Assembly (NCBI GenBank): GCA_016930085.1
Contig: JAFGHO010000057.1
Coordinates: 67,233 to 131,232, forward strand
Length of the DNA stretch: 64,000 bases
Direction of reading: 5' to 3'
From: Spirochaetales bacterium
GTDB lineage: Bacteria > Spirochaetota > Spirochaetia > SZUA-6 > JAFGRV01
The notes under the pieces are model-generated. The model saw only the letters and a program-made list of their open reading frames with translations. It did not search any database and was not told where the DNA came from. Positions 1 to 64,000 of this stretch are shown in pieces. How positions within the stretch are numbered: position 1 is the stretch's first letter; each line of letters opens with the position of its first letter. The position numbers were made by a program, and so were the translations under genes.

Positions 1-596
1 ACTACACCGGCGACAAGAAGTATATTGTTATAGATGAGTTTGATTTCGTTCAGTTTTGCTTTTTCTCTATCCAGTACCCTGAATATCGATTCGAGATCCT
101 TTTTTACCGACTCGGCTTTATTGATCCACAGGGATATTTCTCCGAAAATGACGCTTTTTACCTGTTGTTCGTTTTCCGTTAGCGTCAGGGCGTAATACTT
201 CATGTTTTCGAGACCGAAGGTTTCAATACGGTCCAGAATCGCCGCGAACCGGATGACGAAGACATCGATATTTTCCTTGATGAGTGACGTAAAAAGCTTG
301 ATCTCCTTGTCGTTTTTGTAAGAATCCGTTTCAAGGAGGTCTTTGAAATCTCCTTCGATATCACCGATAAACTCCTTGAGTTTTTCATGTTCGTTCGTTT
401 CAAAATTTATGAAAAAAAGGCTTTGAAGATAAAACAGCTGGTTGAAATGACTGTAGAAGGTTTGAAACGTGTAATAATCATCTTCAAAATCGGAATATAT
501 CAGCTGAATATAGGTGAGTATGATATATATCCCGGTGAGGGTGAGAAAGATGATGAAAAAACCAATACCGATTTTTACAATTAAGGAAAGTCTCAT
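1..596 (-). CDS. Membrane-anchored sensor-like protein, N-terminal part (partial)
   Basis: Reads leftward off the window edge with no stop codon, so only about 198 residues are visible. It begins with ATG at 594-596. Residues about 5-30 form one strongly hydrophobic helix followed by a long, polar, largely helical region rich in Phe, Glu and Lys, with a further hydrophobic stretch (YNNILLVAGVV) starting at the cut edge. This layout (helix, extracytoplasmic helical domain, second helix) is usual for chemoreceptors, histidine kinases and nucleotide cyclases, but the output domain lies outside the window. The specific family is not recognised; sensor function is inference from topology alone. 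Confidence 0.6.
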   Translation of the reverse strand, partial: MRLSLIVKIGIGFFIIFLTLTGIYIILTYIQLIYSDFEDDYYTFQTFYSHFNQLFYLQSLFFINFETNEHEKLKEFIGDIEGDFKDLLETDSYKNDKEIKLFTSLIKENIDVFVIRFAAILDRIETFGLENMKYYALTLTENEQQVKSVIFGEISLWINKAESVKKDLESIFRVLDREKAKLNEIKLIYNNILLVAGV

Positions 597-783
597 GGTA
601 TTATACTCCGTATCCTGTTGTTTGACAGATCCCCATGGCTTTTAACATCTTCGCTGCGACGGATTCTTGCGTGTCTGTGATAAGTTGTGTTTTCTGCACA
701 ACTTAAATGATAGATAATTACGCCCGATTGTCAAGCAATATGAGTGAGATGAAAGAGATGTGATGAAATCGGCATGGATGATA

Positions 784-1830
784 TTAACTGAATATAAGGC
801 TGTCTTTCAATCCGGAAAGTAAATGGAGGACATGTTCGGATTCCTCGTGAGAGAGTGTTCTTCCCATGCCGCAGGAAGGTGTAATTATCATTCTCTCAAG
901 AAGCAGGTCCCTTTTGATACCCTTTTTGACAAAAAGATCGAGCAGTTCGAGAAAATACGCCTTGATACTTTCGATTGTGATCATTTCAAGACGGGCCGGG
1001 TTGAGTGTCGGAATAAGTCCCCAGGCCAGACTTCCGCCCTGTTTGAGAAAGAGATTGATGTCTTTTGCATAGCGGGCAACCTTTTTCCCGTATGTCCATG
1101 CATCGAATGAAATAATATCGAGATAGGTGCGGGAAAGCGCCCCCCAGTCGATATTCCCGCAGCAGTGGGAACCGACCGTTATCCCGTTCTTTTTCAACTC
1201 GCCGATTATTTCGTTCAGCGATGATATCACATCGTCATCGGTAATACCCGGATATATCCGCGAATCGAGTGCGCAGAGAATCGGTTCATCGCAGAATATG
1301 ATGATCTTCTCCGCACACCGCCTGAGAAGCCTTTCCTGCCAGAGTGCTTTCATCGTCAGACCTTTTATAATGATATCCTGATACCGTTGATCAAACCACA
1401 GCGCACGCCCGGCCTCGTCCGTAATGCCAAGCCCCAAGGTCAATGGCCCGGTAATATGGCCTTTGACGACCGGAAGCTTTTTTTCCTTTTCGGCGAGGAG
1501 ATCAATGAAGAGATGCAGGACCGAGGCATAATCCCGTGATATCGAAAAATAATCGAGATTTCTTTTTATATAAGCGTCGTAGAAAGCGTTCATCGATGCT
1601 GCGTAATCTTTTTTTTCCTCATAGACCATTTTCATTTTATTTTCATCAAACCTGATGCCGGGAAATCCTTCGCTGAATTGAGTGATCATGTGTTCTTTAT
1701 ACGAACGTTGCGGCAACGATACCCACGCGGGTATAGATGGCGGATATATTTTAAAAAGTTTCATTACCTGTTCGGGCGTTTTTTGCGGCATGCTTTCTAT
1801 GATTGTTGTCTGAATATGATCCCCTGCCAT
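784..1830 (-). CDS. MetE/UroD-superfamily methyltransferase-like protein
   Basis: A 348-residue protein that looks like the zinc-dependent barrel shared by cobalamin-independent methionine synthase (C-terminal half), methylcobamide:CoM methyltransferases and uroporphyrinogen decarboxylase. Seen: GHITGPLTLGLG near 124-135, a DEP acidic motif at 181-183, an H-x-C pair (H222, C224) followed by GN, and a late TPSCGMG with C320. H-x-C plus a distant Cys is the usual zinc thiolate-activating site in this superfamily. The start is supported by AAGGAGGTG just upstream of ATG at 1830. It lacks the N-terminal half of full MetE, so methionine synthesis is not assured; it could move methyl groups to or from a corrinoid protein. 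A RACo-like corrinoid activator occurs 32 kb away. Substrate is unknown. Confidence 0.7.
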   Translation of the reverse strand: MAGDHIQTTIIESMPQKTPEQVMKLFKIYPPSIPAWVSLPQRSYKEHMITQFSEGFPGIRFDENKMKMVYEEKKDYAASMNAFYDAYIKRNLDYFSISRDYASVLHLFIDLLAEKEKKLPVVKGHITGPLTLGLGITDEAGRALWFDQRYQDIIIKGLTMKALWQERLLRRCAEKIIIFCDEPILCALDSRIYPGITDDDVISSLNEIIGELKKNGITVGSHCCGNIDWGALSRTYLDIISFDAWTYGKKVARYAKDINLFLKQGGSLAWGLIPTLNPARLEMITIESIKAYFLELLDLFVKKGIKRDLLLERMIITPSCGMGRTLSHEESEHVLHLLSGLKDSLIFS

Positions 1831-2178
1831 GATCCACCTCCTTGTCTTCCTGTCGATGTTGAAACCGGTATAACCTGTAAAACGGAGTATCGGTGTATAA
1901 CGACGCTGCCTTTTATTGTTGTGAAGGTTACTGGTATTCTTTTAAGGCTGTTTGTAATTTTGTTGCATAGTATAGCACCGATAATAAAAAAATCAATCAC
2001 CCGATTTTTTTTTGTTTTTGTTTCTCTTTTTTTATGAGCTTTTTATGATGCGGTCTTTTTGCCGATATTCGGGAGCGGGGGCAAGCTTGACTATACCATC
2101 CGAAAAGTAATACGTTTTGTATATGATCTTTCTCGTCGCCGATTTATACCTTACAGTTTATGACGGAAACGTATCCGG
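1831..2178. other. Divergent intergenic region, no gene seen
   Basis: Lies between two divergent genes and is AT-rich with poly-T runs near 2008-2045. A TTGACT at 2087-2092 could serve as a -35 for the glycosyltransferase, but no good -10 sits at the right distance, so no promoter is called. No convincing gene, RNA or terminator was found. Confidence 0.5.
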
Positions 2179-3498
2179 ATGAATATTCTGTATATCAATA
2201 AATTCTATCCTTTTACGCACAGCGGGAATGTCGTCACGGACGCTTCCCGTTTCTATCCGACGGGAGGTACGGAGACACTGCTTTTTACCCTTGACAGGAT
2301 GTTCCACTCAAGGGGGCATAATACCCTTTTTTTTTCCATGAAACATCCTGACAATATCAAAGCGCCCTACAGCGACTATTTCGCTTCATATATTAATCTG
2401 CATGAGACAGGCGGCATTATGGAATCAGTCATGAAAACGGTGCGATTACTGTATTCCCGCTCCACCCGGCGGAAACTGGGACGGCTGCTCGACGATTACC
2501 ATGTCGATATCGCTCATATTCATAATATCGCGCATCAACTCTCTCCATCGGTCATGTATGAACTCAGAAAACGCCGTATTCCTGTTGTGATGACGTTACT
2601 GGATTATAAACTGGTTTGTCCCGCTTACCAGCTTATATCGCGCGGCAGGTTTTGCGATGCATGCAAAAAAAAGCGATATTTTAATTGTGTGTTAAAAAAA
2701 TGCCACAAGGATTCATATCTCAAGAGCTTTATTGTCATGCTTGAAAATTATCTGCATACGGCTATATTGCCTTCCTATTCATCCGTTTCGGCGTTCATCT
2801 GTCCCTCGCACTTTATGATGGAGAAGATACAGGAAATGGGCTTCAAAGGGACGTTTATATATATACCGAATTTTATCAATCCATATGATTTTGAGCCGCG
2901 GACATCATGGGAGGAAGCCTCGATTGTCTATTTCGGCAGGCTTTCATGGGAAAAAGGATTGGCCACGCTCATCAAGGCGGTAAAGGATATAAAAGGGGTG
3001 ACCTTAAAAATTATCGGTACCGGTCCGTTCGAGGGGCACGTGAAATCGCTGATTGAAACATATCGGGTTTCAAACATACGGTTTTTGGGGTTCCTCGACA
3101 GCGAAACCCTTTATAATGAAATCAGAAAATCGATGTTTTTTATCCTTCCATCTGAATGTCATGAAAACAACCCGTTTGTATTGCTTGAAGGATTCGCCCT
3201 CGGAAAATGTGTCGTGGCATCGAGAATCGGGGGTATTCAGGATTTTTGCCATGATTCATACACAGGCCTTACCTTTACCCCCGGCGACGATGTGGATTTA
3301 CGGCGAAAAATCGAATATTTATGCGGACATCAGGAGAAGATTGTCGAAATGGGCAATAATGCGCGTGCATTTATTGAGGAGACGTTCAACGCGGATCGGT
3401 ATTACAACCGGTTGCTTGACATCTACGTATCGGCCGCAAAGGAAAACCGCACCCGGACGGCCCGAATCTCTCACGGGAAGGATGTCCCCGCCGATTGA
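2179..3498 (+). CDS. GT4-family glycosyltransferase
   Basis: A 439-residue, soluble, two-domain GT-B enzyme. The N-terminal half has the glycine-rich acceptor-side motif (FYPTGGTET, 26-33). The C-terminal half has the GT4 signatures YFGRLSWEKG (251-260), IIGTGPF (278-284) and a PSECHENNPFVLLEG segment in which E329 and E337 form the E-x7-E nucleotide-sugar motif. A cluster of cysteines (C147, C159, C162, C170, C175) in the middle of the N-terminal domain suggests a bound zinc or a disulfide-rich insert, as seen in a subset of GT4 enzymes. It probably builds surface glycan or exopolysaccharide. It stands alone with no other glycan genes nearby, so the sugar and acceptor cannot be named. Confidence 0.88.
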   Translation: MNILYINKFYPFTHSGNVVTDASRFYPTGGTETLLFTLDRMFHSRGHNTLFFSMKHPDNIKAPYSDYFASYINLHETGGIMESVMKTVRLLYSRSTRRKLGRLLDDYHVDIAHIHNIAHQLSPSVMYELRKRRIPVVMTLLDYKLVCPAYQLISRGRFCDACKKKRYFNCVLKKCHKDSYLKSFIVMLENYLHTAILPSYSSVSAFICPSHFMMEKIQEMGFKGTFIYIPNFINPYDFEPRTSWEEASIVYFGRLSWEKGLATLIKAVKDIKGVTLKIIGTGPFEGHVKSLIETYRVSNIRFLGFLDSETLYNEIRKSMFFILPSECHENNPFVLLEGFALGKCVVASRIGGIQDFCHDSYTGLTFTPGDDVDLRRKIEYLCGHQEKIVEMGNNARAFIEETFNADRYYNRLLDIYVSAAKENRTRTARISHGKDVPAD

Positions 3499-3844
3499 CA
3501 TACGCCGTAGAACTTCCGGGAGAAGTCATTCTTTTGCGTACGGGATATTTACCGCCGTAACGACAAATGCTCGTTATTTACTTATTGTTATTGTAGAAAA
3601 AACCCATCATATATAAAAGACTTCGAAGATCTACGGGCGGAAAAAAATTTATTTTAATGTTTTTTTTTTTCCATATCAATTATACTTTACTCGTAGACGG
3701 ACGCCGGTATCGGTGTGGTGTCCCGCGGATTTGCCCTGGTTGAAGCGGAAATGGTTTTTATATGGATAAGGATAATGAAAACGGCCTTTTTTACCGAACA
3801 ATAATAAGAGGAATACAACCGGTTTTACGACAGGAGGAGACCGA
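3499..3844. other. Intergenic region, no gene seen
   Basis: A 346-base AT-rich gap between two co-directional genes. It contains a 3652-3671 poly-T stretch and a TATACT at 3681-3686 that could be a -10 for the next gene, but no matching -35 is visible. Nothing else is supported. Confidence 0.5.
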
Positions 3845-4606
3845 ATGATGAAAGAACTCCGAAAACGACTCATTTCCCTTTCAGAAAATCATTCACTCAT
3901 CGGGATCAAAGGGGGAACCGAGGTCGAGGACATGACCTTTGGTGAACTGCGGCTTATGCGGGCTGTTTCCAGAGATATCCTTCCCATGACGGTAAAGATC
4001 GGGGGCGCCGAAGCCCGAAACGACATAAGGTTCGTCTGTGACATCGGCGTTGATAGAATACTGGCTCCTATGATCGAATCCGCATACGCACTGTCTAATT
4101 TTATCGAAACGGTTCGGGAGATCGACCGAGAGGTCAAATGCTCGCTTGCAATTAATATCGAGACCGCTACCGCGTTTTACTCACTCAAGGCCATGGCGGC
4201 TCAATCTTGCTTTGGTTCACTGGAACATATTACCATCGGGCGCACGGATTTATCCGCGTCACTTGGAAGACAATGTGACGATGAAGAAATAACGGTTATC
4301 TCTCAACAAATCATTGCATTCGCCCGTTTTTACGGGAAATCGGTGTCCGTCGGCGGTAAAATCACGAATGAAAATTGCATGATGATTCGTGATCGTATTA
4401 AACCCGACGCGATCAATACACGTCATATGTATCTCTCTTCGTCGTCGCAGCATATGGAACGGGATGTGGAAGCAGTCATCGACTGGGAGAACCGGTTTTA
4501 TCAATTTCTTTCGGGATACTATCCGCATAAGGCACACTTTTATGACGAAAGAATTCGATCAAATAATATGAGGATCGGACGAGAGTCTGCACTGGTCAAT
4601 AAATAG
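3845..4606 (+). CDS. HpcH/HpaI aldolase / citrate lyase-like protein
   Basis: A 253-residue TIM-barrel protein of the HpcH/HpaI (phosphoenolpyruvate/pyruvate domain) superfamily. Seen: KIGGAEARNDIRF with the catalytic-region acidic residues, GVDRILAPMIES, NIETATAFYS and the GRTDLSASLGR segment, which matches the G-x-x-D-L metal/substrate region of the family. These enzymes cleave or form carbon-carbon bonds next to a pyruvate or acyl-CoA moiety using a divalent metal. A strong AGGAGG precedes two adjacent ATG codons (3845 and 3848); either could start. It is not in an obvious operon, so the substrate is unknown. It could equally be a citramalate/malyl-CoA-type lyase or an aldehyde aldolase. 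Confidence 0.75.
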   Translation: MMKELRKRLISLSENHSLIGIKGGTEVEDMTFGELRLMRAVSRDILPMTVKIGGAEARNDIRFVCDIGVDRILAPMIESAYALSNFIETVREIDREVKCSLAINIETATAFYSLKAMAAQSCFGSLEHITIGRTDLSASLGRQCDDEEITVISQQIIAFARFYGKSVSVGGKITNENCMMIRDRIKPDAINTRHMYLSSSSQHMERDVEAVIDWENRFYQFLSGYYPHKAHFYDERIRSNNMRIGRESALVNK

Positions 4607-4715
4607 TAATGTGACTTAAGTCGTCCCGTGATTTCACATTCATGAGAAAGACCGCCTCCCCATGCACCACGCATAAATAAAATCGGATAAATGACGATTA
4701 TAGCAAAAAAAAGCT

Positions 4716-4743
4716 TTGACTTTTAAAAAAAACAATGTATAAT
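4716..4743 (+). promoter_or_regulatory. Sigma-70-type promoter for the Cys-repeat protein
   Basis: TTGACT (4716-4721), a 16-base spacer and a perfect TATAAT (4738-4743), about 75 bases before the start codon at 4821. Very close to consensus, which suggests strong vegetative expression. Read by eye, not scored. Confidence 0.7.
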
Positions 4744-4820
4744 AATGCACGATTAACGGGAAAAAGAGAAATTAACCAAATAAAAGAATAATACACAATG
4801 TTGGAAGGAGGCTTAAAAGA

Positions 4821-5792
4821 ATGGCCAGAAAGTGTGTATGTATCATTCTCATTCTTTCTTTCATAAGCGGTATGGCTGTTTTCGCACAGGATCAAGAAGA
4901 ATCGACGGCTTTGGAAATCGGAAAATTGACTGTTGAACCGGTCGCATTGACTCGTTGTCCGGTCGCTGAAACGAAATGCCCTGTTACGGTCACAAAATGT
5001 GAAGCCGTATTGACGAGATGCCCGGTTGTCGAAACAAGATGCCCCGCATATTACACGAAATGCCAGATTGCCGATACACGGTGCCCGGCTGTCGAGACAA
5101 AGTGTCCGCCGTATTATACGCGGTGCAGGCAGATTGAAACAAGCTGTCCCGCGACACTGACAAAATGTGAAGCCGTCGATACGAAATGTCCGGTAGCGGA
5201 GACCCGATGTCCGGTAGTGGAAACAAAATGTCCCCTGACGGAGACGAAATGTCCGGTTGTCGCCACAAAGTGTCTGTTGTCGATCTCAGAGACAAAGTGC
5301 CCTGCGGCCGAAACCCGCTGCCCGATCGTCCTTACAAAATGCAGTGAGGTCGCGGACACAAAATGTCCTGTTGTCGATACCCGCTGTCCGTCTGTGGAGA
5401 CAAAATGTCTCCTGTCGATCGCGGACACGAAATGTCCGGTGGCCGAAACGCGGTGTCCCATGACCGAAACGAAGTGTCCGCTTACCGAAACACGATGCCC
5501 GGTCTTGTTAACATCATGTGCTTTGACGGATGAGGCGACACGATGCCCTATGGTCGAAACACGATGTCCCGTGACGGTGACCAGCTGTCCTTCTGTTGAC
5601 ACGAAATGCCCGGCGGCGACGATATTGACACGCTGTCCGGTCATCGATTGTCCGATCATCATCGATATAAAAGAGGAAAGCGCTGCAGAACCACTGATAA
5701 AAAAGGACGTTTCCGCGGAGCGGGAAATTATCCTTGCGAATGATGAAATCTGTCCGGCGGTTGTTTCCGAATGTCCGACCGTTGTCAAATAG
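4821..5792 (+). CDS. Secreted Cys-heptad repeat protein (T-[KR]-C-P repeats), unknown function
   Basis: A 323-residue exported protein. Residues 1-22 are a signal peptide (positive N-terminus, hydrophobic core, AVFA then Q). From C46 to C277 there are 33 cysteines; the first 16 (C46 to C151) are spaced exactly seven apart, and later gaps are seven with a few eights and nines. All 32 from C46 to C272 follow Thr-X, where X is Lys or Arg except for three Ser, and most are followed by Pro. The unit is roughly T-[KR]-C-P-x-x-[ED]. A short acidic tail adds C311 and C318, again seven apart. Codons vary among repeats while the protein pattern is kept, so the pattern appears selected. No family is recognised. 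It could be a disulfide-laddered solenoid, a metal-binding surface protein or a structural envelope component. The start has AAGGAGG at 4804-4810 and there is a near-consensus promoter. Confidence 0.9.
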   Translation: MARKCVCIILILSFISGMAVFAQDQEESTALEIGKLTVEPVALTRCPVAETKCPVTVTKCEAVLTRCPVVETRCPAYYTKCQIADTRCPAVETKCPPYYTRCRQIETSCPATLTKCEAVDTKCPVAETRCPVVETKCPLTETKCPVVATKCLLSISETKCPAAETRCPIVLTKCSEVADTKCPVVDTRCPSVETKCLLSIADTKCPVAETRCPMTETKCPLTETRCPVLLTSCALTDEATRCPMVETRCPVTVTSCPSVDTKCPAATILTRCPVIDCPIIIDIKEESAAEPLIKKDVSAEREIILANDEICPAVVSECPTVVK

Positions 5793-5864
5793 CCGGAAAA
5801 AATAAACCGGCGGCGATGTCGTATGTCGGTCTGAATTATTGAGATCGTTTTCAGGATATATGTG

Positions 5865-5910
5865 AGGGATTTGTCTGAATGAAATTATCGTTCAGGCAAA
5901 TCCCTTTTTT
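5865..5910 (+). terminator. Rho-independent terminator after the Cys-repeat gene
   Basis: A 15-base stem (5865-5879 pairing with 5891-5905, one G-U) with an 11-base loop, followed by a T run to 5910. It ends the monocistronic Cys-repeat transcript. Confidence 0.85.
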
Positions 5911-6031
5911 ATCGTCTTCGTAATCCCCTGCGGGTATTGGACCGGCTGATGGACATACGCTTTGGTTCGGAAGGGAGTCCGGACCAAATATAAAAAAAGT
6001 ACTTGATTCAAGCCGTTTGTGCCGGTAGTAT

Positions 6032-8617
6032 GTGCTGGTGAAAGAAGAGCGGGCTCCGCGGCTGTCAGGAAATAACCCGTACCTCATTGGAATTACTATC
6101 CTGAGTTTCTTTATCTGCTGGATCGTTTCAGGGTCGACGGGGTTTCTGGTATATCCGCTACAGAATAGTATTGCCATGACCTTGATAACGGCAATTGTTG
6201 TTGTCTCTTTGGCGGCCGGAAAACCCAGGCGATTATATATTCTCATTCAGGTTTCGGCATACATTCTCACCTTCTTCTTCTTTTTTATCGGACAGCCGGC
6301 TGCCCTTATTCCGGGATGCGCCTTGGTTATCGCTTCGACTGCTTTCAACCGGGAAATTCGAGAACGGCGGGTGTTATTCTCCCTCTCCTTTGTTGTTTTT
6401 TGTTATGGATTATATCGATTCGTCCTTCTTTCGAGCGGTGCCTTCTGGCTTTTTATGGATTCGTTTTCTTCGCTGATAAGCGGATTCGCCGGATTCATGA
6501 CGGGAAACAAACTTAAAACGGGAATTACCTTCGCCGGTATCGACTATCTTTTTCTCACAATGGCGTGGACCGCACTCTGTTTGCTTCATCATTCGGGAAA
6601 AAAAGTTAAAAAAGGATTGATATGGATCGGTGTCATTCTGGCATGCCATTTCATCTATCTGATTATACTTTCGTATGTACCTGCATTGTTGAATCTTTTT
6701 CCCGAAAGCGGCGGAGAGCCGGTGTCCGGCATTGCCCTCTTTGCTAAAAAAACAATCCCCTGGAATCTGCCGCTCGCGGCACTTCTGATTCACGGAACAT
6801 TATCGGTGCTGCTTTATCGATCGACTGACTGGAACGGGACGGTCGTTTCGATGAAACGCGGTAAAAACGGGATAGCCGGGTTTTTCAGAGAAAAGCGAAA
6901 CAGTATTTTTATTACCGTTCCCCTGGTCATCTGCATATCGTTGCTGTTACACTTGTTTTATGAAAACTCATCGTGTGAGGGGAAAAAGATTGTCATCCAT
7001 GAAAAAGGTTATCTAAACTGGTTGCGGCCGCAGCACAATGATTACGGCAGGCTTTCGATCGGTATGTACGGAAACCTTCCGGATTTTATCAGCAGTATCG
7101 GATCCGATATTCTCGTTTCGCCCGATCTCTCGGAAGACGATCTCAGCGGGGCTGACCTTCTCATTCTGATTTATCCGAACGAACCATGGAGCCCGGAACA
7201 CCTCGGACGTATCCGGCGATTTGTCAGGGAAGGGGGATCGCTTTTGGTTATGGGCGAACACACTGTCATGGAGTCCGACGGTGGAGACAGAATCAATGAC
7301 GTGATCGAACCATCGGCGATCGGCCTCAATTTTGATTCAACGTTATTTGCCGTCGGCGGGTGGCTTCATTCATACGAAACATTGGCCCATCCGATAACTT
7401 CCGGGATCGATTGCGACCGTAATCAGTTCGGAATTGTCGTCGGTGCGTCACTCGATGTCCGGTTTCCGGCACGGCCCCTCGTGATCGGAAAATGGGGATA
7501 TGCCGATATCGGGAACCCCGAAACTCCGTCAATGATGGGAAATTCCCGCTACGACGGGGGCGAGAAACTCGGAGACCTGGTACTCGTAGCCGAACAGCGC
7601 GTCGGGAAAGGTCGAATCGTGGTATTCGGCGATACATCGAGTTTATCGAACGGTATTATTATCGGCGACCATCCGTTCGTCGGCCGGCTTTTCGCGTACC
7701 TGTCGAACAGAGGCTCGGGCGGGAGTTTCTCCTTCAGGTTCGGTCTCGCGGCCGTCCTGGCAATAGTCCTGGCCGTTGTTTTATTGCTTTCGGGAGATCC
7801 TCTTGCCGTCGCTCTGTGTGCGATCGGTTTTATTGTCCCTCATTTTGTCGCTCTCCGGATCAACGACGCACGATTTGACATTTATCCCAAAAGGAGAAGC
7901 GGGTCGGGGATCAAAATCTCGTATATCGATTTTTCACACAACAATACACCGAGCGCAGAATCATGGCGGCCGGACGGAACCATGGGACTTTCTCTCAACC
8001 TTTTCAGAAACGGGTATCTTAACTTTACCCTGCCTGAGTTCAAGGAGGAGAAACTGAAGCAGGCGGATCTTTTTGTCTGTATCGCACCGCAATCGACCAT
8101 ACCCCAACAGGAAATACAAAGCCTCAAGGAGATGGTGTATGACGGACTCATTCTTATTATTAACGCCGGCTACAAAGAACGGTTCGGATGTGAGGGATTA
8201 CTCGGGGCATTCGGTTTTGACTACCATCCCATGTACACGGAAGCGGAAGAACATATCGTAAAGGAAAACCGGCCCGAACCCCTGGGATTTTTCAAATCGC
8301 CGTATTTATCGACGGGCGAGTATTATTGTTTTGTCCGCTTCTATGCGGGCTGGCCCGTGATGTGTGAAGACCGGAACTCGGAAATACTCGCATACGGCTA
8401 TCATGATTATCCGATGATCATTCTGAGGAGATTCGGAAAGGGTAAGGTTGTTTTTATCGGCGATACCTGGTTTGCGACAAATCAGAATCTTGAACGCGAA
8501 AGCGGCGAACCGTTTGAAGGAATGCGCGAAAATATTCATTTCTGGCGGTGGTTGCTGAGCTATTGTGAGGACAGGCCGATGTGGATCCCGCCCGATCCCC
8601 GTTCCGCTGGGGATTGA
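6032..8617 (+). CDS. Large membrane protein with two GATase1-like (DUF4350-like) domains
   Basis: An 861-residue protein. Residues about 15-310 hold roughly eight hydrophobic helices. Residues about 318-560 look like a GATase1/ThuA-like fold of the DUF4350/GldG kind: a strand-helix opening, ADLLILIYPNEPW, RRFVREGGSLLVMGEH, and a closing GKGRIVVFGDTS. Two more helices (about 568-605) precede a second copy (625-850) ending GKGKVVFIGDTWF. No catalytic Cys-His pair of true amidotransferases is visible, so these are more likely binding modules outside the membrane. The start is GTG at 6032 or GTG at 6038; no clear Shine-Dalgarno is seen. The next gene, 61 bases on, is a paralogue. Role unknown; envelope biogenesis or surface transport is a guess. 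Confidence 0.75.
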   Translation: MLVKEERAPRLSGNNPYLIGITILSFFICWIVSGSTGFLVYPLQNSIAMTLITAIVVVSLAAGKPRRLYILIQVSAYILTFFFFFIGQPAALIPGCALVIASTAFNREIRERRVLFSLSFVVFCYGLYRFVLLSSGAFWLFMDSFSSLISGFAGFMTGNKLKTGITFAGIDYLFLTMAWTALCLLHHSGKKVKKGLIWIGVILACHFIYLIILSYVPALLNLFPESGGEPVSGIALFAKKTIPWNLPLAALLIHGTLSVLLYRSTDWNGTVVSMKRGKNGIAGFFREKRNSIFITVPLVICISLLLHLFYENSSCEGKKIVIHEKGYLNWLRPQHNDYGRLSIGMYGNLPDFISSIGSDILVSPDLSEDDLSGADLLILIYPNEPWSPEHLGRIRRFVREGGSLLVMGEHTVMESDGGDRINDVIEPSAIGLNFDSTLFAVGGWLHSYETLAHPITSGIDCDRNQFGIVVGASLDVRFPARPLVIGKWGYADIGNPETPSMMGNSRYDGGEKLGDLVLVAEQRVGKGRIVVFGDTSSLSNGIIIGDHPFVGRLFAYLSNRGSGGSFSFRFGLAAVLAIVLAVVLLLSGDPLAVALCAIGFIVPHFVALRINDARFDIYPKRRSGSGIKISYIDFSHNNTPSAESWRPDGTMGLSLNLFRNGYLNFTLPEFKEEKLKQADLFVCIAPQSTIPQQEIQSLKEMVYDGLILIINAGYKERFGCEGLLGAFGFDYHPMYTEAEEHIVKENRPEPLGFFKSPYLSTGEYYCFVRFYAGWPVMCEDRNSEILAYGYHDYPMIILRRFGKGKVVFIGDTWFATNQNLERESGEPFEGMRENIHFWRWLLSYCEDRPMWIPPDPRSAGD

Positions 8618-8678
8618 ACGGCTGCCCCGTGATGCGCGAACTGAAAACGCACCGGTGGCATGAAAGCGAGGAGAACGA

Positions 8679-11279
8679 TTGAAAAGAGTATGGATAGGGA
8701 TTGCCCTGTTATCGTGCGCGTGGGCATTCGGCATAACGTTCTATCATGGACCGATATACGCATTATTTTTTTTAGCTGTCGGTGCAGGTCTCTTCTTTAT
8801 TTCAAAACTTGATTTTTCTCTACCGTCACGGCCTTTTTCGGTTATCGGCATACCATTAAGTCTTCCCGTTATCTTCATTCTCCCATGGCCGTATACAATC
8901 ATCCCGATTTTTTTACTGACCGGTCTTCTTATTCATCTCGCGGCCGGTCTCCTGCCCCGTGACCCGAAAACATGCTCGCCTGAAATCGCGCCGTTTTTAT
9001 CATTGATACTGCCGCACGCAGCACGAATCGCAAAAACACTCATTTTCGCCTCCGCTCTTCTGGCCGTCCAGGCGGTGGCACTCGAGCTTTATGTAACATT
9101 TACCGCCTCTTTCCGTGAGCTTCCCCGCATAATAGCGGACCTGTTGAACGGCCTCGCGACAATGCTGGGTTTCGAATCGGGCGTCACCACGGCAGGTATT
9201 TCCCTCTTTACCATGAGGAAAATACACACGCTCGGCGCGACATGGGAACTGATACTCGATCCCGTCCTTCTTGCCTTCATTGCGGGAAGTATCTTCTATT
9301 TTTGTTTTCATCTCGTTGCCTGGCGGAGAGAGAAGGAAACTTCCGGGGAAATCGTCTTCGTAGTAAGAAAATTCGGTGTTTTCGTCATCGGGATATGTAT
9401 ATGGATACCGCTCAGAAGCATGATCATGCTGGCCCTGTTTCTCAATCGGGCATTACTGGTCGAATATGAAGAAGTATTGAACCTTATGAACCAGTTCTTC
9501 AGTCAGTGGGTATTCATCGGCCTGCTTATTTTTCCCCTGCTTTTTGCCGTTTACTGCGTGAGACTCAGACCGATGCCCGAAACCGGCAATAATAACGGAA
9601 TACTTCGTTCGCTTCTGACAATACGCACAGGAGGGCCCCTTCTCGCAACAATCTGTTCAGTAATCCTTATTTGCACGGGTATTTTCTATGATCCTTCCGG
9701 TTTACGTAATGACGGCAGGGTATTGATCGATGAATATCATACCGATTGGGAACCGACCGAACGTTCTTTTGACACCGAATGGTACGGGGAAAAGTCCACC
9801 TACAATTACGCATGCATATATGATTATACCTCACACTATTATAACATCGCCAGACTGGAGGAACGCATTACCGCAACGGCGCTCGCCGATTGCGATGTTC
9901 TTATTCTCAAGGTACCCGAAGAAAAATACGGGGCGGAGGAGATCAAGGAAATAACGGATTTTGTACGGAACGGCGGGGGCCTCATTCTCATCGCGGAACA
10001 TACAGATGTCTTCAGGACAAGTTCCCATCTGAATACCGTGGCGTTACAGTTCGGATTCGAGTTCGAGGACACGAGCCTGATCGATATCGATAATGAGTTC
10101 AGACAAACATTCCACGTACCACGGATCCCGCACCCGATCATTCAACACATCCTTTCCCTCCGGTTTCAGGTATCGTGTTCGATCAAACAAAACACCCCTG
10201 ACGGACGCGCCGTCATCCGTGCCGCCGGGTTGCGAAGCCTGTTTGCCGATTATCACATGGGCAATTTTTATCCCCAGGTGGTCGATCATTCCGATGTCCG
10301 TTACGGGGCGTTCATCCAGCTTCTGGCCAAACGGTACGGCAAGGGCCGGGTTGCCGCTTTTACCGATTCAACCGTTTTTTCCAATTTCAGCGCTTTTGAA
10401 CCCGGCATCAGCGAATTGTGGCTCGGCATGATCGAGTGGTGCAACCGGCGGAATCCATGCGGCGAAATAAGGGGCGTCCTCTTTATCGCGGGAAGTCTCC
10501 TTCTCGGCATCGCCATTTATCTACTGCTGCGTTTCAGATTCAGGGAATGGGTTTTGCTTTTTGCCTCGATTCTTTTTTTCTGGGGTGTCTGCAGCACGGC
10601 GATTGGGAGCATTCACGGTTTTACCGTGAAATTTCCGGAAAAGCAGCGGGATTACGTTCAGGTAACCATCGACCGTAATATCTGCAATACGACACTCGGA
10701 AACGGCGGATTCATCGAAATGAGTGATGACGGATTCGGAATTTTCGAATTGTGGGTATTGCGGCTCGGTTATTTCACGAAGCGCTGTTATGCGGGAGATG
10801 TCTTTGACGGAGATCTCGCAGTTTTTTTCTACCCGGATGAAAAGGTTTCCGCTCAATTCGCAGGAGATTGTGCAAGGTATGTAAATAACGGTGGAAAGGT
10901 TCTGATTCTTGATTCGAGCCGTAATACGGATTCGACCGCAAACCGGCTTCTCGAACCATTCGGCATGAAAGTGAACAGGGAAGAGACTGTCGAAGGGATG
11001 CTCGAAGACGGAGAAGGGGAGGAGACCTCCGTTTCAGTCTCCGCTTTGACGATCGAAGGCGGGACGCCATTCGGGACCGTTTCCGGCAGACCGGTCGCCT
11101 CATGGAAACGGCATGGTAAGGGACATGTCGGCGTTATCGGATTCGGAAATCTCTTCAATGACGACATGATGGGTAATTTTTACGATATTGTTCCGGATGA
11201 CGGTCTCATGCGGAAGTACAGGCTTCAGTTTTCTTTAATACGTTCGGTGATACAAGAAAACAGACCGTTAGTCAGATAA
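8679..11279 (+). CDS. Paralogue of the preceding membrane protein (two GATase1-like domains)
   Basis: An 866-residue protein with the same plan: hydrophobic helices over about 1-300, a first GATase1-like module (from GRVLIDEYHTDW to GKGRVAAFTDS), a short helical pair, and a second module closing with GKGHVGVIGFG. In the helical part the run LLNGLATMLGF, then HTLGATWELILDP, then a helix with PLRSMIMLAL resembles the layout of exosortase/archaeosortase cores, but the catalytic Cys of those enzymes is not there (LILDP occupies its place), so any relation would be a non-peptidase derivative. The start is TTG at 8679, chosen because GAGGAG sits seven bases upstream. Its 3' end overlaps the convergent downstream gene by 12 bases. 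Function unknown. Confidence 0.75.
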   Translation: MKRVWIGIALLSCAWAFGITFYHGPIYALFFLAVGAGLFFISKLDFSLPSRPFSVIGIPLSLPVIFILPWPYTIIPIFLLTGLLIHLAAGLLPRDPKTCSPEIAPFLSLILPHAARIAKTLIFASALLAVQAVALELYVTFTASFRELPRIIADLLNGLATMLGFESGVTTAGISLFTMRKIHTLGATWELILDPVLLAFIAGSIFYFCFHLVAWRREKETSGEIVFVVRKFGVFVIGICIWIPLRSMIMLALFLNRALLVEYEEVLNLMNQFFSQWVFIGLLIFPLLFAVYCVRLRPMPETGNNNGILRSLLTIRTGGPLLATICSVILICTGIFYDPSGLRNDGRVLIDEYHTDWEPTERSFDTEWYGEKSTYNYACIYDYTSHYYNIARLEERITATALADCDVLILKVPEEKYGAEEIKEITDFVRNGGGLILIAEHTDVFRTSSHLNTVALQFGFEFEDTSLIDIDNEFRQTFHVPRIPHPIIQHILSLRFQVSCSIKQNTPDGRAVIRAAGLRSLFADYHMGNFYPQVVDHSDVRYGAFIQLLAKRYGKGRVAAFTDSTVFSNFSAFEPGISELWLGMIEWCNRRNPCGEIRGVLFIAGSLLLGIAIYLLLRFRFREWVLLFASILFFWGVCSTAIGSIHGFTVKFPEKQRDYVQVTIDRNICNTTLGNGGFIEMSDDGFGIFELWVLRLGYFTKRCYAGDVFDGDLAVFFYPDEKVSAQFAGDCARYVNNGGKVLILDSSRNTDSTANRLLEPFGMKVNREETVEGMLEDGEGEETSVSVSALTIEGGTPFGTVSGRPVASWKRHGKGHVGVIGFGNLFNDDMMGNFYDIVPDDGLMRKYRLQFSLIRSVIQENRPLVR

Positions 11280-13466
11280 ATTATCCGCCTGAATCGGAGC
11301 GGGAGATGTTACGGTTTTTTTACCTGTCTGAACGTCAAGTCCGAATGAATATCCGACTGAAAAACTCAATTCGTGTTTCGAGAATCGTTCGATCGAAATA
11401 TCATAATCTTCCGAATAATTGTAAAGCAGAGTATATAGCAGGGATCTTGAGGAATCGAATCGATAACGGATGGAAAGGCCTGCCTTGATATCGATATCTT
11501 CCACACCCTCTTCTTCGTCTTCAGGAACATAGATGGTCGATTTCTTTCGATTATGGTCGATGAAGCCCGCCGAAATGCCGAATGTAATCGCTTCAAACGG
11601 GGTGTAATATAAAGAGGCTGTGTATTGTTGTTTCAATCGCAATCCGGAGACCTCAGCGTCGTCTATGATTTCAAGAAACGCGAATCCGTTCAGTGCGAAT
11701 AATCCGACCGGCTGATCGACCACCAGCGTAAAACTGTTATTGAGTTCCTCATAGTAAGAACGGCACATACTGTGAGTGAGTGCCCACATAAAATAGATGT
11801 AGGTGAATGTATCAGTGTTGTTGAAGTGAAATCCGCATTTTATCCGCTTATTTTCCGTTGTGATGACCTCTTCACCAAGCGTATCATGAGTGATACTCTG
11901 CATATAGCCGGTGGAAAGCCGGAGACTCTTGTTGAAAAGATTCACACCGCCGTTCGCCGAAAATGAAATTTCATCGGAATAAAATCCGGGGAAACCGGGG
12001 AGGGTCTGACTGAAAATGATATCCCCGAGAAAGAGATCACCGTTATACTCCCCCGCACAAAGCCAGGCATAACCCCAGTCATTGTCATCTTCGAGATAAC
12101 CGCCCGAATCAAGATCACAAGAGAGATGCAGTTCCTTTAGCGGATAATACTCCACGGCCGCCCCCACGGAAAAATCAGGTTTGTAATAATCGAACAATAT
12201 ATCGGAGGAGGTGCCGGGTACGGCTCCGATGCTGCCGAAGCAGTGAATGTCGGCCTTGAAAAGATACCCGTCCGGATAAAGAGAATCTTTGAGGGTATAG
12301 GTGATGAAACCGCCCGTATGATTTTCTACCGGTTCATCCCACAAAGATTGATGAAAAAGGGCCATCAGGCCGATACTGCCGAAAAAAAGTGTTGCGGCCG
12401 CCCCCCTTCCGTAACAGTACTGTTCGGTGAGCGGGGAAACGGAATAGAAATGATCTCCGAGATAAAGATCGAGAAAATCGGAATAATACCGCAGGCTGTA
12501 TTCGTCTTCGTCGTCAATTATCGGATACGATGAGAATTCTTGTTCGGTAACGGGAATTTCGAGCATTTTATGCAGACGGAAATCGAGATGATGAGTTTTC
12601 TCCGCGTTTAAAGATCCCGCACCGGAAATGGTCGCTTCAATATCGCCGTACCACCGATCGATGACTTGTTCGGTGTGTCGGATCGATATCCGCACGGGAA
12701 ACAGATGACCCGGTACCACCGCTTTTTCAGGTAGCAGACTGATAACATCCACGTTCGTTTCTACGGTAAGCGGCCTGTCCGCCGAGAGACCGGCGGGGGG
12801 ATTGTCGCGTGAAAAAACCGATAATTCCAGGGTGTGCTTTATTGTTTGTGTCATCGATGCGTCTGTTTCGACCACTACATCCACCGTGACGGAACCGGAA
12901 CCGGGAAGTGTCAGGATGGTCGATCCGACGTTAAGAAGATACAGTGGAAAGTTTTGTGAACTGTAGAGGAAAAATTCGATTTGTACAACACGGGAGGAAT
13001 TGTTTTTAATTGTAAACGATGTGATTATTTCTTCACCGGCAAAAACACAGGAAGGAAGGGGTGCAGTCGTTACGGTCACGGGAAGAACGGGTAAAACGGT
13101 GACCGTTATCGTCCTTTTTTCTCTGAACAGCCCGTTATCACGGTCTTTTATGACATAACCGACCTCAAACGATCCTTGCGGCGTCTGTTCGGGTATGTAA
13201 AACCCTATGGTTTTTATTTGATATGATGCGGCGTTCAGTTCAAACGGAAGATCGGTTTCGGGAGATATCCATGCCGGGGGAAGAATCAGTTCCGACTCAA
13301 AGGTTCGGGTCTCTCTGGTGTTATTCCTGACTTCGAAAACAAGTGTCACCTTTTCTCCCGGATAGGATGTAATAATGCCGGTATGTTCCGGTATTATTTC
13401 AATCCCATCGGCCGGAGAGAGAGATGAAACAAGTAATATCGGTAGAAGAATGATGATGCATTTCAT
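11268..13466 (-). CDS. Exported protein with Ig-like (NEW3-type) repeats and probable beta-barrel
   Basis: A 732-residue protein when started at ATG 13466, which gives a good signal peptide (KCIIILLPILLVSSLSPADG); an upstream TTG at 13511 would add 15 unlikely residues. After the signal come two or three Ig-like beta modules (about 25-290) with phrases such as GEKVTLVFEVRNNTRETRTFE and AGEEIITSFTIKNNSSRVVQIEF, typical of NEW3/CARDB-like domains in envelope proteins. The rest (about 330-732) alternates aromatic and polar residues in strand-sized runs (for example LRLSTGYMQ and LSFSVGYSFGLDV), consistent with an outer-membrane barrel. It is convergent with the tandem membrane proteins. No enzyme motif is seen. 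Confidence 0.65.
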   Translation of the reverse strand: MKCIIILLPILLVSSLSPADGIEIIPEHTGIITSYPGEKVTLVFEVRNNTRETRTFESELILPPAWISPETDLPFELNAASYQIKTIGFYIPEQTPQGSFEVGYVIKDRDNGLFREKRTITVTVLPVLPVTVTTAPLPSCVFAGEEIITSFTIKNNSSRVVQIEFFLYSSQNFPLYLLNVGSTILTLPGSGSVTVDVVVETDASMTQTIKHTLELSVFSRDNPPAGLSADRPLTVETNVDVISLLPEKAVVPGHLFPVRISIRHTEQVIDRWYGDIEATISGAGSLNAEKTHHLDFRLHKMLEIPVTEQEFSSYPIIDDEDEYSLRYYSDFLDLYLGDHFYSVSPLTEQYCYGRGAAATLFFGSIGLMALFHQSLWDEPVENHTGGFITYTLKDSLYPDGYLFKADIHCFGSIGAVPGTSSDILFDYYKPDFSVGAAVEYYPLKELHLSCDLDSGGYLEDDNDWGYAWLCAGEYNGDLFLGDIIFSQTLPGFPGFYSDEISFSANGGVNLFNKSLRLSTGYMQSITHDTLGEEVITTENKRIKCGFHFNNTDTFTYIYFMWALTHSMCRSYYEELNNSFTLVVDQPVGLFALNGFAFLEIIDDAEVSGLRLKQQYTASLYYTPFEAITFGISAGFIDHNRKKSTIYVPEDEEEGVEDIDIKAGLSIRYRFDSSRSLLYTLLYNYSEDYDISIERFSKHELSFSVGYSFGLDVQTGKKTVTSPAPIQADNLSD

Positions 13467-13731
13467 GGTGATTGCGGATTCATAGTAACAGGAAGCGGTA
13501 TGCCGAATCAAGTGTTTTCATCAAAGTGCATATGTGTATTTCTCAGAGGGAATGCATCGATAGATCGAGTTTCTGCATACCGATTTGAATTGTTATAGTA
13601 TCGCCTTTAATGACATGCATATACCACCCACCCCGCACCCCCGAAAATATTTTCAGCCGGATCTATCAGAATAAGTATGCATTTTCCCTTGAATACGACA
13701 CCACGCGGCCAACGTCAGGCCCGACAGCCGT

Positions 13732-14742
13732 TTAAGACTCCGGGATAGGCACAATGTTGTCGATAAGGACTGACCTGTTATATGACTTCCCGTCAAGCAT
13801 CGTCCAGGCAGGCCCTGTAAATGTTCCTGTAGCGCTTCCGCCTATTGCCCACCATTCTCCCTCGATCGATGAGAGTCCGCCGAATGATTCGAGTTCACCT
13901 CGGGCCATGCCTACCAGATTTGTCCTTCTTCTGTACACGACATAATAATAGGAATAGAGAAAATCTTCGAGTCCGGCCGGATCAATCGCGTCGAGACTCC
14001 ATGGAACACATTCGGCCGATGTTTTTTTCAATAATTCGACGTACCTGTTGAGTGAAGAAATGGCAACGGGAATCCCGATATCCGGAAGAGGTCGTATATC
14101 GTAGCCTAAAAAACCGGCAATCGTGCTGTATGAAATATCGAGCGGCTGATCCGACGGATCATTTGCAATAAAAATTTCACCCCCCGAAAACGATGCAACG
14201 GTGCCGTCCGGAGTTTCACAGATCAACAAAGCGATACAATGTGAATGAATGGAAAGCATGGAAATATCTTCGATATTACCGTTCGGAATGCAATAGTAGA
14301 CGAGTACCTTGTACGGTTTTCCATCAGAGATAACATTCGCTTCGATTCCCTGTACATATGATATTTTGTTTGTCGTTTCATTAATCGTCACTTTCAAGAA
14401 CCCTGATCCGTCGGAAAATTCACCTGAAAAGAGATAAGTATCGATATTCTTTTCTATATCAACAGCCAGTGAGGCATTCCATAGAATGACATCAAAAGAG
14501 TCTCCGGCAGAATAATTCGCTGTATTTCTTTTTAGTCCGTTGAAAATCGGTGTATAGGCGAGAATGGAAAATTCCGTTTCGGAAAAAGCATCGGCTTGAA
14601 TTGATCTACCCGCCGAGCCCCCATCTATCCCGAATATGGGAATGTATGCGGGTATATCGTTACCCTTTTCATTTTCCACGTCACATCCCGTCAATGCAAG
14701 GATGACCACCGCCACACTCAAGAGAATCATCCATTTTTTCAT
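13732..14742 (-). CDS. Lipoprotein of unknown function
   Basis: A 336-residue lipoprotein: the first 20 residues are a lipoprotein signal ending in the lipobox LTGC, with C20 as the lipidated residue. CAGGAGGGG precedes the ATG. The mature part is acidic and beta-rich with no recognised domain; recurring phrases are FGIDGGSAGRS and a Tyr-rich segment (SYYYVVYRRR). A TATAAT at 14765-14770 is close enough to be a -10 but lacks a good -35. It is preceded by a 367-base AT-rich gap and appears monocistronic. Confidence 0.7.
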   Translation of the reverse strand: MKKWMILLSVAVVILALTGCDVENEKGNDIPAYIPIFGIDGGSAGRSIQADAFSETEFSILAYTPIFNGLKRNTANYSAGDSFDVILWNASLAVDIEKNIDTYLFSGEFSDGSGFLKVTINETTNKISYVQGIEANVISDGKPYKVLVYYCIPNGNIEDISMLSIHSHCIALLICETPDGTVASFSGGEIFIANDPSDQPLDISYSTIAGFLGYDIRPLPDIGIPVAISSLNRYVELLKKTSAECVPWSLDAIDPAGLEDFLYSYYYVVYRRRTNLVGMARGELESFGGLSSIEGEWWAIGGSATGTFTGPAWTMLDGKSYNRSVLIDNIVPIPES

Positions 14743-15061
14743 AGTCTTCCCCTCCTGGAATAAATTATATCATCGTAAAAAAACTTCATCCCGACAGGTA
14801 TAATCTCGTTACCGAATTTTGCCCCATATCGAAATACCTGTCTGATAATGTGTCTCTCTATAAAATATAATCGCCCTATTGTGCTGAAATACTTTCTTTA
14901 TTTTTATAATACCGTTATTTATACGCCCGAATCGGAACATGTTAGCATATTATAATGAATATTGCAAGCTTTTTTTAATCTTCCCGAGTTATTTTTAAAT
15001 GATATGATTCGCTCGGTTTCCCGGCTTTGTATATAAAAATGTAATATCCGAAAAAATAGTT
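14743..15061. other. AT-rich divergent intergenic region, no gene seen
   Basis: Upstream region of the lipoprotein (minus) and the HD-GYP gene (plus). It is strongly AT-rich, with poly-A and poly-T tracts and several TATAAT-like words. No conserved RNA, repeat or small gene could be supported. Confidence 0.5.
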
Positions 15062-15090
15062 TTGACTATGGCACGGAATTAACCTATTAT
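15062..15090 (+). promoter_or_regulatory. Sigma-70-type promoter for the HD-GYP gene
   Basis: TTGACT (15062-15067), a 17-base spacer and TATTAT (15085-15090). The start codon at 15110 leaves a very short leader, into which AGGTGGAG fits as the ribosome site. Confidence 0.6.
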
Positions 15091-15109
15091 TTTTAGGTGG
15101 AGACGTTGT

Positions 15110-16012
15110 GTGAAAGGGATTGTATTGCAGTACCCGGTCTATACGCCGGACAATTTCGAATTGCTTTCAAAAGGTAGTCTTTTTACAGAAGAAGACGTAC
15201 AGCGGGTCATTTCTTCAAAAAAGATAAAATCTCAAAAAACCCGGCTTCTGCTTTCACATGATACGGTGGAAAAGGATTTGTATCGGGAACTTTCTGAGTT
15301 CCCATATAATTTGATTTTTATCAGCGAAGATATGATTCATCTTTTCAGGATCATGAATAATATCCGTGTATTTGTATCTTTTATTGATGTTCTGAATTTT
15401 TTCAGGAAGAACGATTATTACACGTATCGTCATTTCCTCGTTGTTTTTGCGCTGACGACACTTCTTGCCGAGGATCTTGTTAAAAACAAAAAGATAAAAA
15501 ACAGCCTTTTTACCTCAGGACCATATCATGATTTCGGTAAAATTTGCGTTCCTCTCGATATTCTTAAAAAACAGAAACCCCTTACCATTGCCGAACGTGA
15601 CCTTTTGAGACATCACACGATCGCGGGATATACACTCCTGAGTTATTATCAACAGGATATCCACCACATTACCGCCCATGTTGCACTCGATCATCACGAG
15701 CGGAGAGACGGCTCGGGTTATCCCCGGGGGATTCCGGATATCGGACTGGTAACCGAGATCGTGGCGGTATGCGATGTCTATGATGCACTCATTTCAAAAC
15801 GGCCTTACAGGCCTGTTTCCTATGAAAACCGTACCGCACTGGAGGAAATTACCGGCATGGCGCACAACGGGCAATTGGGCTGGAATGTCGTGAAGGCAAT
15901 CATATGCCGCAATCGTAAAGAAAAACGTTCAGCCGGTGATATTGAGATCTCCGGCGAACATCGCGGCACCCCTCCCGCAGAAAATGTCTATAACAGGTTC
16001 ATGGAAGAATAG
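15110..16012 (+). CDS. HD-GYP domain protein (cyclic-di-GMP phosphodiesterase-like)
   Basis: A 300-residue protein with a variable N-terminal region (1-100) and an HD-GYP domain. Seen: the HD dyad in YHDFGKICVPLDIL (H140, D141), HHTIAGY (168-174), the HHERRDGSGYPRG signature (195-207) and CDVYDALISKRPYRP (221-235). HD-GYP proteins hydrolyse cyclic-di-GMP to GMP or pGpG using a bound metal centre. All the usual metal-ligand motifs are present, so activity is plausible. The start is GTG at 15110 after AGGTGGAG. The N-terminal region matches no receiver domain I recognise, so its input signal is unknown. A large hybrid kinase follows after 160 bases on the same strand. Confidence 0.88.
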   Translation: MKGIVLQYPVYTPDNFELLSKGSLFTEEDVQRVISSKKIKSQKTRLLLSHDTVEKDLYRELSEFPYNLIFISEDMIHLFRIMNNIRVFVSFIDVLNFFRKNDYYTYRHFLVVFALTTLLAEDLVKNKKIKNSLFTSGPYHDFGKICVPLDILKKQKPLTIAERDLLRHHTIAGYTLLSYYQQDIHHITAHVALDHHERRDGSGYPRGIPDIGLVTEIVAVCDVYDALISKRPYRPVSYENRTALEEITGMAHNGQLGWNVVKAIICRNRKEKRSAGDIEISGEHRGTPPAENVYNRFMEE

Positions 16013-16174
16013 AGGTAACGGGAAGCTTAGTGCGTGTCTTGAAGGGATGATTGCATCCCCGGATACAAACGCCGGTCATTGCCGCTTACAAATCATGTTT
16101 CACGCTACAAGAAAAATCCGACACCGGGCTAAATTACTGGCCTCGAGGCATCTTTTTTACTATATTTATATGGT

Positions 16175-19100
16175 ATGAATGAAGTACTGACTGAATCCGA
16201 CGGTGTACAAAAGAAAAAAAAAGAAACTGAGCTGTTCTCAGGGAATAATCAGGAAATGGTCATTATCGTTGATTCGGCAGGAATCATTCGTTTTTTTTAT
16301 CAAACCGATTCAGACGCACGATTACAAGATGCGATCGGAAAATCATTACGGCATTATGTATGTAGCGAACATTGGCCGCTGATTCAAAGGGCGATCGATC
16401 GTGTAGGAAAGACCGGAAGCGTTATCCGCTTCGAACTTCACCCACCCGAAGGTGCGTATGAAAAAATAAGGTATGCCGTCGAGGCCGGACCGCTCATGGA
16501 AAAAGAAAATATCATGGGGGTTGTATTTGTTATAAAAAATATCGCCCGGACAAATGAATCACGGGTGACACATCGTAAGGGTTTGGGGTTTGAAACCCTT
16601 ATTTCGACAATATCCTCTTTGTTTATCAATGTTTCTTACAGCAGAATCGATGAGGCGATTGTTTCTGCGCTCGGCGATGTCGCACAATTTGTCGATGTCT
16701 CCTGCGTGGCCGTTTTTATTTTTGAACCGAAGGGGAAGAAAATGATGACGACCCATGAGTGGTGCAAGCATCCCGATGATTCAATTCTTGACATCCACAG
16801 GAAATTATCCTTCAATCATGCGTTTTATAAAAAATTGAGTCTATTTGAAACGATTTCGATCACAAAACCTGAAGATCTCAATGGGTACAGTAAAAAAGAA
16901 TGGAAGAAAAAAGAGACTTTTCGCTCGATCCTTATCATTCCCATGGAATATAAGGGAAATCTTTACGGGGCGATCGGGTTTTGCAGCAGGCGTGGAGAAC
17001 AGCGCGACTGGAACGGTGAATTGACGGTCCTGCTTGAATTTATTTCCGCCATCATCGTTAATGCACTGGAACGGAAAAAGTCTGAAGAGGCGACACAGAA
17101 AAAAACGGCACGACTTCAGGGCATTTTGAATGCGGCGAAACATGTCTCTTTTGTGATTACCGATACGCATCAGGATGAAACGGCGATTCGGGAATTCAGC
17201 CCCGGGGCAGAACATATTTTCGGATACAAGAAGGAAGAAGTTATCGGAAAGCCGGTTTCGATGCTCCACCTTCCGGAAGATACCGATGAATTGAATGAAG
17301 TTATCGAGCGAATAAAAAACGGTGAAATCGGTTTTATCGGTGAAAGTACGATGGTGAGAAAGAACGGTGAAAAATTTCCCGCTTTTTTTTCATCATACCC
17401 CATCGTCAGCGCCGACGGGGAAATCGACGCCCTGCTTCGCATTGCCATCGATATGACAAAGCAGAAAGAGACGGAACGGGCACTCATCCGGGCGGAACAG
17501 GAGAAAGCCCTGATATTGAGTAGTGTGTCCGAACATGTCACCTATCAGGATACATCATTAAAAATTATCTGGGCGAACAGAGCCGCATGTGAATCGGTCG
17601 GTTTGACTCATGATAAGATCGAAGGAAGACAATGCTTTGAAATATGGCACGGGAGGGACATACCCTGTGTCAATTGTCCCGTCATGAAGGCGATTGCAGC
17701 CGGGACTCCCGCGGAGGGAGAAATGACGACACCCGACGGCCGTATTTGGCTCGTGAAGGGATATCCGGTAAAATCGAAAAAGGGAGATCTTATGGGCGTC
17801 GTCGAGGTTACCCGTAATATAACTCCCTTGAAGCTGGCGGAGAAAAAATTAAGACTCACCATGTTTTCGATTGAGCACGCGGCAGTGGCGACACTCTGGA
17901 TAGAGCCTGACGGGCGTCTGGGGTATGCGAACATCAATGCCTCATCACTGCTCGGCTATAGCCGCGATGAATTGCTTTCCCTTACGGTATTCGACATCGA
18001 CCCGACAATGGATGAACAACAATGGAAGTATTACTGGAAAAAGATCAAGGAGAAAGGGTCGGGAAGACTTGAAACCCGCCACAGAAAAAAAGACGGGACA
18101 CTGCTTTCTGTCGACGTGATCGCCAATTTTTTGGAGTTTGAGGGAGACGAATACGTCTTTATTTTCGTTCATGATATCACCGGCAGAAAAAAAGCGGCTG
18201 AAGAGAAAAAACAGCTCGAAGAACAGCTGATTCAGGCGGGAAAAATGGAAGCGATCGGCCGGCTTGCAGGCGGTATTGCACATGATTTCAACAACATTCT
18301 CACCGGAATGCAGGGGTACCTCCATTTTATCATGCAATCCCTCGACAATGATAATCCTATCCAGAAAGATATAGAAGAAATCAAGAAAGCGATAGAGCGG
18401 GCCGCTGGGCTGACGGGACAACTCCTTGCTTTCAGCAGAAAACAGGTGATCGCACCCAGGGTGCTGAATCTCAATCATATTGTCGATGAAGCGAAAAAAA
18501 TGCTTGCCCGGATTATCGGTGAGGACATCATATTACATGTGAAACATGGGAAATCCCTGAAAAACATTAAATGCGATGCCCATCAAATCGACCAGATTCT
18601 TGTCAATCTTGCCATAAATGCCCGTCAGGCAATGGCGAACGGGGGTACGATATGCATCGAAACGCGGAATATCAGGCTGGATGAGGAGTTCTGCATTTCA
18701 TCGCCTGAAATCAAACCGGGTAAGTATGTACTTCTTCGCTTTGCCGACACGGGTTGTGGCATGGACAAGGAAACGGAAAAACATATTTTTGAACCATTCT
18801 ATACCACGCGTGAACAGGGGAAAGGGACCGGATTGGGACTTGCAACTGTCTATGGAATTGTCAAACAGCATCACGGACTTATCAAGGTGCATTCAGCAAA
18901 AGGCAGGGGAACGGTTTTCAGGATTTACTTTCCCGCCACCGATTATTCAATTCAGCAGGAAAATGAAAAAGAGGGATTTGCCGCGCATGATGCGAAAGAG
19001 GGGGAAACGATACTATTGGTGGAAGACGAAACAATGGTCAGGACATTTACCAAACGGCTTCTCTCCATGCACGGCTATATTGTCGTCGATCTGACAAACG

Positions 19101-19387
19101 GAGTCGACGCGCTTTCGTTCTGCAAGACACATACGGGACCCGTGCATCTTCTCCTTACCGATGTCATCATGCCCGAAATGAACGGCAAACAGCTTTTCGA
19201 TGAATTGAAAAAACTGATTCCCGACCTCAAAGTCCTCTATATGTCCGGATATTCGGGAGACATAATTTCGGATCAGGGAATTCTGGACTCGAAGACCAAT
19301 TTTATCTATAAGCCTTTTTCGATTAATGCACTCACCCATAAAATTCGTGATATTCTCGATACATATGAGAATCCGTCGGTGGGGTAG
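16175..19387 (+). CDS. Hybrid sensor histidine kinase (PAS-GAF-PAS-PAS-PAS-HisKA-HATPase-REC)
   Basis: A 1070-residue, apparently soluble kinase. The order by motif is: a PAS-like region (about 20-125), GAF-like (140-300), three PAS-like regions (310-430, 440-550, 560-675), a dimerisation/phosphoacceptor helix with H703 in GGIAHDFNN, the N box (LVNLAINARQAM, 809-820), the G1 box (DTGCGMD, 858-864), the G2 box (GKGTGLGL, 882-889) and a C-terminal receiver with D996 in LLLTDVIMPEMNG. The third PAS carries CVNCPVMKAIAAG (498-510), a CxxC found in some redox-associated PAS domains. No transmembrane helix is seen, so it senses a cytoplasmic cue. No separate response regulator adjoins. The start ATG at 16175 has little Shine-Dalgarno support. 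Confidence 0.92.
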   Translation: MNEVLTESDGVQKKKKETELFSGNNQEMVIIVDSAGIIRFFYQTDSDARLQDAIGKSLRHYVCSEHWPLIQRAIDRVGKTGSVIRFELHPPEGAYEKIRYAVEAGPLMEKENIMGVVFVIKNIARTNESRVTHRKGLGFETLISTISSLFINVSYSRIDEAIVSALGDVAQFVDVSCVAVFIFEPKGKKMMTTHEWCKHPDDSILDIHRKLSFNHAFYKKLSLFETISITKPEDLNGYSKKEWKKKETFRSILIIPMEYKGNLYGAIGFCSRRGEQRDWNGELTVLLEFISAIIVNALERKKSEEATQKKTARLQGILNAAKHVSFVITDTHQDETAIREFSPGAEHIFGYKKEEVIGKPVSMLHLPEDTDELNEVIERIKNGEIGFIGESTMVRKNGEKFPAFFSSYPIVSADGEIDALLRIAIDMTKQKETERALIRAEQEKALILSSVSEHVTYQDTSLKIIWANRAACESVGLTHDKIEGRQCFEIWHGRDIPCVNCPVMKAIAAGTPAEGEMTTPDGRIWLVKGYPVKSKKGDLMGVVEVTRNITPLKLAEKKLRLTMFSIEHAAVATLWIEPDGRLGYANINASSLLGYSRDELLSLTVFDIDPTMDEQQWKYYWKKIKEKGSGRLETRHRKKDGTLLSVDVIANFLEFEGDEYVFIFVHDITGRKKAAEEKKQLEEQLIQAGKMEAIGRLAGGIAHDFNNILTGMQGYLHFIMQSLDNDNPIQKDIEEIKKAIERAAGLTGQLLAFSRKQVIAPRVLNLNHIVDEAKKMLARIIGEDIILHVKHGKSLKNIKCDAHQIDQILVNLAINARQAMANGGTICIETRNIRLDEEFCISSPEIKPGKYVLLRFADTGCGMDKETEKHIFEPFYTTREQGKGTGLGLATVYGIVKQHHGLIKVHSAKGRGTVFRIYFPATDYSIQQENEKEGFAAHDAKEGETILLVEDETMVRTFTKRLLSMHGYIVVDLTNGVDALSFCKTHTGPVHLLLTDVIMPEMNGKQLFDELKKLIPDLKVLYMSGYSGDIISDQGILDSKTNFIYKPFSINALTHKIRDILDTYENPSVG

Positions 19388-19388
19388 G

Positions 19389-19440
19389 GATATCCCGGAA
19401 GCGATATCCCGGAAGCGATATCCCGGAAGCGATATCCCGG
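19389..19440. repeat. 14-base tandem repeat (3.7 copies)
   Basis: The unit GATATCCCGGAAGC occurs at 19389-19402, 19403-19416 and 19417-19430, with a partial fourth copy at 19431-19440. It begins two bases after the kinase stop codon. The copies are identical, which suggests a recent expansion. Confidence 0.95.
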
Positions 19441-19591
19441 ACATTTCATGAGGACTCAAGAAGGTATTGTCGCCGGGTAATCGGCGTTAATGCGGTTTTC
19501 TCACGTACAGTTATAAATTAACGCTAACTTGTTTCAATATAAATAATTGATTTAAATACCCAAAAACAGTTTGTATTGTGAGAAAAGCGGG

Positions 19592-20269
19592 TTAATCGGT
19601 CTTCGTTTGTGTATGAATCCCGGGATAACCGGAGATCCAGTCGACGAGGGCCGTCAATCCGTCTCCCCGTAACGCCGATATGTGGAAAACGGGAGAACCG
19701 AAATTCACCTTTTTGATATAGTCCATACAATCCTGCAGACGAAAGGGCACGTGGGGAAGCAGGTCTGTTTTTGTCAAAATAATCGCTTTGGATTCCCTGA
19801 AAACAAGGGGGTATTTTATGGGTTTATCCTCGCCTTCGGTGACACTCAAAACGACGATTTTTGCATGTTCACCGATGTCGAATTCTGCGGGACAGACCAG
19901 GTTTCCGACATTTTCAACGATAACATAATCGATATCGCGAAGCGGAAGGTCGCGAAGTGCATGGTGTACCAGTTTCGCTTCGAGATGACAGATGCCGGAA
20001 GTAAGAAGCTGGCTGACGGGAATATGAAGGGCGGCAAGCCGGTCGGCATCATTGGTTGTTTCGATATCGCCTTCGAGGACGGCACACCGATGTTTTTCCC
20101 GGATGATCGGTATGATTTTCTCGAGGAGGGCGGTCTTTCCGCAGCCGGGAGAACCGATGATATTGAAAAGGGTAATTCCGTTTTCGGCACAGAGTTTTCT
20201 TGTCTTCTCCGCCCATTCGGCATTGTGACCCATAAGGTCACGATAGACTTTGACTGTTTCGCTACTCAT
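19592..20269 (-). CDS. hypB: Hydrogenase nickel-incorporation GTPase HypB
   Basis: A 225-residue SIMIBI-class GTPase that delivers nickel to [NiFe] hydrogenase precursors. Seen: the P-loop GSPGCGKT (39-46), the ICHLEAKLVHHAL segment carrying the Cys-His metal site at the GTPase dimer interface, NVGNLVCPAEFD, and TKTDLLP as the guanine-binding motif. It lacks the N-terminal CxxCGC high-affinity site and the His-rich stretch found in some HypB proteins, so it should be a minimal form. The start codon overlaps the end of hypA by 8 bases, indicating translational coupling. The hydrogenase it serves is probably the split one encoded at 20.9-41.3 kb. Confidence 0.95.
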   Translation of the reverse strand: MSSETVKVYRDLMGHNAEWAEKTRKLCAENGITLFNIIGSPGCGKTALLEKIIPIIREKHRCAVLEGDIETTNDADRLAALHIPVSQLLTSGICHLEAKLVHHALRDLPLRDIDYVIVENVGNLVCPAEFDIGEHAKIVVLSVTEGEDKPIKYPLVFRESKAIILTKTDLLPHVPFRLQDCMDYIKKVNFGSPVFHISALRGDGLTALVDWISGYPGIHTQTKTD

Positions 20270-20621
20270 TATTGTATTCGACCTCCAGCTTTTCCAGATA
20301 CATTTCGTTTCCCGTTATCGTTTCGAGGTCCGGAGCACCGCAGTGCCCGCAGAGAAAAACGGGATATGTGATTTCAGCCTGCTTCCCGCATGCATTGCAC
20401 CGGCAGACGATCGGGACTACATCGATGATCAGGCGTGAGGACTCGGCGACGGTGTCTTTCGTCAGTACCTCAAAGGCGGTTTCAAGGGATTCGGGAACGA
20501 TCTGATGAAGTCCGCCGACGACAATATGGGCGGCAATCAGGCGTTTGGGCCGCGGGGAAAGCTTTTCGTATTCGGAAACCACCGCCTCGACAAGATTACC
20601 GCATAACGAGAATTCGTGCAT
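20262..20621 (-). CDS. hypA: Hydrogenase nickel-incorporation protein HypA
   Basis: A 119-residue metallochaperone. It begins MHE, giving the N-terminal nickel ligand H2, and has two zinc-binding Cys pairs, CNAC (75-78) and CGHC (91-94), as in all HypA proteins. It passes nickel with HypB to the hydrogenase large subunit. It is the first gene of the short hypAB operon, divergent from the membrane-arm operon starting at 20880. The other Hyp proteins (C, D, E, F) are not in the window. Confidence 0.95.
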   Translation of the reverse strand: MHEFSLCGNLVEAVVSEYEKLSPRPKRLIAAHIVVGGLHQIVPESLETAFEVLTKDTVAESSRLIIDVVPIVCRCNACGKQAEITYPVFLCGHCGAPDLETITGNEMYLEKLEVEYNNE

Positions 20622-20771
20622 GTATTATTAATACTCATTTTTATATGTCTCTGTAAAGGCTTGTCTCGTAACTTTCTCTTTACTCCCGAAAACCAACGGG
20701 AAGATTACCGGTTGTCCGGCGCCGTATGGCATGAAATTCCGGTCAACTTGTGTGAAAAAAAATAATATTTG

Positions 20772-20801
20772 TTGACCTTTGAGTGGCAAGTATTCTATAA
20801 T
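20772..20801 (+). promoter_or_regulatory. Sigma-70-type promoter for the hydrogenase membrane-arm operon
   Basis: TTGACC (20772-20777), an 18-base spacer and a perfect TATAAT (20796-20801). The first gene starts at 20880, leaving a leader of about 70 bases. No further operator is obvious. Confidence 0.7.
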
Positions 20802-20879
20802 GCATCCATAAAAATAAACGCTGCTATAAAGATGAGTTGACAAAATGAATTACTTCGGAAAAAATGGAGAATCAAAAGA

Positions 20880-21827
20880 ATGGATGTGATGAATGTATTG
20901 AGGAATATATTTCTTTTTTTGATCTTCCCCGGTTTTTTCTTTACCGCAATTATCGGGCTTGTTTCAACGTGGGTGGATCGTAAAGTGACGGCACTGGTTC
21001 AGTGGAGGAAAGGGCCTCCGTTTTTACAACCATTCTATGATGTCGTTAAACTCCTTGGCAAGGAGACCATTCTTCCGAAAAACGGCAACAGCTTTGTTTT
21101 CCTCGCGGCACCGGTTTTAGGTATTGTGTGTGTTTCAATCGTTTCTTCGATTCTCTGGACCTCAAATATTTATGGAACATCGTTCGTCGGTGACCTGATC
21201 GTCGTTATCTACCTGATCACTGTACCGTCGATCGCACTCATCATCGGCGGTTCGGCCTCGGGTAATCCACTTGCTTCACACGGGGCAGGAAGGGAAATGA
21301 AGCTGATACTCGCATATGAACTCCCATTTCTGCTTTGCATCGCCGTTGTCGTCCTTAAAGCGGACGGAAGCATACGGATTGCCGATTTAATGCGAACACC
21401 CCTTACGGGAAGCGTTTCCGGCGTTATCGCTTTTATTGTCGGGATTCTTGTCGTTCAGGCAAAACTGGGATTCGTTCCCTTTGATATTGCAGAGGCGGAA
21501 ACTGAAATTATCGCCGGTCCCTATATCGAATATTCCGGTCCGCCGCTTTCGCTTTTTAAGATGACACAGGCCATGATGCTTTTCACGCTTCCGGTGCTGC
21601 TTGTCACGTTGTTTCTCGGCGGTTTCAGTTTTATCGGACTGGAAATACTATGGTCGATTTTAAAATTTATCCTTATTCTCGTCGTCATTATCGTGATTAA
21701 AAATACGAATCCGCGAATACGTATCGATCAGGCGATGAATTTTTTCTGGTTCGGATGCGGGATCATATCACTGATCGCGCTTGGCCTTGCGATCGCGGGG
21801 AAAATATATCAGATACCATGGTTGTAG
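20880..21827 (+). CDS. NuoH/HyfC/MbhM-like membrane anchor subunit of group 4 hydrogenase
   Basis: A 315-residue protein with about eight membrane helices, of the respiratory complex I subunit-1 family. Seen: WVDRKVTALVQWRKGPPFLQPFYDVVKLL near the N-terminus, the charged-loop segment SHGAGREMKLILAYELP, and the conserved FVPFDIAEAETEIIAGPYIEYSGP loop that docks the peripheral arm near the quinone-like cavity in complex I relatives. In energy-converting hydrogenases this subunit links the Ni-Fe arm to the ion-pumping arm. It is first in the plus-strand operon, behind a near-consensus promoter. A 167-base gap separates it from the next gene. Confidence 0.92.
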   Translation: MDVMNVLRNIFLFLIFPGFFFTAIIGLVSTWVDRKVTALVQWRKGPPFLQPFYDVVKLLGKETILPKNGNSFVFLAAPVLGIVCVSIVSSILWTSNIYGTSFVGDLIVVIYLITVPSIALIIGGSASGNPLASHGAGREMKLILAYELPFLLCIAVVVLKADGSIRIADLMRTPLTGSVSGVIAFIVGILVVQAKLGFVPFDIAEAETEIIAGPYIEYSGPPLSLFKMTQAMMLFTLPVLLVTLFLGGFSFIGLEILWSILKFILILVVIIVIKNTNPRIRIDQAMNFFWFGCGIISLIALGLAIAGKIYQIPWL

Positions 21828-21994
21828 CAGCAAGATAACGCCGGATGCCGGTCACCGGCGGGACAACGATTATGAATGAGATACGGCAATCGGAGGTCGC
21901 GACATATCAGCAATCTTCGATTGCGACGTTTATATAAAACGACGGTAAAAGAAGGGGTTAATCATCTTCATCGTCAAGCGAGCAGGGGGAGAAA

Positions 21995-23860
21995 ATGGAC
22001 CTGGTATTACTGCTATTGTTACTTGTTTTTGCACCGATCGGCGTCGGCGTACTGTTATTTCTGTTGCCCGGCAAAATAAGGTTTTTGAGAGAAATCGTTT
22101 CGTTCATTGTTACGGCGGCAGCTTTTGCGGTAACATTTCCCCTCTTTTTTCAGAAAAATCTCTCGTATATACTTACGCTTGTTTCACTTGAATCATTCGA
22201 TTTCAGTCTGAGATTTACCCTGAATCCTTTCAATTCGTTTCTGCTTATTTTCCTTACGGGTTTCGGGTTGCTCGTCGCCATATATTCATTTTCATATATG
22301 GCGGGAAAAGAGCGCCGTAAGGAATATTATTCCTTTCTTCTTGTCACCGTGGGTGCGGGTTGCGGAATTCTCGTATCGGATCACTTTCTGTTTTTTCTCA
22401 TATTCTGGGAAGTCGTTTCAATCTCGCTGTATTTCCTCGTTTCGACCGGAACAGACGTATCGCGCGAGGGGGCGACAAAGACAATGGTCATGATCGGCGC
22501 TTCAGATGCCTGCCTTTTCGCCGGGATCGGCGTTATCTGGTATATCACCAAAACATTTACCATGAGTGACATCACCGTTCTCCTCAACACCCCGTTGAGC
22601 TATCTCGCGTTTTTTCTCGTGCTTACGGGCGCATTGACAAAAGCGGGGTCGATGCCCCTTCACACATGGATTCCATCCGCAAGCAAAGGAAGTCCTGCAT
22701 CGGTAATGGCGCTTCTTCCCGCATCAATTGACAAACTTCTCGGTATTTATCTGCTTCTCTTGATCACACAAAAGCTGTTTGAAATTACCTTTATCGTTCC
22801 CCTCCAGATCATGCTGATGTCGATCGGGGCGGTTACCATTATTGTGGCCGTTATGCTCGCCCTCGTTCAGCACGAACTTCCGAAACTCCTTTCCTATCAT
22901 GCGATCAGTCAGGTCGGATATATGGTTTTAGGCATCGGCACAATGACCCCGATAGGAATCGCGGGCGGTATCTTCCATATGCTCAACAATTCGCTTTACA
23001 AAAGTTCCCTTTTTCTCTGCGGCGGCGCTGTTGAAAAGAAAACCGGAACTAACGATCTCGGTGAGCTGGGCGGACTTGCAAAGGTGATGCCGGTGACGTT
23101 TGCCTGCTCTATTATCGCCGCGCTTTCAATTTCCGGGGTACCGCCGCTTAATGGATTCGCATCGAAATGGATGCTTTACCAGGGTGTCATCGCCTCGCCG
23201 GCAGGCCGGTTCTCATATATATTCCTGATGATTGCGATGTTCGGGAGCGGTCTCACCCTCGCTTCATTTATCAAAGTGATTTATTCGATATTTTTAGGAA
23301 GAAAATCAAAAGTGACCGAAACGGTGAAAAAGGAAATAAACGCAGGTATGTTGATTCCCTCCGTGGTCCTTTCGATTTTCTGTATTGTCTTTGGCGTCGT
23401 CTATTTTCTTCCCGTGAATCAATTTATCACCCCGTCCCTGGAAACCCTCGGTGTCGGTTCACTTTCACAGACGGGATTCTGGGACGCGCCGGTCGCAACG
23501 GGATTTCTCCTGCTGGGTATTCTTGTCGGTATTCTCATTTACGCGGTGGGGAGGGCAAAGAAACATTCCCGGACCGTAGAGACCTATTACGGCGGAGAGA
23601 TACTGTCCAATGAAGAAATCAGGGTACCCGGTACAGATTTTTATAATACGATCAGGAATATGAAGGGGCTGAAATCACTTTATAACGTGCAGGAAAAAGG
23701 GTGGTTCGATCCCTACGAATTATTCGGAAAAGTGGGTGACGGGATCACATTTGTATTGAAAAAACTGCACAACGGGAAATTGCCCTTTTATCTGTCATGG
23801 ACGGTTGTGGGATTAGTTGTTTTGATTGTCACCTTGATTTTGACGTATTTTATGGGATAA
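21995..23860 (+). CDS. NuoL/HyfB-type antiporter-like membrane subunit
   Basis: A 621-residue protein with about 14 hydrophobic helices, of the proton-conducting membrane transporter family (NuoL/M/N, MrpA/D). Seen: the E-containing helix region FLIFWEVVSISLYFLV, GSMPLHTWIPSASKGSPASVMALLPAS with the conserved Lys, HAISQVGYMVLGIG, and ALSISGVPPLNGFASKW. These are the ion-path residues and broken helices of the family. The C-terminal tail (from YYGGEILSNEE) resembles the linker regions in formate-hydrogenlyase antiporter subunits. A second such subunit occurs at 25256, so the complex may have two ion channels. Confidence 0.9.
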   Translation: MDLVLLLLLLVFAPIGVGVLLFLLPGKIRFLREIVSFIVTAAAFAVTFPLFFQKNLSYILTLVSLESFDFSLRFTLNPFNSFLLIFLTGFGLLVAIYSFSYMAGKERRKEYYSFLLVTVGAGCGILVSDHFLFFLIFWEVVSISLYFLVSTGTDVSREGATKTMVMIGASDACLFAGIGVIWYITKTFTMSDITVLLNTPLSYLAFFLVLTGALTKAGSMPLHTWIPSASKGSPASVMALLPASIDKLLGIYLLLLITQKLFEITFIVPLQIMLMSIGAVTIIVAVMLALVQHELPKLLSYHAISQVGYMVLGIGTMTPIGIAGGIFHMLNNSLYKSSLFLCGGAVEKKTGTNDLGELGGLAKVMPVTFACSIIAALSISGVPPLNGFASKWMLYQGVIASPAGRFSYIFLMIAMFGSGLTLASFIKVIYSIFLGRKSKVTETVKKEINAGMLIPSVVLSIFCIVFGVVYFLPVNQFITPSLETLGVGSLSQTGFWDAPVATGFLLLGILVGILIYAVGRAKKHSRTVETYYGGEILSNEEIRVPGTDFYNTIRNMKGLKSLYNVQEKGWFDPYELFGKVGDGITFVLKKLHNGKLPFYLSWTVVGLVVLIVTLILTYFMG

Positions 23861-23875
23861 GGAGAGAGGTGGAGT

Positions 23876-24436
23876 ATGGGACTTATCGAATTATTTATAC
23901 TTGTCATTATGATATTCATCGTTTGCGGTGCGTTGATCGCCGTGGAAACGAAAAACCTTCTGTCCGCCGTGATTTCGCTGGGTGTGGTGGGGTTCGGACT
24001 TTCGATCGCGTTTCTTTTTCTCGGCGCCCCGGACCTGGCGATTATCCAGATTCCGGTCGAAGTCATCCTCCTCATCCTCCTCATCCGTGCAACAATCGGC
24101 CGGGATGTAAAGACGACTGCGGATCATATCAGCTGGCCGGCTCTGATCGGTATTGTCTGCGTGATGATCGGTTTTATTGTTTTCGCATGGTTCGCGTTCA
24201 ATAATCTGAATGAGTTCGGCAAGCCGGTATTCGATACCGTCGCGCGCTCGGCTTCAAAGACATATATCGAAAACGGAGGTGCGGAAACCGGCGCCATGAA
24301 TATTGTCAGTTCGGTAATCCTCGATTATCGGGCCTATGACACGCTCGGTGAGGCGACGGTCCTGTTTACCGCGATTATCGGGGCCCTTGCCATATTGCGG
24401 GGGCGGGCAAAAAGAAAAGAGGAAGAAAAAAAATGA
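23876..24436 (+). CDS. MbhD-MbhE-like fused subunit (MrpA C-terminal type)
   Basis: A 186-residue protein with about five hydrophobic helices. Its first part (1-75; VETKNLLSAVISLGVVGFGLS, then GAPDLAIIQIPVEVILLILLI) matches the DUF4040/MbhD domain. Its second part, with VSSVILDYRAYDTLGEATVLFTAIIGA, matches MbhE. In Pyrococcus MBH these are two proteins, equivalent to the C-terminal end of MrpA; here they are joined. It has a good AGAGAGGTGGAG site 15 bases after the preceding gene, and overlaps the next gene by 4 bases (ATGA). Confidence 0.85.
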   Translation: MGLIELFILVIMIFIVCGALIAVETKNLLSAVISLGVVGFGLSIAFLFLGAPDLAIIQIPVEVILLILLIRATIGRDVKTTADHISWPALIGIVCVMIGFIVFAWFAFNNLNEFGKPVFDTVARSASKTYIENGGAETGAMNIVSSVILDYRAYDTLGEATVLFTAIIGALAILRGRAKRKEEEKK

Positions 24437-24912
24437 AAGGGATGTCACTTATCGTAAAAACAATCGCTCGCTGGGTGAAAGTATTCATTCTGCTTTTCGG
24501 CGTCTATATTACCATTACCGGCCACCTTACCCCGGGCGGGGGATTTGCCGGTGGGGTCATTATCGTCTTTCTCTATATTCTCATCGTACTGGCATACGGT
24601 AAAGACGAGGCGTTCAAACGATCGCCGAAGAAGCTTTCACAGATATTCGATTCGGGCGGAGCGCTCGTATTTCTGACAGTCGGTATTCTGGGTTTTTTCT
24701 TCGGCGGTATTTTCTTTGACAATTTTATTCAAAAGATGTTCCCGGGCGGCGAGTTCGAATTGCTGAGTGCCGGAACGATCCCGATCAACAATATCGCCAT
24801 TTGTTTCAAGGTCGCCGGATCACTCTTCAGTGTCTTTCTGATTCTATCCGTGTTACGCATCAGGGAGACAAACGGCCGGAAGGAATATATACAGGATATG
24901 GAGGAGGAATAG
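24433..24912 (+). CDS. mrpB: MrpB/MnhB/MbhF-like subunit
   Basis: A 159-residue protein with four hydrophobic helices. Seen: GHLTPGGGFAGGVIIVFLYILIVLAYG, the MnhB-family signature. In Mrp antiporters and MBH hydrogenases this small subunit is part of the module thought to handle sodium. It overlaps the preceding gene by 4 bases and is followed after 5 bases by the MrpC-like gene. Confidence 0.9.
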   Translation: MKGMSLIVKTIARWVKVFILLFGVYITITGHLTPGGGFAGGVIIVFLYILIVLAYGKDEAFKRSPKKLSQIFDSGGALVFLTVGILGFFFGGIFFDNFIQKMFPGGEFELLSAGTIPINNIAICFKVAGSLFSVFLILSVLRIRETNGRKEYIQDMEEE

Positions 24913-24917
24913 ATCGG

Positions 24918-25259
24918 ATGGTTTTTACCCTTTGTTTTGCTGTTTTTGTTATAGGCCTCTATTGTGCGTTAACAAAGAAAAATATAATCAAGATCGTGAT
25001 CGGACTCACCCTTATGGAATACAGCGTCAATCTCTTTCTTGTCATGCTCGGTTACAGAAAAGACGGGATAGCCCCGATCAGGACCCGGGGAATCATCGAT
25101 TTTCTCGAAAGAGCCGTTGATCCGCTTCCCCAGGCCCTTGTCCTCACCTCAATCGTTATCGGTCTGGGCGTCACCGCCATGGCTATCGCGATTTGCATAA
25201 GGCTGTATCAGCGATACGGCACCTTTGACATCATGGAGATCAGGAGATTAAAAGGATGA
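24918..25259 (+). CDS. mrpC: MrpC/MnhC/MbhG-like subunit (NuoK family)
   Basis: A 113-residue, three-helix protein of the NuoK/MrpC family. Seen: the conserved Glu in LTLMEYSVNLFLVMLGY and the DPLPQALVLTSIVIGLG motif with its second acidic/His helix. The start is ATG at 24918, which places the first helix at the N-terminus; an upstream in-frame start would give a non-membrane leader overlapping mrpB. It overlaps the next gene by 4 bases. Confidence 0.9.
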   Translation: MVFTLCFAVFVIGLYCALTKKNIIKIVIGLTLMEYSVNLFLVMLGYRKDGIAPIRTRGIIDFLERAVDPLPQALVLTSIVIGLGVTAMAIAICIRLYQRYGTFDIMEIRRLKG

Positions 25260-26797
25260 AAGAATTGATACCTCTCTTTGTCATCATTCCATTGGGCGGC
25301 GCGTTCCTGACAATCCTCGTGAGCTGGAAGTTTAAAAGACTTTCGGATATCTTCGGCATCTTCGCAACGGGCGGACTGCTCGTGTGCGCGATCATGCTTC
25401 CGGTAACCGGGACGGGCGGTACGTATAACGTCGGGGGATGGCCGTTGGGGATCGGCATCAATTTTGTTATCGACGGTTTTTCCACCCTTATGCTTATTAT
25501 CATCAACCTTGTCAGTTTTGCCGCCACCATATTTTCGATATCATACATGACCCAATACAGCGCCAAGTACAAATATTATTCGCTGTTTCTGCTTATGGTC
25601 GCCGGAATGAACGGTGTCGTTTTGACCGGCGATATGTTCAACCTTTTTGTCTTTCTTGAAATCGCATCGATAGCTTCGTATGCCCTTGTCGCTTTCGGCT
25701 GCGAACAGGAAGAACTCGAAGCATCGTTCAAATACCTGGTGTTGGGAAGCATCGGTTCGACGCTTATTTTACTCGCCGTAGCTTTTCTCTACGGGATCGC
25801 GGGTTCTCTCAATATGGCGGCGATATCGACGGCCTTGTCCGGTATACCGGGTAATCTGCTGACTATGTTCATCGCGGCTTTGTTTATCGTCGGATTCGGG
25901 ATTAAGGCGGCACTGGTTCCCTTTCATCCGTGGCTGCCGGACGCGCACCCGTCGGCACCCGCGCCCATATCGGCAATGCTCTCCGGAGTTCTCATCAAAG
26001 CGCTCGGTATCTATGCATTGACGAGGGTGTTTTTCAACGTAATCGGAGTATCACCATTTTTTGGAATCGTATTGATGATTCTCGGCGTTCTTTCGATGAC
26101 GATCGGTGTGTTTCTCGCGGTCGGCCAATGGGATTTCAAACGGCTTCTGGCATACCACAGTATCAGCCAGATGGGGTATGTGGTACTCGGGATCGGTCTC
26201 GGCGCGTATATGATCGCAGAAGGAGGTCCGGTACTCGTTTCCGGTTTTGCATTACTCGGCGGTATCTTTCACCTTGCCAATCACGCCGTCTTCAAATCGC
26301 TGCTTTTTCTCTGCTCGGGATCGGTTCAATACGCGACCGGTACCCGTCAGTTGAAAGAAATGGGGGGACTGAAGGAAAAAATGCCGGTGACCCGGTTTGC
26401 AACGACCGTCGCTTCGCTTTCGATAGCCGGTGTCCCGCCGTTCAACGGGTTCTTCAGCAAACTCGTGATCGTGATCGCGACAATTATGGCCGCACTCTAT
26501 AATCCGGTGTTTCTTGTGTTGACCTTTTTCGCCCTTCTTGTCAGTTTCGTCACGCTGGTTTCTTTTCTCAAGGTGCTTCGCTATACATTTCTCGGAATGC
26601 TAAAAGATACATTCCGGCAGATAAAGGAATCACCGGCGGCAATGGGCATCGCGATGGTTTTTCTTGCCGTTTTTTGCATCGGGATGGGGATCCTGCTTGT
26701 TCCCCAGTTGCGTGAAGTCCTGCTCGATCCGGCGGTAGATGCGCTGGCGGGCGGTCTGAAGTACGCGGAAAATGTTGTTGCGGGATATATTCCGTAA
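25256..26797 (+). CDS. mrpD: MrpD/MbhH-like antiporter subunit (NuoM/N family)
   Basis: A 513-residue protein with about 14 hydrophobic helices. Seen: FNLFVFLEIASIASYALVAFG with the conserved Glu, GFGIKAALVPFHPWLPDAHPSAPAPISAMLSG with the Lys and broken helix, AYHSISQMGYVVLGIGLG, and SIAGVPPFNGFFSK. It is an ion-translocating subunit homologous to MrpD and complex I NuoM/N. Its start overlaps mrpC by 4 bases. It is tightly followed by the MrpE-like gene. Confidence 0.92.
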   Translation: MKELIPLFVIIPLGGAFLTILVSWKFKRLSDIFGIFATGGLLVCAIMLPVTGTGGTYNVGGWPLGIGINFVIDGFSTLMLIIINLVSFAATIFSISYMTQYSAKYKYYSLFLLMVAGMNGVVLTGDMFNLFVFLEIASIASYALVAFGCEQEELEASFKYLVLGSIGSTLILLAVAFLYGIAGSLNMAAISTALSGIPGNLLTMFIAALFIVGFGIKAALVPFHPWLPDAHPSAPAPISAMLSGVLIKALGIYALTRVFFNVIGVSPFFGIVLMILGVLSMTIGVFLAVGQWDFKRLLAYHSISQMGYVVLGIGLGAYMIAEGGPVLVSGFALLGGIFHLANHAVFKSLLFLCSGSVQYATGTRQLKEMGGLKEKMPVTRFATTVASLSIAGVPPFNGFFSKLVIVIATIMAALYNPVFLVLTFFALLVSFVTLVSFLKVLRYTFLGMLKDTFRQIKESPAAMGIAMVFLAVFCIGMGILLVPQLREVLLDPAVDALAGGLKYAENVVAGYIP

Positions 26798-26819
26798 AAA
26801 AGAAATAGAAGGAGGATGC

Positions 26820-27329
26820 ATGCGTAAGCTGGCATTATTTATATTTTCATTTATCATCTGGTATCTATTGACCTGGCCGTTTGATTTCACCACACGGACT
26901 TTGGATTGGCAGATGTTGATCGCGGGTTGTATCGTCTCGCTTCTTGCGACTATAATTCTGGGAGAAGTATTCAGGAAGCATAAGCACAAACGATTTGTTC
27001 TCCTGCGATATTTCTGGGCGCTTGCCTATATTCCGGTTCTTTTTTATTACATGCTGCTCGCGAACTTCGATGTTCTCTACCGGGTCGTTCATCCGGCCAT
27101 GCCGATCAATCCCGGTATTGTCAAGGTGAAGACGAAACTCACTACCGATACCGGAAAAACGGCGCTGGCAAACTCGATAACGCTTACCCCCGGCACACTC
27201 ACCGTGGATATAAACTCGGACGGTGTCATCTATGTGCATTGCATCAATATAAAGGAAACAAAAACGGTAGAAGCGACACAAGAAATCGTCGGCCGGTTCG
27301 AGAAAATTCTCGTAAAAATATTTGAATAA
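26820..27329 (+). CDS. mrpE: MrpE/MnhE/MbhA-like subunit
   Basis: A 169-residue protein started at ATG 26820, which follows GGAGGATGC. It has two or three N-terminal helices and a cytoplasmic C-terminal domain with SITLTPGTLTVDI, the MnhE signature. In MBH (as MbhA) it sits at the far end of the sodium module. An in-frame start 48 bases upstream would remove the clear ribosome site and add a charged leader, so it is not preferred. Confidence 0.9.
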   Translation: MRKLALFIFSFIIWYLLTWPFDFTTRTLDWQMLIAGCIVSLLATIILGEVFRKHKHKRFVLLRYFWALAYIPVLFYYMLLANFDVLYRVVHPAMPINPGIVKVKTKLTTDTGKTALANSITLTPGTLTVDINSDGVIYVHCINIKETKTVEATQEIVGRFEKILVKIFE

Positions 27330-27344
27330 AAAAGGGAGTAACAG

Positions 27345-27611
27345 ATGAATGCGATCTATGTGATATACTTTGCCGTTCTGGGTGGCTGTTGTTTTCTCTG
27401 CCTGATAAGGATTTTGTTGGGTCCGACGGCCCCCGACCGGACAGTGGCTATCGATATTTTGGGTATTGTCATAGTCGGATTCTGTGCGTTGCTGGCCGTC
27501 ATCACAAAACAGGATTTTTATATCAATATCGCCATTGCATGGGGATTGCTGAGTTTTATCGGGACGATTGCCCTGGCAAAATACCTCGAAGGGAGGGGAT
27601 TCGATGAATGA
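27345..27611 (+). CDS. mrpF: MrpF/MnhF/MbhB-like subunit
   Basis: An 88-residue, three-helix protein. Seen: LLGPTAPDRTVAIDILG, the MnhF signature, and ITKQDFYINIAIAWGLLSFIGTIALAKYLEGRG. It has a good Shine-Dalgarno site (AAAGGGAG) and its 3' end overlaps mrpG by 8 bases. Confidence 0.9.
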   Translation: MNAIYVIYFAVLGGCCFLCLIRILLGPTAPDRTVAIDILGIVIVGFCALLAVITKQDFYINIAIAWGLLSFIGTIALAKYLEGRGFDE

Positions 27612-27939
27612 GCTGATAGGACATATATGCCTTATTGTCGGATTGGTTTTTAATTTTTTCGGGTGTGTGGGGCTTATAAGATTTCCCGATATCTATAACA
27701 GACTCCAGGCGGGAACGAAATGTGTCACATTCGGGACAATTTTTATCCTGATCGGGGTCATGGCCTTCCTGGGATTTTCGGCAACAGGGATCAAAGCGAT
27801 ACTCTGTCTCATTTTTATCCTCATCACCTCACCGACTGCCGCCCACGCCATTTCAAAGGGCGCCCATATTTCAGGTGTCAGACTCTGGAAAAAAAGTGTC
27901 ATCGATGTCTACGAAGAGGATACGAAGAAATCCTCCTGA
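27604..27939 (+). CDS. mrpG: MrpG/MnhG/MbhC-like subunit
   Basis: A 111-residue, three-helix protein started at ATG 27604 (MNELIGHICL), which overlaps the end of mrpF by 8 bases and has GGAGGGGA just upstream. Seen: GCVGLIRFPDIYNRLQAGTKCVTFGTIFILIG and TSPTAAHAISKGAHISG, the MnhG signature. It completes an A(C-terminal)-B-C-D-E-F-G set in one operon. Confidence 0.9.
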   Translation: MNELIGHICLIVGLVFNFFGCVGLIRFPDIYNRLQAGTKCVTFGTIFILIGVMAFLGFSATGIKAILCLIFILITSPTAAHAISKGAHISGVRLWKKSVIDVYEEDTKKSS

Positions 27940-28062
27940 ACGCGATGAAAACGTAACCAGGATAAGGGGAAGCGGAAGAAGCGGGTCCGTTGTCGTAAAC
28001 ATGTCGAAGGAATACCACGAAAGCATGTTATCGCGTCAGAAACATATGGGTACGTATATAAA

Positions 28063-28530
28063 ATGACCGCGATTGGAAAAAGTATCAAATCGTTTATTAA
28101 AGGGAATGCACTCGTTGTCGGTATCGGAAATTGTCTGAAGGGGGATGACGGAGCAGGGAGTCTTTTAGCGCAGCAACTTTCAACCGGCGGCCGGATCGAT
28201 TGTCTCGATGCGGGTGTAAGTATAGAAAACTATCTGGGCACGATCGTGAAAAAGAAGCCGGATACGCTTCTCATTATCGATGCCGTGGATTTCGGGGCCT
28301 CCCCGGGAACGATCCGGGTATTCGAGAGGCCGAATTTTCCGGTAACCCACGTTTCGACACACGGTATGTCGCTGCATTTTTTCTTCGACATGCTTCATCA
28401 AGAAGGCGTTACGAATATAATCCTTATCGGTATTCAGCCCGAACGTGTCACCCTGGGGGAAGGGTTGAGTGCACCTGTACAATCCGCACTCGATGAACTC
28501 TATGAAATCCTCATCAGGTTACTTGCATAG
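28063..28530 (+). CDS. hycI: HycI-type hydrogenase maturation endopeptidase
   Basis: A 155-residue protease that trims the C-terminal tail of a group 4 hydrogenase large subunit after nickel insertion. Seen: LVVGIGNCLKGDDGAG (the G-x-GN...DDG motif with the Asp that reads the bound nickel), DAVDFGASPG with the second Asp, and STHGMSL with the third metal ligand His. Its substrate should be the large subunit at 36686-37903, which ends with a 45-residue extension after CxxCTER. It is in the membrane-arm operon, on the other strand and about 8 kb from its substrate gene. Confidence 0.9.
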   Translation: MTAIGKSIKSFIKGNALVVGIGNCLKGDDGAGSLLAQQLSTGGRIDCLDAGVSIENYLGTIVKKKPDTLLIIDAVDFGASPGTIRVFERPNFPVTHVSTHGMSLHFFFDMLHQEGVTNIILIGIQPERVTLGEGLSAPVQSALDELYEILIRLLA

Positions 28531-28744
28531 TACTTATGAAAAGCTGATAACTGTGTGAATTATGTGAAAAAACCGGCCGATTTATTATGTGGTTTTCTCA
28601 TGGCATAGTTTTTAGGAATCATTTCAGTTTATACGAAAATCCGGGAAAAATCGTGACATTACATATTTCCTAATTGATGTCGATGTTTTTATAGCCGGAC
28701 TGACGGATTTTTATTAATGAAACCGCGTTATTTATTTTCAGTCG

Positions 28745-28773
28745 TTGACATAATTGTAAATAACCTTTACATT
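28745..28773 (+). promoter_or_regulatory. Sigma-70-type promoter of the iron-sulfur/redox gene group
   Basis: A perfect TTGACA (28745-28750), a 17-base spacer and TACATT (28768-28773). The Fur-like site begins nine bases downstream of the -10, so it would cover the transcription start. Confidence 0.65.
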
Positions 28774-28781
28774 ATTAAAGT

Positions 28782-28800
28782 GATAATGAAAACCATTATC
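28782..28800 (+). promoter_or_regulatory. Fur-box-like operator
   Basis: The 19-base GATAATGAAAACCATTATC matches the classical Fur consensus (GATAATGATAATCATTATC) at 17 of 19 positions by direct comparison. It lies just after the -10 of the promoter at 28745-28773, where a bound repressor would block initiation. A Fur-family protein (Fur, or possibly Zur/PerR) is the likely regulator. No fur gene is in the window. Confidence 0.75.
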
Positions 28801-28876
28801 AATAACACTAACTATGGCGAGATAGTTTAGTGATAAAAATCGAGCGGGTAAATACCATTGGAATCTGGAGGTGATC

Positions 28877-29227
28877 ATGTATTATGTAAATAAAGAAGAA
28901 TGCACGGGATGCGGGACTTGTATCAATGTATGTCCGAAGGGTGCCATTAATGTGGAAAATAACAAAGCATTCATCGCTGTCGATATATGTACCGAATGCG
29001 GAAGATGTTATCACGTTTGTCCACAGGAAGCAATTCATTCGACGTCACAGTTGGAAAGAGATACGAATCAAAATACTAATCGTGGAATTTTTGTTCCGGG
29101 ATTTATTTCAGGCGACGCTATGGGAATTGGCAAAAGAATGGGACGCGGCAAGGGATTGGGAAAAGGAAAACGCGCAGGAAAAGCAAGAGGGAGAGGAAGA
29201 GGAAGAGGCGGCGGGGGCTTTCAATAA
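28877..29227 (+). CDS. Two-cluster [4Fe-4S] ferredoxin with Arg/Gly/Lys-rich tail
   Basis: A 116-residue protein. The first 60 residues hold two ferredoxin motifs, C-TGC-GTC-INVCP and C-TEC-GRC-YHVCP, each for one [4Fe-4S] cluster. The last 35 residues are an unusual basic repeat of Gly-Arg and Gly-Lys. The start is ATG at 28877, placed six bases after GGAGGTGA; the GTG at 28871 falls inside that site. It heads the Fur-box gene group, so it may be made under iron-replete or iron-limiting signals. The tail could bind nucleic acid or a partner; that is inference. Confidence 0.85.
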   Translation: MYYVNKEECTGCGTCINVCPKGAINVENNKAFIAVDICTECGRCYHVCPQEAIHSTSQLERDTNQNTNRGIFVPGFISGDAMGIGKRMGRGKGLGKGKRAGKARGRGRGRGGGGFQ

Positions 29228-29300
29228 TTATTCCAGTCCGAGATTGCCTGCGATGTATTGTGTTCAACATGGATGCGAAAACAATAGATTAGGATGATTG

Positions 29301-29798
29301 GTGAAACGACGTATTTGTTTCGAAAAAATAGGATTGATCAAAACACCTTATACGGATAAAGCACCTTATCAGCCTTTCGATGATGATGCGGGAGAGTTTC
29401 GGATTATTGTCGATCCCGAATATAAACAGGGGCTCCGCGATCTGGAAAAATTCGCCTATATTTATGTTATTTATTATATAGACCATCTGACATCGAGACC
29501 GCTGATGAGTGTAATTCCCCCATGGACAAACGGAATGAGTGTCGGTATTTTCGCGAGTAGAGCGCCGAATCGTCCGAACCCTGTCGGCATCAGTGTCGTC
29601 CGGTTGAAACGTATTGTCGATAACGAAATTTATATTTCCGGGATTGATGTTTTTAATGACACACCGTTGCTGGATATCAAGCCGTATATACGCGAACTAG
29701 ATTCAAAGGAAGATGCCAATTACGGATGGATTGACGGACTCGATGGCGACGGAGAGCATCTTATGCTTCATATCAGGGGAGTGCCGCATGATTTTTAG
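29301..29798 (+). CDS. trmO: TrmO/TsaA-family protein (tRNA t6A N6-methyltransferase-like)
   Basis: A 165-residue protein of the TrmO (YaeB/TsaA) family, SAM-dependent enzymes that methylate N6-threonylcarbamoyladenosine in certain tRNAs. Seen: the N-terminal GLIKTPY segment, the SRAPNRPNPVGIS signature (the SAM-binding loop), and DVFNDTPLLDIKPYI near the C-terminus. The start is GTG at 29301, with AGGATG just upstream; an adjacent TTG at 29298 is also possible. TrmO-like proteins in anaerobes and archaea have been linked to other substrates, so the tRNA role is not certain. Confidence 0.82.
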   Translation: MKRRICFEKIGLIKTPYTDKAPYQPFDDDAGEFRIIVDPEYKQGLRDLEKFAYIYVIYYIDHLTSRPLMSVIPPWTNGMSVGIFASRAPNRPNPVGISVVRLKRIVDNEIYISGIDVFNDTPLLDIKPYIRELDSKEDANYGWIDGLDGDGEHLMLHIRGVPHDF

Positions 29799-29900
29799 CG
29801 TTACACATTTTGAAGAAAAGAAACGCCGGCGTCAATCATCTGTTGCTGCGGGTTTATTGTTCATACAACTAATTACTAAAAAAATTAAGGAGGAATCATT

Positions 29901-30257
29901 ATGCCATGGATTGACAAGGTATTGTGCGAGATGTGTGGAATATGCGTGGGGAATTGTCCGGTTAACGCTATTTCAATCACAGGGGACGATGCAGCGGAGA
30001 TAAATATGAATGAATGTATACGCTGCGGTGAATGTCATGATATTTGTCCCGCCAAAGCGGTAAAACACGATAGTGAAAAGATACCTGAAAGGGTTGATGA
30101 CAATATCGAAATCGCGCAACGTCTGCTTAAAAAATGTAAAACCAGAAAAGAACAGATCGTTTATATTGACAAATATTTACGGGCATTTACTATTGAAAAC
30201 AAAATAAATCAGATGTCTATCGAAAAACTTGAAGCAATAAAGAATGGATTGAGTTGA
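29901..30257 (+). CDS. Two-cluster [4Fe-4S] ferredoxin with C-terminal helical extension
   Basis: A 118-residue protein with two motifs in the N-terminal half: CEMCGICVGNCP (9-20) and CIRCGECHDICP. The C-terminal 60 residues are helical and charged (KKCKTRKEQIVYIDKYLRAF). AAGGAGG precedes the ATG, 9 bases away. It is probably an electron carrier or scaffold in the same transcript as the first ferredoxin. Family membership beyond ferredoxin is not recognised. Confidence 0.85.
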   Translation: MPWIDKVLCEMCGICVGNCPVNAISITGDDAAEINMNECIRCGECHDICPAKAVKHDSEKIPERVDDNIEIAQRLLKKCKTRKEQIVYIDKYLRAFTIENKINQMSIEKLEAIKNGLS

Positions 30258-30403
30258 ATGTTTCTTAAAGCCGGCGTTTCCTGTTCCGATAGCCCGTCAG
30301 GGTGTTTTCTGTTTTTTTGCAATTGAAGGTCATGGTGTTGCGGTTTTGCGTGCATTGCATTATTTATGTTAAAAAATATTTATATGCCGGAGAGGAGATA
30401 ACG

Positions 30404-30712
30404 ATGGCGATTATGGAAATCAGTATTGTTCCCGTCGGAACAAAGGATGCATCTGTCAGCCGATATGTCGCCGGGACATTGAAAGTATTGGAACATGAAA
30501 AAGGGATTAGTTACACATTGAATCCGATGGGGACAGTCGTGGAGGCGGAATCTTTGGCAAAGATTTTTGAGATAGCTGCGAGAATGCATGATTCGGTTTT
30601 TAACGATGAGGTCACGAGAGTGGTAACAACAATAAAAATCGACGAAAGAAGAGATAAGCGGGTTACGATGCTGGGAAAGATAAAAGCGGTAGAGGACAAA
30701 TTGAATGTTTAG
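30404..30712 (+). CDS. MTH1187/YkoF-like thiamine-binding protein (DUF77)
   Basis: A 102-residue protein beginning MAIMEISIVPVGTKDASVSRYVAG, the signature of the MTH1187 (DUF77) family, small ferredoxin-fold tetramers related to YkoF that bind thiamine or thiamine-like ligands. ATG at 30404 follows GAGGAGAT. A longer in-frame version starting at 30302 is improbable because it would begin with a hydrophobic, uncoupled leader. Role in this operon is unknown. Confidence 0.85.
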   Translation: MAIMEISIVPVGTKDASVSRYVAGTLKVLEHEKGISYTLNPMGTVVEAESLAKIFEIAARMHDSVFNDEVTRVVTTIKIDERRDKRVTMLGKIKAVEDKLNV

Positions 30713-30803
30713 TGCGATGTCGTCAGCAAAGGATGTTCTCCAAACATGGCGGCATATTTATATGCGTTTATCGTGACGAAGAAAACAGCGGAGGGCGCAA
30801 TGA

Positions 30804-31511
30804 ATGGGTATCATAGAGAATTATAAAAGATTGAGGGATGAAATTGATAATAACGTGACAATCGTATTGGCGGCGAAGACGGCAACGAGAGAAGAAATCC
30901 TTGAAGCGGTATCCGCAGGGGTGACCGATATCGGACAAAATTATGTTCAGGAAGCACAATCCCTTTATTCACAGTTGGGAGAAGAAGCAAAAGGAATAAC
31001 GTGGCATATGATAGGAGCTTTGCAGACAAATAAAATAAATAAGGCACTGTCGATTTTCGATGTCATTCAGACCGTTGATTCGATTGAAACGGCAAACGCG
31101 ATTAATAAACGGGTGAAAGCAGCAGGGAAAGAGCACGTTTCAGTTTATATCGAGATAAATATAGGCAGTGAGTTTACCAAGTTCGGTGTAAAACCCGAAT
31201 ATTGTATCATAGAAGATTTGGTCAGAGCAATTTCGAATTTGCCGTATCTGCGATTGGATGGTTTGATGACAATGGGCCCGCGATCCGGTGATCCGGAAGC
31301 AATCAGGCCGTATTTCAGAAAAGCGAAAGAAATAATGGAAAGAATACGATTACTAGGACTTCCTCGAGTCTCCATGAAAACGTTGTCGATGGGTATGTCA
31401 AACTCATATAAAATCGCGATCGAGGAAGGCAGTACAATGATCAGATTGGGTACCGTTATATTGGGTGCAAGAAAATGCGTATCGGCGCAGGATAACGATG
31501 ATGGTAACTAA
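30804..31511 (+). CDS. YggS/PROSC-family PLP homeostasis protein
   Basis: A 235-residue, single-domain alanine-racemase-fold protein that binds pyridoxal phosphate. Seen: VLAAKTATREEI with the PLP Lys, DIGQNYVQEAQ, WHMIGALQTNK, and SMGMSNSYKIAIEEGSTMIRLGTVILG. All match the YggS family, which keeps free PLP in balance. The start at 30804 has GGAGGGC upstream. The canonical V-x-K-T/S is changed to AKTAT, within the range of the family. Confidence 0.9.
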   Translation: MGIIENYKRLRDEIDNNVTIVLAAKTATREEILEAVSAGVTDIGQNYVQEAQSLYSQLGEEAKGITWHMIGALQTNKINKALSIFDVIQTVDSIETANAINKRVKAAGKEHVSVYIEINIGSEFTKFGVKPEYCIIEDLVRAISNLPYLRLDGLMTMGPRSGDPEAIRPYFRKAKEIMERIRLLGLPRVSMKTLSMGMSNSYKIAIEEGSTMIRLGTVILGARKCVSAQDNDDGN

Positions 31512-31608
31512 CGAGTTTGATTTTTTATGAATAAACAAGGTTGTAAAAATTGAGTTTTCAGAGTATCTGAAAATATAAGCATTGATGAAAAAGGAGATGG
31601 CGTAGAGA

Positions 31609-32562
31609 ATGTCGGACAACAATTATGAAGTAATAATTATCGGTGGAGGGCCGGCGGGATATAGCGCGGGGATATACGCGACAAGGGCTATGCTAAAGAC
31701 CTTATTAATTGAAAGCTGTACAGTTTTATCGCAATTGATGTTGACTGATCTCATAGAGAATTATCCTGGATTTCCGGGGAATATAAAGGGGTATGAATTA
31801 ATTGAAAACCTTAAAAAACAGGCCCGTTATTTTGGTCTCGAAATAAAGGAAGGATTTGTTGAGTATATCGAGTGTATCAATGCTACAGATAGAAAGTGGC
31901 GTGTAGTAACGCAAAACAAAGCCAGTTATACAGCGTACAGCATTATCGCCGCATCGGGTGCAAAAGCAAAAATGCTCGGGGTAAAGGGAGAAAAAGAATT
32001 GCGTGGAAAGGGAGTATCATATTGCGCTGTGTGCGATGGGGCTTTCTTTAGAAACAAAACGGTGGCGGTCGTCGGTGGCGGAGACACCTCAATCCAGGAA
32101 GCTCTTTTTTTAACACGGTATGCTTCAAAGGTGAACGTTGTTCATAGAAGGAACAGGCTTCGCGCCGAACAATTTCTACAAGAACAGGCATTCAAAAACG
32201 ACAAAATTGAATTTATCTGGGATTCTATCGTGCAAGAAATCGAAGGGACGGATACCGTTGAAAACATAAAACTAAAAAATTTGAAGAAAGATAGCGTAAC
32301 GGATTTCAATTGCGATGGAGTCTTCATATTTGTCGGTTTCACTCCGAATACGGAATACGTAAGAAGGATCGTAAAAACAGATGATACGGGGTGGATAATC
32401 ACTGACGGCAAGATGAATACAAATGTGTCTGGAATATTCGCGGCGGGAGATTTACGTTCAAATACCTACCGGCAGATAGCGACTGCTGTGGGCGATGGCG
32501 TAACCGCCGCGTTATCATGTGAAAAATATATTTCGCGGATGAGGGGGAATGAATATGTATGA
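31609..32562 (+). CDS. trxB: Thioredoxin reductase
   Basis: A 317-residue low-molecular-weight thioredoxin reductase. Seen: the FAD motif IIGGGPAGYSAG (11-21), the redox motif CAVC (139-142), the NADPH motif VVGGGDTS (154-161) with HRRNRLRA giving NADPH preference, and the C-terminal FAD segment IFAAGDLR. It reduces thioredoxins with NADPH (or a related donor). It is followed directly by an atypical thioredoxin and a glutaredoxin-like gene, its likely partners. AAGGAGATG precedes the start. Confidence 0.95.
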   Translation: MSDNNYEVIIIGGGPAGYSAGIYATRAMLKTLLIESCTVLSQLMLTDLIENYPGFPGNIKGYELIENLKKQARYFGLEIKEGFVEYIECINATDRKWRVVTQNKASYTAYSIIAASGAKAKMLGVKGEKELRGKGVSYCAVCDGAFFRNKTVAVVGGGDTSIQEALFLTRYASKVNVVHRRNRLRAEQFLQEQAFKNDKIEFIWDSIVQEIEGTDTVENIKLKNLKKDSVTDFNCDGVFIFVGFTPNTEYVRRIVKTDDTGWIITDGKMNTNVSGIFAAGDLRSNTYRQIATAVGDGVTAALSCEKYISRMRGNEYV

Positions 32563-32667
32563 GATGTAATATATTATTGGTTTTCCCGAAAACGGAGTGT
32601 GAATATATTACTATTCCGCCGTAAATAACGATATCAAATACAGTAACAATTATTTTAGGAGGTGATA

Positions 32668-33027
32668 ATGTTATTAACAAAGTTGCTTCATTTGGAAACG
32701 AATGAAGAAACAGAAAATTCCTTGAAAGAGAATGAAAATGCGGTCATATGTTGCGGAAGGATGGGGCCGATGTGTATTCCCGTGTACCAGATTCTGGAAA
32801 CATTAGAATCGGACTATTCCCATGTCGCTTTTTTTGACATGGATTTCGATATTGAAGCGGCGTGGGCTATCAGGGATTTACCTGTGTGTGCGACTTTCAT
32901 GGGGCTGCCTTTTACCGTCAATTATAAGCACGGAAAAGTTGTGGCCGCGATTACCAGTATTCAGAACAAAAAACAGATAACAGAAATACTCGCTAACAAA
33001 TTCTCTCAAAAGGAGAGCAATAGATAA
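32668..33027 (+). CDS. Atypical thioredoxin-fold protein (CCGRMGPMC motif)
   Basis: A 119-residue protein with the thioredoxin order (helix, active-site loop, FFDMDFDIEAAWAIRDLP, then LPFTVNYKHGKVV holding the cis-Pro loop). The usual W-C-G-P-C is replaced by CCGRMGPMC at 28-36, so the two outer cysteines are separated by six residues (C29 and C36) with an extra C28. Similar proteins are found next to TrxB in Clostridia, from memory. The start is ATG at 32668 after AGGAGGTGATA; the GTG at 32662 is inside that site. It probably carries thiols or persulfides rather than a normal thioredoxin disulfide. Confidence 0.8.
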   Translation: MLLTKLLHLETNEETENSLKENENAVICCGRMGPMCIPVYQILETLESDYSHVAFFDMDFDIEAAWAIRDLPVCATFMGLPFTVNYKHGKVVAAITSIQNKKQITEILANKFSQKESNR

Positions 33028-33040
33028 GGAGGACGTAATC

Positions 33041-33274
33041 ATGACGGCGGATTTATACACAACACCAAGCTGCGGATATTGCCGACAGGCAAAAGATTAT
33101 TTAAGAAAACTCGGTATCAATGTAAAAGAAATCGACATAACGAGGGATGAAAGAAGCATGCAGGAGTTTGCGAGAAGGGTTGGTTCTCATTCAGGAGTTC
33201 CCGTAATTTTTCTCAAAGGCGTACAAATCAAGGGATTTGATAAAAACAAGATCGATAACGTCCTATGTATTTAA
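33041..33274 (+). CDS. Glutaredoxin-like protein
   Basis: A 77-residue glutaredoxin-fold protein with CGYC at 11-14, GVPVIFLKG holding the TVP-like cis-Pro site, and KGFDKNKID at the glutathione/NrdH-type C-terminus. It begins 13 bases after the atypical thioredoxin, with AAGGAGGA upstream. It resembles NrdH-redoxins, which take electrons from thioredoxin reductase and not from glutathione; the adjacent trxB supports that reading. Confidence 0.88.
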   Translation: MTADLYTTPSCGYCRQAKDYLRKLGINVKEIDITRDERSMQEFARRVGSHSGVPVIFLKGVQIKGFDKNKIDNVLCI

Positions 33275-33437
33275 AATGTGTGAAATTGCAGGGAAAGTGT
33301 GTCTTGAGAGATGAAAAATTATTGAGTTTATTTTTATAGAATACAGGGAGATGAGAGAGTAGTGATCCTGACTTGTATTTATTATTTCGATACTGACATC
33401 ATCATGATTTATTGGAAACAGGTAAAGGAATAAAGGC

Positions 33438-33773
33438 ATGAAAATATGTGTAACGGCAAAAGGTCCGAGTCCGTTATCCGAAATGGATACGGATTTCGAA
33501 CGATGCGGATATTTCACTTTTTTTATCGATGGCGGGAGGGGATTCGATGCGGTCAAAAATAATAGAGGGGATGATCCCGTACAATTACTGTTAAAGAAAA
33601 ATGTCGATGTTGTTATCACAAAAACAATAACGAAGCAATCAAAAAAGCGTCTTGACGATGTCAATATCCGGGTATATTTTGGAGTTGGAAATTCGATCAG
33701 GGAGGAGGTTGTAAAATTCGAAAAAGGCGAATTGGTGCAAATAAATAAGTTTAACCCGATTTTGCCGGAATAA
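33438..33773 (+). CDS. NifX/NafY/NifB-C-family (FeMo-cofactor-biosynthesis-like) protein
   Basis: A 111-residue protein of the dinitrogenase FeMo-cofactor-binding superfamily. Seen: MKICVTAKGPSPLSEMDTDFERCGYFTFF, DVVITKTITKQSKKRL and the family's short fold with alternating strands. Small members outside nitrogen fixation occur in many anaerobes next to iron-sulfur proteins and MinD-like ATPases. No nif genes are present, so a role in iron-sulfur or metal-cluster handling is more likely than nitrogen fixation. Confidence 0.82.
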   Translation: MKICVTAKGPSPLSEMDTDFERCGYFTFFIDGGRGFDAVKNNRGDDPVQLLLKKNVDVVITKTITKQSKKRLDDVNIRVYFGVGNSIREEVVKFEKGELVQINKFNPILPE

Positions 33774-34073
33774 ACGGCTGACATATCGTTATTGATTGAA
33801 ATGAAATGCCTGAATGATTTGCGGGTAATAGGTGTCTACTATATTTACTGATTACGCCGAATAACGGAAAGATGGAAAATGAATATGAGGGGAAACGTAA
33901 CGTTGTAAGATTTGGTGTCGGGCATGGCTGTAAAAACGCGATATATTATAATACGTTAGGGGTCCCAGCAATGCTTGTTTTAAAAACAATAGGGATGTCG
34001 CACGGGAAGCCGGGACCGGCTTATAAGCGGAAAACCAATACTTTTTAAAATAATAACTGCAGGCGGTATACCG
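33774..34073. other. Intergenic region, no gene seen
   Basis: A 300-base gap between the NifX-like and RACo-like genes. No -35/-10 pair, hairpin with T tail or repeat could be supported. The RACo-like gene may have its own promoter here, but I cannot identify it. Confidence 0.45.
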
Positions 34074-35981
34074 ATGTCGATTATATTTAATACTGGAGAG
34101 AATGATGTTATCATATCAAACGATCCTGACAAAACAATACTGGAATTAGCCGAAAGTGCGCGTATATATCTAAAATCCGATTGCGGGGGAACCGGTAAAT
34201 GCGGGAAATGCCGGTGCGTTCTGGAAAAAGGACATTTCAGGCTGGGAACAGGTGAAGAAATAGTTGTATCCGGAAAAAAAGGAATCAACACACTCGCATG
34301 CCGGACAAGAGTGATCGGTAATGAGGCCGTTGTATCGATTCCGCAAAACTCGATTTCTGGGATAGCGGGACGGATCGTTGAGGAGTTTTTTCTGAACCGG
34401 TATCACCATGATCCTCCGACTAAAAAATATTGTCTTGCCTTTAGCGATTCCGCATCCGGGAAACAACGTTCGGATGGGAAACGGCTTCTGGACGAAGTAT
34501 ACAGGCGGACATCGTTAAAGGAGATCGCCGTCCCGCTTGAGGTGCTTCAGACGTTATCCGACCTTACGGCAGAAGGCGAGAATATCGTTACCGTAACAAT
34601 GGGCACGTCGCGGGATGGCCCGCACATGATCCGTATCGAAGCGGGCGATACGGCACGTGATAATTTCGCCTGTGCCCTGGATATCGGAACGACGACCGTC
34701 GTCGGTATCCTCGTCGATCTTTTAAATGGAAAAATCAAATCACGTGCTTCACGCTATAACGCGCAAACCCGTATTTCAGGCGATGTCGTTTCGAGAATAT
34801 CCTACTGCAAAAAAAGGGAAGACATCAACACCTTACAGAAACTCATTGTCCGGGAAACGGTCAATCCGATTATCGATGAATTATGTTCGAATGCGGGCAT
34901 CGCCCCTGATCGGATAAACCGTGTTGCCGTATCGGGCAATACCGTCATGATGCATCTGTTTTTGGCCCTGAATCCGTCCAATATCGGGAAAGCACCGTTT
35001 ACGCCCGTCATGCGGAACACGGGTGTCTTTCGGGCAAAAGAAATCGGTATCGGAATACACGGCACGGGCCTGGTCGATATCCTTCCAGCCGTCTCGGCGT
35101 ATATCGGCGGGGATATCGCGGCGGATATGTATGTGTCGAAGTTGCATAAGGGAAAAGGGCCCGCAGTTCTGATCGATATCGGAACGAACGGCGAGATCGT
35201 GTTGTGCGAGAAAGGTCGTCTTTCGGCCTGTTCAACGGCCGCGGGTCCCGCGTTCGAAGGCTACGGGCTGTATCACGGGTGCCGGGCAAGCAGGGGCGCC
35301 GTGGAGAAGATTGCTTTTGACGATGGTCACAATATAACATACCGGACGATCGGGGGTGAGAAGGCGACGGGAATATGCGGGACCGGGTATATCGATTTTA
35401 TCGCCTCCGGTTTCGGTATCGGATTGATTGAAACCTCCGGAAAATACAATTCTGAATTGCTGAAATCGCTTCATCTGTACCATACGGTTGAGAAAGACGG
35501 CAGTAAAATTACCGCATGTATCATTACACCCGAAAACGAATCGGGGCTGGATGAACCGGTTTTGGTTCTCGAATCCGATATAGCGGCGATATTACAGGCA
35601 AAAGCGGCCGTTTATGCCGGGTTGAAAACACTGTTGGCGATAAGGAAGAAAGGTTTCGACGACATACGTAAGCTTATCCTTGCGGGAGGGTTTGCCGGAC
35701 ATCTCGATATCGAAAATGCGATGGTAATGGGATTGATCCCGGATATCCCTCCGGAACGTATCGAGTTTATCGGCAACGGCTCTCTCGGCGGCGCGTATTG
35801 CGCTCTTGTCGAATCAGATGCACTCGATGCAATGACCGCACTTTCGGACCTTCCCAATGTAATCGAATTGAATCTGCACAAGGATTTTCAGTCAAATTAC
35901 ATCGACGCACTTTTTTTGCCCAATTTAAACGAGAATGATTTTGCAGCGATTTTACGCAGGCGGCATATTCAAGGTTATTGA
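34074..35981 (+). CDS. RACo-like ASKHA ATPase with N-terminal [2Fe-2S] domain (DUF4445)
   Basis: A 635-residue protein of the reductive activator of corrinoid proteins family. An N-terminal plant-type [2Fe-2S] domain has C37, C43, C46 and C76 (DCGGTGKCGKCRC, then LACRTRV). The middle and C-terminal parts have ASKHA phosphate-binding motifs (CALDIGTTTVVGIL, VLIDIGTNGEIVL) and GICGTGYIDFIASG. Such proteins use ATP to reduce Co(II) corrinoids back to the active Co(I) form. The corrinoid protein it would act on is not in the window; the MetE/UroD-like gene at 784 is a conceivable but distant partner. It is the last gene before the minus-strand hydrogenase operon. Confidence 0.88.
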   Translation: MSIIFNTGENDVIISNDPDKTILELAESARIYLKSDCGGTGKCGKCRCVLEKGHFRLGTGEEIVVSGKKGINTLACRTRVIGNEAVVSIPQNSISGIAGRIVEEFFLNRYHHDPPTKKYCLAFSDSASGKQRSDGKRLLDEVYRRTSLKEIAVPLEVLQTLSDLTAEGENIVTVTMGTSRDGPHMIRIEAGDTARDNFACALDIGTTTVVGILVDLLNGKIKSRASRYNAQTRISGDVVSRISYCKKREDINTLQKLIVRETVNPIIDELCSNAGIAPDRINRVAVSGNTVMMHLFLALNPSNIGKAPFTPVMRNTGVFRAKEIGIGIHGTGLVDILPAVSAYIGGDIAADMYVSKLHKGKGPAVLIDIGTNGEIVLCEKGRLSACSTAAGPAFEGYGLYHGCRASRGAVEKIAFDDGHNITYRTIGGEKATGICGTGYIDFIASGFGIGLIETSGKYNSELLKSLHLYHTVEKDGSKITACIITPENESGLDEPVLVLESDIAAILQAKAAVYAGLKTLLAIRKKGFDDIRKLILAGGFAGHLDIENAMVMGLIPDIPPERIEFIGNGSLGGAYCALVESDALDAMTALSDLPNVIELNLHKDFQSNYIDALFLPNLNENDFAAILRRRHIQGY

Positions 35982-36045
35982 AGACAAGGGTCTTTCGGTT
36001 TACTCACCGTCGGATTTTTTTACACAAAAAAAGAAATCTATTCCG

Positions 36046-36672
36046 TCACCCCGTCTCTTCTGTTGTCAGCGTCGTTTTTCTCCTGCATCGGGCACAGAGT
36101 ATTTTTACCCTGTCGGACCTTCCATCGTCCTTTATTGCGGAAACGAGATTGTCGTCGATGACGCCAAGACGCTTTAACCGCGATTGATATATTGTGGGGC
36201 TCGAGTAGGCGAGTTCGCCTATTTTATCGGCGATCCAGTTGAGGTGCGCCTTGCATGCGACCGGCTCCCCGCAGATTTCACACAGCTGAAGTTCACGGTC
36301 GATCGTTTCATAAGCCTTTTTCCTGTCAAAAAAGGCAAGGTCGAAGTCCTTTGACAGTTTGATTCCTTCTTTGTCGGCGATGCAGTGTGCTTCGCATTCG
36401 CCGCAGAAAATACAGGTGTCCGTGTAATGGATGATCGTCCGCATCGGGGGATCGGCGCCCGTATTGTCCTCATGCGCGATTGCCTGAACGGGACACACTT
36501 GCTCGCAGGCGAGACAGCCAACACATTTATCTTCGTTGAATTTCGGCTGTCCCCTGAAGTTTTTATACGGTACGTGGGGTTTCTTCGGAAATCCGGTGGT
36601 ATATGGTCTGACCAGTCCGACCGTCAACGCCTTGATTGCCTCGATAAGTTCTCTGACTTTTGGTATTCCCAT
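36046..36672 (-). CDS. NuoI/HycF-like [4Fe-4S] subunit of the hydrogenase
   Basis: A 208-residue protein with two ferredoxin motifs: CVGCLACEQVCP and CIFCGECEAHC. The C-terminal region adds CEIC and CARC pairs, resembling the zinc- or rubredoxin-like tail of HycF and HyfH. It relays electrons between NuoB and the flavin/ferredoxin side. It is the last gene of the minus-strand operon, 13 bases after the large subunit. Confidence 0.88.
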   Translation of the reverse strand: MGIPKVRELIEAIKALTVGLVRPYTTGFPKKPHVPYKNFRGQPKFNEDKCVGCLACEQVCPVQAIAHEDNTGADPPMRTIIHYTDTCIFCGECEAHCIADKEGIKLSKDFDLAFFDRKKAYETIDRELQLCEICGEPVACKAHLNWIADKIGELAYSSPTIYQSRLKRLGVIDDNLVSAIKDDGRSDRVKILCARCRRKTTLTTEETG

Positions 36673-36685
36673 GGCTCCTTCTTAC

Positions 36686-37903
36686 CTATAATGATTCTAT
36701 ATTATCAAGGGGAAGTTTTTCGATTCCCATCTGTTCCTTGATAAAAGCACTTTTCTTTCTCGACATCTCGACGAGTTCTCTTCCTGAAATAACGGCATTC
36801 CCGTCCGGATCGACGACCGCCATTCGCTCGGTACAGCAATAGCATGGATCGATCGCGGCAAGAATTATCGATGCATCGGCAACCGTCTGTCCGATAACCG
36901 TTGAATGACAGGTGGGGAGGTTCATAAAAGTCGGCGCCCTTACCTTGTGGCGGACAGGCGAATTGGTGCCGTCGCTGCGGACGTAATGAAAGGTTTCTCC
37001 GCGCGGCGCCTCATAGGTTCCGATACCTTCACCGGGAGGAACGCTTGTGATATCTGCGTCGATATCACCGTCGGGAATATTTTTGAGACAGAATTTCATT
37101 ATCTTGATCGATTCGAACATCTCGAGTATTCTGACAACGACCTTATCGAAGACGTCACCGTTTTTCGTGATGATCATATTCCAGTCAGCGTCTGCATAGG
37201 CCCCTATTTTCGTATCCTTTCTGACGTCCCTGGCGACCCCGGACGCACGCGATGTCGGCCCGAGCGCCGAGTAACTGATTGCGTCCTCATAAGTCAGGAT
37301 ACCGACACCCTTGGTCCGCGCGTGGAGAACGGGATCGGATTCGACGGCCTTTTTAAGCATTGTCAACGTCGGGACGATGGACTCGAGTTTTTTTAGTACT
37401 GCCGGAAAATCTTCAGCCTTGATATCCCGCCGCACACCCCCCGGTTTGAACATCGCGTAACTCTGTCTGTTCCCGGATAATATCTCCATAATGTCGTTAA
37501 TTTCTTCCCTTAATTTCCACACCCACATGTAAACCGTATTGTAGCCGAGAAAGTGACCGGCGAGACCGAGCCAGAGCAGGTGTGAGTGAATTCGTTCACC
37601 TTCACCAATAATCGTACGGATATATTTCGCGCGGGGAGGTACTTCCATGGGGAATATATCCTCGACGGCGCGGGTATAGGCAAAGGGATGGCTCGTGGAA
37701 CATATACCGCAGATACGTTCGATAACAAAAGTCGATTGATCGAATGTTTTTCGTTCCGAAAGCTTTTCGATGCCGCGGTGGTTGTATCCGATTTCAACTT
37801 CGAGATCGATTACTTTTTCACCGTCCACTTTCAATCGAAAAAACTCCGGTTCTTCCTGAAGAGGATGGTACGGACCGATCGGGATTATCGTCGTCTTTTT
37901 CAT
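36686..37903 (-). CDS. Group 4 [NiFe] hydrogenase large subunit (NuoD/HycE/MbhL-like)
   Basis: A 405-residue catalytic subunit. Seen: the L1 motif RICGICSTSH (C65, C68) and the L2 motif DPCYCCTERM (C354, C357), which together hold the Ni-Fe site; complex I NuoD lacks these. The sequence continues 45 residues past R360-M361, as in HycE, where HycI cuts after the matching Arg; the hycI-like gene at 28063 fits. The start ATG at 37903 is preceded by AGGGGGGTG and overlaps the NuoC-like gene by 4 bases. It should make or consume hydrogen at the cytoplasmic face of the membrane. Group 4 is inferred from the NuoB/C/I and Mrp-like partners. Confidence 0.93.
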   Translation of the reverse strand: MKKTTIIPIGPYHPLQEEPEFFRLKVDGEKVIDLEVEIGYNHRGIEKLSERKTFDQSTFVIERICGICSTSHPFAYTRAVEDIFPMEVPPRAKYIRTIIGEGERIHSHLLWLGLAGHFLGYNTVYMWVWKLREEINDIMEILSGNRQSYAMFKPGGVRRDIKAEDFPAVLKKLESIVPTLTMLKKAVESDPVLHARTKGVGILTYEDAISYSALGPTSRASGVARDVRKDTKIGAYADADWNMIITKNGDVFDKVVVRILEMFESIKIMKFCLKNIPDGDIDADITSVPPGEGIGTYEAPRGETFHYVRSDGTNSPVRHKVRAPTFMNLPTCHSTVIGQTVADASIILAAIDPCYCCTERMAVVDPDGNAVISGRELVEMSRKKSAFIKEQMGIEKLPLDNIESL

Positions 37904-38376
37904 TTCACCCCCCTGTCTCTGACCGCCTTTTTGTCCCATTCACTGTAGTCCTGTCTGAGCGGGAAAACCCCCTCCGGCCATGCGTCTGAAAGAAGCAGGC
38001 GTTTGAGATTCGGATGTCCCTTGAACTGTATACCGAGCAACTCATGCATTTCCCGTTCTATCCAGTTTGCGGCATGAAATTCGCCTGAAAGCGAATCGAT
38101 CTCCGGCGAGTTTTTATCGAGTTTTACCCTCACAGAAAGAAGGAGATTGATGGGCTCGAAGGTAAAATGATAGAGGATTTCGATGTTTTCGGCCGTGTCG
38201 AGGCCCGATGCGATATTGAATCTCGCCCCGAGTTCCTTGAAAATATAACGGGAGATGGGGACAATCGATCGGGGCTGCACTTCGATATAGACACGCGCCG
38301 GGGACTTGTCGAAATCATCGATAATATCGTTTTGAAAGCGTGTTTTTATATCAGATAATATTTCTTCTCTGGTCAT
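37900..38376 (-). CDS. NuoC-like 30-kDa subunit of the hydrogenase
   Basis: A 158-residue protein of the complex I 30-kDa family. Seen: NWIEREMHELLGIQFKGHPNLKRLLL, the family signature. It packs against the large subunit and lacks cofactors. It overlaps the preceding and following genes by 4 bases (ATGA), showing a tightly coupled operon. Confidence 0.92.
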   Translation of the reverse strand: MTREEILSDIKTRFQNDIIDDFDKSPARVYIEVQPRSIVPISRYIFKELGARFNIASGLDTAENIEILYHFTFEPINLLLSVRVKLDKNSPEIDSLSGEFHAANWIEREMHELLGIQFKGHPNLKRLLLSDAWPEGVFPLRQDYSEWDKKAVRDRGVK

Positions 38377-38798
38377 GTTCCTGCCTTTATCTTTTGTATG
38401 AGTTTAACCACGCCGGAAATAATCGCTTCCGGTTTCGGGGGACATCCGGGAATAAACGCATGAACCGGAACAATACTGTCAAGGGGACGGGGGCAATTAT
38501 AACTGTGTATGAACATGCCGCGCGACATGGTACATTCACCGACACCCACAATAAAAAAGGGTTTCGGTACTTGATCCAGTAACCGGAGCATTCGTTCCGT
38601 CGATTTGCGGTTACAGGACCCGGTGACGAGAATGACGTCGGCGTGCCGGATACTTCCGACCAGTTTAATGCCGAACCGTTCGATATCGAACCTGGGTGTG
38701 AGGCAGTCGAGGATTTCGATATCGCAGTTGTTGCAGCTCCCTGTTGAAAGATGAAACACCCAGGGAGATTTTAATAAGGCTCGTGTTTTAATCGACAT
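38373..38798 (-). CDS. NuoB-like small subunit of the hydrogenase
   Basis: A 141-residue protein that holds the proximal [4Fe-4S] cluster. Seen: the ligand set SCNNC (C22, C25), GEC (C89) and PGCP (C119), as in NuoB and the small subunits of group 4 hydrogenases. It is short and lacks the second and third clusters of classical hydrogenase small subunits, as expected for this group. Confidence 0.93.
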   Translation of the reverse strand: MSIKTRALLKSPWVFHLSTGSCNNCDIEILDCLTPRFDIERFGIKLVGSIRHADVILVTGSCNRKSTERMLRLLDQVPKPFFIVGVGECTMSRGMFIHSYNCPRPLDSIVPVHAFIPGCPPKPEAIISGVVKLIQKIKAGT

Positions 38799-38849
38799 AT
38801 ATTCCTATCCATGTATCAAAAAAATTATATTGGACAAACATGCAGTCCA

Positions 38850-39407
38850 TTACGCTTTTTCCCGGTTCCAGTGTGTGGAATGAACGATCAGGTTGTCACC
38901 GACGAAAAACGTATGATCATCCGGTTCAGTATCGCCGCTTTTTATTGCGAGAGCGCCATGCGGGCACGTCGTTATGCAAAGCGGTTCGTCCTTTTTATCG
39001 CGGCGGCCGATACAGAAATCACAGGTATGAACGAGAAAAGGGACGTGTTCGGGATAGATCGTCCCGTACGGACAGGCGTGCGAGCATGATTTACAGCTTA
39101 TACACCGGCTCGTATGCCGGACGAGGAGCTTTCCCTTTGTTTTCTGCTGCTCAAGCGCATCAGTCGGGCAGGCGGCGACACAGTGAGGTTCTTCACACTT
39201 TCGGCAGACAAGCGCATATGTTGCTAGTTCCGCAACAGAGGGTATGCCCGTGTTGTGGGGATGATAGAAATAGCTGCATTGAATTTCGCAACTGTCGCAG
39301 GTTCCTGACCCGCAAATGTCGAGGTCGATATACAACCGCTTTTCACCGGTTTTTTCCGGTTCAATGTTAAGGGCCGAATGATAAAGCTGTTCCGCACTTG
39401 TCTTCAT
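38850..39407 (-). CDS. HycB-like multi-cluster [4Fe-4S] electron-transfer protein
   Basis: A 185-residue protein with four Cys-rich motifs typical of the HycB/DMSO-reductase B/FdhB type: CGSGTCDSCEIQC (first), CRKCEEPHCVAACP (second), CISCKSCSHACP (third) and CDFCIGRRDKKDEPLCITTCP (fourth). It can pass electrons between the flavoprotein or ferredoxin module and the NuoB/I arm. It lies between the sulfhydrogenase-like gamma subunit and the NuoB-like gene. It has no Tat signal, so it works in the cytoplasm. Confidence 0.85.
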   Translation of the reverse strand: MKTSAEQLYHSALNIEPEKTGEKRLYIDLDICGSGTCDSCEIQCSYFYHPHNTGIPSVAELATYALVCRKCEEPHCVAACPTDALEQQKTKGKLLVRHTSRCISCKSCSHACPYGTIYPEHVPFLVHTCDFCIGRRDKKDEPLCITTCPHGALAIKSGDTEPDDHTFFVGDNLIVHSTHWNREKA

Positions 39408-39422
39408 AGCATCTCCCGTTTT

Positions 39423-40253
39423 CTAATCCCATATATTCGGAAATTTTTTAATCGCATCGTACCTGAAGACCGGTCCGTCCTTGCAGGCATAATAGGTACC
39501 TATCCTGCAATGACCGCATTTCCCGATACCGCAAGACATATTCTTTTCCATCGAGAGAAAAATATTATCTTCCCTGAATCCCATGTCTAAAAGGGTGCCG
39601 GTCGTGAATTTCATCATGATGGGGGGACCGCACACGACGGCGAAACCGTTTTTCACGTCCATGCCGACATCGCCCAGGATCGTTGTGACGAGGCCGACAT
39701 CGTGTTTCCATACCGTATCCCCGTCAGACTTGTCGACCGTGAGGCGTATATTGAGATCGTTTTTATTTGTCCACGATTCGAGTTCGTCCCTGTAGAGGAA
39801 TTCCTTCGGGTTTCTGCATCCACCGCGAAAAACGAGTTTTTTGAGATCCCCCCTTATCTCGAAAAGTTTGTACATAAGGCTTCTCACCGGCGCGAAACCG
39901 CAACCGCCGCCGATAACCAGCACTTCCTTGTCCTTGAAAAGCTCGACCGGATAGCGGGAACCGAACGGTCCGCGCAGACCGACGATATCGTTTTTTTTGA
40001 GTTCGTGTATCCTTGTCGTTACCTTGCCGACGCGCATAATCGTAACTTCCAGGGTGTCGCTGACGGAGGGCCGGGATGACGGCGTGAACGGGGCTTCCCC
40101 GCATCCCGGTACCGAAAACTCGATAAACTGTCCCGTTTCAAATGAAATCGGTGTTTCCGGTTGCAGGACAAATGTTTTAATCGTCGGGGTTTCGGTAATC
40201 ACATCGAGGACTATTGTCTTGACGGGGCGATACGGATTTTTACTTGTATACAT
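39423..40253 (-). CDS. Sulfhydrogenase gamma / AsrB-type FAD-NAD(P) oxidoreductase
   Basis: A 276-residue ferredoxin-reductase-fold protein. Seen: SSRPS in the FAD-binding barrel, VIGGGCGFAPVRSL in the NAD(P) domain (114-126), VVCGPPIMMKF, and four C-terminal Cys (C241, C246, C249, C257) binding a [2Fe-2S] cluster. This matches HydG of Pyrococcus sulfhydrogenase and the AsrB/dihydroorotate-dehydrogenase electron-transfer group. It moves electrons between NAD(P)H and iron-sulfur carriers. It overlaps the upstream gene by 14 bases. Its presence in a group 4 hydrogenase operon suggests NAD(P)H-linked hydrogen metabolism. Confidence 0.9.
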   Translation of the reverse strand: MYTSKNPYRPVKTIVLDVITETPTIKTFVLQPETPISFETGQFIEFSVPGCGEAPFTPSSRPSVSDTLEVTIMRVGKVTTRIHELKKNDIVGLRGPFGSRYPVELFKDKEVLVIGGGCGFAPVRSLMYKLFEIRGDLKKLVFRGGCRNPKEFLYRDELESWTNKNDLNIRLTVDKSDGDTVWKHDVGLVTTILGDVGMDVKNGFAVVCGPPIMMKFTTGTLLDMGFREDNIFLSMEKNMSCGIGKCGHCRIGTYYACKDGPVFRYDAIKKFPNIWD

Positions 40254-41271
40254 TATGGACCAGCCTTTTTAGAACATTTCGTATATCGATTTTTGCCGGG
40301 CAGGCAGATACGCACCGTCCGCAGCCCGTGCATGCATAAATATCCGCGATTTTCGGGAAGAAATCGAATTTTTTCTCGAATCTGTTTCTTAATCGCATCC
40401 ATAATTTTTCTCTCGGATTAGCCCCTCCGGCCACGCGTGCGAAATCCTTGATCATGCATGAATCCCATATTCGCAGGCGTTCCATCTTCTTTTCGTCTTT
40501 CTGGTCATAGAGCAGGAAACAATGACAGGTCGGGCAGATCGCGTTGCAGGCGCCGCATTCGACGCATGTCGAGGCTTCGTCCTGCCAGATATCGGATTCG
40601 TAATTCTTTTCGATAATCCCTTCGAACTTGTCCTTAAGTGGAATCGTGTAATTGCGTATGTTCTTCTCCACCGCATCTTTGGTGTGCTCGCGGATAGTAT
40701 CCCGTTCATTTTTTTGGGATTCGTTTGGCTCGGTAAAAAGTTGTGAATGTATCTCCACGATTTTGATCCCCGCCTCCGATCCGACTTCAACCAGATATCC
40801 GTTTTCCAGGGGGGTGAGATTTATATCGAAATTTTCAATGGGGTACGGCTTTATCCCGAGTGCGAGGCAAAAACATGTATCGATGGCGCAGGTGCAATCC
40901 GAAGAAATAATAAGGTTGTTTTCACGCTCATTTTTGTAAAAGGGGTCGAGATAATCGTTGTTGATAAAGACGGAATCCTGAACCTTGAATCCGGCGAGAT
41001 CGCAGGCCTTGACTCCGACGATACAGGCCGGCTTTCGGGATTCGGCGGGCATGCCGTCTTCGAAATCACGGGCGACTTTTTCCCGCGCCCGAAAAAAGAA
41101 GGCCTTCAGGGGATCGGAAGTTCTTACTTCTCCGACAACAGGTTGTTGTATCTGTTGAGTATATCGCGTGAAAAATCTGTTATTGCCCTTCTTTACAGGT
41201 AAAAATACATCGTAATCGTCATCACAGATCTGAAGAAACCGGCTGAAATTATTTTCAGAAATATAATACAT
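40240..41271 (-). CDS. Sulfhydrogenase beta / AsrA-type iron-sulfur protein
   Basis: A 343-residue protein. A family-specific N-terminal region has ACIVGVKACDLAGF and SSDCTCAIDTCFC; the C-terminal part has two ferredoxin motifs, CVECGACNAICP (C236 onward) and CTGCGRCVSACP (C314 onward). It resembles HydB of Pyrococcus sulfhydrogenase and AsrA of anaerobic sulfite reductase. It should work with the gamma-like flavoprotein as an electron-transfer pair. It is the first gene of the minus-strand operon; only a weak GGGA lies before the ATG. Confidence 0.88.
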   Translation of the reverse strand: MYYISENNFSRFLQICDDDYDVFLPVKKGNNRFFTRYTQQIQQPVVGEVRTSDPLKAFFFRAREKVARDFEDGMPAESRKPACIVGVKACDLAGFKVQDSVFINNDYLDPFYKNERENNLIISSDCTCAIDTCFCLALGIKPYPIENFDINLTPLENGYLVEVGSEAGIKIVEIHSQLFTEPNESQKNERDTIREHTKDAVEKNIRNYTIPLKDKFEGIIEKNYESDIWQDEASTCVECGACNAICPTCHCFLLYDQKDEKKMERLRIWDSCMIKDFARVAGGANPREKLWMRLRNRFEKKFDFFPKIADIYACTGCGRCVSACPAKIDIRNVLKRLVHNVYK

Positions 41272-41431
41272 ATCCCGTCTACACCTTCTTCACAATATAT
41301 TTTTTTATTCCAAATGGTTTTACCATATAACACATGCTGTCATAGTGAATAATGCTTAATAAAAAACTAAATGTACCGCCATGGTATCAAATATCAGTTT
41401 ATATGTCCAGAAAAAAAAATATTTTTCAAAT

Positions 41432-42238
41432 TCAGCCTGGTTTATATTTTTCCTTAATTTCACGCTCACCTTCGCCGAAATGGAATATTTTTGCAATAAC
41501 AATAGTGAGAAAATAAAGCGCGATAAGGGGAACGGCCAGGGCAACTTGTGAGACGACATCCGGTGGCGTGAGAATGGCTGCCAAAACAAGAATGACAATG
41601 ATAACAATTCTGCTCGCGCGGAATAATGATTTTCGACGGATAATATTCAAGATTAAAAGCACTTCAAGAAGAATGGGGACCTGGAACATGAGGAGGGAGA
41701 CGAGAAGGAATTGCAGAATGTAGAATATATTGTCGCTGTAGGTAAGGAGTATTCCCGTGTTTTCAGGAATGAAGCTCGAACCGGTGAGAAATTCGACGGA
41801 TACGGGAATTATCTGAAAGTATGTGTATGAGATACTCGAGGCGATGAGGAAAAAACTCGATACGAGTGAAATGATTATCACTTTTTTTTCTTTTTTTTTG
41901 AGTCCGGGGAAAATGAATTTAAGGAGATTGTAGAGGTGCACGGGAAGCGAAAGTATGAATCCCGCGATAATCGAAATCTTGAATTTGACGATGACCCCTT
42001 CGAAGAGTGATTTAATGTAGAGGTCTGCGTTATTCATCGACGAGTCTATTGTTTCAAACGGTTTATAGAGAATCGCGACAATGGGATCGAAGAAAATGAA
42101 AGCGACGATCGAACATACGACGCAGGCAATACAGGATACGATGAGTCGTCCGCGTAATTCACGAATATGATCCAGAAAACTCATCTGATTGACGTCTTTT
42201 TTTTGTTTTATACGTTTTCCGTTGATGTCTTTTTTCAT
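41432..42238 (-). CDS. tatC: Sec-independent translocase subunit TatC
   Basis: A 268-residue, six-helix protein. Seen: MSFLDHIRELRGRL at the N-terminal cytoplasmic face and ILTPPDVVSQVALAVPLIALYFLT in the fifth-sixth helix region, both TatC signatures. It recognises twin-arginine signals. No tatA/B gene is adjacent. It lies downstream of the T2SS operon on the same strand after a 127-base gap. The first 18 residues are basic and may be an extension; a second start at 42184 is possible. Confidence 0.92.
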   Translation of the reverse strand: MKKDINGKRIKQKKDVNQMSFLDHIRELRGRLIVSCIACVVCSIVAFIFFDPIVAILYKPFETIDSSMNNADLYIKSLFEGVIVKFKISIIAGFILSLPVHLYNLLKFIFPGLKKKEKKVIIISLVSSFFLIASSISYTYFQIIPVSVEFLTGSSFIPENTGILLTYSDNIFYILQFLLVSLLMFQVPILLEVLLILNIIRRKSLFRASRIVIIVILVLAAILTPPDVVSQVALAVPLIALYFLTIVIAKIFHFGEGEREIKEKYKPG

Positions 42239-42365
42239 TTATACCGTGATACCAGTGATATATGACGTTTTCCGGCAGGACACGGTCATACCACCGTCAT
42301 TTTCGCTTTCGGATTTCATCCTGCCGTCATTGGTCAAGGGGATAAGAAATGCCGTCGCATCAGCG

Positions 42366-43061
42366 TCATTCGGTTTCGTTTTCAGGAAGGTACGCCCTCA
42401 ACGTTTCGACCCTTTTGTACGCATCCTCATCGTGCACCATGGTGATATATTTTTCGAGGTATTGGAAGGCGAGGGCCGGATCATTCATTTTGTACTGGTA
42501 AATGTCGGCGATCGAGAGGTATATCGTCGGTTCGTTGTTTCCCTTTTCGATCATGTCAAGCAGCACTTCCAGGGCATTCTCGACCCATCCGTTATGGAGA
42601 TAGAGGACGGATGTCAGATAAAGGAGTACCGGGTCGTCCGGATCGATTTTGGCGGCACGTTCGAAGAGGTCGTTTGTTTCATCCCATTTGTTGTTGAAGA
42701 ATTTATCGTCGATCTGACGTATGAGTTGCTCCAGGGAGATCATCTTGATCCAGAGCACGTCGTTTTGATTGAGAAAATTGTAGTCAATCGTGATCTCCTC
42801 ATATGATTCTTTCCGGCAGACAAGCTGATGCGTTCCCCGTGTCAGGTCGGGAATGACGAATCTGCCGTTGATATCCGATTTTACTTTGGTGAAGTTGTCG
42901 ACAGTGATCACCACGTCTCCGCACGGAAGATTGTCATGGTCGAATATCTTTCCGTTCAGCGGCGAGGAAATGAAATTATCCGCGACCGGCGGACCGGACG
43001 GACAGCCGTTCAGGATCACCAATAATGAGAGCAAAAAAATGCCAATAACACCGTATTTCAT
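42366..43061 (-). CDS. Lipoprotein with carboxypeptidase-regulatory-like domain and TPR-like repeats
   Basis: A 231-residue lipoprotein from ATG 43061 (lipobox LNGC, C20). The first part has a beta-sandwich carboxypeptidase-regulatory-like motif (VVITVDNFTKVKSDINGRFVIPDL). The second is helical, with TPR-like spacing (AAKIDPDDPVLLYLTSVLYLHNGWVENALEVL). It follows gspC on the same strand after 23 bases, so it may be a T2SS accessory such as a pilotin-like or assembly lipoprotein; that is inference. Starts at 43073 or 43103 are also open. Confidence 0.72.
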   Translation of the reverse strand: MKYGVIGIFLLSLLVILNGCPSGPPVADNFISSPLNGKIFDHDNLPCGDVVITVDNFTKVKSDINGRFVIPDLTRGTHQLVCRKESYEEITIDYNFLNQNDVLWIKMISLEQLIRQIDDKFFNNKWDETNDLFERAAKIDPDDPVLLYLTSVLYLHNGWVENALEVLLDMIEKGNNEPTIYLSIADIYQYKMNDPALAFQYLEKYITMVHDEDAYKRVETLRAYLPENETE

Positions 43062-43084
43062 AAGATGATTCATCCTTTCGTTTT

Positions 43085-43567
43085 TTATCGTATCGGAACG
43101 CAAACTTCCTGTCCTTTATCGTCAAGAATCAGTGTGTTGCCCTGTATTCTTTTCAATGTCCACCCCTGCGCCGGTTTTCCTATGGCGATATTGAATGTAT
43201 AGTTGTACCGGTCGTCCTTGATCATATAATACCGGATGTTGTCGGGGGAGACAAAAGTACCGAGTACGCGAAGGTACCCCGGCCGGTTACAGGTGGGGAC
43301 GGGGGTTTTTGTCGGGACCGGAGTGATTATCGGGGGCGGTGTGGGTGTCGGGCTTACCCACCCGAAAAGCATCGCGATGTAGCCGGGATCGCCCACACGT
43401 ATTTCGCCTATTTCCTGTACATCGGCCTCTTCCGTGTCGCCCGTGGCTTTGGGATTCATCACCTCGTTCGGTATCGAAACGGGAAAGGGAATGACGAGAA
43501 TAAGCAGCACGATAGCTATACATGCGATGAGCGCGATTTTAACGATTGTCAGTACCGATTGTTTCAT
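43085..43567 (-). CDS. gspC: GspC-like inner-membrane T2SS protein
   Basis: A 160-residue protein with one N-terminal helix (7-29), a Thr/Pro-rich linker (SPTPTPPPIITPVPTKTPVPT) and a C-terminal beta domain containing LRVLGTFVSPDN and GWTLKRIQGNTLIL, resembling the GspC homology region that touches the secretin. It lacks a C-terminal PDZ or coiled-coil. It is last in the T2SS gene order here, not first as in many clusters. Confidence 0.72.
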   Translation of the reverse strand: MKQSVLTIVKIALIACIAIVLLILVIPFPVSIPNEVMNPKATGDTEEADVQEIGEIRVGDPGYIAMLFGWVSPTPTPPPIITPVPTKTPVPTCNRPGYLRVLGTFVSPDNIRYYMIKDDRYNYTFNIAIGKPAQGWTLKRIQGNTLILDDKGQEVCVPIR

Positions 43568-43633
43568 GCTGTAACCTCATCATTGGTTCGATTTCCGTAC
43601 ACCATAGTTTCGTCCGGCTTTACCGTCTGTGTT

Positions 43634-44179
43634 CTATGTTTCATCGAGGGCGACCGTTTCATAGGTGATCTTCATCGTCGCTTCGATGTTACCGCCGGAT
43701 CTGCCGGATTTTATGATTATCTCGGCGATCGTCCAGTATTTATTCGCCTCCGATACATCCTCCAAAAACCGCATCAGATAATAGGCGCTTCCTTTTACCT
43801 TGAACTCGAGATACTTTTTATTTTCGCTTCCCGATATCGTTCGCTGGCTGTCGATCACGAGTCTGTTTCCGGTTATATAGTCCTGGACGGAGAGGCCGAA
43901 CGTGGCGATATCGGTTTCATCCGGCTTGAAGAACCTGCTTTTTACGTTTTCGATTTTTTCCGAAATCTCCTTGATCTTTTTATCCCAGTCGACATTATCG
44001 TCGATTTTCTGGCTGCTGTAACGCCTGAGATCCCGTTCTTCCCTTTCGATTTTCCTGTTTATATCGAAAAGGCCGCTGCCGCTCAAGGAGGTCCTGAGAA
44101 AGAAAAACAAAGCCGTTCCACAGACGAGCGCGATGATTCCGAGTATGTACAACATACGTTTTTCGTTACTCGACAGCAT
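43634..44179 (-). CDS. gspM: GspM/PilO-like T2SS protein
   Basis: A 181-residue protein with a short cytoplasmic start, one helix (10-29), a coiled-coil (about 40-90, Lys/Glu/Ile-rich) and a ferredoxin-like C-terminal domain (LEFKVKGSAYYLMRFLEDVSEANKYWTI). That is the GspM/PilO plan. Its start overlaps the end of the GspL-like gene by 14 bases. Confidence 0.75.
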   Translation of the reverse strand: MLSSNEKRMLYILGIIALVCGTALFFFLRTSLSGSGLFDINRKIEREERDLRRYSSQKIDDNVDWDKKIKEISEKIENVKSRFFKPDETDIATFGLSVQDYITGNRLVIDSQRTISGSENKKYLEFKVKGSAYYLMRFLEDVSEANKYWTIAEIIIKSGRSGGNIEATMKITYETVALDET

Positions 44180-45374
44180 ATCCCGCTCCTTTATTGAAAA
44201 TACCGGTCATTCGGAATTTTTCACGTGTAATCAGGGGAACCAGTACTTCCTCGAAATACGGATTGCTGTTCAGGGCATTCTGGTAGGTGTATGGTTCGCC
44301 CCGGGTACTCCCCTCGATGGTAAAATAATACCGTTTCTGCCGTTCGCGTTTATTGTCGACCATGACGGTTGTTTCCTTTGTTTCGAGCCGGAAATAGGTG
44401 AGGTCCAGATTCTGTCCGAAAACCCTGTTGATTTCGGATAAAAGGAGAAAGACATCAGCCGGTTTATGTTCGAGGATTCTGGCCAGTTCGGCCCGTTTTT
44501 TATTGTATTCGTCCCGCTGGCTCGAGATCTTGAATATCGTGTCCTTTTCCTTTTTGAGTTTCCGGTAATACTCCGCCCTGGTTTCGACATATTTGTTGAA
44601 GAGGAGACACACGAGAATGACAAGGGGGACGGCGAGCATTTCGATCTTCAGTTTTTGATGGAATATGAACGACTGTTTCTTTTTTCTGAAAAGATAATCC
44701 GTCTTGTTCGATATAAGCGAGAGTGATTCTTCAATAGGGAGAAACTCGACGGTGCCCGCGTTCTGAACGAGTTCCCGTGATTGTTCCTCGAGATACGATG
44801 ACTCGTCTCTGAGACAGAGAAAGACACACACATATTCTTCCAGGTTTTTGGGAAGCATATTCTTTATCTTGAGAAAATCGAGAAACACTTCCTTTTCCCG
44901 CTTGATTGCAGAGGATGACTTGAATACCCCTTCTTCGAAGAGGGAAATATCGACCCAGTCCTTGTGCCAGAAAAAAAAGACACAGTTTTTACCATCGTAT
45001 TTTTTTGTCAGCTTGGCGAGAATGGGGAAGGGGAGGATCAGCGGTTTGTTGTTCGCCAGTTCCTTGTATTCGTTGATCGTGTCTTTTGATGAAATAAAAA
45101 GTACGGCGTACCGCTGTTTGTTCTGTGTCAGGACCTTGAAATCGAAGATGGTATCTTCGGGGTCGCCGGGGTAAAGGCTGCGGAGTTTATAGGTGAGGAT
45201 GTTTCCCATCTCACTCTGATGAACGGGGGGGACCGTGGTCACCTTGATGTCGAAGTCGAGGCGGGACATCATGAGTGCGTCGAAGTTCGCGGAAGAATCG
45301 ATCGGTTCTTCCCTGTCGAAAAGATAGAGGGTCGGTCCTTCTCCGTTTTTATGCGCGTAGGCAATATGCTTCAT
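44166..45374 (-). CDS. gspL: GspL-like T2SS protein (PilM/PilN-like)
   Basis: A 402-residue protein. The first about 240 residues form a cytoplasmic actin-like/PilM-like domain. One helix (about 248-263, LAVPLVILVCLLFNKY) crosses the membrane. The periplasmic part has a coiled-coil (RAEYYRKLKKEKDTIFKISSQRDEYNKKR) and a PilN-like fold. GspL recruits the GspE ATPase and pairs with GspM. It overlaps gspK by 4 bases and gspM by 14. Confidence 0.78.
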   Translation of the reverse strand: MKHIAYAHKNGEGPTLYLFDREEPIDSSANFDALMMSRLDFDIKVTTVPPVHQSEMGNILTYKLRSLYPGDPEDTIFDFKVLTQNKQRYAVLFISSKDTINEYKELANNKPLILPFPILAKLTKKYDGKNCVFFFWHKDWVDISLFEEGVFKSSSAIKREKEVFLDFLKIKNMLPKNLEEYVCVFLCLRDESSYLEEQSRELVQNAGTVEFLPIEESLSLISNKTDYLFRKKKQSFIFHQKLKIEMLAVPLVILVCLLFNKYVETRAEYYRKLKKEKDTIFKISSQRDEYNKKRAELARILEHKPADVFLLLSEINRVFGQNLDLTYFRLETKETTVMVDNKRERQKRYYFTIEGSTRGEPYTYQNALNSNPYFEEVLVPLITREKFRMTGIFNKGAGYAVE

Positions 45375-46432
45375 AGCCTGATATCCTCTTCCAGCAGTTT
45401 ATATACAATATCGTCCGTGGCCTTCTTTTGGGGAACCCGCGCGACGATCCACCGTAATTCCGATTCTTCCATCATTACCCTTATTTCCCAGAAGTTCGTG
45501 AATACTCCCAGATAATGATAAATGCGCTTGCCCGGGTACTGCAGACTACTACCAATTATACTTTTTAAGCCTTTGAGCGTCAATCCTTTTTCATTCTCCT
45601 CCCTGACTTTCAGAATTTGTTCGGCAATACCTGCGTGATTTTTGATGTTGAACGGGGGAAAAGAAAGAAGGCCCCGGAGAATTTCTTCGGGCATGAAATG
45701 CACGTTCATCGCGGGTTCGACGTTTACGATGGGAAACAGCTGGTCGAACATCCGTCCGCCGAGGTGCTGGTGAGTGAACCAGTTTTCGAGTTCCCTGTTG
45801 TCGTCGATGATCTTTTTTTCCGCCAGAATCTTTTGCGCGTACATGTCATGAAACCGCCGTGCCTCGTTTTCGCTTCCCGTCCTTAGTTCGCACACCTTCT
45901 CGAGCATGTATTCATAGCAGAGGTTGAAGTTGAAATAGGAATAGGGAGTGCAAAACGTCTTCAGGATGTCCTCTTCGAAATAGTCGTCATAGGCGGGGGA
46001 GAGGGGGTATTGTATTCCCTCGTCGATCCAGAGCTGTTTGATCGTATTCTGGTTGTAGTTCGCCTCGTCCTTGAAAAGCTTCATGGGAGAGGGAAACATG
46101 GCCTTGTTGAGATGTTCGAGGATAAGCGGGTCGATGCAGTTGGGATTGAGATAACTCGATACATCCTTCAGGTAGACGTTTTCATTCGCGTTGACGAATC
46201 CCCAGACATCCTGGAAGAAATTGTCGTTTTCCCTATCTTCTGCGTCTTCCGAAAGGAGTTCCACCACCTGACGCGCTTCGGATATGAGATATTTCTTTAT
46301 GTCGTCCTCCTGTTTGTGGATCATCTCGATCCTGAGGCTCGTTTGAATAAAGAAACTCAATCCCACGAAAACCGTTGTCAGAAAAAGAACGATGGCCATG
46401 ACCGATATCGCGGAGGATCCCCTGTTTCCCAT
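45371..46432 (-). CDS. gspK: GspK-like minor pseudopilin
   Basis: A 353-residue protein with the prepilin signal MGNRG then SSAISVMAIVLFLTTVFVGLSFF, with cleavage after Gly5. Position +5 of the mature form is Ser, not Glu, as is usual for GspK, the pseudopilus tip. The large C-terminal domain is mostly helical. The start overlaps the gspJ stop by one base (TGATG). Confidence 0.82.
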   Translation of the reverse strand: MGNRGSSAISVMAIVLFLTTVFVGLSFFIQTSLRIEMIHKQEDDIKKYLISEARQVVELLSEDAEDRENDNFFQDVWGFVNANENVYLKDVSSYLNPNCIDPLILEHLNKAMFPSPMKLFKDEANYNQNTIKQLWIDEGIQYPLSPAYDDYFEEDILKTFCTPYSYFNFNLCYEYMLEKVCELRTGSENEARRFHDMYAQKILAEKKIIDDNRELENWFTHQHLGGRMFDQLFPIVNVEPAMNVHFMPEEILRGLLSFPPFNIKNHAGIAEQILKVREENEKGLTLKGLKSIIGSSLQYPGKRIYHYLGVFTNFWEIRVMMEESELRWIVARVPQKKATDDIVYKLLEEDIRL

Positions 46433-47013
46433 CAGTCCTCCTTCCAGAAAGGATAACTCCCGAACCTAACAAAGATTTTCACCGGTTCGTATTCGTCATA
46501 TGTTTCCAGAATCGATACATCCAATCCGATAAGCCCCTCTTCCTTTGTGGAGACGATTTCAAATGTCACTTCGTCATAAGGACCTGCCTTGAATGTCGGA
46601 ATGTAGGTTTCTCCCGATTCTTCGTCTTCATCCGTCTCTTCTTCTTCGATAATCGAGGTCGTGATGATGATATATTTGTCTTTATACTCGATCGAGAGCA
46701 TGTTCTCTTTCTTCCCGTCGTAAAAGGGGAGGATGACTTTGTCGCTTTCCTCTTCAATCTCAGCTTCCGGCATCCAGAAAGGAATTTTTATTGCACCGCA
46801 GACCTGCATAAGATAGGAGTCGAGGGCAAGGAGTTTCTGGGCTTTTTCCGTTGCTTCGGGGACGCTTCCGATGAGATTCATTACCCCGATAAAACCCGTC
46901 CAGATTGAAAACCCCAAGACACTTAAAATGACCACCGAAACGAGAATCTCTATAAATGTAAACCCGTCTTCCTTATTCTTCGCCGGTAAGCCGGTTGTAT
47001 GTTTCAAACTCAT
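46432..47013 (-). CDS. gspJ: GspJ-like minor pseudopilin
   Basis: A 193-residue pseudopilin with leader ...NKEDG and mature start FTFIEILVSVVILSVLGFSIW, with Glu at +5. The C-terminal domain is beta-rich and acidic, with an EEEETDEDEESGE run. The start codon lies inside gspI (41-base overlap). Only a weak GATAGAA ribosome site is visible. Confidence 0.82.
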   Translation of the reverse strand: MSLKHTTGLPAKNKEDGFTFIEILVSVVILSVLGFSIWTGFIGVMNLIGSVPEATEKAQKLLALDSYLMQVCGAIKIPFWMPEAEIEEESDKVILPFYDGKKENMLSIEYKDKYIIITTSIIEEEETDEDEESGETYIPTFKAGPYDEVTFEIVSTKEEGLIGLDVSILETYDEYEPVKIFVRFGSYPFWKED

Positions 47014-47194
47014 TTCTATCTACAATAATTTCAACGGCACGATGCCACGAGAATCCCGCAGCACGACCCAATAACGTGAACCCGTTCAGGATCGCGGTCA
47101 TCGCGATCGAGAGTATAAGCATGGTTGCCAGCACATCGATGAGGACATAACCGTTTTCACTTTTCTTTTTATTACGGTTCATCATCTTCTTCAT
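46973..47194 (-). CDS. gspI: Short GspI-like minor pseudopilin
   Basis: A 73-residue protein from ATG 47194. After the leader KKMMNRNKKKSENG it reads YVLIDVLATMLILSIAMTAILNG, a prepilin-type helix, but with Asp at +5 in place of Glu. It ends after another 35 residues, so the usual GspI globular domain (total about 120 residues) is shortened. It overlaps gspG by 23 bases and gspJ by 41. Between G and J it is in the normal gspI position. It could be a degenerate form or a specialised tip component. Confidence 0.7.
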   Translation of the reverse strand: MKKMMNRNKKKSENGYVLIDVLATMLILSIAMTAILNGFTLLGRAAGFSWHRAVEIIVDRNEFETYNRLTGEE

Positions 47195-47657
47195 TTGCTT
47201 CCAATCCCCAGGAGGTAATATCGTCATCACCGCCTTCGGCACCGTCAGGTCCGTAGGATTGAATTCCGTAATCGACACCATCCGGACCCGGAACCATATA
47301 GATATATTCGTGACCCCACGGGTCTTTTGGAATTTTACCGTCCTGGATATATGGTTTCAGTGAATCCAGCCCTTCGCTTTGATCGGGATAACTCCTGTTC
47401 TGTGCGAGGTACATTTGCAGAGCCACCTTGAAGGTCCCGATATGCTGTTTTGCCGTCGTTTTTTGAGCTTCGACAATCCACGGTATGATCGCGATCGCGA
47501 TCGTTGTCATGAGGATCGCGATAATCGAGATCGTGACAAGGATTTCCACAAAGGTTGTTCCCGTTTCAGGATGCCGCTTTGTCAGGGATGTGACGTGTTT
47601 TCGCAATCTTTCGAAAACCCCCGGTCTTTTTTTATTTTTTTTGATATGCCCGTTCAT
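47172..47657 (-). CDS. gspG: GspG major pseudopilin
   Basis: A 161-residue protein with an unusually long 33-residue leader ending ETG, then TTFVEILVTISIIAILMTTIAIAIIPW with Glu at +5. The C-terminal part has the major-pseudopilin features: DSLKPYIQDGKIPKDPWGHEYIYMVPGPDGVDYGIQSYGPDG, including the calcium-loop-like segment. The start at 47657 is supported by AAGGAGGT; an upstream in-frame start would add 50 residues inside gspF. Confidence 0.93.
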   Translation of the reverse strand: MNGHIKKNKKRPGVFERLRKHVTSLTKRHPETGTTFVEILVTISIIAILMTTIAIAIIPWIVEAQKTTAKQHIGTFKVALQMYLAQNRSYPDQSEGLDSLKPYIQDGKIPKDPWGHEYIYMVPGPDGVDYGIQSYGPDGAEGGDDDITSWGLEANEEDDEP

Positions 47658-47680
47658 ATTCGCATACCTCCTTGATGATA

Positions 47681-48889
47681 TTATGTTCCAAAACCCTGGT
47701 AGATCGAGAAAATCGGAACAAAAAAGGTCATGATCAGAAAGAGGATGATCAGCCCGACAAAAATGATCAGCGCCGGCTCGACGACCGCCATAAAGCCGGT
47801 CGACCATTTCTCGAGCTCATCCTGGTAGTACTGCCTGAGTTGTCCGAACACGACCTCGACTTTTCCCGAACGTTCCCCGATAGACACCCACCGTCCGATC
47901 CGCTCGTCAAAGTAAGGATCTTCCAAAAATGCCTTTGAAAGATGTTCCCCCTTGATGATCTTGTCCCGTATCAGCCTGATGCCGGAGGCGAGTGCCCGGT
48001 TGCTGAGCACCTTTCCCGCTTCCGGGAGGGCATCTTCCACGGCAAATCCGCTCGACGTGAGTGTTTCCATGGCAAAGAGAAAATTCAAACTTTCCCTTAT
48101 GTATATAATATTCCCGATCACGGGAAGTTTCAATAACACCTTGTCGAGCTGGTCGCGGAGGGGGCCGGAACTTTTACGGATAATCAGTACCGCGACGATC
48201 AACGCGATAAACACGACCAGAAAGACCGCCCCGAAGGTAAAAAAGACGTTCACAAAGGCCATCGTCGACTGGATCTGTTCGTTCACTCCCGTATGAAGGG
48301 TCGCGAAGATGTCCTTGATACGGGGAAAGATGAAAATCGCCATCCCGATTACCCCAAAAATCGCAAAACCCAATGTCATGAGCGGGTAGGAGAGGGCTCC
48401 CGTCAGTTTGTCCCGGATCTGCTTGCTTTCCCGCAGATAGCCCGCGAGGCGCTCGAATATATTGTCGAGTGTCCCGATCTTGTCCCCGATCTTGACGAGC
48501 CCCCGGTAAAGGGGCGGAAAACTTCCCCTGAACTTGTCGATCGCCTGGTGAAAGGAATCCCCCTTTTTGATCTGCTCGATAAGGGTATTGGTCAGCTTGT
48601 TCACCGGACCCTTGGTGAAAATCGTCTTGTTCACTTCGAGGGCGTCCTTCAGGGACAGCCCCGAGGTAAGGAGGAGGGAGAGGGTCTGGGTAAACTCCAG
48701 AATCGAGTTTTGCGAAAAGCGCTTTCCCGTGGCCGCTTTTTCGTCTTCCGATTTCACTTCCCGGATTTTTATCGGCGCGAAATTGTTCTGGAGAAACTCG
48801 AGGATAAGGACATCCTCGTTCGGGGCCTCTTTTGTCATCTCCATGGTTTTCCCCGTATTGTCTGCAATCTTGCAATGATATAACGGCAT
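47681..48889 (-). CDS. gspF: GspF inner-membrane platform protein
   Basis: A 402-residue protein with duplicated T2SSF domains and three membrane helices. Seen: FTQTLSLLLTSGLSLKDALEV, PLYRGLVKIGDKIGTLDNIFERLAGYL, and the second copy SLNFLFAMETLTSSGFAVEDALPEAGKVL with VSIGERSGKVEVVFGQLRQYY. Its start overlaps the gspE stop by one base. Confidence 0.95.
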   Translation of the reverse strand: MPLYHCKIADNTGKTMEMTKEAPNEDVLILEFLQNNFAPIKIREVKSEDEKAATGKRFSQNSILEFTQTLSLLLTSGLSLKDALEVNKTIFTKGPVNKLTNTLIEQIKKGDSFHQAIDKFRGSFPPLYRGLVKIGDKIGTLDNIFERLAGYLRESKQIRDKLTGALSYPLMTLGFAIFGVIGMAIFIFPRIKDIFATLHTGVNEQIQSTMAFVNVFFTFGAVFLVVFIALIVAVLIIRKSSGPLRDQLDKVLLKLPVIGNIIYIRESLNFLFAMETLTSSGFAVEDALPEAGKVLSNRALASGIRLIRDKIIKGEHLSKAFLEDPYFDERIGRWVSIGERSGKVEVVFGQLRQYYQDELEKWSTGFMAVVEPALIIFVGLIILFLIMTFFVPIFSIYQGFGT

Positions 48890-50400
48890 CAGCCTGCAAC
48901 CGCCCTTTCTACTTCCGATATTGTCGTCACCCCGTTGATGATCTTGTCGATACCATCGGCAAGCAGGGTTTTCATCCCGTTGCCGACGAGGTATTCCTTG
49001 ATCAGCGAATCCTTCATGCCCTTGATGATCATTTCCTCGACTTCGGGGTTGACTGAAAAATATTCAAAAACGCCGATCCTCCCCTTGTAGCCCGTCCCGT
49101 TACAGGCGTCGCACCCCTTCCCCTGATAGATTTTTTTCTTCTTCGAGATACCGTAGCGCGCGAGGAGTTCCTGTTCCGCGGGTGAAGGGGTAATCGTCTC
49201 CCTGCATTCGGGACAGATCTTTCTCACGAGACGCTGGGCAAGGGAGCCGCGGAGGACCGCAGCAAGGAGATAGGGCTCGATTCCCATGTTTTTGAGACGG
49301 GTGATAACGGAGACCGAATCGTTGGTATGAAGCGTGGAGAAAACAAGGTGGCCGGTCAAAGCGGCACGGATAGAGAGTTCCGCAGTGTCCGTGTCCCTGA
49401 TCTCACCGACCATGACGATGTTCGGGTCCTGACGGAGTACCCGCCGGAGAATCGAGTCGAAGGTAAGCCCGATACGCTCGTTTGTCTGGATCTGGTTGAT
49501 CCCTTTTGTCACGTATTCGATCGGATCCTCGATCGTGATGATCTTCACGTGTTCGGAATTGAGTTCCTGTAGCACGGCGCTCAAGGTCGTCGTTTTTCCG
49601 CTTCCCGTGGGTCCGGTGACCAGCATAAGCCCGTTCGGGGTCAGGCATTTTTTCCTGAACTCCAAAAGCTGACTTTCCGTCATTCCGGTTTCATCGAGTT
49701 TCAGAAGGGTCCGCTTTTTGTTGAAGAGCCTCAAGACGATCGATTCCCCGTTGGCGATCGGGATGATCGAGACACGGAGGTCGATTTCGTCGTCGCCGAG
49801 GTGAACCGAAATACGCCCGTCCTGGGGAAGCCGTTTTTCCATGATGTTGAGGTTCGCCATAATCTTGAGACGGGAAGCGACGGCGGGGAAGCGGTCCTTG
49901 TCGATTCTCGATACGGTTTTTAGGTGGCCGTCGATTCTGTAACGGACGTACACCTCGTCGTCGAACCCCTCGATATGGATGTCCGACGAGCCCTTCCTGA
50001 TCGCCTCGATCATGATGCTGTTGACGAGCATGACGATCGGCGCGTCGTTTGCCAGTTTGTCGAGCAGTATTTTTTCGTTTTCCGGTTTGTCCGCGATCCC
50101 CTCATCGACCCCGGTCGCAGCAAGACGTTCGCTCAAATACGCGGAAAACTCGTTTTTATCGAGCGCACAAAAGATAATGCGTTTCTTGTGAAAGTTTTTC
50201 AGGTTTTCGAGAAGGGTATAGTTTTTTGTGTCGACCAGGCCGACGAAGACCATGTCGTCGTCTTCCTTCAGGCGGATGACATGATTCGCTTCGATGTATT
50301 CGAGCGGATACTGTTTTTCACCGTCGGGCAGCGGTTTGAAATCGGAGAGCGAGACCTGAACCATCGGAAGATCGTGAAGAAAATCATCGATAATTTCCAT
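48889..50400 (-). CDS. gspE: GspE secretion ATPase
   Basis: A 503-residue ATPase. Seen: the Walker A box GPTGSGKT (263-270), Asp box DPIEY (292-296), Walker B region NIVMVGEIRDTDTAE (327-341), His box TGHLVFSTLHTND (349-361), and the tetracysteine zinc motif CPEC (396-399) and CDAC (430-433). The N-terminal domain is short. It powers pseudopilus growth. The gspD stop is only two bases away. Confidence 0.96.
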   Translation of the reverse strand: MEIIDDFLHDLPMVQVSLSDFKPLPDGEKQYPLEYIEANHVIRLKEDDDMVFVGLVDTKNYTLLENLKNFHKKRIIFCALDKNEFSAYLSERLAATGVDEGIADKPENEKILLDKLANDAPIVMLVNSIMIEAIRKGSSDIHIEGFDDEVYVRYRIDGHLKTVSRIDKDRFPAVASRLKIMANLNIMEKRLPQDGRISVHLGDDEIDLRVSIIPIANGESIVLRLFNKKRTLLKLDETGMTESQLLEFRKKCLTPNGLMLVTGPTGSGKTTTLSAVLQELNSEHVKIITIEDPIEYVTKGINQIQTNERIGLTFDSILRRVLRQDPNIVMVGEIRDTDTAELSIRAALTGHLVFSTLHTNDSVSVITRLKNMGIEPYLLAAVLRGSLAQRLVRKICPECRETITPSPAEQELLARYGISKKKKIYQGKGCDACNGTGYKGRIGVFEYFSVNPEVEEMIIKGMKDSLIKEYLVGNGMKTLLADGIDKIINGVTTISEVERAVAG

Positions 50401-50402
50401 GA

Positions 50403-52625
50403 TTATATGCCTTCTTGCGCGTGAAAGTAGCGTTCGTAGAGTTTCTTTAACCTCCTGCCCGTGTCCGCCAGTTCCTCTTTCGTATAGATGATATGGGGAA
50501 GAATATACACGACGATTTCGCTTTTCGTCGTCGATTCTGTCTTGCGTTGAAAGAGGAGTCCGATAAGGGGAATATCTCCCAGAATCGGGAATTTTTCGAT
50601 TTTCGACGTCGCATTTTCCCTGATAAGCCCGCCGATCTTGATCGGATCGCCCGACGAGGTGCGGGATGTGGTGCTGATGATTTTATCGAAGGTGGTGCCG
50701 AGATCGAGCGCGTCCGATCCGGCAGACCCCTGGCTTGCGATCGTCACGTCCACGTCCATCGTGATCATGCCGTCGCCCGAAGCCCATCCCTCGATCGTGA
50801 TCTTGAATCCGGTTTCGATCGAACGCGTCGGGCCGCTGGTGGTGGTTTCCGTCGTTCCGCTTACCGTGCTTGTTTCGGGCACGATATAGCGGTATACCTC
50901 GGTGTCGCTCAGGTTGACCTTTTCACCGGAAAGGGCGTAGAGGGTCGTATCCGTGATGACCTTTGCATTGTCCGTCGTCAAAGCCCAGTTCAGATACACG
51001 GCCCAGGTCCCTCCCAGGACCCACGGAATATCGAAATTGACGGAGAGGAGGTTTCCGATATTCCCCGAAAAGGGAGCGGAGGCATTTTCGTTGGCCGTCG
51101 CCTTGTAGGTGATTTTTGTCGTGTCCCCCTGCTGCCAGTTCATGCCTTCGTTATCGGTGTAGGAGATCGCGAAAACATGATAGGCGATCTGCGGCACGGG
51201 CTGGTCGAAAATCGTCAGGTCCTTTTTGAAGGCCGAAAGTTTTTCCGGCGAACCTTTGAGGAAGATGATGGAAGGATCCTGCGTGATAATGATATCCTCC
51301 TTCGAAATGGAAGGGGGCGGATTTTTCACAAGGTCTTCCGATTTTATATATTTGAGTTTTATCTCCGCAGCCGGCGGCGGCTTGTCGACCGTGGCCATGA
51401 ATCTGTCCAGCAGGATCTTCCGTTCCGGTGTAAGCGGGATGACCACGGAATTGGTGTCCGGAATCTGGGATATCTTGATGTACTTGTATTCTTCGGGGAG
51501 AATCGACTGGAGGTTCTGTGCCTTGATGAAATTGAGGTCGTAACGGTAATACTGCGTCTGGGTCATGGGAAGATCGATTTCACGGATAAAATCGGCAATC
51601 GCATCGATTTCATCCCTGCTCCCGTTCAATATGACCATGTTGTTGTTCGTGTCGATCCGGTAAAACCTGCTCGAGCCTAAATCCGGGGGGAGAAGCCGCT
51701 GGAGGTCCTGGGCGGTAATATACCTCAGTTCGATAATCATCGTGTCCTTGAGTTTTTTGAGGATATCGCGCTGCGCGATCTCGAAGATATAGTAGACATT
51801 GTTGACCAGCTTGAAATCGGCGTTTCCCTGTTCGCAGAGAATACGGAGCATCTCGTTAAAGGTTTTGTTGGCAAACCGGAGGGGGGCGTCGATCATCGTA
51901 TCCCGCTGGAAAAGAAGCTGGTATTCCGCCCCTTCCATTTTGAAGATGTTTTCAAGTAATTCGAAAAAGCGTTTTCTGCTGACATTGATGGTATACCGGC
52001 CCTTGTCATCCTTTTTAAACCCTTCCGGTATACGTGAGAAATCTCCGGGCTGGGGAGTCGGTGGGGGCGGTGTCGCCAGCATCATGACGTGGTAGTAATC
52101 CGGGTAGACGATGAGTTTATGCGATTCTTCGATGGGCTTGAGAACGAGTTCGAGCAGGGCCTTGACCTTGATATTTTTCTGGTGAACCGAAAGGGTGATC
52201 ACCGGAATGGTGTCGGTGAGGATCGTTTTCCTGATTTCACGTGATATTGCTTTGAGCAGGAGGTTGAGAGCCACATCCTCGGCGTCGATCTGTGTGACGA
52301 CATCGATATCCGGATTGAAATCGACCCGGATTCGCGAGACATAGTATATCCCGTTTTCGATCTTGAGATACATCTTGTAGGTCTGTAAGAAGACATTCAA
52401 TGCATCCTCCCATTCGATATCGATAAACGAGAAGGATGCCACACCATAGATGGTTTCATCAGGGACGATTGATTTCTTGCCGATTCCACCCAGCGCCAGG
52501 AGTATATCCGTAATCGGCTGGTTATAAAAGTGGAGTTCCTTGATTTTTTCCGCATACAGTGCAGGTGTTCCCATGATGACGAGGAGAAGTATTACGGGAA
52601 CCGTTCGTTTTGTCATCGATCTCAT
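50403..52625 (-). CDS. gspD: GspD secretin
   Basis: A 740-residue outer-membrane secretin. ATG at 52625 follows AAGGAG and begins a signal peptide (RTVPVILLLVIMGTPALYA). Next come an N0/STN-like domain, N1-N3 repeats (for example LRYITAQDLQRLLPPDLGSSRFYRIDTNNNMVILNGS) and the C-terminal secretin gate with KIGGLIRENATSKIEKFPILGDIPLIGLLFQRKTE. It ends with a short S-like tail (KEELADTGRRLKKLYERYFH). First large gene of the T2SS operon. Confidence 0.94.
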   Translation of the reverse strand: MRSMTKRTVPVILLLVIMGTPALYAEKIKELHFYNQPITDILLALGGIGKKSIVPDETIYGVASFSFIDIEWEDALNVFLQTYKMYLKIENGIYYVSRIRVDFNPDIDVVTQIDAEDVALNLLLKAISREIRKTILTDTIPVITLSVHQKNIKVKALLELVLKPIEESHKLIVYPDYYHVMMLATPPPPTPQPGDFSRIPEGFKKDDKGRYTINVSRKRFFELLENIFKMEGAEYQLLFQRDTMIDAPLRFANKTFNEMLRILCEQGNADFKLVNNVYYIFEIAQRDILKKLKDTMIIELRYITAQDLQRLLPPDLGSSRFYRIDTNNNMVILNGSRDEIDAIADFIREIDLPMTQTQYYRYDLNFIKAQNLQSILPEEYKYIKISQIPDTNSVVIPLTPERKILLDRFMATVDKPPPAAEIKLKYIKSEDLVKNPPPSISKEDIIITQDPSIIFLKGSPEKLSAFKKDLTIFDQPVPQIAYHVFAISYTDNEGMNWQQGDTTKITYKATANENASAPFSGNIGNLLSVNFDIPWVLGGTWAVYLNWALTTDNAKVITDTTLYALSGEKVNLSDTEVYRYIVPETSTVSGTTETTTSGPTRSIETGFKITIEGWASGDGMITMDVDVTIASQGSAGSDALDLGTTFDKIISTTSRTSSGDPIKIGGLIRENATSKIEKFPILGDIPLIGLLFQRKTESTTKSEIVVYILPHIIYTKEELADTGRRLKKLYERYFHAQEGI

Positions 52626-52634
52626 ATTCACTCC

Positions 52635-53162
52635 TTATCCATTATAAAGACCCGCGAAAATGTCGTTCAGGACCGGAAGGTCTTTGAAAACCGACAGGTC
52701 TTTGAAGACATCAAGGTCTTTTAAAACGAAAGAGACAACCCCCCCGGCAGCAAGAAACGGTGCAAAGGGTATTCCCTCTTCCTTTTTTATTTTTTTCATG
52801 CGTAATAATATCATACCGGTCACAAGACCGGAAAACGAGGCAATGAAAAGCGCGAAAAACCAACCGGCGGCGCCAAGAACCAGCGCAATCATACCGGAAA
52901 GCTTCGCGTCACCCAGGCCGATTTTCCCGCCGGTGACAAACCAGAGTATCCAGATGAATAAAAAACCGATCGCGATATCAAGAAGAAACCAGAAAGAAAA
53001 ATCACACCGGAATAGAAACCGTGTAAGAAGGAGAAGGCAAAACCCCGGAATAATATAGATATCGGGAATTTTTTTTTCTCTTATGTCGTGCAAAACGATG
53101 GGAATGAGAAAACCGATCAGGATAAACAATTCTAGCCATCGTGTTGTCATGCTATTCTTCAT
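52635..53162 (-). CDS. gspO: Prepilin peptidase (A24 family, no methylase domain)
   Basis: A 175-residue aspartyl protease of six or so helices. Seen: the first Asp in VLHDIREKKIPD and the second in GLGDAKLSGMIALVLG (the GxGD motif). It has no N-terminal cysteine-rich methyltransferase domain, so it is the short form. It would process GspG, I, J and K. The C-terminus ends with a repeated KDLxVF hexapeptide (three copies) encoded by an 18-base tandem repeat. Confidence 0.88.
   Translation of the reverse strand: MKNSMTTRWLELFILIGFLIPIVLHDIREKKIPDIYIIPGFCLLLLTRFLFRCDFSFWFLLDIAIGFLFIWILWFVTGGKIGLGDAKLSGMIALVLGAAGWFFALFIASFSGLVTGMILLRMKKIKKEEGIPFAPFLAAGGVVSFVLKDLDVFKDLSVFKDLPVLNDIFAGLYNG
52678..52731. 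repeat. 18-base tandem repeat encoding the KDLxVF tail
   Basis: Three copies of an 18-base unit starting at 52678, 52696 and 52714 (AGGTCTTTGAA core on the plus strand). They lie in frame at the 3' end of the prepilin peptidase gene. Confidence 0.85.
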
Positions 53163-53193
53163 TTCCTTGCGTTATATTGCGCCCTCTTTTCTA

Positions 53194-53222
53194 AGGGTAT
53201 TACGAATCCCGGTAAATGTCAA
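53194..53222 (-). promoter_or_regulatory. Probable promoter of the T2SS operon
   Basis: On the minus strand: a perfect TTGACA (53222-53217), a 17-base spacer and a weak TACCCT (53199-53194), about 30 bases before the prepilin peptidase start. The -35 is strong; the -10 is poor. Confidence 0.45.
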
Positions 53223-53427
53223 TAATCTATCATACCGATTGTGATCGATCGGGAATCCTGGGAATGGCGATAATTGTAGCGAAGGTTCCGTCTTCAAACA
53301 CTGCCGCCCGGGGTCTGTCCCCGGCTTCTCACGCATACGTGTCATGGCGGCCACTCACGGGCTATGTATCGATATAATGGGAACTTACAATTCGGTATAT
53401 ACATATTCTGACGAAAACGAAGCCGTT

Positions 53428-53712
53428 TTACTTTTTTTTGTCGATTTTCTCCCTGTGTAATTCGCAAAGACGGTAAAGTTTTTTTGTTTTGGGATTTTTT
53501 TGCGTTACCTTTGCCGCACAGATGACGCAGAGTCCCTTTTCCCGCCGTTTTCGATACAGACGGGCAAACCGTTCAGAACCGGACGCCTTGTATTTACTGA
53601 TTTGAACTCTCAATCCCTTATATAGATAGGTTCCGATTGCAGTTTCATCACCGTTTTTAAGATTGTCTGCAATTTTTCCAAGTTGTGATACAGTCACTTT
53701 TATTGGTTCCAT
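53428..53712 (-). CDS. Small zinc-finger-like protein, unknown
   Basis: A 94-residue basic protein. The C-terminal half has LCVICAAKV and RLCELH, giving a C-x2-C and C-x2-H set suitable for one zinc, between Lys-rich stretches, reminiscent of HNH-type zinc clusters but without the catalytic His-Asn pattern. GAGGAGGTC precedes the ATG. It stands alone between the T2SS and def clusters. It may bind RNA or DNA; that is inference from charge and the zinc motif. Confidence 0.7.
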   Translation of the reverse strand: MEPIKVTVSQLGKIADNLKNGDETAIGTYLYKGLRVQISKYKASGSERFARLYRKRREKGLCVICAAKVTQKNPKTKKLYRLCELHREKIDKKK

Positions 53713-54083
53713 AATCGTAGCTTTAGACCTCCTCTTTCAATAATAAACTCATTTTTTACATAATCTGTATCATAACTCCGTATTATAACAGGTGCGGATG
53801 TATCTTTCAACCTTTTCAAACAAAATTTTTTGTAATTTATTTATAGCCGTCACGGCAACCGGACTCACCCCGAGACGGAAAGAAATCCGAAAACAAAGCG
53901 ATGGTTGAAAGAAGCGCGGCTGACCGCTTCGGCCGTATCTTCAACTCAGCATCAGGCGAATCGTCATGTGCGAAGTCGTGCAGGAGGGTTCTCGAAAAGA
54001 ATAAATTCCGGCCGGGAAAGTCTTGACCGTGAAGTCCGAACGGTTGATTAAGTTTCATGTTTTGTGTACTATTATCAACAACT
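53713..54083. other. Divergent intergenic region, no gene seen
   Basis: Upstream of both the zinc-finger gene (minus) and def (plus). The left 120 bases are AT-rich; the right part is more balanced. An open frame on the minus strand (53837-54172) overlaps the def start and has no ribosome site, so I do not call it. No promoter could be fixed with confidence. Confidence 0.45.
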
Positions 54084-54572
54084 ATGTCTGCGATTATTAC
54101 ATTAGGAGATGAACGGCTTAAAAAACCTTCAGTGTCTGTTTCGGAATTTGATGAAGAAATACGCAACCTCATAGACGATATGTTTGAAATAATGGCAAAG
54201 GGAAAGGGTATAGGCCTGGCGTCCGTCCAGATCGGGCTGATGAGGCGCCTGTTTGTCTGTCATATTCCGCGTGATGTGCCGCGGATTTTCATTAATCCCG
54301 AGATTATTGAAACATCGATGGAGCAGATCGACTATGAAGAGGGATGCCTGAGTATTCCGGGTATTAATTCCGATGTGATTCGTCCGATGTATATCAAAAT
54401 ACAGGCGTGGAACGAAAAAGGACGGCCGTTTACCATAGAGGCGGAAGGACTTCTTGCACGCGTGATTCAACACGAACTCGATCATGTGAACGGTATTTTA
54501 TTTATCGATCGGCTTGAAAAAGAAAAAAAGGAAAAGCTGATAAAAGAATATTGGAAGAAAGCCGGAGTCTGA
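54084..54572 (+). CDS. def: Peptide deformylase
   Basis: A 162-residue metalloenzyme that removes the formyl group from new proteins. Seen: motif 1 GIGLASVQ (42-49), motif 2 EGCLS (86-90, with the metal Cys88), and motif 3 HELDH (130-134, with two His and the catalytic Glu). Motif 1 has Ser-Val where Ala-Pro is usual (GxGLAAPQ); catalytic residues are intact. ATG 54084 fits the usual family start; an upstream TTG/ATG would add 9 residues. It overlaps fmt by one base. Confidence 0.95.
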   Translation: MSAIITLGDERLKKPSVSVSEFDEEIRNLIDDMFEIMAKGKGIGLASVQIGLMRRLFVCHIPRDVPRIFINPEIIETSMEQIDYEEGCLSIPGINSDVIRPMYIKIQAWNEKGRPFTIEAEGLLARVIQHELDHVNGILFIDRLEKEKKEKLIKEYWKKAGV

Positions 54573-55522
54573 TGCGGATATTTTTCGCGGGAACACCTCA
54601 ATTTTCCGTCCCTTCGCTCGAGAGATTAACCAGCTCAGGACATACCGTCTGCGGGGTGCTGACCGCGCCGGATAAAATGGCGGGCAGGGGGAACACCGTC
54701 GTTTCTTCACCGGTAAAAAGGTTCGGGCTTTCAAAAGGACTTACCGTCTTGACTCCGATGAAACTCGATGAGGATTTTATCGAGAGTGTCCGTACCCTCA
54801 AGCCGGATATACTGGTCGTTGCCGCCTATGGAAAAATTTTCAAAAAGGAGTTTCTCGATGTTTTCCCCAAAGGGGGTATCAATCTACATCCGTCACTCCT
54901 CCCCCGGCACCGGGGACCCGCGCCGATACCGGCGACGATTATCGCGGGAGATCCCACGGGCGGAATCACCGTTCAGAAGATCGCCCTGAAAATGGACAGC
55001 GGCGATATTTTCCTTCAGAAGGAGGTGCCGCTTGAGGGAACCGAAACGGCCATGGAGCTTGAAGGTCTTTTTTCACAAAAAGGCTCGCGGATGCTTATTT
55101 CCGTTATCGATGAAATCGAAGCCGGGACAGCCTCCTCATATGTTCAGGACTCAGAAAAAGCCACCTACTGCGGGCTTATAAAAAAGGAAGACGGCAGAGT
55201 TTCATGGGAGGAACCCGCGTCTCTCATCGAACGAAAGATACGCGCTTATTTTCCATGGCCGCTGGCCTTTACAACTTTTCACGGACAGCATCTTGTCATA
55301 ACCCGCGCAAATATTGTACATAGAGAAGAGGGGAAAGAACGGATGAAACCGGGTTATATCCTGGGCTGGGATAAAAATGCGGGCATCCTCGTACAAACCG
55401 GGAAGGGAATCCTCGGTTTGTTAAGATTGCAGCTGCAATCGAAGAAAGAAATGGATTTTCTTTCGTTTCTCAATGGCCATCGGGATATGGTAAACGATTA
55501 TCTTGGAGAAGCAGATGTATAG
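54572..55522 (+). CDS. fmt: Methionyl-tRNA formyltransferase
   Basis: A 316-residue enzyme that formylates initiator Met-tRNA. Seen: MRIFFAGTPQFSVPSLE at the start, NLHPSLLPRHRGPAPI with the formyl-transfer Asn-His pair, ITVQKIALKMDSGDI with the catalytic Asp, and a C-terminal OB-like domain. The start at 54572 shares one base with the def stop (TGATG). def-fmt is the classical pairing. Confidence 0.96.
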   Translation: MRIFFAGTPQFSVPSLERLTSSGHTVCGVLTAPDKMAGRGNTVVSSPVKRFGLSKGLTVLTPMKLDEDFIESVRTLKPDILVVAAYGKIFKKEFLDVFPKGGINLHPSLLPRHRGPAPIPATIIAGDPTGGITVQKIALKMDSGDIFLQKEVPLEGTETAMELEGLFSQKGSRMLISVIDEIEAGTASSYVQDSEKATYCGLIKKEDGRVSWEEPASLIERKIRAYFPWPLAFTTFHGQHLVITRANIVHREEGKERMKPGYILGWDKNAGILVQTGKGILGLLRLQLQSKKEMDFLSFLNGHRDMVNDYLGEADV

Positions 55523-56609
55523 AATTCTGGAAAAAATTAAACAAATCCTGCCCAATCAGCGGGATGATCAGGAAACAAAGTTTTTCAAGCTGACGGTTTT
55601 TCTCATTATCGGTCTTTTTTTTATTATGGTTTTTATGAGTGTCATCATTTTTTTTGCCAACCTGAGGGGGAACGAAAATGTCTCTGTCCCGAATGTCACC
55701 TCCTCGGAAAACGATAAAGTGGATCTCATCGATGCGATCGCCCGGCTTCAGGATAAAGGATTAAATGTGCGAATACAGGAAAAGCATACATCCGAATACA
55801 GCCGCGGGATCGTTATCGGGCAAAATTACAAGCCGGGGAAAAACGTGAAAATCGGCAGAACAGTCACCCTTGTCGTCAGCAAGGGACCCGTTATCAAACA
55901 GATTGAAGACTACACGGGAAAAACTCTGGGCTGGCTGAGGTATGAATTGCTGCAGGCATTCGCTTCGGATGAAATGGCGCTGCTTCAAATAAGGGAACCC
56001 GTTATGTATGTGTACGATGAGGCCACGAACGGAACCATTCTCGAACAGAATCCGAAAGAGGGAACACCCCTTTATGAGAACAGGGTCACCTATATCGATC
56101 TGGTCGTCAGCAAGGGTCCGAAGGGGCAGGAAGTGATTGCCGAAAAGTATATCGGAAAGCGGTATCAGGATGCCATAAAGCTGCTGGCGGGCAGGAATAT
56201 ACCCTTTTTGTTTGAAATAGAAAAGGAAAGGAACGAATATAAGGAAGGAATCGTCGCCACCCAGAATCCGGAGCCCGATAAGGAAATACCGCTGATGGTA
56301 CCGATGCGATTAACGGTAAATGAAATCACGGCACTCGAAGATGATGAAGTGTTTGATATTTTCAATTACATAATCGACGATTATCCTGTGCCGGTGACCG
56401 TCAAGGTGATCGCGCGGTACATGGGCGAAGAAATGGAACTCCTTTCGATAAAACACGACGGGGGGAAGATATCCTTTCCGTATCGATTAAAATCAGGTAC
56501 TGAAATCATCGTCTATATCCTTGACAAGGAAGTGAACAAATATCTTGTTGAAAAAGAAGGATTGACGGAACTCGAGGAGAGCGGCGATGAATATATCATT
56601 TCCGATTGA
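55515..56609 (+). CDS. PASTA-domain membrane protein (no kinase domain)
   Basis: A 364-residue protein with a short cytoplasmic start, one helix (about 23-48) and three PASTA repeats (for example NVRIQEKHTSEYSRGIVIGQNYKPGKNVKIGRTVTLVVSKGP). PASTA domains bind peptidoglycan fragments or beta-lactams. There is no Ser/Thr kinase or penicillin-binding domain. The C-terminal 110 residues are acidic and unassigned. ATG 55515 follows TTGGAGAAG inside the end of fmt (8-base overlap). This gene order is, to my memory, shared by other spirochaetes. Confidence 0.86.
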   Translation: MYRILEKIKQILPNQRDDQETKFFKLTVFLIIGLFFIMVFMSVIIFFANLRGNENVSVPNVTSSENDKVDLIDAIARLQDKGLNVRIQEKHTSEYSRGIVIGQNYKPGKNVKIGRTVTLVVSKGPVIKQIEDYTGKTLGWLRYELLQAFASDEMALLQIREPVMYVYDEATNGTILEQNPKEGTPLYENRVTYIDLVVSKGPKGQEVIAEKYIGKRYQDAIKLLAGRNIPFLFEIEKERNEYKEGIVATQNPEPDKEIPLMVPMRLTVNEITALEDDEVFDIFNYIIDDYPVPVTVKVIARYMGEEMELLSIKHDGGKISFPYRLKSGTEIIVYILDKEVNKYLVEKEGLTELEESGDEYIISD

Positions 56610-56634
56610 CAAACCTGATTTCCTGTGATAGGAA
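56606..56634 (+). promoter_or_regulatory. Probable promoter of tRNA-Gly(CCC)
   Basis: A perfect TTGACA (56606-56611) overlapping the PASTA gene stop codon, a 17-base spacer and a weak TAGGAA (56629-56634). The tRNA starts 16 bases on. The -10 is poor, so this is tentative. Confidence 0.4.
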
Positions 56635-56650
56635 TAGACACAGGATACCG

Positions 56651-56722
56651 GCGAGCGTCGTATAATGGTTATTACCCGAGCTTCCCAAGCTCGTGACGGG
56701 AGTTCGATTCTCCTCGCTCGCT
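56651..56722 (+). tRNA. tRNA-Gly (anticodon CCC)
   Basis: A 72-base cloverleaf: acceptor stem GCGAGCG (56651-56657) pairs with CGCTCGC (56715-56721) and the discriminator is U. The anticodon arm is CGAGC-TTCCCAA-GCTCG, giving CCC. The T arm has GGGAG-TTCGATT-CTCCT. No CCA is encoded. Confidence 0.95.
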
Positions 56723-56728
56723 GATATG

Positions 56729-56756
56729 ACCCCTGTCGATCAACGGGGGTTTTTTA
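56729..56756 (+). terminator. Terminator after tRNA-Gly(CCC)
   Basis: CCCC (56730-56733) pairs with GGGG (56745-56748), followed by a T run (56750-56756). It lies seven bases after the tRNA. Confidence 0.75.
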
Positions 56757-56785
56757 CTCCTTGTACCACAAGGATTAATATAAAG

Positions 56786-56811
56786 GCCGCTTTACAAAAG
56801 CGGCTTTTTTT
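56786..56811 (+). terminator. Second terminator hairpin
   Basis: GCCGCTTT (56786-56793) pairs with AAAGCGGC (56797-56804) around ACA, followed by seven T residues. It is a textbook intrinsic terminator, placed in tandem after the first. Confidence 0.8.
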
Positions 56812-56847
56812 ATGGTGCGCCCGGCAGGGCGCACCATAAAAAAAGCC
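56802..56847. repeat. Long perfect inverted repeat between convergent tRNA-Gly genes
   Basis: A 21-base perfect stem (56802-56822 against 56827-56847) with a GGCA loop. The core is ATGGTGCGCCC, flanked by T7 on one side and A7 on the other. It could terminate transcription in both directions or form a cruciform. It overlaps the adjoining terminators. Confidence 0.85.
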
Positions 56848-56860
56848 CCCTTGTGGGGGA
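56838..56860 (-). terminator. Terminator of the minus-strand tRNA-Gly(TCC)
   Basis: Read on the minus strand: TCCCCC, loop ACAA, GGGGGC (56860-56845 span), then seven T residues (56844-56838). It lies 37 bases after the 3' end of tRNA-Gly(TCC). Confidence 0.8.
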
Positions 56861-56896
56861 CTCTTAATAGTTCCTTGCCCTGTAAGGCTTCAGGAA

Positions 56897-56968
56897 AGCG
56901 CCCGATGGGAATCGAACCCACATCACAAGCTTGGAAGGCTTGGGTAATAGCCGTTATACGACAGGCGC
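56897..56968 (-). tRNA. tRNA-Gly (anticodon TCC)
   Basis: A 72-base cloverleaf on the minus strand: acceptor stem GCGCCTG with CGGGCGC (one U-G pair), discriminator U, anticodon loop CTTCCAA giving TCC, and a normal T loop (TTCGATT). It is convergent with tRNA-Gly(CCC) across a hairpin-rich spacer. Together the two read GGG and GGA/GGG codons. Confidence 0.95.
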
Positions 56969-57268
56969 ATATTGGTATATGCTGAACATCCTTCAACCGG
57001 ACGGCCTCGATCGGCACGGATTATTGATATATAATCGCGTTTACACAACGGCTGCGCTATACACTCATGGGGCCGCTGATTAAGAAAATTAATATGTTCA
57101 TTCGATACTAATGCACAAATTTATTCTTTGTCAAGAGCTTGATGAATATTTTTTTTTTCGTTATAGTTCTGGCTGGTGCATTTCGGCACCGTCACTATCC
57201 CGTTTATTAATTGAAAAAAAAAACGATCGATAGCCGGGAAAAACGATTTTTGAGAAAGGTAACGACCT
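56969..57268. other. AT-rich intergenic region, no gene seen
   Basis: Upstream of tRNA-Gly(TCC) (minus) and of the bpuR-like gene (plus). It is AT-rich with a short palindrome around ATAATCGCGTTTACAC (57031-57046 region). No clear promoter or gene is seen. Confidence 0.45.
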
Positions 57269-57496
57269 ATGGGACTCAGGGGAGAGATTTATTCGGAGAG
57301 AGCAAGTTCAGGGAAAAGGACGTATTTTTTTAATGTCAAGGAAAACCGTCACGGAGATGTTTTCCTCAATATCGTCGAGAGCAAAAAAAATACAAATAAC
57401 GATTTTGAGCGGTATTCTCTTATCGTCTTTGAGGAAGATCTCGATGTCTTTCTTGAAGGATTTAAAAAAGCAGTCAAGTTTATTCGGGAGCGTTGA
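57269..57496 (+). CDS. PUR-alpha-family nucleic-acid-binding protein (DUF3276, BpuR-like)
   Basis: A 75-residue protein beginning MGLRGEIYSERASSGKRTYFFNVKENRHGDVFLNIVESKK, the whole PUR domain as in Borrelia BpuR and related Bacteroidetes/Spirochaetes proteins. PUR proteins bind single-stranded DNA and RNA and can act as regulators. AAAGGT precedes the ATG. Its 3' end overlaps the convergent rnhB gene by 17 bases. It is a useful lineage marker. Confidence 0.88.
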   Translation: MGLRGEIYSERASSGKRTYFFNVKENRHGDVFLNIVESKKNTNNDFERYSLIVFEEDLDVFLEGFKKAVKFIRER

Positions 57497-58037
57497 TGGC
57501 AAAACTCCTGCGGTGTATCGGTGACAATCCATGGATTTTCACCATGAGGCGATGCCGTTTTGTCGGATATCCCTTATGTTTTTCAAACTCATAGACTGAT
57601 TCGATACGTGAATACCGTTCCATCCATCTGTCCCTGAGGGTTTTTGCCACGATTGATGCGGCCATTATTTCCGGGATAACGGTATCGCCTTTTTTTATTG
57701 CTTCACAGGGATACCCGCACACCGGCGTGAACAGACCATCGACCAGAATCCTTTCAGGGACGACCGGAAGGCGGTCGATCGCCCTTTTCATTGCAAGAAG
57801 GACTGATCTGTGAATATTGAGCCGGTCGATCTCAAAAGGCCATACCCAGCCTGTTGTCCATGCGATTGCCCGTTCGCGGATGATGAGAAAAACCTCTTTT
57901 CTTTTTTCCGGAAGGATTTTTTTGGAATCGTCGAGGATTTCAACAGGAAATCCGTGAGGCAGGATCACCGCCCCGGCGGTCACCGGTCCTGCAATCGGTC
58001 CCCTTCCGGCCTCATCGATACCGCATACGTACTTCAT
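57480..58037 (-). CDS. rnhB: Ribonuclease HII
   Basis: A 185-residue enzyme started at ATG 58037. Seen: GIDEAGRGPIAGPVTAGAVILP at the N-terminus (catalytic Asp8-Glu9), DSKKILPEKR, and PEIMAASIVAKTLRDRWM with the further acidic and Lys residues. It removes ribonucleotides from DNA-RNA hybrids. A longer frame reaching back to 58154 would overlap the smc promoter and lacks support. It converges on the bpuR-like gene. Confidence 0.95.
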   Translation of the reverse strand: MKYVCGIDEAGRGPIAGPVTAGAVILPHGFPVEILDDSKKILPEKRKEVFLIIRERAIAWTTGWVWPFEIDRLNIHRSVLLAMKRAIDRLPVVPERILVDGLFTPVCGYPCEAIKKGDTVIPEIMAASIVAKTLRDRWMERYSRIESVYEFEKHKGYPTKRHRLMVKIHGLSPIHRRSFAINAPE

Positions 58038-58125
58038 TTTATGATATACTCCTTCGCGTATAGTATCATAAAAATAACGATCTTCAATATTTTTTTTAAT
58101 TTTCCTCACGAATCGACCGGGATGA

Positions 58126-58155
58126 TTGACTTTTCCCGTATCGAGGTGGTACAAT
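58126..58155 (+). promoter_or_regulatory. Sigma-70-type promoter for smc
   Basis: TTGACT (58126-58131), an 18-base spacer and TACAAT (58150-58155). The smc start is 35 bases later. Confidence 0.65.
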
Positions 58156-58189
58156 CCGTCTCAATGCAGATTGATACTGGGAGCGGGCA

Positions 58190-60994
58190 GTGTTTTTAAA
58201 ATCAATAGAAATTTTCGGATTCAAGTCTTTCCCTGAAAAAATAAAACTCAATTTTCCCAGGGGTATTTCCGCCCTCATCGGCCCGAACGGGTGCGGCAAG
58301 AGTAATGTTGTGGATTCGCTTAAATGGGTCTTCGGCGAGCAATCGACAAAAACCCTCAGGGCATCCCGGATGGAAGATATTATTTTCAATGGGACGGAAA
58401 CGAGAAAAGCCCTTAATGTCGCTGAAGTTGAGGTAACGATGGTTAATGAGAGCGGGCTGCTCCCCCTCGATTTGCCGGAAATTTCGATCAGGAGAAGACT
58501 TTTCAGGTCGGGAGAGAGCGAATACTACGTGAACAACAGACTCGTCAAACTCAAAGAATTGAAGGAACTTTTTTACGATACGGGAATCGGAAAATCGGCG
58601 TATTCCATCATGGAACAGGGAAGAATAGACCAGATTTTATCCAATAAACCGGAAGAAAGGCGATATGTCTTTGAGGAAGCGGCGGGTATTACGAAATACA
58701 AGATACGCGGTCAGGAAGCGGAGCGAAAACTCGAGAAAACGGAGGAAAATATAAGGCAGGCGGAGACGATTCTTCAGGAAGTGAAGCGGAGTTATGATAC
58801 GCTTTCGGTGCAGGCTGGGAAGACGGAAATGTACAGGAAATTGCGTGATGAACAGTTCAATCTCGATATAAAACTTCGGTTGCTCAAACTGCGGTCGCTC
58901 CTTGAGGAACGTGATAATCGAGATAAAAGCCTCGACGAGGAAATCGAAAAACGGCGAAGGTTCCAGGAAGAAATCGACGGACTCAATGCTTCCATGGAAA
59001 AAAGCATCGATCTGGTCAATACGATGGAGTCCAAACTCATCGATCATCAAAAAACAGTCTACGGCCTCAATATCGAAAAGACAAACAAGGAAAGCCAGAT
59101 CAAACTCCTCAAGGACAGAATCTCGGAACTGGAACGGAAAATAGAGTTCGATAAATCACGTGAAGCTGTGTGCAATGAAAAAATTAAGGACCTGAAGGAA
59201 GACGGTGAAAAGAAACGGCACGCCCTTGCGGAACTCGACAAACAGATAAGGGAGATTGAGAAAAACATTGCGGACTTTTCGAGGGATATCGCACATTTTT
59301 CCGAAAAAATACACATTAATGACGAAGAAATCGTTCAGAAGGAAAACGACAATATTCGGGCAGAAAAGGAAATCAAGGTATTGAATAATGCCCTGCGGGA
59401 GATTACGGAAGACATTGTCACACAACTCGATCAGCGCCTCAAAGAAACAGGTTATTCTTTCAGGGAACAGAAAAAATCGGAGGAATCGATTGACGGGATC
59501 ATCAATACCCTTAAAATTCAGCTGGAAGGCAAATCTTCTATTCTTGCCGATGTCGGTTCTTTTGACGAGATAAAAACCGGTGATATCGAGCGGGTACTCA
59601 AAAACACACACGCATTGCTTGAGGACCTTAAGGAAAAGGTGGCACAGCTCGCCGGGTATTTTCAGCAGTATAAGAAAGCGGCACCGTCCTTTATCGACGA
59701 GTTTCTTTCACCCGAAGGCATTATCACAAAAAAGCGTGATATCGATCGAAAACTCACGGCGCTGCACGATACTGTCTCCGGTAATAATAAAAGGGCGCAG
59801 GAAATCAAACTAGAAAACCGGGAAATGGGAAAGAAGATAGAGGAGTACAGGAAAACACTCGAGAATCTCAATATCAACAAGGCGCGGATGCAGACACAGA
59901 AATCGGGATATGAAAATGACATTCAAAGAATACTTCGCGATACGGCTGAACAGGAGCATTTATTAAAGGAAAACCAGCTGGCGGTAAAGGAATCGATTAA
60001 AAGTCTCGAAGTGATAAATGCAACGATCGTTCAACGCGAAACGGAAAAACGGGAGCTTGAACAAAAAGAACAATCGCTGGCACGGGAACTGAAGGATCTC
60101 GAGCAGAATATCAGTAGCAAGAACTCGAACCTCGCGACGAACGAAAAGAAACTCAAAGACAAAATGAATGTCCTTCTATCAATTCAGTCCAGGATTGAAA
60201 AAGTACAGATGAGTGTCGCGGAAATCAATGTCGAGATAAAAAATGTCTATGATAATTTTAACGAGCAATATTCACGTGATCTCGGCGATTATGAATCGCA
60301 GATACATGAAATAACCGGAACCCAGAAAGAGTTACGGGACCTGATTACGAATTGCAGGGATGAAATCAAAAAGTGCGGTCAGGTGAATCTTATGGCACCC
60401 GAAGAGTATCAGGAGGTAAAGGAGCGGTATGATTTTCTCGTAAGCCAGATCGGTGACCTGAAAAAAGCCCGCGAGGACCTGAACAGAATCACCCATGAAA
60501 TCAGGACGGAATCATCGGAACTATTTCTCAATACCTATAACCAGGTGAGAAAGAACTTTCACATGATGTTCAGGCGCCTGTTCGGCGGCGGAAGGGCGGA
60601 ACTCAAACTCACCGACCCCGACAATGTGCTTGAGTCCGGGATCGAAATCATGGTACAGCCGCCCGGAAAAAATCTCGAGAGTATCGAACTGCTTTCCGGT
60701 GGGGAGCGTTCGCTGACCGGTGTATCGCTGCTTTTTGCTACCTATATGGTGAAGCCGTCGCCGTTCTGCATCCTTGATGAAATAGATGCCGCACTCGATG
60801 AGGAAAACGTCAACCGGTTCGTCGGCTTATTACGGGAGTTTTCCAATAAATCCCAGTTTATCATCATCACGCATAATAAAAAAACGATATCGGGTACGGA
60901 GGCGTTGTTCGGAATAACGATGGAAGAAGCCGGCGTTTCAAAAATTATTACCGTCCGGTTGAAAGAAAGTGAAAAACAGGAGACCTACGCATAA
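58190..60994 (+). CDS. smc: SMC chromosome-condensation protein, short form without clear hinge
   Basis: A 934-residue ATPase. Seen: the N-terminal Walker A box GPNGCGKS (31-38), the Q-loop region EQGRIDQILSNKPEERRYVFEEAAGITKYK, two long coiled-coil tracts, and a C-terminal head with the signature LSGGERSL (835-842) and Walker B ILDEIDAALDE. Family members are usually about 1150-1200 residues with a conserved globular hinge. Here the middle (about 420-560) is continuously charged and helical, and I see no hinge glycine motifs. Spirochaete p115-type SMC proteins are also short, from memory. The start is GTG at 58190. Its stop overlaps the next start by one base. Confidence 0.93.
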   Translation: MFLKSIEIFGFKSFPEKIKLNFPRGISALIGPNGCGKSNVVDSLKWVFGEQSTKTLRASRMEDIIFNGTETRKALNVAEVEVTMVNESGLLPLDLPEISIRRRLFRSGESEYYVNNRLVKLKELKELFYDTGIGKSAYSIMEQGRIDQILSNKPEERRYVFEEAAGITKYKIRGQEAERKLEKTEENIRQAETILQEVKRSYDTLSVQAGKTEMYRKLRDEQFNLDIKLRLLKLRSLLEERDNRDKSLDEEIEKRRRFQEEIDGLNASMEKSIDLVNTMESKLIDHQKTVYGLNIEKTNKESQIKLLKDRISELERKIEFDKSREAVCNEKIKDLKEDGEKKRHALAELDKQIREIEKNIADFSRDIAHFSEKIHINDEEIVQKENDNIRAEKEIKVLNNALREITEDIVTQLDQRLKETGYSFREQKKSEESIDGIINTLKIQLEGKSSILADVGSFDEIKTGDIERVLKNTHALLEDLKEKVAQLAGYFQQYKKAAPSFIDEFLSPEGIITKKRDIDRKLTALHDTVSGNNKRAQEIKLENREMGKKIEEYRKTLENLNINKARMQTQKSGYENDIQRILRDTAEQEHLLKENQLAVKESIKSLEVINATIVQRETEKRELEQKEQSLARELKDLEQNISSKNSNLATNEKKLKDKMNVLLSIQSRIEKVQMSVAEINVEIKNVYDNFNEQYSRDLGDYESQIHEITGTQKELRDLITNCRDEIKKCGQVNLMAPEEYQEVKERYDFLVSQIGDLKKAREDLNRITHEIRTESSELFLNTYNQVRKNFHMMFRRLFGGGRAELKLTDPDNVLESGIEIMVQPPGKNLESIELLSGGERSLTGVSLLFATYMVKPSPFCILDEIDAALDEENVNRFVGLLREFSNKSQFIIITHNKKTISGTEALFGITMEEAGVSKIITVRLKESEKQETYA

Positions 60995-61386
60995 TGTTCG
61001 TATCGGTTGAAGATTTTTTCAGGAAATACAAACAAAAGATCATCATCGGGATCATCGGATGTCTGCTGCTTTCCTTTTTTGTTCCTTTTACAATCGCGTT
61101 GATTGCACGGGCAGGCATGCAGCGGGATATACCGGAAGCGTCAATTGACGCGGCGGCGAATACGGAAGCGGAGAGAAGGCGGTTTTCCATATCGGATTTA
61201 TTCCTGGATGATCGGACCGGTAATGTCTTCAGCGGTCCGTCGTATTCACTTTTGAGGAAGCCACAGGATAGCTGGAACAGGGAACAGGTCGATGCATATT
61301 TCATCCGGCCCGAGACAATACTTATTGAGGTTTTCTCGGAATATAACGATAACTATATTAAGGAGTTCTTTAACACGATCGATTAG
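60994..61386 (+). CDS. Small membrane-anchored protein, unknown
   Basis: A 130-residue protein with a short basic N-terminus, one hydrophobic helix (about 16-39) and a charged C-terminal part (SISDLFLDDRTGNVFSGPSYSLLRK). No family is recognised. It overlaps smc by one base (TAATG), so it is co-translated, and precedes the lipoprotein gene by about 110 bases. Confidence 0.7.
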   Translation: MFVSVEDFFRKYKQKIIIGIIGCLLLSFFVPFTIALIARAGMQRDIPEASIDAAANTEAERRRFSISDLFLDDRTGNVFSGPSYSLLRKPQDSWNREQVDAYFIRPETILIEVFSEYNDNYIKEFFNTID

Positions 61387-61496
61387 CAGGGCCGCTTAAA
61401 CCGGACGTTTTCGTACGCCGGTAAATCGGGTCCGTGATCTTTTTCAGGTACCGTTTATTCACTTCGCAAAAGCATGACGACAAAAGGGAGGGGATT

Positions 61497-62984
61497 ATGC
61501 TTTATCATACCAATGTGAATACAGGTTTTATCTTCATTATATGTTTTCTCATACTTTCATATCTTTTTTCATGTCAGAGCATTAATGCACCGACAAAGAA
61601 TCGGCCGGAATCCAAATTTGTTGCCGGCGGGGAATCTCCCGCATCCGGGGAGACGGGAGATGAATCCATGGCGGATATGGTGCCCCCGGTTGAAGAAGAT
61701 TCGCGTTCTCAATCCGCGGGAGACGGGGAAGACGACCGTAATAACCGTCGCGATGGTGTACGGGAAATCGCCGGGATTGATCGTGAGACGGAGGATGAAA
61801 CGGAGATCGTTTCGGAAGGAGACGTTTATGAATATCAGGGTTTTCCGTCTCAGGATGAGGCCGATGTCACGCTTTCCCTAATGATGCCCGAGATAAGGCT
61901 GAAACCCGTCGAAGATAAGAAAGAATCAACGCCTGAAAAGAAAGAAGTTATTGCCGGGACGGCTGTTGAGAAAAATATAACGAAGAAAGAGACAAAAGCG
62001 GAAAATAACGCGGTAAAAAGGAAAGATGAAAATAAAAAGAAACCCCGTATCAAGCCGGTGGTCGACAAAAAAAACCAAAAAGAGGAATCGGTCGAACCGG
62101 TAAAGGAGATAACGGCCCGGCCCGGTGACGATATCGAGATTTCACTGAATAAAATAGGGTGGATTTTCCACGGTTATGAGAAAAACAGCGATGCAGGTTG
62201 TTTCAAACTCATTTCAAAGCAGACAGGATACGGGGAAACCCTTTTTCTGTTCAGGGCGCTAAAGCCATGCATTATGGTCCTCCGATTTTCGCTGCAGGAC
62301 AATTATTCCGGGATAGAGCAGCAGGAAACCGTACGGGTGCATGTGACTGACGATACGGAAGTGGCGTCCGGAATGAACGATACGTCGGATTTTTATACAC
62401 AGAGCAATCGTGCCGAAGCGTTGTATGAAGCGGGGAAATATGATGCCGCCCTTGAGGAATACCTTTCACGCTATACCGACGGTTCTTCCTTTCTCAATGA
62501 CAGGATCGCCGAACTCTATGCATTGCTGGGTGATGATGAAAAGGCCGCCGGTTACTGGGAAAAAAATATCGATGACGAGCAGGAGTTTGGAGAAAATGCC
62601 GTCAGACAATTATTCCGGATCGCGGTAAAACGGAAAAACGCTTCGGATATTGCGCGGCTGCTTGAGGAAATTTTTCGTTTCAGACCTCTTCCCCCGGTCG
62701 ATCATATGATAACGGCAATGGAAGTTTTTACGAAATCGAATGATGCCGGGGTTGCCGTTGCATCGCTTGAAAAATATCTCGATCAGTATGACGATCAAAC
62801 GGGAAAAGATTATCTTTATTACATGCTGGCGGGTTTTTATGAACGTTCCGGGGCGATGAGGGATTTGAAGTACTCGCGGTATTATTATGAAAAAGTATGT
62901 GATGAGTTTCCCTCAAGTCCGTGGGCACTCCCTGCCGCCGAACGGGTCATGTACCTGAACAGGCATTTTTTCTTTGTTCAATAG
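61497..62984 (+). CDS. Lipoprotein with low-complexity linker and TPR-like repeats
   Basis: A 495-residue lipoprotein started at ATG 61497 after GGGAGGGG (lipobox LFSC, C26). Residues about 30-205 are acidic then Lys-rich low complexity. Residues about 205-310 form a beta domain (RPGDDIEISLNKIGWIF). The C-terminal 180 residues have TPR-like helical pairs (YEAGKYDAALEEYLSRYTDG, YALLGDDEKAAGYWEKN). A role in envelope protein assembly or cell division is plausible from the family type but not shown. A longer upstream frame from 61434 lacks a ribosome site. Confidence 0.75.
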   Translation: MLYHTNVNTGFIFIICFLILSYLFSCQSINAPTKNRPESKFVAGGESPASGETGDESMADMVPPVEEDSRSQSAGDGEDDRNNRRDGVREIAGIDRETEDETEIVSEGDVYEYQGFPSQDEADVTLSLMMPEIRLKPVEDKKESTPEKKEVIAGTAVEKNITKKETKAENNAVKRKDENKKKPRIKPVVDKKNQKEESVEPVKEITARPGDDIEISLNKIGWIFHGYEKNSDAGCFKLISKQTGYGETLFLFRALKPCIMVLRFSLQDNYSGIEQQETVRVHVTDDTEVASGMNDTSDFYTQSNRAEALYEAGKYDAALEEYLSRYTDGSSFLNDRIAELYALLGDDEKAAGYWEKNIDDEQEFGENAVRQLFRIAVKRKNASDIARLLEEIFRFRPLPPVDHMITAMEVFTKSNDAGVAVASLEKYLDQYDDQTGKDYLYYMLAGFYERSGAMRDLKYSRYYYEKVCDEFPSSPWALPAAERVMYLNRHFFFVQ

Positions 62985-63112
62985 GATCGTGAAAAGGATA
63001 CTTTTCATACGTGATGAGGATGAGCGAAAAAACGGCGTGATACGTAAGCCCGCGATATAGATTCACCCCCTCCCGAATGAGTATATTATACCAATAATAT
63101 GGCGGACTCATG

Positions 63113-63141
63113 TTGACACGATGATGTTTTTCGATTATAAA
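63113..63141 (+). promoter_or_regulatory. Sigma-70-type promoter for ffh
   Basis: A perfect TTGACA (63113-63118), a 17-base spacer and TATAAA (63136-63141), with the ffh start at 63205. Confidence 0.72.
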
Positions 63142-63204
63142 GATAAATTCGAACAAGCACATGCATCGCTGGTAATAAAAGGAGTAGACAGGTAAGGGAG
63201 TATC

Positions 63205-64000
63205 ATGATCGAAGGCCTGAGTAAAAAACTCACTGATATTGTGAGACAGATTTCGGGAAAAGCGCATATTTCGGAAGCGAATATAAGGGATGCAATCAAT
63301 GAAATAAAGATAGCCCTGCTTGAAGCGGACGTCAATCTCCGCGTCGTACGGCGGTTTATCAACAGCACGACGGAAGAAGCCCTCGGAGAAACGGTGTTCA
63401 AGACGGTCACTCCCGGCGATCAGTTTATCAAGATCGTCCATGACAAACTAGTAAGCCTTCTGGGTGATCAGAAGCAGGATTTGAAACTGAAGGGCCCGGA
63501 TACCAGGTCCGTTATTCTCCTTCTCGGACTTCAGGGATCGGGGAAGACAACCACTGCCGCGAAACTCGGGGTGTTTTTAAAAAAAAAGGGAAGGAACTGT
63601 TTGCTGGTCGCCGCAGATCTCATCCGGCCGGCCGCCGTCGAACAGTTATCGGTCCTCGGCCGGCAGGCTGGAATAGATGTGTTTCGGGAAGAGAAAAAAA
63701 ATTCCCTTGATGTTGTCAAACACGCCCTGAAACATGCTGAAAAAAATCAGTTTGATACGGTGATCATTGATACGACCGGACGGCTGCAGATCGACGAAAT
63801 GATGATGAAAGAGATCAAGGCGCTGAAACAGTATGCCAAACCGGATGAATTGCTTCTTGTCGCGGACGCCATGACCGGGCAGAACGCTGTCGATATCGCA
63901 AAAGAGTTCGACGGGCAGCTCGATCTATCCGGTGTGATTTTAAGCAAGTTCGATTCGGACACACGGGGCGGGGCCGCTTTTTCCATAAAAAGCATTACCG
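63205..64000 (+). CDS. ffh: Signal recognition particle protein Ffh (partial)
   Basis: The first 265 residues of the SRP GTPase; the gene runs off the window. Seen: the N domain (MIEGLSKKLTDIVRQISGKAHISEANI...ALLEADVN), G1 GLQGSGKTTTAAKL (108-121), G2 DLIRPAAVEQL, G3 DTTGR (usual DTAGR) and SKFDSDTRGGAA as the G4-G5 region. ATG 63205 follows AAGGGAG. The methionine-rich M domain that binds 4.5S RNA is outside the window. Confidence 0.95.
   Translation, partial: MIEGLSKKLTDIVRQISGKAHISEANIRDAINEIKIALLEADVNLRVVRRFINSTTEEALGETVFKTVTPGDQFIKIVHDKLVSLLGDQKQDLKLKGPDTRSVILLLGLQGSGKTTTAAKLGVFLKKKGRNCLLVAADLIRPAAVEQLSVLGRQAGIDVFREEKKNSLDVVKHALKHAEKNQFDTVIIDTTGRLQIDEMMMKEIKALKQYAKPDELLLVADAMTGQNAVDIAKEFDGQLDLSGVILSKFDSDTRGGAAFSIKSIT

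Follow-up and report, generated by a model that had tools for sequence, protein, structure and literature searches.

Among described systems, those closest to the locus considered here concern a predicted secretion complex and a class of exported cell-wall proteins. DUF4350/GldG-like proteins have been proposed as part of a secretion complex encoded beside S-layer and Ig-domain proteins in archaea (PMC5898192). The DUF4350 family (arCOG01314) was placed in a predicted complex of archaea and bacteria for secretion or membrane remodelling, with a vWA protein, an AAA+ ATPase (COG0714) and a single C-terminal transmembrane segment (PMC5898192). YTV-domain cell-wall proteins are restricted to Planctomycetales/Planctomycetia (PMC8567305, PMC10632474).

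The window, which is the whole 64,000-nucleotide stretch of DNA analysed here, comes from a 5.36-Mb Spirochaetales genome of 135 contigs that is 96% complete (G000), and it contains a cassette of three genes, T-A-B, of which the first encodes a regular Thr/Cys repeat protein. The T repeat is an undescribed family and T-A-B is an undescribed cassette. Neither Pfam, NCBIfam nor PDB holds a described family with a usable match to the repeat, coiled-coil, pentapeptide, RTX and LbH repeats are without a match to it in Pfam or PDB, and no description was found in the literature, open-licence papers being covered; the statement of a first-pass annotation that no known repeat class fits is thus upheld. 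The Pfam model MSG (PF02349, Pneumocystis major surface glycoprotein) scores 23.7 bits against a cut-off of 22; the matched stretch spans 32 residues where the model has 76 positions, and 11.5% of the protein is cysteine. As the homologues of T score below or just above this cut-off and at other places, the match is taken as one of composition and not of membership.

The repeat protein and its relatives

T (positions 4821-5792, forward strand) begins with ATG and encodes 323 amino acids with 32 Thr-X-Cys(-Pro) units and 37 cysteines. The first 15 gaps between Thr-X-Cys motifs are all exactly seven residues, which bears out the earlier count of 16 units at exact spacing among the 32, and the later gaps are, in order, 9, 7, 7, 8, 7, 7, 9, 7, 7, 7, 7, 9, 7, 7, 7 and 9. 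The residue X is Lys or Arg in 29 of the units and Pro follows Cys in 24, again as annotated. Cysteine pairs seven residues apart number 26, compared with 4.1 expected and a maximum of 12 in 20,000 shuffles. Codon identity from unit to unit is 66, 64 and 35% at the first, second and third positions, respectively; for the Thr and Cys codons, third-position identity is 0.38 and 0.52, compared with 0.30 and 0.50 from the codon usage of neighbouring genes, and Tandem Repeats Finder reports only weak arrays at T (69-86%). Because third positions are near chance while the amino acids hold, it is the protein pattern that is conserved and not a DNA satellite, and the repeat is kept by selection at the protein level, a point on which the first-pass annotation was right. 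Elsewhere in the window, about four perfect tandem copies of the 14-mer GATATCCCGGAAGC lie at 19389-19441, directly after a 1070-aa sensor-kinase-like ORF, and two convergent tRNA genes of equal Rfam score, possibly inverted near-copies, are found at 56651-56722 (forward strand) and 56897-56968 (reverse strand).

A search with the lone T sequence identified one orthologue, in G002, another Spirochaetales genome, which belongs to a different genus of the same family; the two proteins are 58% identical in their alignment. The orthologue starts with a similar signal-peptide region and has the DCPIIID stretch after the repeats in common with the window protein, whose signal peptide (MARKCVCIILILSFISGMAVFA/QD) was read from the sequence, and T is predicted to be exported on the basis of this signal sequence alone. 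A profile of the two sequences yielded 13 loci in a species-level genome collection with E values from 5e-38 to 3e-68, the G002 gene (L032) included, in Phycisphaerae, Pirellulales, Sedimentisphaerales, other Planctomycetota and Verrucomicrobiota. T homologues are therefore found in three phyla, Spirochaetota, Planctomycetota and Verrucomicrobiota, and the reading frame is intact in the different genus as well as in the other phyla; several of these relatives come from one metagenome series (Zod_Metabat) and others do not.

The homologues contain up to 148 cysteines, mostly one per heptad. Among 999 pooled units of the family, Thr and Cys are invariant and Pro nearly so (present after Cys in 87%), V/A and E are favoured before the motif, and X is varied, with Lys/Arg in only 49%, although these two residues dominate in the window protein. 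Some relatives are solo proteins; in others, DUF7901 and GEVED domains precede the repeat, in one case together with a dockerin. A divergent member (L105, G1115) has a lamin-tail match just below the cut-off. The window protein ends in ..CPAVVSECPTVVK (5748..5789, forward strand; located by tail alignment), preceded by a repeat-free linker, and a tail of the type C..[VI]xxxC.[TL][VI] after such a linker is common to it and five planctomycete proteins; tails similar to that of the window protein are those of L025, L028, L029, L030 and L031 in the tail alignment. This common C-terminal tail argues for an origin of the family by common descent and not by convergence.

The distribution of T is sparse. 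A true match was found only in the window genome among the 393 Spirochaetota searched, G002 having appeared in the search of the order; the 392 Planctomycetota gave five matches, two of them in already known holders, and the 289 Verrucomicrobiota gave three credible matches, including the known centre genome. This patchy presence over phyla suggests horizontal spread. The GC content of the cassette, 0.495, exceeds the window mean of 0.464 by about one standard deviation (0.029), and composition thus carries no strong sign of recent transfer. No relatives were found in phages or in IMG/VR, and plasmid matches, all under 36% identity, were taken as low-complexity matches. The weak matches read in G012, G042, G161, G410 and G1096 are repeats in chance frames (microsatellites), and that in G040 shows no ladder on reading. 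An anti-phage role was considered as well and dropped, no PADLOC match having been obtained.

Conserved genes downstream of T

An all-against-all comparison of neighbouring ORFs gave A and B as the only neighbours common across loci. By tblastn, A and then B follow T on the same strand in L023-L026, L028-L035, L104 and the window, with partial coverage of B in L033 and L034; in L101 A follows T and the contig then ends, and in L027 and L100 the contig stops within T or shortly behind it. Thus, T is followed by A (and B) in all 14 canonical loci with downstream sequence in addition to the window, L101 contributing A alone. The pair is absent beside the divergent ladders L102 and L103 (both G492) and L105. 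Genes upstream of T differ between the two Spirochaetales genomes, whereas the gene D (11268..13511, reverse strand; 746 aa), which is convergent to B, is kept in both and only there, with 35% identity over 732 aa to L012:1587-3647. D has no Pfam family and, as read from its sequence, may be an exported and possibly outer-membrane protein. Neither an ATPase, an outer-membrane channel nor a metal-transport gene is conserved with the cassette.

Upstream of T lies a sigma-70-type promoter (4716..4743, forward strand; TTGACT-16 nt-TATAAT), proposed solely from its match to 11 of 12 consensus positions, and a TTGACA-TATTAT pair was seen by eye at the equivalent place upstream of the G002 orthologue. 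An intrinsic terminator is predicted between T and A (5864..5906, forward strand; 19 pairs and a T tail, -28.7 kcal/mol, z -6.5); the gap behind the G002 orthologue contains no unusual hairpin. The near-consensus promoter and strong terminator of the first-pass annotation are thereby recovered as pattern matches, but its description of T as a "dedicated single-gene unit" has to be given up, as A and B downstream are conserved with T across phyla. With a promoter of its own and a strong terminator before A, T may be made as a structural product in excess of its machinery.

A (6032..8617, forward strand; 861 aa) comprises an N-terminal hydrophobic multi-helix region and GATase-like (DUF4350 / IFT52-GIFT / GldG-type) regions, and B (8679..11279, forward strand; 866 aa) is paralogous to A in the GIFT region and has another membrane region at its N terminus. 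In Pfam, A matches DUF4350 (7.9e-12) and IFT52_GIFT (4.2e-7), and B matches IFT52_GIFT (6.2e-11), DUF4350 (1.6e-10) and ABC_transp_aux (1.4e-9), the last family being matched in A also; the gathering score of DUF4350 (PF14258; 30.4) is exceeded by both, with 46.2 bits for A and 42.0 bits for B. The profile of A matches IFT52 in PDB. The AlphaFold2 model of B, built from nine sequences, is of moderate confidence (mean pLDDT 65), and part of it superimposes on the IFT52 N-terminal domain with TMt of 0.61-0.65. Together, these comparisons show a GIFT-like fold for part of A and B, and their GldG/IFT52-like domains are probably extracytoplasmic. Residues conserved in A are E409-H410-T411, H453-P454, G533-D534-T535-S536 and N540, and a site [DE]-H-T / H-P / D-[ST] is common to A and B; most A relatives at greater distance retain it as well.

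A search for A in the same 392 Planctomycetota identified 16 genomes at E below 1e-40, and the slot directly upstream of A, on the strand of A, was read in 15 of these neighbourhoods (L141-L155). Where T is lacking, the neighbour is usually a repetitive or multidomain protein. In L144 (10307-15274, reverse strand), the protein upstream of the A-B pair is an exported one of 1656 aa with 137 cysteines and no Pfam family; it is built mostly of 11-residue units, T-x-D-P-x-x-x-x-C (mostly T-x-D-P-x-D-x-x-C), and Thr stands eight positions before Cys in 129 of the 137 cases. This ladder is as striking as that of T. Two proteins precede A-B in L147, and the farther one (12145-14541, reverse strand) is exported; most of its 33 cysteines lie in Cys-Ser-Val repeats, behind which come bacterial Ig domains. 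In L148 (5280-11549), L149 (9681-16160), L151 (9333-15737) and L153 (1242-7466), the gene directly upstream of A-B encodes an RHS-type protein some 2100 aa long, assigned by Pfam in L153 and by size in the other three, in L148 by reading also, which suggests that some RHS proteins share A-B as partner genes. CarboxypepD_reg repeat proteins occupy the slot in L150 (by Pfam) and L155 (by reading), and a TPR protein does so in L142 and L143, the latter with a T-like gene nearby on the opposite strand; in L145, L146, L152 and L154 the type was left unassigned.

The tree of A groups the T-linked proteins in one clade (100/100) with a single T-less member inside (L141), which adjoins an acyl-CoA synthetase gene and not a repeat protein; within this clade, the two Spirochaetales sequences are united in a branch of their own (100/100). 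The A proteins beside the RHS, Cys-Ser-Val and 11-residue types fall in another supported group, whose inner details are unsure, several branches being long. Taken together, the upstream types and the tree suggest that A-B partners repetitive exported proteins and that the type of repeat goes with the lineage of A.

Proposed assembly and possible roles of the cysteines

The preferred reading, which has in our view about an even chance of being right, is that T is a cysteine-ladder structural protein and that A and B assemble, export or anchor it. T would be the exported repetitive product of the cassette, and A and B, as paralogous envelope proteins, would likely form a complex to which the long repeat protein passes on its exit from the Sec pathway. 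We infer that A acts with B on T in its assembly or export, that T is located at the surface and that its thiols are used: the pair may assemble, export or anchor T to give a fibre or coat, at the surface or outside the cell, in which the evenly spaced thiols could serve for cross-linking or ligand binding. With neither an ATPase nor an outer-membrane channel among its conserved genes, the cassette accounts neither for the energy source nor for a route across the outer membrane. The window contains type II secretion-like genes as well (44166-52631, reverse strand), with GspD-, GspE-, GspF-, GspK- and GspL-like members by reading; these provide a possible outer-membrane route for T, to which they have no link.

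Bacteria without Dsb enzymes tend to keep cysteine out of exported proteins. DSBA (PF01323) and VKOR (PF07884) gave no match in the window genome or in G002, and among the 13 T-bearing genomes searched for these two families, both are missing in nine (the host and 8 of the 12 others); the DSBA search gave matches in 8 of 14 control genomes. A ladder of disulfides, within or between chains, stabilising an extended solenoid or a cross-linked coat, is a possible though doubtful reading, and was the chief one in the first-pass annotation. The even and very dense spacing of cysteine in an exported protein agrees with it, spontaneous oxidation is possible, and the planctomycete YTV-domain proteins are a precedent for cysteine-rich exported wall proteins; however, the lack of recognisable DsbA and VKOR in most holders of T weakens the case for disulfides made by these enzymes. 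That same lack is consistent with an anoxic envelope in which the cysteines stay in the thiol form and bind a metal, a sulfur species or some other ligand, and hydrogenase-type and NADH-dehydrogenase-type genes in the window (by reading) fit an anaerobe. Such a thiol or metal store is nevertheless unlikely, since the seven-residue spacing does not provide the CxC, CC or CxxC clusters usual in metallothionein-type sites and no metal-transport gene accompanies T. Should the thiols of T prove to be reduced, they would constitute an exception to the exclusion of cysteine from exported proteins in Dsb-less bacteria.

A thioether or other covalent Thr-Cys link, made in the 7- and 11-residue ladders by a dedicated enzyme, possibly A or B, is very improbable. 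In both ladder types found at the A-B slot, Thr is almost as constant as Cys, and the acidic-His-Thr / His-Pro / Asp-Ser/Thr site conserved between A and B could be read in favour of such a link, but A, B and the scanned neighbours gave no match to a dehydratase or cyclase of the lanthipeptide type, and the modification would need to act outside the cytoplasm. Finally, that the repeat is a low-complexity or satellite artefact without function, as the microsatellites behind the weak matches in other genomes might suggest, is ruled out for practical purposes by the codon-position test and by synteny in three phyla.

AlphaFold2 with the lone T sequence is uninformative on the fold (pLDDT 33). Unit-to-unit variation was tested for periodicity in exact heptad runs of 14 or more units against shuffled unit order. 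Across several proteins, from the window and L023-L035, the combined peak is at 0.37 cycles per unit (z 13.5, a value that overstates independence as the proteins are related), i.e. about 2.7 units or 18.9 residues, whereas z is 0.9 at 1/8; the window protein itself peaks at 0.365 with z 2.3 only, the G002 protein alternates (0.475) and the period in L068 is three. Sampling of the chain at every seventh residue makes residue periods of 11.1, 5.1, 4.3, 2.95 and 2.08 just as possible. In a phase analysis, size and polarity favoured about 11.1 residues per turn, hydropathy 4.3 and charge 5.1, and 18.9 was disfavoured. The period of about 2.7 units is either structural or an 8-unit block pattern (3/8 = 0.375) from a common ancestor.

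A broader proposal, tentative and rather more likely wrong than right, would make A-B an undescribed general envelope machine that handles long periodic proteins whose repeat module can be exchanged (7- or 11-residue Thr/Cys, Cys-Ser-Val or RHS), and the Thr/Cys ladder a new fold of about 2.7 units per turn, with its cysteines reduced or Thr-Cys linked, in bacteria without DsbA and VKOR. The A-B pair predicts other repetitive proteins that use the same machinery. As an undescribed, extremely regular Thr/Cys repeat with a matched envelope pair in three phyla, T-A-B may offer a testable way towards a new kind of bacterial material, surface-bound or extracellular, and towards the system that assembles it.

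Comparison with described systems

Exosortases (PF09721) are, like A and B, polytopic membrane proteins tied to exported proteins in the same phyla; however, profile comparison of the membrane regions of A and B with this family is not significant (hhalign probability of 5% for B and 2% for A), these regions have no conserved catalytic Cys, and no exosortase was found in G000 or G002, so this reading is not supported. The IFT52 N-terminal GIFT domain and OST48/Wbp1 resemble part of A and B in fold (IFT52_GIFT, PDB 5fmr/5fms), but these proteins are eukaryotic and have other roles, and the relationship is one of domains only. With GldG and GldF-GldA, accessory to gliding and type IX secretion, the cassette has in common a weak GldG match in B (TIGR03521) and the ABC_transp_aux matches in both proteins; the score of B is 15.2 bits against a cut-off of 389.85, and the cassette has neither an ABC ATPase nor a GldF permease.

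The YTV-domain proteins are, like T, exported, cysteine-rich and partly of the same phylum, and are set apart from T by motif and taxonomic range. The YTV motif is absent from the window protein and the solo T proteins, and the letters YTV occur in three fusion ORFs (L023, L025 and L029), not as a repeat; T is found in Phycisphaerae, Sedimentisphaerales, Pirellulales, Verrucomicrobiota and Spirochaetales, and it is rare (5 of 392 Planctomycetota). The predicted DUF4350 complex resembles the cassette in that A and B carry DUF4350/GldG-like domains and in that the neighbours are exported proteins, Ig-like or of S-layer type. It differs in that A and B are paired and have N-terminal multi-helix membrane regions, and in that no vWA or ATPase gene is conserved with them: vWA and AAA+ ATPase (COG0714) genes had no Pfam match among the scanned window neighbours and are not among the neighbours common across loci. 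With these differences, the DUF4350/GldG secretion complex (PMC5898192) is the nearest published idea to A-B.
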